This document shows positions 1 through 29,186 of a stretch of 29,186 nucleotides of DNA, piece by piece. A program made the position numbers and the translations under genes. Below the pieces are notes generated by a model. The model made no database searches. It saw nothing but the letters and a program-made list of their open reading frames with translations, and was not told the DNA's origin. How positions within the stretch are numbered: the first letter of the stretch is position 1; every line of letters starts with the position of its first letter. Origin of the DNA: Geosiphon pyriformis (taxonomy: Eukaryota; Glomeromycota; Glomeromycetes; Archaeosporales; Geosiphonaceae); the NCBI GenBank assembly GCA_016748015.1, contig JAAOMT010000543.1, positions 608,159 through 637,344 of the forward strand, in the 5' to 3' direction.

Positions 1-500
1 TGTATAATAATCTTTTCTAAATTCACATCCACCACTACGGTACCTGTTATATATGGAAATAGTGATAAAGTTATTCGGATTGAGTAGTCGTCAAAGATTG
101 GAAAAGGAATTCTTAGATTAAAAATAACTAGATTATCATAAATACCAAAGATTTTTTTGCCATTTTTTGCCAAGCTTCCAAGTGTATTAATCAAGGAAAA
201 GGGTAAACAATAGGGCATATTAGCATACATAGCGTTCATTTTTAATAGTGCAATTTCATTTCTTTGTGTAGTGTCAAATAGTCGTTTTTTAAGGTATGCT
301 TCATTACCATTGTCTGTTCTTTTGTAAAATAAATGATCATTACCAATTTGTAATGTTTTTGATGAGAATGATAATCGAGGTGATTTTAAAAGTTTCTTGA
401 TTGATTTTGAAATATTTTCAGTTGAATAAAGTTTATTTCGTTTTAAATTTGGGAAACTCTTTAAAATATTTCTCGATTTTAAAAAAAAAGTTTCCTCAAT
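1..500 (-). CDS. Partial open reading frame, unknown product, cut by window edge
   Basis: The minus strand is open for about 166 codons from position 500 down to position 1, with no stop before the window edge, so the 3' end lies outside. An in-frame TAA at 501-503 closes it upstream. The first in-frame ATG is at 237-239, so the true start or an upstream exon is unresolved. Base composition is clearly less AT-rich than the DNA beyond 1.3 kb, which argues for a real coding segment. The predicted residues are basic at the start (a KSIKKLLKS stretch). They then run through a mixed hydrophobic domain containing NMPYCLPFSLINTLG, and end with beta-strand-like stretches (NLVIFNLRIPFP, GTVVVDVNL). 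I do not recognise the family. T-rich tracts just upstream at 505-560 (minus sense) could include a 3' splice site, making this a downstream exon, but this is not demonstrated. Confidence 0.5.
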   Translation of the reverse strand, partial: MEETFFLKSRNILKSFPNLKRNKLYSTENISKSIKKLLKSPRLSFSSKTLQIGNDHLFYKRTDNGNEAYLKKRLFDTTQRNEIALLKMNAMYANMPYCLPFSLINTLGSLAKNGKKIFGIYDNLVIFNLRIPFPIFDDYSIRITLSLFPYITGTVVVDVNLEKIII

Positions 501-1499
501 TTAATAAGACAAGAAAAAAAAATTTATTTTATAGCTCGATATTTGAAGATGGTCAGAGATTATCAGCACCGGAATTAACCTCACAAAAAAAAAGGATATT
601 ACAAATAAAATTTGTTTTGAGGTGTTTTGGAACAATTAAACAAATATTTCTCATGATAGGCAAAAAGTTTTTTAAAACTTGCAATTTGTTATGACATATC
701 AATATTTTAACACGGCTGAATCTTGGAAAAATTCTCATAAATTTAGGATAAATCATTTAATGCGAGTAATTTCATTATTTTCCAGAGTACTTGAACATAT
801 TTTCGTAAAATTGATAAAAGAATATTTCTATATATTTTTTGCTAATTGGATTTTAAACATTATAAAAATTAAGCTTCAATCTAATCACAAAATACAAAAT
901 TGAACATATTATAGTTTTACCATGAGAAAATACAAAAATATGATCATTATTAAATACTGTTTAAAACAATTTATATCAATAAAATAATAATAGATTAATT
1001 CTGTTATTTTTTTTGATAATGGTATGAAATTTCTTTCCTCAATACAATCTTTTTCTTTGAGAATTCATTCAAAAAAAAGTTAAAATATGTTGCTGTAAAT
1101 TTTATTCATGTTAATGAATGATTCCAAAAACAAAAACATGTTTATAATATTCCAAGGATAAAGAAAATTCTTAATTGAATTCACATTCCTAAAAATAACT
1201 TTTTAACATTTACCAGATGCAGCCTTTAGATTCACTACAAAAGAATTACTAACTTGAGAAATATTGAAAGTAATAAAATAGAGAAAAATAAAAAACAAAA
1301 ACTTCTTTCACAAAAAATTGCTCTTTGAGAAATTTGGGATGTAGGAGAAAAAGAAGTTTTATATTATTATTATTTATATTTTCATTATTAAAAAATAATT
1401 TAGTTTTTTTAATACTATATTAATATTAAATTTACTTTATTTATTACAAAATTATTAAATAATTATTAATTTTATCATTCAAAAAAAAATTTTAAAAAT
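501..1499. other. Intergenic, no gene assigned
   Basis: Short open frames occur here on both strands, but none has protein-like composition and they overlap one another. The stretch to about 1340 has visibly more G and C than what follows. It may hold upstream parts of the left-edge gene or its promoter. From 1340 on, the sequence becomes almost pure A/T. I see no RNA gene or named regulatory site. Confidence 0.4.
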
Positions 1500-1522
1500 A
1501 TTATTATTATTATTATTATTAT
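1500..1522. repeat. TTA trinucleotide microsatellite
   Basis: About seven uninterrupted TTA units, following looser ATT-rich runs at 1360-1376. It is a simple-sequence tract in AT-rich DNA with no coding context. Confidence 0.85.
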
Positions 1523-1779
1523 GTTATCAAAATTTATCTTAATTTTAAAGTTTTTAAATAAATTAGCCAAAAAACCGACAAAATATTTAACAGTGTATTT
1601 TATAATAACTAAATTTTTTTATCTTAAAATTTTTGTATATATTTTTAATCAAAAAAATAATTAAAGTGATTAAAAAATTAATTAATTTAATAACAAACTT
1701 AATTAAACCAATCAAATTAAAGATTTAAAATTTCAAAAAATTTAGACTAAAATTAAACAAAAAAACTAATTAAAAATAT

Positions 1780-3670
1780 AATAATAAAAAAAGCCAAAAA
1801 AACAAAAGCTTTAACATATAATTTTATATAAACAAAAAATAAAACAAAAGTTTTAAAGTTATTAACTGACTTTAAAAAGACTTAAGAAAAAAAATAGTAA
1901 TATTTTATAATCTAAAAATAAAAATTTTTAATTTTAAGATTTGTAATAGTAATAATATTTATATAAAATGTCAATTTTTAAAACAGTTAACTTTAAAATT
2001 ATTAAAAACTTAAAAGTTATAACAACAAAATATAAATAACAATAAAAATTAAAAAATAAAAAATAAACCAATTATGACTACTAACTTAAAAAATCAAATA
2101 ACTAATTTTAAAGACAAAATAACCAAAAAAAAAATTAATTAATTTGGGTTTAAAAATGGTTTTAAAATATTAACTTCTTTTTAAATAAGTCAAAAAAAAA
2201 TTAATACTGTTTTTTTATTAATATTAATTAATAAGCAATAGTAATAACAATAACAGAAAAAAATTTCTTAAAATAAATAATAATATATTACTACAAGCAA
2301 ATAAATTTTAACTTAATCAAAATAATAATATCAAAAACATTAAAAATATTTTTAATATTATTAGAAAATATGTTAAAAGAAATATTATAAAATACAACAA
2401 AAAAAACAAAAGCCACTATAAAAGATTTTATAATCTTAAATATAGTTAAAAAAATAAAATTATCAATAAAAATTTTAATAACAATAATTAAAAAACATTA
2501 AAAACAAAATTTATACAAAACAACTTAATATTGGTTTTTAAAACTAATTTTAATTTAATAAAACCAGACAATAAATTAAACAAAAAATTAATTAAGACCA
2601 ATTTAATCTTAAAAATAAAATAAATACCATCTATTTAAAAAAATTTTAAAAACTAAAAATTGTTTTCCAAGTACTATTAAAAATAGTATTAGAAAACAAA
2701 AAAACAAAAATAAAATATTTATAAATTTAAAAAGTTTTTTTTTATTTAGTATATATATCTAAAGCTGTAGAAAATCACAATATTTAAATATTAAAAGATT
2801 AATTTAAGATGCTTTTGTTTATTTTAGCTATAAAAATAACTGTTTATAATTTAAATGCTTTATTAAAAAAAACTGGTGAAAAAACATATGTAATTAATCA
2901 ATTATTTAAAACTAACAATAGAATATATTGTGTTGTAATTGTTTTTAGATTAAAGAAAATTTTGAATTAATTTTTTACATAAAACCAATTTTTAATAATA
3001 TAAAACTTTTTTGGATTAGACTAAATATAGTTTATTGTAAAAAATGTGAATATTTTAAACATTCTGTTCTGAATTGTAATATATTAAATACATCTATTTT
3101 TTCACTTTTAAGAGTATATAAGAATTTTGTTTTAGAAGCAAATTTTCTTTATTTGGCCAAGTTATATGCCAACAAAATTTTTTTATTTTATATTTTTTTG
3201 TTTTTAGTAACAAATTATGGACCCAGGTAGTTTTATTAACTTCTTTTTTTAATAATGTTTGCTTTGGTTTTGGTTTTGGTTTGTTTTTTTTGGTACTTTA
3301 CATTTTGATAGAACTCTTTTTGCTTTATAAAATAGTTTGTTTATTGATATTTTTTGGTTTTTTTAGAATATTTTTTGAAATTCTTGGCTAATTAAGTATT
3401 TAGTATTGTATAAAGACTAAGTAATACAAATTTGGTGTTTTTAGTTTTTGCTTTTTAATTTTTTTATTTTTTTTCAGTAACAATAATTAAAACTTCAAAT
3501 TTAGATATAAATAGCTTTAAAATTTTAATTATCAAAGTAAAAATTTTAATTATTAAGATAGACAGCTTAGAATTAAAGATAATTGCTTTTAAAAATTTTG
3601 CTAATTTAGTTTTAATAAGATTAAATTAATTATGTTCTGGTTTAAACTTTCTAATATATTTTTTACTTCA
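1780..3670 (+). pseudogene. Decayed LINE ORF1 (nucleic-acid-binding protein), copy 1
   Basis: This is the remains of the first ORF of copy 1. The segment at 2817-2945 still translates as a recognisable relative of ORF1 of the younger element: a KITVYNLNALL stretch corresponds to GTTAHDLFGLL, and EKTYVI to GKTCVI. At 3036-3077 a complete CX2CX4HX4C zinc knuckle survives (CKKCEYFKHSVLNC). This matches the younger copy's CMACKQFGHVFGAC and is the best anchor for the homology. Upstream, near 1788, a lysine/proline run (KKPKK) matches the N-terminal part. Frequent stops and A-rich sequence elsewhere make it non-functional. In the family ORF1 packages or binds element RNA; here it is a fossil. Confidence 0.7.
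2660..2699. repeat. Perfect-arm hairpin inside copy 1
   Basis: TTGTTTTC (2660-2667) pairs with GAAAACAA (2692-2699), and TACTATT (2672-2678) pairs with AATAGTA (2682-2688) around a 3-nt loop. The two paired blocks are separated by a small internal loop. Such structures arise by chance in AT-rich DNA, but a 15-bp total stem is on the long side. Confidence 0.5.
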
Positions 3671-6600
3671 ATAACCAATTATATTTAAAAGTTTGTAATA
3701 TAATATTAAAGAAATAAACAATTTGGCTAAACAAAAAGATATTATTAGATAACATAAAAATTCTAACAATTTGGTTTTTATATATATTAAGACAAAACTA
3801 AAAAAATAAACTAAGTTTTAAATTATAAACAGATTTTTAGATGTTAAAATTTTTATTTCTGGTTCAGATACTGGTTATTTGAGTTTAAAAGTAACAATAG
3901 TAATAGATAATATTTTTGTTCAGCATGTATACAAAGTTTTAAAATTTTTAATCATCTTTTTTCAATCTATCTGTTGTTTGACAATAAACTTTTAGTAATA
4001 ATATTGAGTTTATATGCTAATATTTTTGTTAATATATATTTTGATTAAGTCTATAAAGTAAATTTATGCATTGCTAAAGCAATTAATTTAAGTTTTTATA
4101 TAATATTAAATGGCAATTTTAATAAAGATATAATAAAGCAGAATATAAATTTGAAAAAATATTTTAATTTAGATTTGTACAATTTTTTTTCAAATAATTT
4201 TGTTGTCAAACTTCTAATTTAAAATAATTTAAAAAGTATAAAAAAGACTATAAATTATATTTTTATTAATAAATATTTTTTGATGGCTGTAGTTAATTAA
4301 AAAATTAATAGTGTATTAGATTTTTTTAATATTAACTATATGACTGTTATAATCTCTTTCAACTTAAGTGGTTTTTTAAATAAAATTTAGAAATATACTA
4401 ATAAAAATTGATAAAAATTTAAGATTAAAAATCTTAATTATGATAAGTAAATATGTTTTGAGAAAGGCTTTTTTGTTAAGCTTTTAATAATAATAAATAA
4501 GTTTATAAACATAAAAATTCTTGATAATTTGGATGTTATATAGAAAATATTAAAAATAATAATAATAGATTTAGCTGATTTAATATTTTATAGACATTGA
4601 CTTAGCAAGTTTAAGTACTTAAAAAACAAACAATCTTTAAAGTTTTTTGGATTAAAATTACTAATTGCTTAGATTATAAAAAAATTAAGCTTAGACAGCA
4701 GAATTAAATGTAATTTTTTTATTAAAAAATAGTCTATTATTAATGATAAAAAGTTTTTTAAAGTTAGAAATATGTTTTGAAATAGTGCAAAGTTAAAATA
4801 TGCTATTAATTACTTGTTAATAATTAAAAAAAATATAAGAAGACTAAATATTATGAGTTAAAAATAACTAAAAATATAACTGTCAAAAAATAATTAAGAA
4901 ACAAATAAAAAATTTTAGTTCTAATAAAGAGAACATAATAAGATGTATTTTAAAATAATTTTTTTAAAAAGTAATTTTAAATTATTTAACAGTTAAGAAA
5001 AAATTGGTTCTAAAACCAAATAAAATAAAACTTAAAGTTAATAAAATTATAATAAGTTAGTTAAAAAAGCAAAAAATATTTATAGTGTTATCTAATTTGT
5101 GGTCTTACTAGTATATATTATTAAGTTATATAAAAAAAGATATTTTTTTAGTATAATAAATAAGATCTAAATAAATAAATTGGTTATAGTTATTAATAGT
5201 CTGTTTAATAACAAAGTTGTTAGTTTTTTTAAAATATTAAATAAATTTTGAAAACATTATAATAACATAGTAATAAGATGTTTTTAAGATCTTTTAAACT
5301 TTTATTTAACTTTTGGCAATATTTTAATTTTTTTGGAAAACAGTATAAGTTTTAATAATTTTCAAGTTTTATAATTGAAATAGTATTTTTATAAATATAC
5401 AGTTTATTGTATTTATTGAAATAGTATTTTTATAAATATACAGTTTATTGTATTTATTGAAATGACTAAAAAAAATTTTAACAAAATTTTTTTTAATTGT
5501 ATTTTTTTGCTTATAATAAATATAATGTTTTTTAAAATGCCAATTTTTTGGTTTTAAAAAGTACTTTGATCTAATCTTCTGTGTTTGCTATTGGTTTAAT
5601 AGTAAAAAATGCTTTGAAAAAAAGCCAAAAGTTTTAATTGGTTTTACAGAATATGTGCAAAACATATAATTTAATTAATTAGTATTATTTGAAAGTTAAT
5701 TTAAAGTATATTAAGATATATAATAAGTTTATTAAATTTTTTAAAAATATACACATAAACAAAATTAACAAAGTAATGATTAATTTTTGTCTTTTAGATA
5801 ATTACAAAGTATAAGATAGTTTTAACCAAAATAAAATATTTTCTCTATTTTTTTGGAAAATTTTTTATGATCTATAATTATATAAAATAAAGAAACATAA
5901 ACATTTATGTAAATATAAAATCAATATTAATTTTGTGGCAAAAATAAGTAAAATAAAAATCAATAAAAAAAATCTTTTTTTTTTGCAATTGGTACTTTTA
6001 TTAATAATACAATTTAAATAAAAAACAATCAGACTTTAACACAGTATATTTTAGATATTGTTAATAAGTTTTTTAAGATTAATAATATTTCTATTAACAA
6101 TAACAAAACAATAGTAATTTTTATAATTAAAAAATTGTAAATTCTTCTTTGTATATTAGTAATTAGCCTATTTTTATTGTCAAATATAGTAAATCTTATA
6201 GGTACTTGGGATTTTTTTGTTAACAAAAAATATGTTTAAGTCAAGTTTTGTTAAGACATATTTAGATGTTAAGTTTTTTTTTGAATTTGGTTTTTAAAAA
6301 AATATTGTTAAATAAACAGTTTTTTTATTTGGTCTTAATAATTCTTTAACTTATAATAAATTATTAAACACAATTTAATTTTATATCTAAAAGTATATGT
6401 TAAAAATGAAATATTATAATTAAAAAAGATTTAGATTTAAAACCAATTTGCTTAAAAATTTTTTTAATTAAACTTTATACTATTTATTTCTGTATAGATT
6501 AAAGTTTTTTAAACAGATATAAGCAGAAAACAAAGTAGCTTTCATAGTTTAGTTCTCTAATACAACTAGAATCTTTGGTCAATTATTTGGTAAACATTGT

Positions 6601-8172
6601 AAAAATTTTTCTAAATAATCTGATTTCTCTAACCAACAACTTGTCTAGTATATTTTGTAGTTTTTATTACATTTTAATATTCAAAATTTTAGAATATTTT
6701 TATTATTTTAAAATAGTTCACTTTTTAAAACATTTTAATATTATCTTTAAAGATAAGTTATTAGATAAACACAAATTAGTTGTAAATTAAAAAACTTTTT
6801 ATTATTAAAAAAAATTAAGTCTTAAAGACTTAATACTATTGTAACTTAAAAAAACTTTAGTTTTAATAAATAATTTTTTATTAAACCTAATAAGATTGCT
6901 CTTATTTTTAATTAATTAAATTTTTTGTGTTTAAGAAAATTTTTGAATATTTGAAAATATTCACATAGATTGTAAACAGATATTTTTAATGTTTATATTA
7001 ATAATTTTTTGAAGTATTTAAGTACTATAAAAGTAATTAGTAAAGTAATAGCTTATTTTTTTAATAGTAAAATAGATATAAATATAAAAATATATAGACT
7101 ATTGTTTTTAATAATATTAAAATTACAGATGATTGTCTTAGTATTGAAATGTATTTTTTTTTCTGCTTAATAATTTTGCATATAAACAGTCAAGCTATTA
7201 TAAATATTGGTGTTTTAGAGTTTAAGTTTTATCTATTTGATTTTTAAAACAAGTATTAAATGAATAAATATTATATGACTAATTTAATTAAATTGAAAAA
7301 TATTTTTGTTGAATAAGTAAAAATTAAAAGTTATTTAAAGAATACAAACAATAACTGAACTGATATTTTTGTATATAATACTATACAGTTTTGTCTTATA
7401 TTTTCTGCTAAAATTTGCAAAAGGTTTATTGTGGTTAATAGTTAAATTATATTAAAAAATATTTATAATTTTGTTTATAATATCTATTAAACTATAGATT
7501 AAACTAGTATAACTATAGTTTAATATTCAAATTTTTACATGTTTTCAAAGTTTATTAATTGTTTTTGGTATATATTTGATAAAAACAGTTTATAAAAAAC
7601 TATTAATTATGATTAAAAAAAATTTTATAATAAAAGTTATTTAAATATTTTATGCTTAATGTGTAGTAATATTAAATTGTTTGATTATGTTTTTATGTGT
7701 TCAAAAAATGTCTTAATTTGTTCTAAAATTCTGCTGGATTATATTAATTTATAAAAGTCTTTGGTAAGATCTTATTCTCTGTTATTATTTTTAGTATTGT
7801 ATATTTTTTCTTTGAAAATTTTGTGTAAAAACTTTGTTTTTAAGAATTGGACTGATAAGACAGTATTAATTTTTGGTAATAAAAAAAAAACTGTTTTAAT
7901 GGTGATAATTTTGTTTATTATTTGGTCGAAAAGTATTGTAGTAAATTATAATTGTTTAGATTAAAGTTCAAAGCAAATATAGAAAAAAGTAATTTAATTA
8001 ATAATATAAATATAATAATTATTGGTTTTGAAATTTGTTTAGTGTTTTGCTAATTAAAGTTGTTTATTTGTTTAATATTATTAAGTTTTTTACTATTAGT
8101 TTTAAATTATACAAAGTTTGTTCATTTTTTTTAAATATTGTCAATAGTATAAAGATTTATATAAGTATATAA
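3670..8172 (+). pseudogene. Decayed LINE ORF2 (endonuclease-RT-RNase H), copy 1
   Basis: This is the polyprotein remnant of copy 1, colinear with 21814-26505. In order: an endonuclease start around 3760-3800 (KTKL segment), a well-conserved endonuclease block at 3842-3930, reverse transcriptase motif A near 5640-5670 reading LQNM-KTYN where the younger copy has LQDM-KAYD, and the RT catalytic box at 5997-6008 reading F-I-N-N instead of F-I-D-D. A C-terminal block at 7790-7964 translates well (KNFVFKNW, FGNKKKTV) against the younger KGFVLREW and FDSKKKTV. Catalytic Asp-to-Asn changes are GAT-to-AAT, the signature of G-to-A mutation. The natural stop aligns to TAA at 8170-8172. It is certainly inactive. 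Confidence 0.8.
5374..5455. repeat. Perfect 41-bp tandem duplication
   Basis: Two identical 41-bp units (5374-5414 and 5415-5455) are followed by the first 8 bases of a third (5456-5463). The units show no difference although they lie in the most mutated LINE copy. The duplication therefore probably happened after the C-to-T decay. Confidence 0.9.
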
Positions 8173-8304
8173 TATTGTTTTGATTGGTTCAAATGGCTAA
8201 TTACATATAGTAAACATGTAAATCATATTTATTTAGATTTACTTAAATTGTTTTTGTATATTAAATAGTGATTAGACTGTACTTATTAAACATAGAAATA
8301 AAAA
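8173..8304 (+). other. LINE 3' untranslated region and A-rich tail, copy 1
   Basis: This matches 26506-26640 of the younger element nearly base for base once C-to-T and G-to-A changes are allowed. Shared landmarks are the AATATTG-TTTG start, the GGCTA-TTACAT / GGCTAGTCACAT segment, TACTTATTAAA-CATA near the end, and an A-rich tail (8297-8304). It defines the 3' end of copy 1. Confidence 0.8.
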
Positions 8305-8374
8305 ATTAATTATTTAAGTTTAATTAATAATATAAATTTTTTTTATCTTTTTAATTAGTAATATATATAATAAA

Positions 8375-8470
8375 TTAGCCAGAATATATATTATTTAAAA
8401 TATAATATTGTTTTAACTAATTTAAATAACTGGTTACATACAAACAAAACATAATCAAATTTTGTTTTTT
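8375..8470 (+). mobile_element. Short LINE 3'-end fragment, copy 4
   Basis: The sequence at 8398-8450 repeats the LINE tail a second time: TAATATTGTTTTAACTAATT, then AAATAACTGGTTACAT, corresponding to TAATATTGCTTTGTCTGGCC and AAGTGGCTAGTCACAT at 26505-26538. About 25 bases upstream resemble the end of ORF2. It begins about 70 bp after the A-rich tail of copy 1. It keeps some C residues that copy 1 lost while losing G residues. This suggests a separate insertion, 5'-truncated, decayed mainly on the opposite strand. Confidence 0.55.
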
Positions 8471-8718
8471 TATAAAATTGTTAATATTAATATTTTAAAC
8501 TTAAAATTATTACAAAATAAAAAACATCACATATTTTTTATACAAAAAATAATGTATTATTTAAAAAATATAGTCATTAACAGCTAAAAAAATAAAATAC
8601 TTTTTTAATTCCGAATAAAAAAACAAAGACAAATTTAAAAATTAAGATTGATTTAAGCAAATAATAAAACTTGTATAACATAATTGTACATCAGTACATT
8701 TAATATGTGTTTAAAAAT

Positions 8719-10638
8719 CTAAGCTTGCATTATAGATAATTGCTCCTCTGGCAAATTAAACCATTCATCTTTTAGAGCATCATTTGTAGTCAGTCGACTA
8801 TTAGAATTTTTGTTCATCAATTTTTTCTTAAACTGTTGAGCGGATGAAAAAAGTGAAATATGGTTGTAAATTATAGTATGTTTGAAAAGATTTCCAACCA
8901 TCCATATATCTCCTGCAGCGCTACAAAAGTCTTCCCCTGATTTATATTCTGGAGCTTCAATAGCCAATAAATCTCTTTGTAAAGTAAATAGCAACAATTA
9001 GCAAACATGTCTAACCATAAGTCGAAATCTTTTATCACTGTACCTTGAAGCTCCTAAGGGAGCAGCTTCTTCAAAATCAATTAACATCCAACTATCATTC
9101 GGGAGTTTTAAAACATTATCCCAGCAAATATCCCAATGGACGACATTCATCTTATGAAGTTTTTCTAGCGTTACAAGTACATGCCGCATAGCATCTCACA
9201 GCTCGCGTTCACATTTTGGAAATGATGTAAAGCCAACTGGAGCCAAATGTACTATCACTGAGTCACTTGTAAGAAAATACTTATGAATCTTGATTGGCTC
9301 TAAGCCTGGAAGTGTATTTTGGTAAAAATTTTTATGGAAACCTAGATCAACAATGCTTGTTTTGTCTATTTTTTTAATGATCTTGTTGAGGAGTATTGTA
9401 ACAACACAATGTGACTGTTGGATATCATCGAATAGTCTCAATATTGGAGCTGTAATGTACTGATCTTGACACAAAGTCCGAAGAATCCGAAAAAAATTGA
9501 TTGTGTACTTAAGCACTTGATAATTGTATGCTCGGTTTGAACTGTTAAGGACCAGATGTTCACCAATTGTCTGACATCTTGGTTTCATGCCCATTGTATC
9601 GTCCACATAATAATAGTAAAATTGCAAATGTGTGCTCCCTACTGCAAGGGCTAGAACAAATGGTAAGTTACCGAAGGCAAGTGGATTCCAAAATTTAAAA
9701 TAACTATTCAGTTGTTCTGCTGCCTTTATTAAGTTGCCCTTAACATCTTTTTCTTCACCAATCATTACAAGCAAGTCGTTGCAATAAACTGTGATATTTG
9801 GTGGAATGTTTTTATATGTGATGGTACTTGTATCATGTATTTTTCCATTATGTTTCCAGCTTAGTGATGGAGTTGCGATATATTTGCTGAGAAATATAAT
9901 TATGTCCAAAATGTGATTATTGATACCATCTGTGGTTAGTTGTTCTTGTCTGGCACATTTTGTGAAGGACTTGCTTAAAATAGTACTGACGATTGCACTC
10001 AATCTAGGAACATTGTAGAGAGCTTCTGAACATGTAGGTACAAAATAATCCTTAAGGTTCTGGCAAAGATAGGGTTCAACTAGCAATTTTTGAAGTAACT
10101 TTGAGATAAAACAGTTTTCAAAATTGCTGCGTGTGATTGGTTTATTGAAGGGACGACAGAGAAGTTCTAGAAATGATGAGGTGTTGTCAGGCATGTCAAG
10201 TCTAGCACGCTTCACAAGGTGTTCTAGAATAACCATAGAAAATAGAAAGTAATAAGCATTATACACCAAATATTCTCTTAGATATGGATATTCCTTCCAT
10301 AAAACGCATATTATTACAAAATGAATGAATAGTAATATAGATTGTATGGATGGAAAAGTGGAATTTACAAATTTGTTACCTGTATCATCTATTGCTGCAT
10401 GTAGTTTTTCTGCTCATTTTTGCAGCTCCTCCTTCCACTTGTCCTTCTCTATCTCCAGCTTTTTTTCTTGCTTTTCCAGCTTTTGTTTTTCTTCTATCCA
10501 CTTCTTCCTTTGGTTTTCGTCCACATCCTTCTTCTTTCTCAGATTCTTCTTCAACTCTTTTAATCTATCTAGCTTCTCCATGCATTTCCCATACTGGGTC
10601 TTAGCATATTCTAATTCACGTTTAATATCTTCAGACAT
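8719..10638 (-). pseudogene. Kinase-like protein with N-terminal coiled coil, broken by three stops
   Basis: One continuous frame of 640 codons runs from ATG 10636-10638 (A at -3) to TAA 8719-8721. It has in-frame stops at 10414-10416 (TGA), 9196-9198 (TGA) and 8998-9000 (TAA), no indel, and no intron is needed. Residues about 1-75 form a K/E-rich coiled coil (MSEDIKRELEY onward). The middle about 400 residues are unfamiliar, with aromatic YFKFWNPL and FYYYYVDD patches. The C-terminal part is a protein-kinase-like catalytic half: HWDICWDN at 9138-9115 (HRD-x4-N loop), LIDFEEA at about 9084-9064 (DFG position), an APE motif and GDIWMVG (DxWxxG). The HRD Arg is Trp (TGG, one C-to-T from CGG), and the Cys after DI is TGC, one C-to-T from CGC. 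The stops equally fit CGA-to-TGA (twice) and CAA-to-TAA. No glycine-rich ATP loop was recognised. It resembles the large kinase-like families of arbuscular mycorrhizal fungi, possibly effector-related. The function of the intact relative is unknown. Confidence 0.75.
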
Positions 10639-10678
10639 GATGTTTTGTGTGTTTGTTATGGTTTGGGAAGATATGGCT

Positions 10679-10685
10679 TAATATA
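10679..10685 (-). promoter_or_regulatory. Possible TATA-like box upstream of the kinase-like gene
   Basis: On the minus strand TATATTA lies about 40 bases upstream of the ATG at 10638. In DNA this AT-rich such a match has little weight. It is noted only because it sits in the short non-decayed leader between the gene and the AT-rich flank. Confidence 0.2.
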
Positions 10686-10739
10686 TGTTTTGTTCGTGTC
10701 AATGACATTTCAGATTTTTGATTTATCAGTATAAATTTA

Positions 10740-13559
10740 CTATTTAGGTAACAAACCCGCCTTTGTTAAATTAAAAGAGTTTTTACTCTATAATATAATT
10801 GTTTTTTTAATAATTATTGTATTATGCAATATTCATTAAATTATTTTTGTTTTGTTAAATTAAGATTATTATTGTTTTATATATTTTAATATTGAATAAA
10901 ATTCGTTTTATTATTTTAAAATAAAAATAATTGTAAGTTTTAAAATTAGAAAAAATTAAACCAGTATTAAATATATTTTTATTATAATTTTGCATATATA
11001 TATATAATTTTATATTAATTTTAAACTTATTAAAAAAGTTTATATATTTAATTAAAACTTAAAATATGTAACAAAAAATATTACTTACATATTTTTTATA
11101 TATAATTAATAATTAAAACTTATATTAAGCAATATAAATTAAAAAAAACTATTTGTTTTTATTTTATTTAAGTATTTAACAATTATTTATTTAAATGCTT
11201 ATTTAATTTTTTATTTTAAGTTTAATAACTTTTATATTAATACTTTATATTTTTTACAAAATTATTAAATTATTATTTTTATTATTTAAAAGACATATAT
11301 TATAGTTTTGTGGATTTTTAATCAACAAAATAATAATAATAATACTTTTAATTTAAAAAAATTTTGGTATTTATTTTTAATAATCAATAAAAAAATAATT
11401 TAAATTTTTAAAACAGTAATAAATTCAACTATAAATTTATTAAATAAGTCAATTTTTGTAAGTAAAATTTTAAAAACTTTATTATTAATTTTAAAAATAA
11501 GTAATTAAAACATAAAATAATAATAACAATATTATTTAATTTTTAATAATAAACAATTATTATTTTTTTGAATTCTTTAGAAAATTAAACAGTTATAATT
11601 TTAAAATTAATTATATATATTAATTTTTACAAGTTTAATTTACTGTTTTAATTAAATTTTTTTATTATTATTTTGATTATTTTTAATAATCTTTTATTTA
11701 TTATCTATTTAATTAAATTTATAATAAAAAAGTAGTTTTTTTTATAAAGTAGTCAAAATTTTTTTATTATATAAATAATTATTTATATTTAATACAATAA
11801 TCAAAAAAATATTGTTTAAAACACAACAAAAATAATTTAAATTTTATTAAAATTAATTTTTTGTTTTTCTGTTTAATTTGTTTTTTATTAAAAATTAATT
11901 TAATAAATAATTTTTAAATTTTTAAATTTTTGTATTTTTGGCATTTTAATACTAATTTTTTTGATGGTTATTTTTCTTGTTATACTAATACTTGTTTAAT
12001 TTTTTAGATAATTCTTAAAGTTTTTTATCTAAATATGTTTCTAAGAAGATTATTAATTATAATTAATTATCTAATCTAAAAGAAATATTTTGCATTTATG
12101 ATTGCTTTCCATCTAGATTTAAATTTATTCTTTTTACAATTAAAGCATTTTTACTAAATACTATATAATTAAAACTATTATTAAAAGCAAATACAATTGT
12201 ACAATCTAAATATAATTTCTCAAAAATTGAAATTGTTTTATATTTAATTTGTTTAAAAAAATGGTTTGCTGTTTAATAATTATCTTGATTTATATTAGAT
12301 TGCAAATAGCATTATGCTTTTTTTAGTATATTAGAATAGTTTTCTATATTATTTTGTTGTAAATATAAATGTCTATTAATTTTAGTTAAAAATTTACTAA
12401 TCATAATTAATCTTTCATTTTTTTTTTCTTAGTGGCAAATTTCTATACTTAATTCATATGTTATATTTGTTATTATTTTAATAAAAAATATATTCAATAT
12501 GGACTATAAGAACTCTTTTTTTTTTATTAAGTAAGTTAAAATATATTCAATTTATAAATTTATATTTTGACATATATTTTTTATGCTTATATATTTTTTT
12601 TAAAATTTTTTTTAAGATTGCAAGATATTATTTTTTTTATGTTTATTATAATATAAGTCTTGATAATATTATTGGAATAAATAATCAAGAATTTTGAGTT
12701 ATTTTACTGCAGCCATAAAATTAATAGTTTTTTTCTTTATTATTTCAATATTAAGAAACAATTCATGCTCAATAAATTTTTTAAATATGACTGAAGTGGC
12801 ATTGAAGTTTTGGTTTTTAATTCAAATATAACATTTTTTTACAATGTTTTTATTATCAATTATTTTATTTATTTTTTGGTATTTTTCATGTTTTAATGTT
12901 AAAAACTTATTATTAAGCAATTAATACTTTGCAAAATATCAAATTTTTCGTGTTTTCTATACACTACCATTAATAAAAATTTTCTGGACAATTTTCAAAC
13001 TAGCATTAACTTTTTTACGTCTATTATTATCATTTAACAAAATAAAATATTCAAAAATAACTCATTTTTGATTATATTTAAAGATAATTAACTGAGCATG
13101 TTGTTTTTCTAAATGTTTTTTTAACTTTTGCTCTTTTTTTATTCAACTAGTATATAAATTAACTTTACTTTCTGAATTGCTTGAAAATTTATTAGATTTA
13201 GGCCATTATAAGTCTGTAGTTAAAGTATCACTAATATTAAAAAAAGTAGTAATTTTTTAGTTCTAGCTGCTGCTTTAGAAAATAAATTATTTGGTTTATA
13301 TTTATCATAATAAGTTAACTTTGGTATTTTTTTTAATATAAAAATCTTGCTTCTTTTTTTCTATATGATTGTTATTTTTTTATACTATACTAAGTTTTTT
13401 TAATTTTGTATTTATTCTAATTACAGTTTTTATATCTTCTATATTATTTTATTTACAAATAATTGTTAATTAAAAAGATAATAAATAAGAATATTTGAAA
13501 TAAATTTCAATTTTAGTATTATAATCTAGTTGTAATTTCTCATTTTCATATTTAGTAGT
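10740..13559. other. AT-rich decayed DNA, no gene
   Basis: Almost pure A/T, with stops in all frames. A stretch around 11820-11940 is similar to 17390-17520 (see the repeat entries), so at least part of it is repetitive. T-rich segments around 12.0-13.4 kb keep a little more G and C, for example near 12700-12720 and 12950-13020. They may be older transposon remains, but no domain could be read on either strand. Confidence 0.5.
11820..11945. repeat. Dispersed AT-rich repeat, member A
   Basis: The block containing CTGTTTAATTTG, TTAAAAATTAATTTAATAAA and TAATTTTTAAA aligns to 17390-17520. There the same order reads TTACTTAATTTG, TTAAAAATTAATCTAATAAA and CAATTTTAAG. The shared order of less common segments, not just AT content, supports homology. 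The identity of the parent repeat is unknown. Confidence 0.4.
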
Positions 13560-13930
13560 TGACAATATATTGTATTATTTATAAATTTAATGTTCAAAAA
13601 AGAATATCCAAAATATAATAATGTGATCAAAGAGCTAAAATCTTTAAACATAATTAAAGTTGATACTATGCACTTCTTTTCTATTAGTTACTTAATATTT
13701 TATATATAGTTTCTATATTATATTAGTGAAAAAATTGAAAAAAATATTATCTATTTATGAATTTGATCAAAACTTGTAATTAATTTTGAAAATACTATGT
13801 ATTTTAATAATAATTTACATATTTTTAAAGATATTAAATTTTTACAAGTAAGAAGTTTATTAGGTTTTTACAAAAAAATCTGGGTTTTATTTATTTAAAC
13901 TAATATATTTTATACATTTTTTGCATTAAA
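13560..13930 (+). mobile_element. Possible Ty3/Gypsy-like reverse transcriptase remnant
   Basis: A translation at 13827-13890 reads KDIKFLQVRSLLGFYKKI. This resembles the xVRSFLGLxxYYRRFI block that follows the RT palm in Ty3/Gypsy polymerases. About 280 bp upstream, 13558-13575 reads VVDNIL, comparable with the YxDDIL catalytic box with D-to-N. Between them, 13655-13690 gives LKLILC-SFLL, like the LKL-KC-FF segment. The blocks fall in order at roughly the right spacing, although the last interval is too long and the frames are broken. The evidence is suggestive only; chance similarity in AT-rich DNA is possible. Confidence 0.35.
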
Positions 13931-15790
13931 ATAAACTCATTAAAAATATATAACATTAAAAAAAAGAGCTATTCAAGATTATAGTCTTTAAGACAACTTT
14001 AATTCTCTTAATTAAAATAAAGCCAAAGATTTTTCAATTTTAACCTGATTTTCCTAAATTAATACCAATTAATATAAGTTTTTTGATTATTATAATAAGC
14101 TATTATATATTATATTCTAATAAGTTATTGAAATATTCAACAATTGAAATTTTTTTTATAGTCTAGAAAACCAATTTTAAAATTAGATTATGATTTGGTT
14201 GAATACATGATAGGTATTTTAATTGTTATATTTCTTTTAATATAATTTATTATTCAAATATTAAATTTAACTATAAACTTTTATTATAGAAGATTTTATA
14301 TATCTTTTAGATTCAAGCAATTATTTAAAATATAATATTATAGTTATTGAAAAGTTATTTGTAAATTTAAAGTAAGTATTTACATTATCATAAAAATAAT
14401 ACTAATTAAAATTTTCAAAATTGGTTACTGTTTTTTATCTTTTATAGATTGTAAAAATAGTTTGCAAGTTTTTTTTTCAGATCTGATTAAATTAATTTTT
14501 AATCATAAATACTACTTTTCTGCTTTATATTTTTAAGCTTTTAATCATTTTTTTCATTAGATAAAACACAATTTATTTTTAAAATTTTATAAAAAAAAGT
14601 ATTCAAAATATTAGTTATTAAAAAACATATATTGTAAGATATTATAGAAAAATATTATATTATACACATAAAAATTATGTTTAAATATAATATTTTTTAA
14701 AATTGTTATATAATTATTATAAGTTTAATTTTACAGAATTTATTTATAAGATATTTCAAAAGATTTAATAACAATAATATTTATATATATAAATCTTCAT
14801 ATGTGGTGCCATTGAAATTTTTTGCTACTATAAATAATTGGAAAAATACTTTTTTCTGTGTTTAAAGTTATATTAGTATACATAATACACAATTTAACAC
14901 CATAAATTAAAAAAGTTTTTTAGTAGAATCTGCTTTAGTTTCTTTTATACAGCATATTTTTAATTAGAAACCAATTGAAAATACATCAAAAACTTTAAAT
15001 AAAAATTTTTTTTTCTTATTCATATCTTCATTATTATATATTATTATATAACAATAAAAGTTGACAAATGTCTTTGAAAATCAACATATGTAAAATAAAA
15101 TATTTGAAAAAATAAAATTAAAAGTCAGAGTTTTAAATAATATAAATATCAGCCAATCATATATTTAATTTAATTCAATGATCAAATTATATAATTAATT
15201 TTTTTTGATTATAATATTATCTCATTTAGTTCTTCTAACTTATTTTGAAAACTTTGTTTTAAGATCTCCAAAAAAACCTTATATTTGTCTAAACTGATAT
15301 ATTGACATAATAAAAACAAGCATATAAAAAAAACCAACTTTAATAGAATGCAAATTATTGATTAAACATTAGATAACAAGATAAATATTGAACTTATTAT
15401 ACAAAAAAACCTAAAAATTACATAAAAGTTAACAATTATAGTGTTTACAAAAGCATTTGGCAGACTTTTTTAACCACAGATAAAAACAAAGATATCTACT
15501 AAGCTATTAAATAGTATTGTCTATTTTAAGACATATGTTTCAAATATTAAAATATATAATACTACAAAAAAAAATAAGTCATTGTTACCAGTAGAATTTT
15601 AGCTATTAATTAGCATGAAATTACCCTTTTAATTTCTATTATTAAGTAGCATATATTATTATTATTTCGATTATTACTTATTATTTAATCAAATTATCAA
15701 ATATTATTACTCAATTAATAATCCGATTTGTACTCTAGAAATTAAGATGATCAAATTACACAATATCCTGAACCATTTAACATAGTCAAA
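13931..15790. other. AT-rich decayed DNA, no gene
   Basis: No open frame with protein-like composition was found. If the Gypsy-like reading just upstream is right, RNase H and integrase remnants would fall here. I could not recognise an integrase zinc finger or any catalytic triad, and no LTR pair was found. Confidence 0.45.
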
Positions 15791-15890
15791 ATTCGCCGAA
15801 ATTAATGGAAATTGGCCGAAATAATCAATAGTTCAGTGAAATAACTTGTAGTTTGCCAAAATATATTTTTAGTTCACCCAAATTATAGTA
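15791..15890. repeat. Five tandem 20-bp units (GCCGAAAT-type)
   Basis: Units begin at 15791, 15811, 15831, 15851 and 15871 with an exact 20-bp period; the last is shifted by one base. Each starts with a variant of ATTCGCCGAA or GTTCRSYGAA, followed by an AT-rich half. The first two are the best preserved (ATTCGCCGAA and ATTGGCCGAA), and later ones drift by transitions (TTTGCCAAA, TTCACCCAAA). It opens an island of moderate GC in decayed surroundings. Confidence 0.8.
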
Positions 15891-16107
15891 AAGAAAAAAG
15901 TGCAAATTCAAAGACTAGTACTACAACAAGTTATATAAAAAAAAAGCTTCTCTCTTCAAGAAAATATATCTTCTCATAGTATTTTATCATAGTACTTTAC
16001 TTTAGATATCTTAATTAAAACAAATCATCTTTTACACATTCAAATAAAAATTAAATATTTGAAAACCAAATTCTTAAATTATTACACTTGAAATTCTCTC
16101 AACACAA

Positions 16108-16153
16108 CTAACGTTTTGAAATTGATTAGCTATCAATTTCAGTAATCTGTTAG
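16108..16153. repeat. Imperfect inverted repeat (hairpin)
   Basis: GAAATTGA (16118-16125) and TCAATTTC (16133-16140) pair perfectly around the 7-nt loop TTAGCTA. CTAAC (16108-16112) and GTTAG (16149-16153) extend the pairing outward. Confidence 0.7.
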
Positions 16154-16259
16154 TGACTTCAGGCCTGAATAAAAAGCGTTTCCCTTGATAAAATCCCATT
16201 TTTTTTACATTTCTTTTATTTTTCTTTTCTTTTCTTATTATAATCATTAGGGTAACCTA

Positions 16260-16384
16260 CAGACAAAATTCTTGTAGAAGAGTTGACTTTTACAGCAAAG
16301 TAACTACACATTTTAGTAAGCTTTCAGACAAGCAATTCCTGAGTAAGAGTTGACATTTACTACAATATAACTACACAAAATAAC
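16260..16384. repeat. Two-copy direct repeat of about 65 bp
   Basis: Unit 1 (16260-16324) and unit 2 (16325 to about 16384) both run CAGACAA, then ATTC-TG, then AGAGTTGACWTTTA, then TAACTACACA. Differences are scattered substitutions and short indels, so this is an older tandem duplication. Confidence 0.75.
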
Positions 16385-16440
16385 TGGCACGGAATTGGCC
16401 ATTCTACTTATAAGCCCAGCAGTTCAAATTATAGGAGATA
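16380..16440 (+). other. Weak tRNA-like A-box/B-box pair, SINE candidate
   Basis: TGGCACGGAATTGG at 16385-16398 resembles an RNA polymerase III A box. CAGTTCAAATT, about 35 bases further on, resembles a degenerate B box (GGTTCGAATCC). Spacing is tRNA-like, but no acceptor stem or anticodon arm folds convincingly, so this is not called a tRNA. It could be the head of a decayed tRNA-derived SINE. Confidence 0.25.
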
Positions 16441-16607
16441 ATTTGAAGATAAATTCAGTTATTGGAGGTCCAACTACTTCCTGAGAACGTGAATTTACAG
16501 CAAATTAACATTAAACAGCATTTAAGAAAAGAGACCAAAAACCTCTAGTAACACCATCTATAATTTGTTACAGAGTTCATTTATTAAAAAATTAATTATA
16601 TTAATTT

Positions 16608-16990
16608 TTTTCATAAATTTTGAGTCATGTTCTTGCTTTAAGATATAAAAATTGAGATAAGTGATTAATCTTTTGTAATATTTTTTAATATTAAACATTT
16701 TACTTATAGTATTATTCTTAAGTCAATAGCCAATTATATTATAATTATTTCACTTTTTGTTTCAAATCTGCTGTTTTTGGCACCAAAGCTGATTGTTTTT
16801 GATGTTTATCAAAAAAAACACAAAATTACAAATAGAATACAAATAATATTTTCAAATTTTTCAACAATTATTTTTAATACTTTTATAATTCCTTTAGTAC
16901 TTGATGTAAATAATATTAATATCTGAATTTTTGTTCTGATAATGACAACTGAATATAGTAGTAGTATAAATAGAATATTTATAATTAATA
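16608..16990. other. AT-rich spacer, no gene
   Basis: Nothing recognisable. A 71-codon minus-strand open frame at 16809-17024 is hydrophobic (I/L/V-rich), as expected from random AT-rich sequence, and has no family resemblance. Confidence 0.4.
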
Positions 16991-17248
16991 ATACTGTGTT
17001 ATTAGCAGAAAACACACAAGCCAAAAAATATTATATTTTAATAAAAAAGTAATTATCTAAAAATTAGATTAATATTAATTAAAAGCCTTACTGAAAATGA
17101 TAATACTTTGATAATTTATTACATAGTAATAAAACTTTAATAATTGTTGATTGGCTAAAATCTGATTAATTGGCATCTAAAAATTAAATATTAATAATAA
17201 AAATGGCTAAATTAAATTTTAATAACTTTATAAAATATAATATAATTC

Positions 17249-17313
17249 AAAAAATTAAACTGTAAATATAAAAGAAAAAAATTTAATCTATTATATTTAC
17301 AGTTTAGTTTTTT
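17249..17313. repeat. Inverted repeat with 22-bp arms
   Basis: AAAAAATTAAACTGTAAATATA-type arm 17249-17270 pairs with 17292-17313 with one mismatch, around a 21-nt spacer. It lies near the predicted 5' region of LINE copy 3. Confidence 0.75.
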
Positions 17314-17389
17314 AAAATTATTAAAATTAAAAAACTAGATATAATTTAAGATTATATAAATTTTTTAATAACTATAAATAGTTTGCACT

Positions 17390-17520
17390 ATATAATAAAA
17401 ATAACTTAAATTATTGAAAACTTAATTTTTTTCTTTTACTTAATTTGTTTTTTTGTTAAAAATTAATCTAATAAACAATTTTAAGACTTTTGAATTTAAT
17501 TTCTAAACAAACATTTTACT
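17390..17520. repeat. Dispersed AT-rich repeat, member B
   Basis: This aligns with 11820-11945. The TTTTTTCTTTTACTT-AATTTGT stretch also loosely resembles the pyrimidine-rich leader of the younger LINE (19800-19830). Both members might therefore derive from LINE 5' regions. The resemblance is not firm. Confidence 0.4.
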
Positions 17521-19731
17521 AAATTTTATATATTAATTTAATATATTTCTTTAATCAAACTTATTTTAAAACCATTTATATAAAAAATAACAATATTAAT
17601 TAACTTTTTTATGTAGTAATTTTTAAATAATAATTTTTAAATTTGAATAGCAACATATTAATTAGTTAAAACTTTCTTTAAAACAGAAAAAAACTATTAA
17701 CAATATCTATGTTTAAAATTTTTTCAAGTAATTCAAATATAATATTTATAATTAATATTTTTAATAATTAAAATATGCTATTGGTTCTTTAATATATTTA
17801 TTGTATTTTTAAACAAAAAAAATAATATATTATTGTTTTTATTTAGAAAAAATACATAAAACTTTATTAAATAATTAAATAATTTTAAAAAAATAATTAT
17901 AATCAACTAATATAACAATAAATACAAATTTTAAATTATTAATAACTATTTTTAAAATTTATTTATTATATAATTTTCAAAAAAAATATTTATTAACAAA
18001 TAACTAAATAAATATTTGTTAATATTCAAATCTCTAATTTAATTTCTAAATTATAAATAAAATTAAAATAAAATTAAAATTTAGATAAAGTTATTATTAA
18101 ATATGTTAAAATAATTTAAAAATTAATTAAATAAATAAATACCAAAATTAAACCAAAAAACAAAACATTTATATTTTTATAACAAAATTATGAACTAATT
18201 TATTATATGTTTTTTAGTTTTTTGTTTTTAAAAATAATTTTACAAAAATATAGCCATTAAATATGTTTAAAAAATTAATAATTAATTTCTTTATATTTAA
18301 AAAAACAAAAAAAAAGCCAAGTAAATTTTATTTTGAATTTCAATAAAGCTTTTTTCTTTACTATTAAAATAAATAACTTGAAACTTTATTTATTGTTAGT
18401 TAATATATTAAAAACATAAAAAAAATTTTTAACAAATAATTACTAATTTTATTTTAGGTTTATATCTTAAAAAAAAAAGAAAAAAAAATTAAAACAATCT
18501 AAAATATTTTGTCTTAAATATAACAATTCTTAAGATTGCTTAATAACAAATGTATTTTTATAATCTTTAAAAAAAATATGAATAAAAATTTCAAGAAAAT
18601 TTCAAAAAAAAATATTAACTTATAATTTCAATATAAATAAAAGTTGTTATATTAATAAAAATAATTATCTACTATTATAAAACTAAAAAAAGTTCAAAAA
18701 AAATAAAAAATAAATTTCATTAAATAAGACTATAAATTTTTTAAATACTTTTTATATAAATATTTAAAAAAAAAATTTTACATTAAAATTTATTTAAATC
18801 TAATTATTTTTATTGCTAAAAAAATATAATTTATATTAAGAAAACTTTTATAAAAAAATTTAATTAATAAAATTTTAATAGCTATTTAAAAAGAGTTTTT
18901 ATTAAATACTAAATATTATTATTTATTATTTTAAACTTAAAATTAAGCTAAATTAAATAGCATAAATTTAACATTTTTTTTATTACTTTTAATTAAAATC
19001 TATTTTCCAAATTTACATCAATAATAAATATCTTATTATTCTCATTTAATATTTTATTTTAATTAATTTTTACTTATCTATTAATATTAATTAAATAAAA
19101 ATATAGTTTTCTTATTTTATTGTTTTTTTTTTAAATAATATGTCTAACATTTTTATCAAATTCTAAAATACTAGTAACTTAAGTTTTTTTTATGATTTTA
19201 AATAATAAGTTTAATAAAATAAGTCTTAAAAAAATATTAATTTTAAAAAATTCTAAGATTTAAGTTTAGTTAATTTTTTAATAAAAAATATAATTATTAA
19301 GATTATTATATAAATAAACTTCAAAGATATAATAAAAACAATTAACTTTATTTTATTTTTGTTAGTTTTATTAATACAGTAATTAACAAAAATATAACAA
19401 ATATTAATAATTTTTTTTAATATTAATTACTATTTTTATTGTTTTAAATAAACTTTTGAATATGTAATTGGATTTTTTTTTACAAATAAACAAACAAAAA
19501 TTGATAAAAGTGAAATATTAAAAATATAAATAATATTAAATAATTTTAATTTAAAAGTACTATATTGGTTAATTTTATGTTATTTTATATTAATTTGTTA
19601 TTTTATAATAATTTTTAAATTTAAATATTATGTAAAATATAATTTAAAAAATAGTATATTTTTAGCTAATAAAGTTTTTTCTAAAATATAACATAAAAAA
19701 TATACTAATGTTTTTATTAAGCTGTTATTTA

Positions 19732-19744
19732 AATTATATAAGCT
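19732..19744. repeat. Target-site duplication, left copy
   Basis: AATTATATAAGCT here matches AATTATACAAGCT at 26640-26652 in 12 of 13 positions; the single difference is T/C. The pair exactly brackets the element between its 5' leader and its poly-A end, as expected for target-primed reverse transcription. Confidence 0.85.
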
Positions 19745-20497
19745 CTCATCGATCCTTTAATCACAATAGAAGCAAAGAAAGTTTGTCACAGAAATAGCTT
19801 TTTCTTTTACCTTTTACTCTTTGTTTTTACAGTTATTTTTCTTCCTACACTTTTATTTGTTGCTATAGAACTGGAGGGCTCTTTTTTTGGTGGTTCTGGT
19901 GCTGGTTCAGCTGGGTTGAGGATCCAGTTTGGCGGTAAAAAGAAAGCTTGTGTAGATAGTATTTATTCTCATGGTCTGTTGTTCAAGAAGCCAAAAAAGC
20001 CTACAGCCAGTAATGTGGTCAACTTGTCTGCTGGCTCTCTGAGCCTGGAGAATGTTGGAGATACTGGTGCCAAGCCTGTGGTGTCCTGGGAAAGTGAAGT
20101 TGATAGTGTTTTTAGCAGTGTGAGCGATCTTTTAGATACTGAGTATGTGGAGACCACAGTGGCTGAGAAAGCCTGTTATATTGGATCAGATGCAGATAAT
20201 GACATGGATGAAGCAACACCAAAAAAAATTTGCATGTGAATGTACGCACTGGGCAATCTGCTGAAGCAGCCTGTGTTTGGACATATAAGTGACAATGATG
20301 GTGTGTTGGAACTTTTTTCTCATGTGAGTGGTGGGTCCAATCAGTTGCCACCACTCAGGTTACATGCCATGGTAAAACAGAGTTTTAATTCAACAAAATC
20401 GTTTGCATTAGATATTGAAGTGTCAACTGTTCCTGGCAAAACAAATGTTGATAAGTTGATGGCAATAAAAAAATTTTTTTATAGGATTGATGGTTTT

Positions 20498-20510
20498 GGG
20501 GGGGGGGGGG
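20498..20510 (+). repeat. Thirteen-G homopolymer in ORF1
   Basis: An uninterrupted run of 13 G, the most extreme GC feature in the window, encodes Gly-Gly-Gly-Gly after Gly-Phe. The reading frame is correct on both sides. The length is unstable by nature and could also be miscounted by sequencing. Confidence 0.9.
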
Positions 20511-21813
20511 CGTTAACTTCCTCAAAATTTTCAGGCATAATAAGATTATCTTTTACTTCAGAGTTGAGTTTAAAAAACACTAGAAAAATGGCAATCAGTG
20601 AAAAGATTCTTGTTAATGATGATATTAGAAAAGTAAACAATTGCTCAGATCGGAAAGTAATTATCAGGAAGATCTTAGTGGATCTTCCCAAATCAGCAAT
20701 TGAGGCAGTGTTTTCCAAGTTTGGTAAGATTATTTCTGTTAAGTTGTAGCTTGTTGGTCTTTGGCAAAAGGCCTTGGTAGAATATAAATTATTTGAGATG
20801 GCTGATTTGGTCACAGCTAGATAGTCTGTGCTTGTGAGAAAAAATTCTGTTTGTGTGGCAAAAACAATTGGTAATAAACAAACATGGGTATCCAGAGATC
20901 AACATCGGACATTGTTTTACACTCTCCCAATTGGCACTACTGCTCATGATCTTTTTGGTCTGTTAGATTCATATGGTGGGAAGACCTGTGTCATTGGCTG
21001 TAATCTGATTATGTATGTTCGTGATAGGTGTGCTGTCATTTGTTTTGTTGATGAAGCATCCAAATTGGCTGCTATTGGTTCGGCTCCGATTTTCAAGGGT
21101 GTGGGTTTGCATTGGGCTGGTCTTTTTCTGGCCTGTTGTATGGCATGTAAACAGTTCGGTCATGTTTTTGGTGCCTGTTCTGTGGGTAAGAATTCTGGTG
21201 GTCATGGCAAGCATGTGGTTACCTCTCAGAATTGGGTTCATCTGGCTAATATATATAGGAAGAAGCACACTCCTATTACCCATCTAGTTTCCTTTGGTAG
21301 TAAAACATGGGCCCAGATCACTGGCAACTCTCCTTTTTGTGTGGCTTCTTCGGTCGCTTCTGGTATTGGTTTGATTCCAGGTGTAAAACCTTTTTCAATG
21401 GCTTCTGGGTCTCTTGATATCTCTGATTTGGGTGATCATTTGGCATCTTTGGAATGCTTTTTAGAGCTCTTAGCTGATCGGGTTTCCAGTATTGTGAAAA
21501 AACTGAGCTTTGTTAAATTGGTGCTACTGGTGTCTCTTTCTTGTGTTTTTTTTTCAGCTATTTTTGCACCTATGGGTTTGGTTAAAGATTCAGATATGGC
21601 TCTGGATGATGGATTGACTTTGTCTGTTTTCTCTTTTTCTGGTGCTGATGAATCTGCTGTTGTTCTTAGTTCTAGTGGCTTGAAGGTTCTTATCTCTAAA
21701 GTAGGTGGTTTGAAATCTAAGATGTTTGCTTTGGAGGCTTCTATTGGTTCAGTTTTGGTGAAATTGGATCTTTTGTGTTCTAATTCAGGTTCTTCTATTC
21801 ATTCTCCGTCCCA

Positions 21814-21817
21814 ATGA
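21814..21817 (+). promoter_or_regulatory. ATGA overlap coupling ORF1 stop to ORF2 start
   Basis: The ORF1 stop TGA (21815-21817) overlaps an ATG (21814-21816) that opens ORF2 in the +2 frame relative to ORF1. The first residues after it (MSNLVWKFAMCN) lead straight into the endonuclease domain. A one-base-offset stop/start of this type is known to support termination-reinitiation in some non-LTR retrotransposons. This arrangement is therefore likely how ORF2 was translated. Confidence 0.75.
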
Positions 21818-24800
21818 GCAATTTGGTTTGGAAATTTGCAATGTGCAATATTTGAGGTATCAATGTTCTTGCTAAGTAAGCAGACATTGTTTGTTGGCAT
21901 GTAAGTTCTAGGAATATGGTTTCTTTTGTTACTAAAACAAAGTTGAAGTCCTCTGCTGGGCCATAGATTAAGGATAAGTTTGATGGAATTCAGATTTTTA
22001 CTTCTGGTTTGGATGTTGGTTATTTTAGTGCTGGTGTTGCTGTGATCATGAACAATTTTTTGGCTTGCCATGTTTCTAAGATTGATAAGATTCCTGGTCA
22101 GGTTGTCTCTGTGTGACTGTTGTTTAAAGGCAAGCTCTCAGTAACTGTGCTCGGTTTGTACACTGATGCTTTTTCTGGTGTTCATTTTGGTTAGGTGTTT
22201 GAGATTAATTCTATCATTGCCAAGGCTGTTAATACTAGCACTTTTATTGTATTGGATGAGGATTTCAATGAAAGCAGATCTGGGAGGAGTGTGAGTTACA
22301 GGTTTTGCTTGGGTCTGGGTCTGGTTAATTCTTTTACAGGCCATCATTTGGCTGGAGCACCTACATGATGCAATTCGAAAAGAGTTGAAAAGACTATTAA
22401 TTACATTTTAGTTGGTGAAAATCTGTTTTCTACTGTTGCTAAGCATTGTATTGGGCCTGTTTCTGAATTTTTTGATATGGATCACAGTATTGTTATGGTG
22501 TTGGTTGGTTTAGTTGGGCTCTTGAATGTTCGGTTAAATAGTTTGCGCAAGCAGACTAACAAAGATTGTTGGAAGTTCAGGATTAAGGATGCAGATATTG
22601 CCAAGTGGACTAAGTTTAAAGATTGTGTTTCAGCTAGGCTTTAGTTGGTCAGAGACTTCTTCTCTGATGCCAAAGCTGGTGGTGATTTGGATACTATGTG
22701 GGCAATTTTGGAAAAAGAAATGGTTGATTCAGCTGATAAGGTTTTCTTGAGACATTGGTTTAGTGAATTTCAGTGCTCTAGAAATAGGCATTCTTCAAAG
22801 TTCTTTGGGCTTGAATTGCTCATTGCCAAGATTGTTAGTAAGATTTGTTTTGGTAACATGCTTGGAATTGATTGTCTTGTAAGAAAATGGTCCACTTTAG
22901 ACAAAACCAAAGCTTGCGTTTTCTCTAATTTGGTCATCTTGAGTGGGGATAGTGTGGTTCTTTTCAAACACTTGTCATTAGTTTGCAAAGAGTATAGGAG
23001 ATCAAAAATGTTTGAGTCAAGGTTGGCTGAAGAGGTGTCTATTTGGAATGCTATAGACAAGTGCATGGAGAGTTTTGCTTCTAATAAAGATAGCATGATT
23101 AGAAGTGTTTTAAACTGGTCTTTTTGCAAGGTGGTCCTTGACCATTTGGTGGTTGATAGTAACTTGGTTTTGGAGCCCAAGGAGGTGAAATCTAAGGTGG
23201 ATGAAATCATGGTAGGATGGACAAGAGTGCACACTATATCTTTGTTGTTGCCTGATTACTGGATCTGCCAGTACATATCATTGAATTACGTAAGGAACAA
23301 GGCTTTTTCTGGTGTTATGAAGGAGATTGGTATGGAGGAGTTGCTTCTGGTGGTGGGTGATCTGCCTGATGGCAAAACCACTGGCCTGTCTAGTATTCCT
23401 AATGAACTATGAAAGCATAGTGGTGAGATGGCTTTGAGTTGTCTGTTGACTTTGCTGAATGCTTGCTTGTCTGCTGGCAGGGTGCCTGTTTCTTGGCAAA
23501 AGGCCTGAGTGTCAATGATTTCTAAGCCATATAATTGGGATGGTGTTTTCACAAACACACATCTTATTGCTCTGATTGAAACTGCCAGGAAGATTTTTTT
23601 TAAGGTTTTGTTTGATTGAATTTCATTTGTGTATAGTAAGTTTGGTGTTCTTTGTAGTAACAATTTTTTGGTATTGAAAGGCATGTCCATACAGTCTCCA
23701 GTATTTGCTGTTGGGGCAGTTGTGGAGAACACTCTCAAGAAGAATAGGAAACTTTGGTTGGTCCTGCAGGACATGCGAAAAGCATATGATTCTGTTGGGT
23801 GACATCATTTGAGGGCTAGCTTACAGAGAATTAAGATGTGTGACAAGTTCATCAAATTTTTTGGTAATATACACAAGAGTAGGTTCAATAAGGTGATGAC
23901 TGATTTTGGTCTTTCTGATGGATATTGTGTTTGCGATAATTTAGATCAAGGTGAAGTCTTCTCACTGCTTTTGTGGAGGATTTTTTACAATCCACTTCTA
24001 TGTGAGGTCAAGAGACATGAACAGTTTTTTGGGTACTAGATATGTTCCAAGTTTGTTTTGAAATTAGGTCGAATTGAAAGCAGTGGTAGATTGTCTTCTT
24101 ATTTTGCAGTTGGTGCTTTCATTGATGATATGATTTGGGTTGGGAACTGTCAAGCTGCTACTCAGAATATTTTGGACATTGCAAGTGAGTTTTTTGTTGT
24201 CAATAACATTTCCATCAACAATGAAAAAACCATGGCTATTCCAATCAATCTGAGTGTTAAAATTGCTTTTTTGAGTATTAGTGGTCTGCCTATTTTGATA
24301 GCCAAGAAGGGTGAAACTCATTGTTATCTGGGAATTTTTTTGTCTACTGAGGGACTTTCAAAGCCGAGTGTGGCCAAGACTTATTTTAATGTTCATTTTT
24401 TTGCTAATGTGGTTCTCAGAAAAGCTATTATTAATAAACAGTTTTTGTATTTGGTGTCAGTCATCTTGCAGCCTATTATCAGCTATCACACTCAGTTCAG
24501 TTTTGTTTTGTCAAATATTTGCTGCAAATGGGATGTGATATTGAGGAAGAGACTTAAGTCTAAGGCTGGTTTATCTCGTGACTTCTCTAGTGAGGCTCTG
24601 TGTCATCTGTCTTTATATGGTCTGAAGTTTTTTGAGCAGGTGCAGTCCAAAGAGAAGTTGGCTGCCTTAATTTCATTTTCCAATTTTTCTGAAGTGCTTG
24701 GCCAATTTTTTAAGCACAGATGTCTCAATTTGCAGGTTCTGAAGTGGTCTCCTTTGAACCCTTTGCAGTTTCTTGTTAAGTTGTGTGTTAATTCTGTGAA

Positions 24801-26505
24801 CAATTTTCTGGCTGGTGTGGTTAAAATTTTTTTGTGCAATGAGTTGTCTTTGTCAAATGGCTTGTCTAATGCATTTCGCAGTCCTGGTAGTTTTCTTGTA
24901 TCTTCTATTCTGAGAAGTTCTCTGCACTTCAATTCTGTTTATTTATTGATGCATTTTGGTGTGGTCTTTGGTAATAGATTGTTTGATAGGAAGGGACATG
25001 TTATGAGTTGGGTGACTTTTAGATGCTAAAAAAAATTGGATCCAAGGGGTCCTGTTTCTCACTGGTTTAGGGTTGTGTCTGATTTTTTTTGTAGTACTGG
25101 TGTCTTATTGGCCAGTTCTATGAGGTCTACTTGTGTTTCTGGTTTGAACATTCTGGATTCCAAGAATTTTTCTGTGATTCTTAGTGGGTTACATGAGATC
25201 TAGTCTGACTTGTTTGAGGTCTTTATGGATGGCTCATTAAAAAATTTTGGTCATATTGATGTTGCTGGTAGTACAGCTGTTTATTTTTCTGCTATAGATT
25301 TGAGTATTAATGTTAGAGTTTATAGTCTGTTGTCTTTTACTATGGCCAAACTGCAAGCCATTGCTTTGTCTTTGGAGTGTGTTCCGTCTTTTTGTACAGT
25401 GGTTGTGCATACTGCCAGTTAGGTAGCTATTGATGTATGTGTTTCTGAAATGTTGTTGTCTGTGCCTGATTTTTGCTCCTTTTGTTGGTTGGAAAGACAC
25501 CAGATTTTTAATTTGATTCATGAAAAGAATCTTTCTGTATGGTAGATTAAGATTAAGGGACATTCTGGAATTCTTGGCAATGTTAAGGCTGATGCTGCTG
25601 CTGGTGACACTGCTTTTTCTCATTTGTCTTTGCCTGTCAGTGTCCAGGAGCAATTTTTGGTAGCTGAAGGCACATCAGTGTTTAGCAATGCTCATCATTT
25701 TGTTTGGAATTTGTATAGATCTGTTTGTCATACATGATGGAAAGTAGAACCTGGCCATGATGTGATTCCTGAAGTGCTAATTAAGGCTGTAGATTGGGGT
25801 GCTACCACTAAAGTGTGGCATCCTGATTCGTAAATGCTTGTTGGTTTTACTAGTCAGAGGTTTTCCTGTCTTTGCACGTACCTGATAAAGGCTGTGCATT
25901 GATGGCTTCCTGTGGCAGTTAGAAAATGGTTATATGATAGGTCTTATCTTGGTGTGCTTTGCTTACTGTGTCATGAGGTGGAGTTACCAAATCATGTTTT
26001 CACATATTCTCATGATGTGAAGATTTGTGGGGAAGTTTTGGCTGTGGTATCTGCAGATTGGCTTTCCATGGTCAGTCCTCGTGGCTCATTGCCTTCTGCT
26101 GTTTTGCAATCTCTTGGTCAGTGTTCTGTAAATGTTAAATTATATTCAGTCTTGTGTAAGGGGTTTGTGCTGAGGGAATGGTATGCTGAAGCTGTGGGAA
26201 TTTTTGATAGTAAAAAGAAAACTGTCAGTGCTGTGGTTGGCTTTGTTGAGTGTTTAGTTAAGCTGCATCGCTTTAAGGCCTGGTTGGCGAGGTCAGTGTT
26301 TAGAGTGAGAATGGAGAAAGCTGGTTTGGTTGGGGATGACAGTTTGTTTTCAGGTTTGTCTCACTGCTTGGGTTTTTTGTTGTCCGATAAGGTGGTAAGA
26401 ATGCTTAGTATTGCTGGCTCTTTTGCTGTTAGTTTTGGTCATTGCAGGTCTTGTCTCTTTTTCTTTGGTTTGGATGGTAGTCTGTGTGTTAGTATTGGTG
26501 TGTAA
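21814..26505 (+). pseudogene. LINE ORF2 polyprotein (EN-RT-RNase H-zinc finger), 19 premature stops
   Basis: A single frame of 1,564 codons ends at TAA 26503-26505. An APE-type endonuclease lies at about 21814-22560 (TKTKL at 21931-21945, DEDFNE near 22255, DMDH near 22480). In TKTKL a Lys (21934-21936) sits where a catalytic Glu is expected. Reverse transcriptase follows at about 23390-24600: LIALIETARKI, LQDMRKAYDSV (motif A), LDQGEVFS, and FIDD at 24118-24129 with both Asp kept. RNase H lies at about 25205-25640: MDGS at 25225-25236, KLQAIALSLE, GHSG near 25558, KAD; the third acidic position appears lost (HTAS then stop). The C-terminal CX2CX7HX3C finger at 25960-26007 has its last Cys changed to Tyr. 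Stops: 9 TGA, 7 TAG, 3 TAA, first at 21853 and last at 25900. No frameshift was found. Confidence 0.92.
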
Positions 26506-26639
26506 TATTGCTTTGTCTGGCCTAAGTGGCTAGTCACATGTAGAAAATGCATGAGCTGCATTTAGTTTGAGTCTCTTAGTTTGGTTTTATGTACTAAATA
26601 GCAGTTGGGTTTTACTCATTAAAAGCATAATAAAAAAAA
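26506..26639 (+). other. LINE 3' untranslated region and poly-A end
   Basis: About 125 bases after the ORF2 stop end in an A run (26632-26641). The same tail is found decayed at 8173-8304 and as a fragment at 8375-8470. This shows it is a conserved part of the family, presumably recognised by the element's reverse transcriptase. Confidence 0.85.
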
Positions 26640-26652
26640 AATTATACAAGCT
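26640..26652. repeat. Target-site duplication, right copy
   Basis: AATTATACAAGCT, the partner of 19732-19744 with a C where the left copy has T. Its first two A residues are shared with the poly-A tail, so the exact left limit is ambiguous by a few bases. Confidence 0.85.
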
Positions 26653-27800
26653 TGAAATTTTGGTATTTAAAATTGTTAAAAAATTATGAATTAAATTAAA
26701 TATAAAGTTTATATTGTTAATAAATTGTTAAAAATTTTTTAATAATATAAATACTAATTTTGTTTAAGCTTTTTTAGATGTTAATACTAATTTTAATAAT
26801 ATTTATTTCATTTTATATGATGTATAAAAGTTATATTATAGATTTGTTATTTTTAAGTATATAAAAAACTTTATAATCAAAATAAATTACATTATTAAGA
26901 ATATTTTAAAGTATTTATTTTAAAAAATAGTTTTAAATTATTTGGTTGTAAAAAATAAGTTGATTTTAGTTTTTAGTAATATTAAATCTAAAGTAAACAT
27001 TATTATAAAAAAATAAACAAGAAAAAAACAGTTTTAAAAAATATTTTTAATTTGTAATAATATTAATACTTACTTCTTAATTATATAAACAATAATGCTT
27101 TTTTTAAAGTTATAAATACTATTGGTTTTAATTAAATATTTAATATAATCAAAAAGCTTTCTAATAGAAAAATTGCTAATTTGTTTGATATTTTTAATAA
27201 ACTTTAAATACATTGTAATAATTTAATATTATATATGGTTTAAATTTTTTTAATATTTATTTGGTCTGTAAATTAGTTTTTTAATCATAAAAAATATAAA
27301 TAAAATAAAGTTTTAATTAAAACTTTTTAGATAATTTTTTTCAAAATTTTTTTAAGCAAAATTTTTTTAATATATAACAAGTTTAATATTCTTTATAATA
27401 ATAATTTTTCTGTTTTCAAAGACATTACAATTAAGTTTTTGATTTTTGTTATTGGTTTTGTAATAGAAAATGCTTTAAAAAAAATTACAAACTTTAGTTG
27501 GTTTTATAGAATATGTAAAAATTTTATAATTCTATTAGAAAATTTTATTTAAGAAATAATTTATATAAAGTTAAGATATATAATAAGTTGATTTAATTTT
27601 TTAATGACATTTATAATAACAAAATTAATTAAATAATAACAGATTTTGGATTAACAAATAAGTATTAAGTACATAATAATTTAAACTAAGATAAAGTTTT
27701 TTTTTATTTTTATAAAAAAATTTTTAACCTTTTTTTATGTAAAATAAAGAAACAAAAAAATCTGTATATAGTCAAATCTAAAATAATTTATATTAAGATA
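26653..27800 (+). mobile_element. Decayed LINE copy 3, 3' half (linker and reverse transcriptase)
   Basis: This continues copy 3 beyond the nested insertion. The join reads GCTTGAAATTTTGGTATTTA, aligning base for base with GCTTGAATTGCTCATTGCCA at 22809-22828. Further matches are 26895-27000 to 23095-23200, 27455-27600 to 23710-23860 (RT motif A), and 27735-27790 to 24000-24050. Motif A reads L-stop-N-M-stop-K-F-Y-N where the younger copy has L-Q-D-M-R-K-A-Y-D. This is consistent with C-to-T (new stops) and G-to-A (Asp to Asn). Similarity fades near 27.8 kb, so the copy is 3'-truncated within the RT. Confidence 0.75.
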
Positions 27801-28027
27801 ACTCATAGTATTTTGAATTTACCAATTTGATAGTTAAAAAATTCTTATGTTTATAACTTATATCTATAATATCCAATAATTTATAACTTTTTACTATCAC
27901 TATAAGTTATTTTAAGTGCTAAATTTAGTTTAAATTTTGTTAATTTTAGTAAAATTACAGTAAAGCAAACCAATATTTCTATAATTAAAAATACTATATA
28001 ATAATATATTATTATTTATTTAACAGA
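27801..28027. other. AT-rich spacer, no gene
   Basis: A short AT-rich stretch between the end of LINE copy 3 and the minisatellite. No open frame or motif was recognised. Confidence 0.5.
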
Positions 28028-28637
28028 ATAATTATTAATTATGTAAATAATCAAATCAAAGTTTCAAATTATTCTAAGTTTTAAATTTTTATTAATTATG
28101 AATAATCAAGTCAGTTTTAAATTGTTTTAAGTTCTAAATTATTATTAATTATATAAGTAATTAAGTTAGAATTTCAAATTATTCTAAGTTTTAAATTATT
28201 ACTAATCTTATAAATAATTAAATTAAAGTTTTAAATTGTTTCAAGTTTTAAATTATTACTAATCTTATAAGTAATTAAGTCAAAGTTTCAAATTGTCTCA
28301 AATTCTAAATTATTATTAGTTGTATAAATAATTAAATTAAAGTTTTGAATTGTTCTAAGTTCTAAATTATCATCAATTATATAAGTAATTAAATCAAAGT
28401 TTCGAATTATTCTAAGTTCTAAATTATTATCAATTGTATAAGTAATCAAATTAAAGTTTTAAATTGTTCTAAGTTCTAAATTATTATTAATTATATAAGT
28501 AATCAAGTTAAGTTTCAATTTGTTTTAAGCTCTAAATTATTATTAATTGTGTAAATAATCAAATTAAAATTTTAAATTATTTTAAGTTTTAAATTATTAT
28601 TAATTGTGTGAATAATTAAGTCAGATTTTTGGATTAG
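28028..28637. repeat. 57-bp minisatellite with 114-bp higher-order unit
   Basis: Ten full units and one partial unit. The AAGTT-CTAAATT landmark recurs at 28076, 28129, 28186, 28243, 28300, 28357, 28414, 28471, 28527 and 28584. The interval is 57 bp, except one of 53 and one of 56. Odd units carry TTTC and even units TTTT after the AAAG/AGTT segment, without exception over ten units. This shows a two-unit parent period of 114 bp. The period is divisible by three, but all frames contain stops. Confidence 0.92.
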
Positions 28638-28672
28638 TTTTATTTAATCAGAATTTTAATTGTATTTTTTTT

Positions 28673-28709
28673 TGCTTTTTGATTCTATTATATCTAATAG
28701 CAAAAAGCA
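28673..28709. repeat. Hairpin with two perfect stem blocks
   Basis: TGCTTTTTG (28673-28681) pairs with CAAAAAGCA (28701-28709). CTATTA (28685-28690) pairs with TAATAG (28695-28700) around TATC. An unpaired ATT bulges on the left arm. Confidence 0.75.
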
Positions 28710-28832
28710 TGCTATCTTTTTAGCTTGTATTTTGCAAAGTTATAAAAATATTATACTTTATAATAAGTTTATAATATTTAATTAATATCATGTAAATAAT
28801 AAAACCAAATAAAAACTGCAAAACACTTTAAC

Positions 28833-28864
28833 AAAAACTGTTTTTTATATATAAAACAGTTTTT
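28833..28864. repeat. Perfect 12-bp inverted repeat
   Basis: AAAAACTGTTTT (28833-28844) and AAAACAGTTTTT (28853-28864) flank an 8-nt AT loop. Weaker pairing continues outward between CCAAATAAAAACT (28805-28817) and AGTTTTTAATTTTGG (28858-28872). Confidence 0.75.
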
Positions 28865-29186
28865 AATTTTGGCTTAGATTAAAGATAAACCAAATTTTTG
28901 TTTATAAGCAAATACAATATATAACTTAATTAGTAAATATATATCTATAGTATTTAATTTTAACTTTGATAAAACACTTATTATTTTTGTTTAAAAGACA
29001 AAATTATGTAAAATAATACTTACTAAAGATATAATTTGAGCTGTTAACATAAAATTCTATGATTAATTAGATATTCCAGAAAATAAATGCTAAAAACTAT
29101 CTAATGACTGATTTAAAAGCTTTAAAACTATGTTGAATCATATTCACTTTACTTTCATAATAATATATCATTAGATAATATTATAA

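Follow-up and report, generated by a model that had tools for sequence, protein, structure and literature searches.

The window analysed here, a 29,186-nucleotide stretch of the Geosiphon pyriformis genome (contig JAAOMT010000543.1), contains a 6.9-kb LINE that carries an A-rich tail and a target-site duplication and is bordered on both sides by colinear, same-strand sequence of its own family, which is much more strongly decayed than the element itself. That the LINE split a single older relic is well supported by the sequence comparisons described below; that the decay was already present in the duplicated target is also well supported, if not proven. In the explanation we favour, and which we consider very probably correct, a 6.9-kb LINE of an abundant family would have inserted by target-primed reverse transcription into AT-rich DNA. 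By chance, this target would have been what was left, after decay, of the ORF2 of an older family member with the same orientation, and about 13 bases of it would have been duplicated on insertion. The enzymes of a related LINE, the tail, and the duplication together point to target-primed reverse transcription as the mechanism.

The inserted LINE and its family

The inserted element is a near full-length LINE (non-LTR retrotransposon) at 19745-26639 on the + strand, delimited by BLASTN and by a survey of other copies. All six whole family copies match it by BLASTN over 3041-6895 bases, at 68-86% identity. The survey took in 36 other copies, six whole and 30 as flank pieces; the 30 were the highest-scoring of the remaining matches to the reverse transcriptase stretch and are therefore the least decayed. 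The 3' end (element base 6890 or later) is present in 32 of them, and at least 19 have a 5' start no more than five bases from that of 19745-26639; by eye, many carry approximately 8-10 additional 5' bases that the window element is without.

ORF1 can be followed from 19742 to 21817 (+) as open stretches in one frame, with three in-frame stops counted from 19802. ORF2 occupies 21838-26505 (+) with 19 in-frame stops, and endonuclease, reverse transcriptase, and RNase H are assigned to it by comparison with a relative, L007. When the 22 stops in total are set against the commonest codon of the relatives, 14 are explained by C>T or G>A only and eight are not. Because ORF2 is broken in this way, the element itself gives no more than a trace of RVT_1 (24040-25029, E 0.04, below the curated cut-off). 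L007, on the other hand, has PF03372 (Exo_endo_phos, E 4.7e-06) in one open frame, and PF00078 (RVT_1, E 1.8e-13) together with PF00075 (RNase_H, E 2.1e-08) in the next, overlapping one; the latter frame is similar to the solved LINE-1 ORF2 and R2 reverse transcriptases. Its two upstream open frames had no match in a Pfam search at E 0.01. Through these domains of L007, the endonuclease and reverse transcriptase expected of a LINE can be attributed to the family.

The remaining anatomy is also that of a LINE: an A-rich 3' tail and a target duplication were found on the inserted element, and of the 53 direct-repeat families in 19700-26700, the 20 largest included no long terminal repeat. Between 20001 and 27000, each 1-kb bin of the coding strand has an excess of G over C and of T over A (GC skew 0.21 to 0.39, AT skew -0.03 to -0.34). 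The family may be comparable to the I/R1-like LINE groups. Like other LINEs that encode endonuclease, reverse transcriptase, and RNase H, L007 combines these three domains with upstream open frames, and the tail and duplication of the inserted copy are equally typical; unlike them, L007 has its endonuclease and reverse transcriptase in two overlapping frames, and the window copy is interrupted by stops.

The family is abundant. At least 122 matches to one reverse transcriptase stretch were obtained in the 124.7-Mb genome, which is a lower bound, and family sequence was found in eight of 20 control stretches of 2.4 kb, covering 13,464 of 48,000 bases (approximately 28%, counting the best alignment per segment). 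These controls were placed at round positions on large contigs and were not matched for AT content. A ninth candidate among them (L076b, in control L076) was rejected as an artefact of a run of N.

The decayed host and the join

We aligned the flanks with a decay-aware directional score that penalises C>T and G>A only lightly and takes the base composition of the AT-rich sequence as background. For controls we used dinucleotide shuffles, alignments to the opposite strand, and real AT-rich stretches from the window. The left part of the host relic lies at 19187-19744 (+) and is homologous to element 22241-22811; it is firm to 19681, and 19682-19744 is placed by spacing only. The right part, 26653-27775 (+), is homologous to element 22812-24040 and is firm from 26855, with weaker support over 26653-26854.

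With a seven-row profile of the family as reference, the joined flanks gave a single colinear, same-strand alignment to element 22241-24040 of 357.6 bits, compared with no more than 29.4 in eight shuffles. With the same profile, the left flank alone scored 76.9 bits (19187-19681 to element 22241-22748) and the right flank alone 319.4 bits (26855-27775 to element 23059-24040); a second shuffle control of the single flanks gave 76.8 against 28.4 and 314.2 against 23.5, with four shuffles each. Against the element alone, the left flank reached 50.9 (maximum of 20 shuffles 25.9) and the right 228.1 (maximum 24.9), and the antisense alignment of both flanks to the element alone yielded background scores only. 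Another antisense test produced 33.0 (null maximum 31.7) in one setting and 56.5 (null maximum 32.8) in another; the higher value was rejected as a composition artefact, falling to 20.1, within its shuffles, when rescored with its own composition.

When all 19744 bases to the left of the element and 2534 bases to its right were tiled and compared with it in both orientations, family homology came up in three places only, all of them on the + strand: approximately 2.7-8.5 kb, 19.2-19.7 kb, and 26.65-27.8 kb. No tile was flagged on either strand over 8701-18900 or from 27853 onward. Similarly, 15991-19186 did not match element 19745-22240 (23.1; null mean 24.1, maximum 30.7), and 27776-29186 did not match element 24041-26639 (18.6; null mean 21.8, maximum 32.0). 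The first-pass annotation had opened the nested feature at 16991, a start that does not survive these comparisons. The host would thus be either an internal ORF2 fragment or a copy whose remainder has passed beyond recognition, and because both ends of the relic are missing, a host that was once full length cannot be shown. What had been described as two halves of one older copy is retained as one relic, split, but the pieces are two parts of one internal fragment of approximately 1.8 kb. The colinear, same-strand homology of both flanks does agree with the proposal that the split lies inside ORF2 and that the two copies share an orientation; with the duplication, it also confirms the LINE at 19745-26639 as an element interrupting a decayed relative.

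The same score shows that part of the very AT-rich DNA of the window consists of LINE remains, namely the host relic and a second long decayed copy of the same family at 2744-8305 (+), which aligns to element 20844-26638 with 1710.5 bits and four gaps of more than 20 bases. Within this second copy, 5374-5463 consists of 2.2 exact repeats of a 41-bp unit. A short match to the 3' region of the family (26501-26554) is present at 8401-8454 (37.0 versus a null of 23.0).

How firm is the join itself? A 26-row profile places it, without a gap, between element bases 22811 and 22812; the gap list of the seven-row profile implies the same place, and L007 as a single reference follows the same path (window 19188-27768, score 277.7, join between L007 bases 4269 and 4270). 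It had been predicted that the joined flanks would align to the removed element in one piece, and they do so, continuously, colinearly, and on the same strand, with all three references. Please note that these references overlap and are not independent, the element and L007 being rows of both profiles. L006, whose match to the element is confined to the 3' part, contributes poorly to the seven-row profile and was omitted from the larger one.

The bases adjoining the insertion are less distinctive. The sequence left of 19744 had been matched to element 22690-22760, a range that overlaps the end of the significant left segment, but the adjacent bases on their own are at chance. With 26 rows, the scores of left-adjacent pieces were reached by 166 of 500 shuffles (19640-19744) and 184 of 500 shuffles, and by 143 of 286 real controls; with fewer references, 19640-19744 was equalled by 68 of 200 shuffles, and with L007 it fell below the shuffle maximum. 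In all, 63 to 172 bases immediately left of the insertion are unrecognisable alone, and because of this the register on the left, and with it the exact left edge, depends on spacing, the host and the element each having 63 bases here.

On the right, where the match had been said to run from element 22809 onward, the join at 22811/22812 and the firm alignment from 26855 agree with that claim, but 26653-26854 is weaker. With 26 rows, the score of 26653-26753 was reached by seven of 500 shuffles, that of the 201 bases 26653-26853 by eight of 500 shuffles and six of 286 real AT-rich controls, and that of 26640-26693 by one of 500 shuffles, the best place being the predicted one each time. With fewer references the right-adjacent pieces were not significant (20/200 and 29/200 shuffles; under the shuffle maximum with L007), and the predicted place was the best in three of four such tests. 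Finally, few shuffles (11 of 500) did as well as the 265-base middle section with the seven-row profile, but 44 of 92 real AT-rich controls did; the through-alignment, at 357.6, is below the 396.3 of the two flanks added together, and the middle therefore adds no net score.

Order of events and mode of decay

The duplication AATTATAYAAGCT adjoins both ends of the element, and its score was reached by seven of 4000 random position pairs from the same flanks. The left copy, AATTATATAAGCT (19732-19744, +), differs by one C/T mismatch from the right copy, AATTATACAAGCT (26640-26652, +), which was identified by sequence comparison and the random-pair test. In the survey, the duplications of most other family copies were ambiguous. 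At element 22807-22808 all 26 family rows have GG and both copies of the target have AA; the uniform GG is an agreement that is partly due to selection given that 20 of these rows were found with a peptide spanning the two positions. Because the two copies share AA at these positions, the changes most simply precede the insertion, and the target had probably decayed beforehand. The earlier observation that the duplicated target carries the A/T substitutions of the decayed copy is thereby supported.

Retention of C and G tells the same story. Where the family is conserved, the host relic is left with 20% of its C (133 sites) and 18% of its G (319 sites), whereas the inserted element retains 87% of its C (377) and 88% of its G (732). 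What counts as conserved differs slightly between the two: 80% agreement sufficed in the case of the host, and all other rows had to agree in that of the element. Transversions in the host amount to 10.5% for A>T and 12.2% for T>A; in the element they amount to 0.5% over 3545 sites. Retention, transversions, and the shared AA all indicate that the host is the older of the two, and the retention gap and the AA in both target copies support the claim that it had decayed before the younger copy arrived. If rates were equal, the host would have been decaying for roughly ten times as long. The inserted element has aged too, having lost 12-13% of its conserved C and G in addition to acquiring its in-frame stops. 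A nested pair of this kind is a relative clock, in which the decay of the host records the time before the insertion and the duplicated target provides an internal check.

RIP of the Neurospora type changes C to T preferentially at CpA. In a mid-ORF2 stretch of 17 related copies (of 21 sequences; L099, L105, L107, and L108 were omitted) we counted 523 C>T or G>A changes, 128 reverse changes, and 62 transversions. By context, C>T was seen at 81 of 371 CpG, 133 of 2029 CpA, 102 of 1167 CpC, and 122 of 1654 CpT sites, that is, at a CpG rate approximately three times that of the other contexts and with no CpA preference in these 17 copies; TpC outside CpG was mildly raised (148/1387). The family resembles fungal RIP targets in that C>T and G>A deplete its copies of C and of G to a similar extent, but differs in having no CpA preference, CpG as its highest context, and a mild rise at TpC. 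The inserted element retains CpG at 0.15 of expectation. Together, the context rates and the CpG depletion are consistent with decay that would be mostly deamination of methylated CpG, with a slower C>T change at the remaining cytosines coming next, and not with RIP of the CpA type. The genome has ten matches to PF00145 (cytosine methyltransferase family), five of which have stops in the stretch. For fungi that are probably related, PMC8647823 describes high CG methylation at most transposon loci of Rhizophagus irregularis and reports a search of Gigaspora margarita in which no signatures of RIP were found.

Insertion sites and competing explanations

To be counted as nested, a copy needs both junctions and readable flanks. 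Four of the surveyed copies were dropped for runs of N (C247, C186, L006, and C314, whose left flank was rejected as such a run), and ten more in which both junctions could not be placed (C329, C327, C175, C373, C115, C301, C282, C155, C270, and L004), leaving 22; the 5' junction is doubtful in three of these, namely C157 and C322 (both placed at element base 717) and L007 (our own cut). One of the 22, C354, is clearly nested likewise: it sits in register in a decayed relative on the same strand, at element base 6782, close to the 3' end of that relative, with L042 and L043 as its flanks; the joined flanks scored 221.7 and the sides alone 143.6 and 67.6, with shuffle maxima of 29.7 and 38.8. 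The count used the best alignment per strand and model, and a weaker spanning alignment could be missed. Another candidate, C355 (spanning alignment 49.5), was rejected when its sides, taken alone, pointed elsewhere. None of the 22 had a little-decayed copy across its join.

Insertion sites are very AT-rich. Mean GC was 0.133 at 23 sites, the window included, versus 0.307 in 118 control bins, and 83% of the sites but 13% of the bins were below 20% GC. In addition, neighbouring 3' ends of the family were commoner near insertions, with 25 over 57 flank segments of up to 1.2 kb (surveyed copies L004-L069; L006 omitted) versus five over the 39 of 40 control segments that were usable. Nineteen of the 25 face the insertion and six point away, an excess that arises because a copy within 1.2 kb whose tail points away must be nested or truncated.

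With these data, three other readings of the window can be weighed. Loose settings can inflate scores on AT-rich DNA, as the antisense value of 56.5 and the failed C355 alignment illustrate, and the flank homology might be suspected of being a product of a permissive matrix. The flanks, however, reach two to 13 times their largest shuffle, the antisense strand against the element alone is at background, and no tile was flagged on either strand over 10801-18900; for 19187-19681 and 26855-27775 this reading is refuted, and its overall chance is negligible. It is more reasonable to ask whether the element landed between two separate old fragments that happened to share orientation and order. The family is dense, as the eight of 20 control loci indicate, the left-adjacent bases are unrecognisable alone, and the middle section is without net score. 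Yet between the firm segments there are 265 host bases for 310 element bases, which by eye is like the net deletions elsewhere in the relic; the right-adjacent sequence finds its best match at the predicted place, and the join is ungapped with three overlapping references. We regard two fragments as very unlikely.

Just as improbable, in our assessment, is that the family homes to its own relics, recognising its target by homology or a family-specific site rather than by base composition. Two nested cases, the window and C354, and the excess of neighbouring 3' ends speak in its favour. Against it, only one of 22 other copies is clearly nested, no join among the 22, by the best alignment per strand and model, falls in a little-decayed copy even though most of the family DNA of the controls is of that kind, the two nested sites bear no relation to each other in the element (base 3067, which is window 22811, in one and base 6782 in the other), and the AT-richness of the sites explains the pattern. 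The simplest reading is insertion into AT-rich DNA, part of which consists of dead family members; the site would have been chosen for AT-richness and availability, not homology, and the nesting itself is nothing unusual where copies of the family are so numerous. A bolder extension, that the family feeds on its own dead, with copies made AT-rich by C>T decay becoming landing sites and live copies and genes being spared, appears to us unlikely; if true, the window and C354 would be two snapshots of a cycle of decay and insertion.

According to PMC6911290, which deals with plants, nesting of LTR retrotransposons is common, especially in large element-rich genomes, and certain families prefer older copies of their own. 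The "autoinsertions" treated there are alike in placing a younger element in an older copy of its own family, and the flanks of the window element, colinear and on the same strand across the join with the inserted family, would qualify it as one. The differences are that the window element is a LINE, that its host has decayed so heavily that a decay-aware score was used to test it, and that the preference seen in certain plant families is not shown for this one.

Two further features of the window deserve mention. A 405-aa stop-to-stop open frame at 9196-10413 (-) lies in DNA of approximately 35% GC and had no Pfam match (E up to 0.1) or NCBIfam match (E up to 0.01). A short distance to the right of the host relic, a tandem array of 57-bp units occupies 28027-28630 in approximately 10 copies, with higher periods of 114 and 171 bp.
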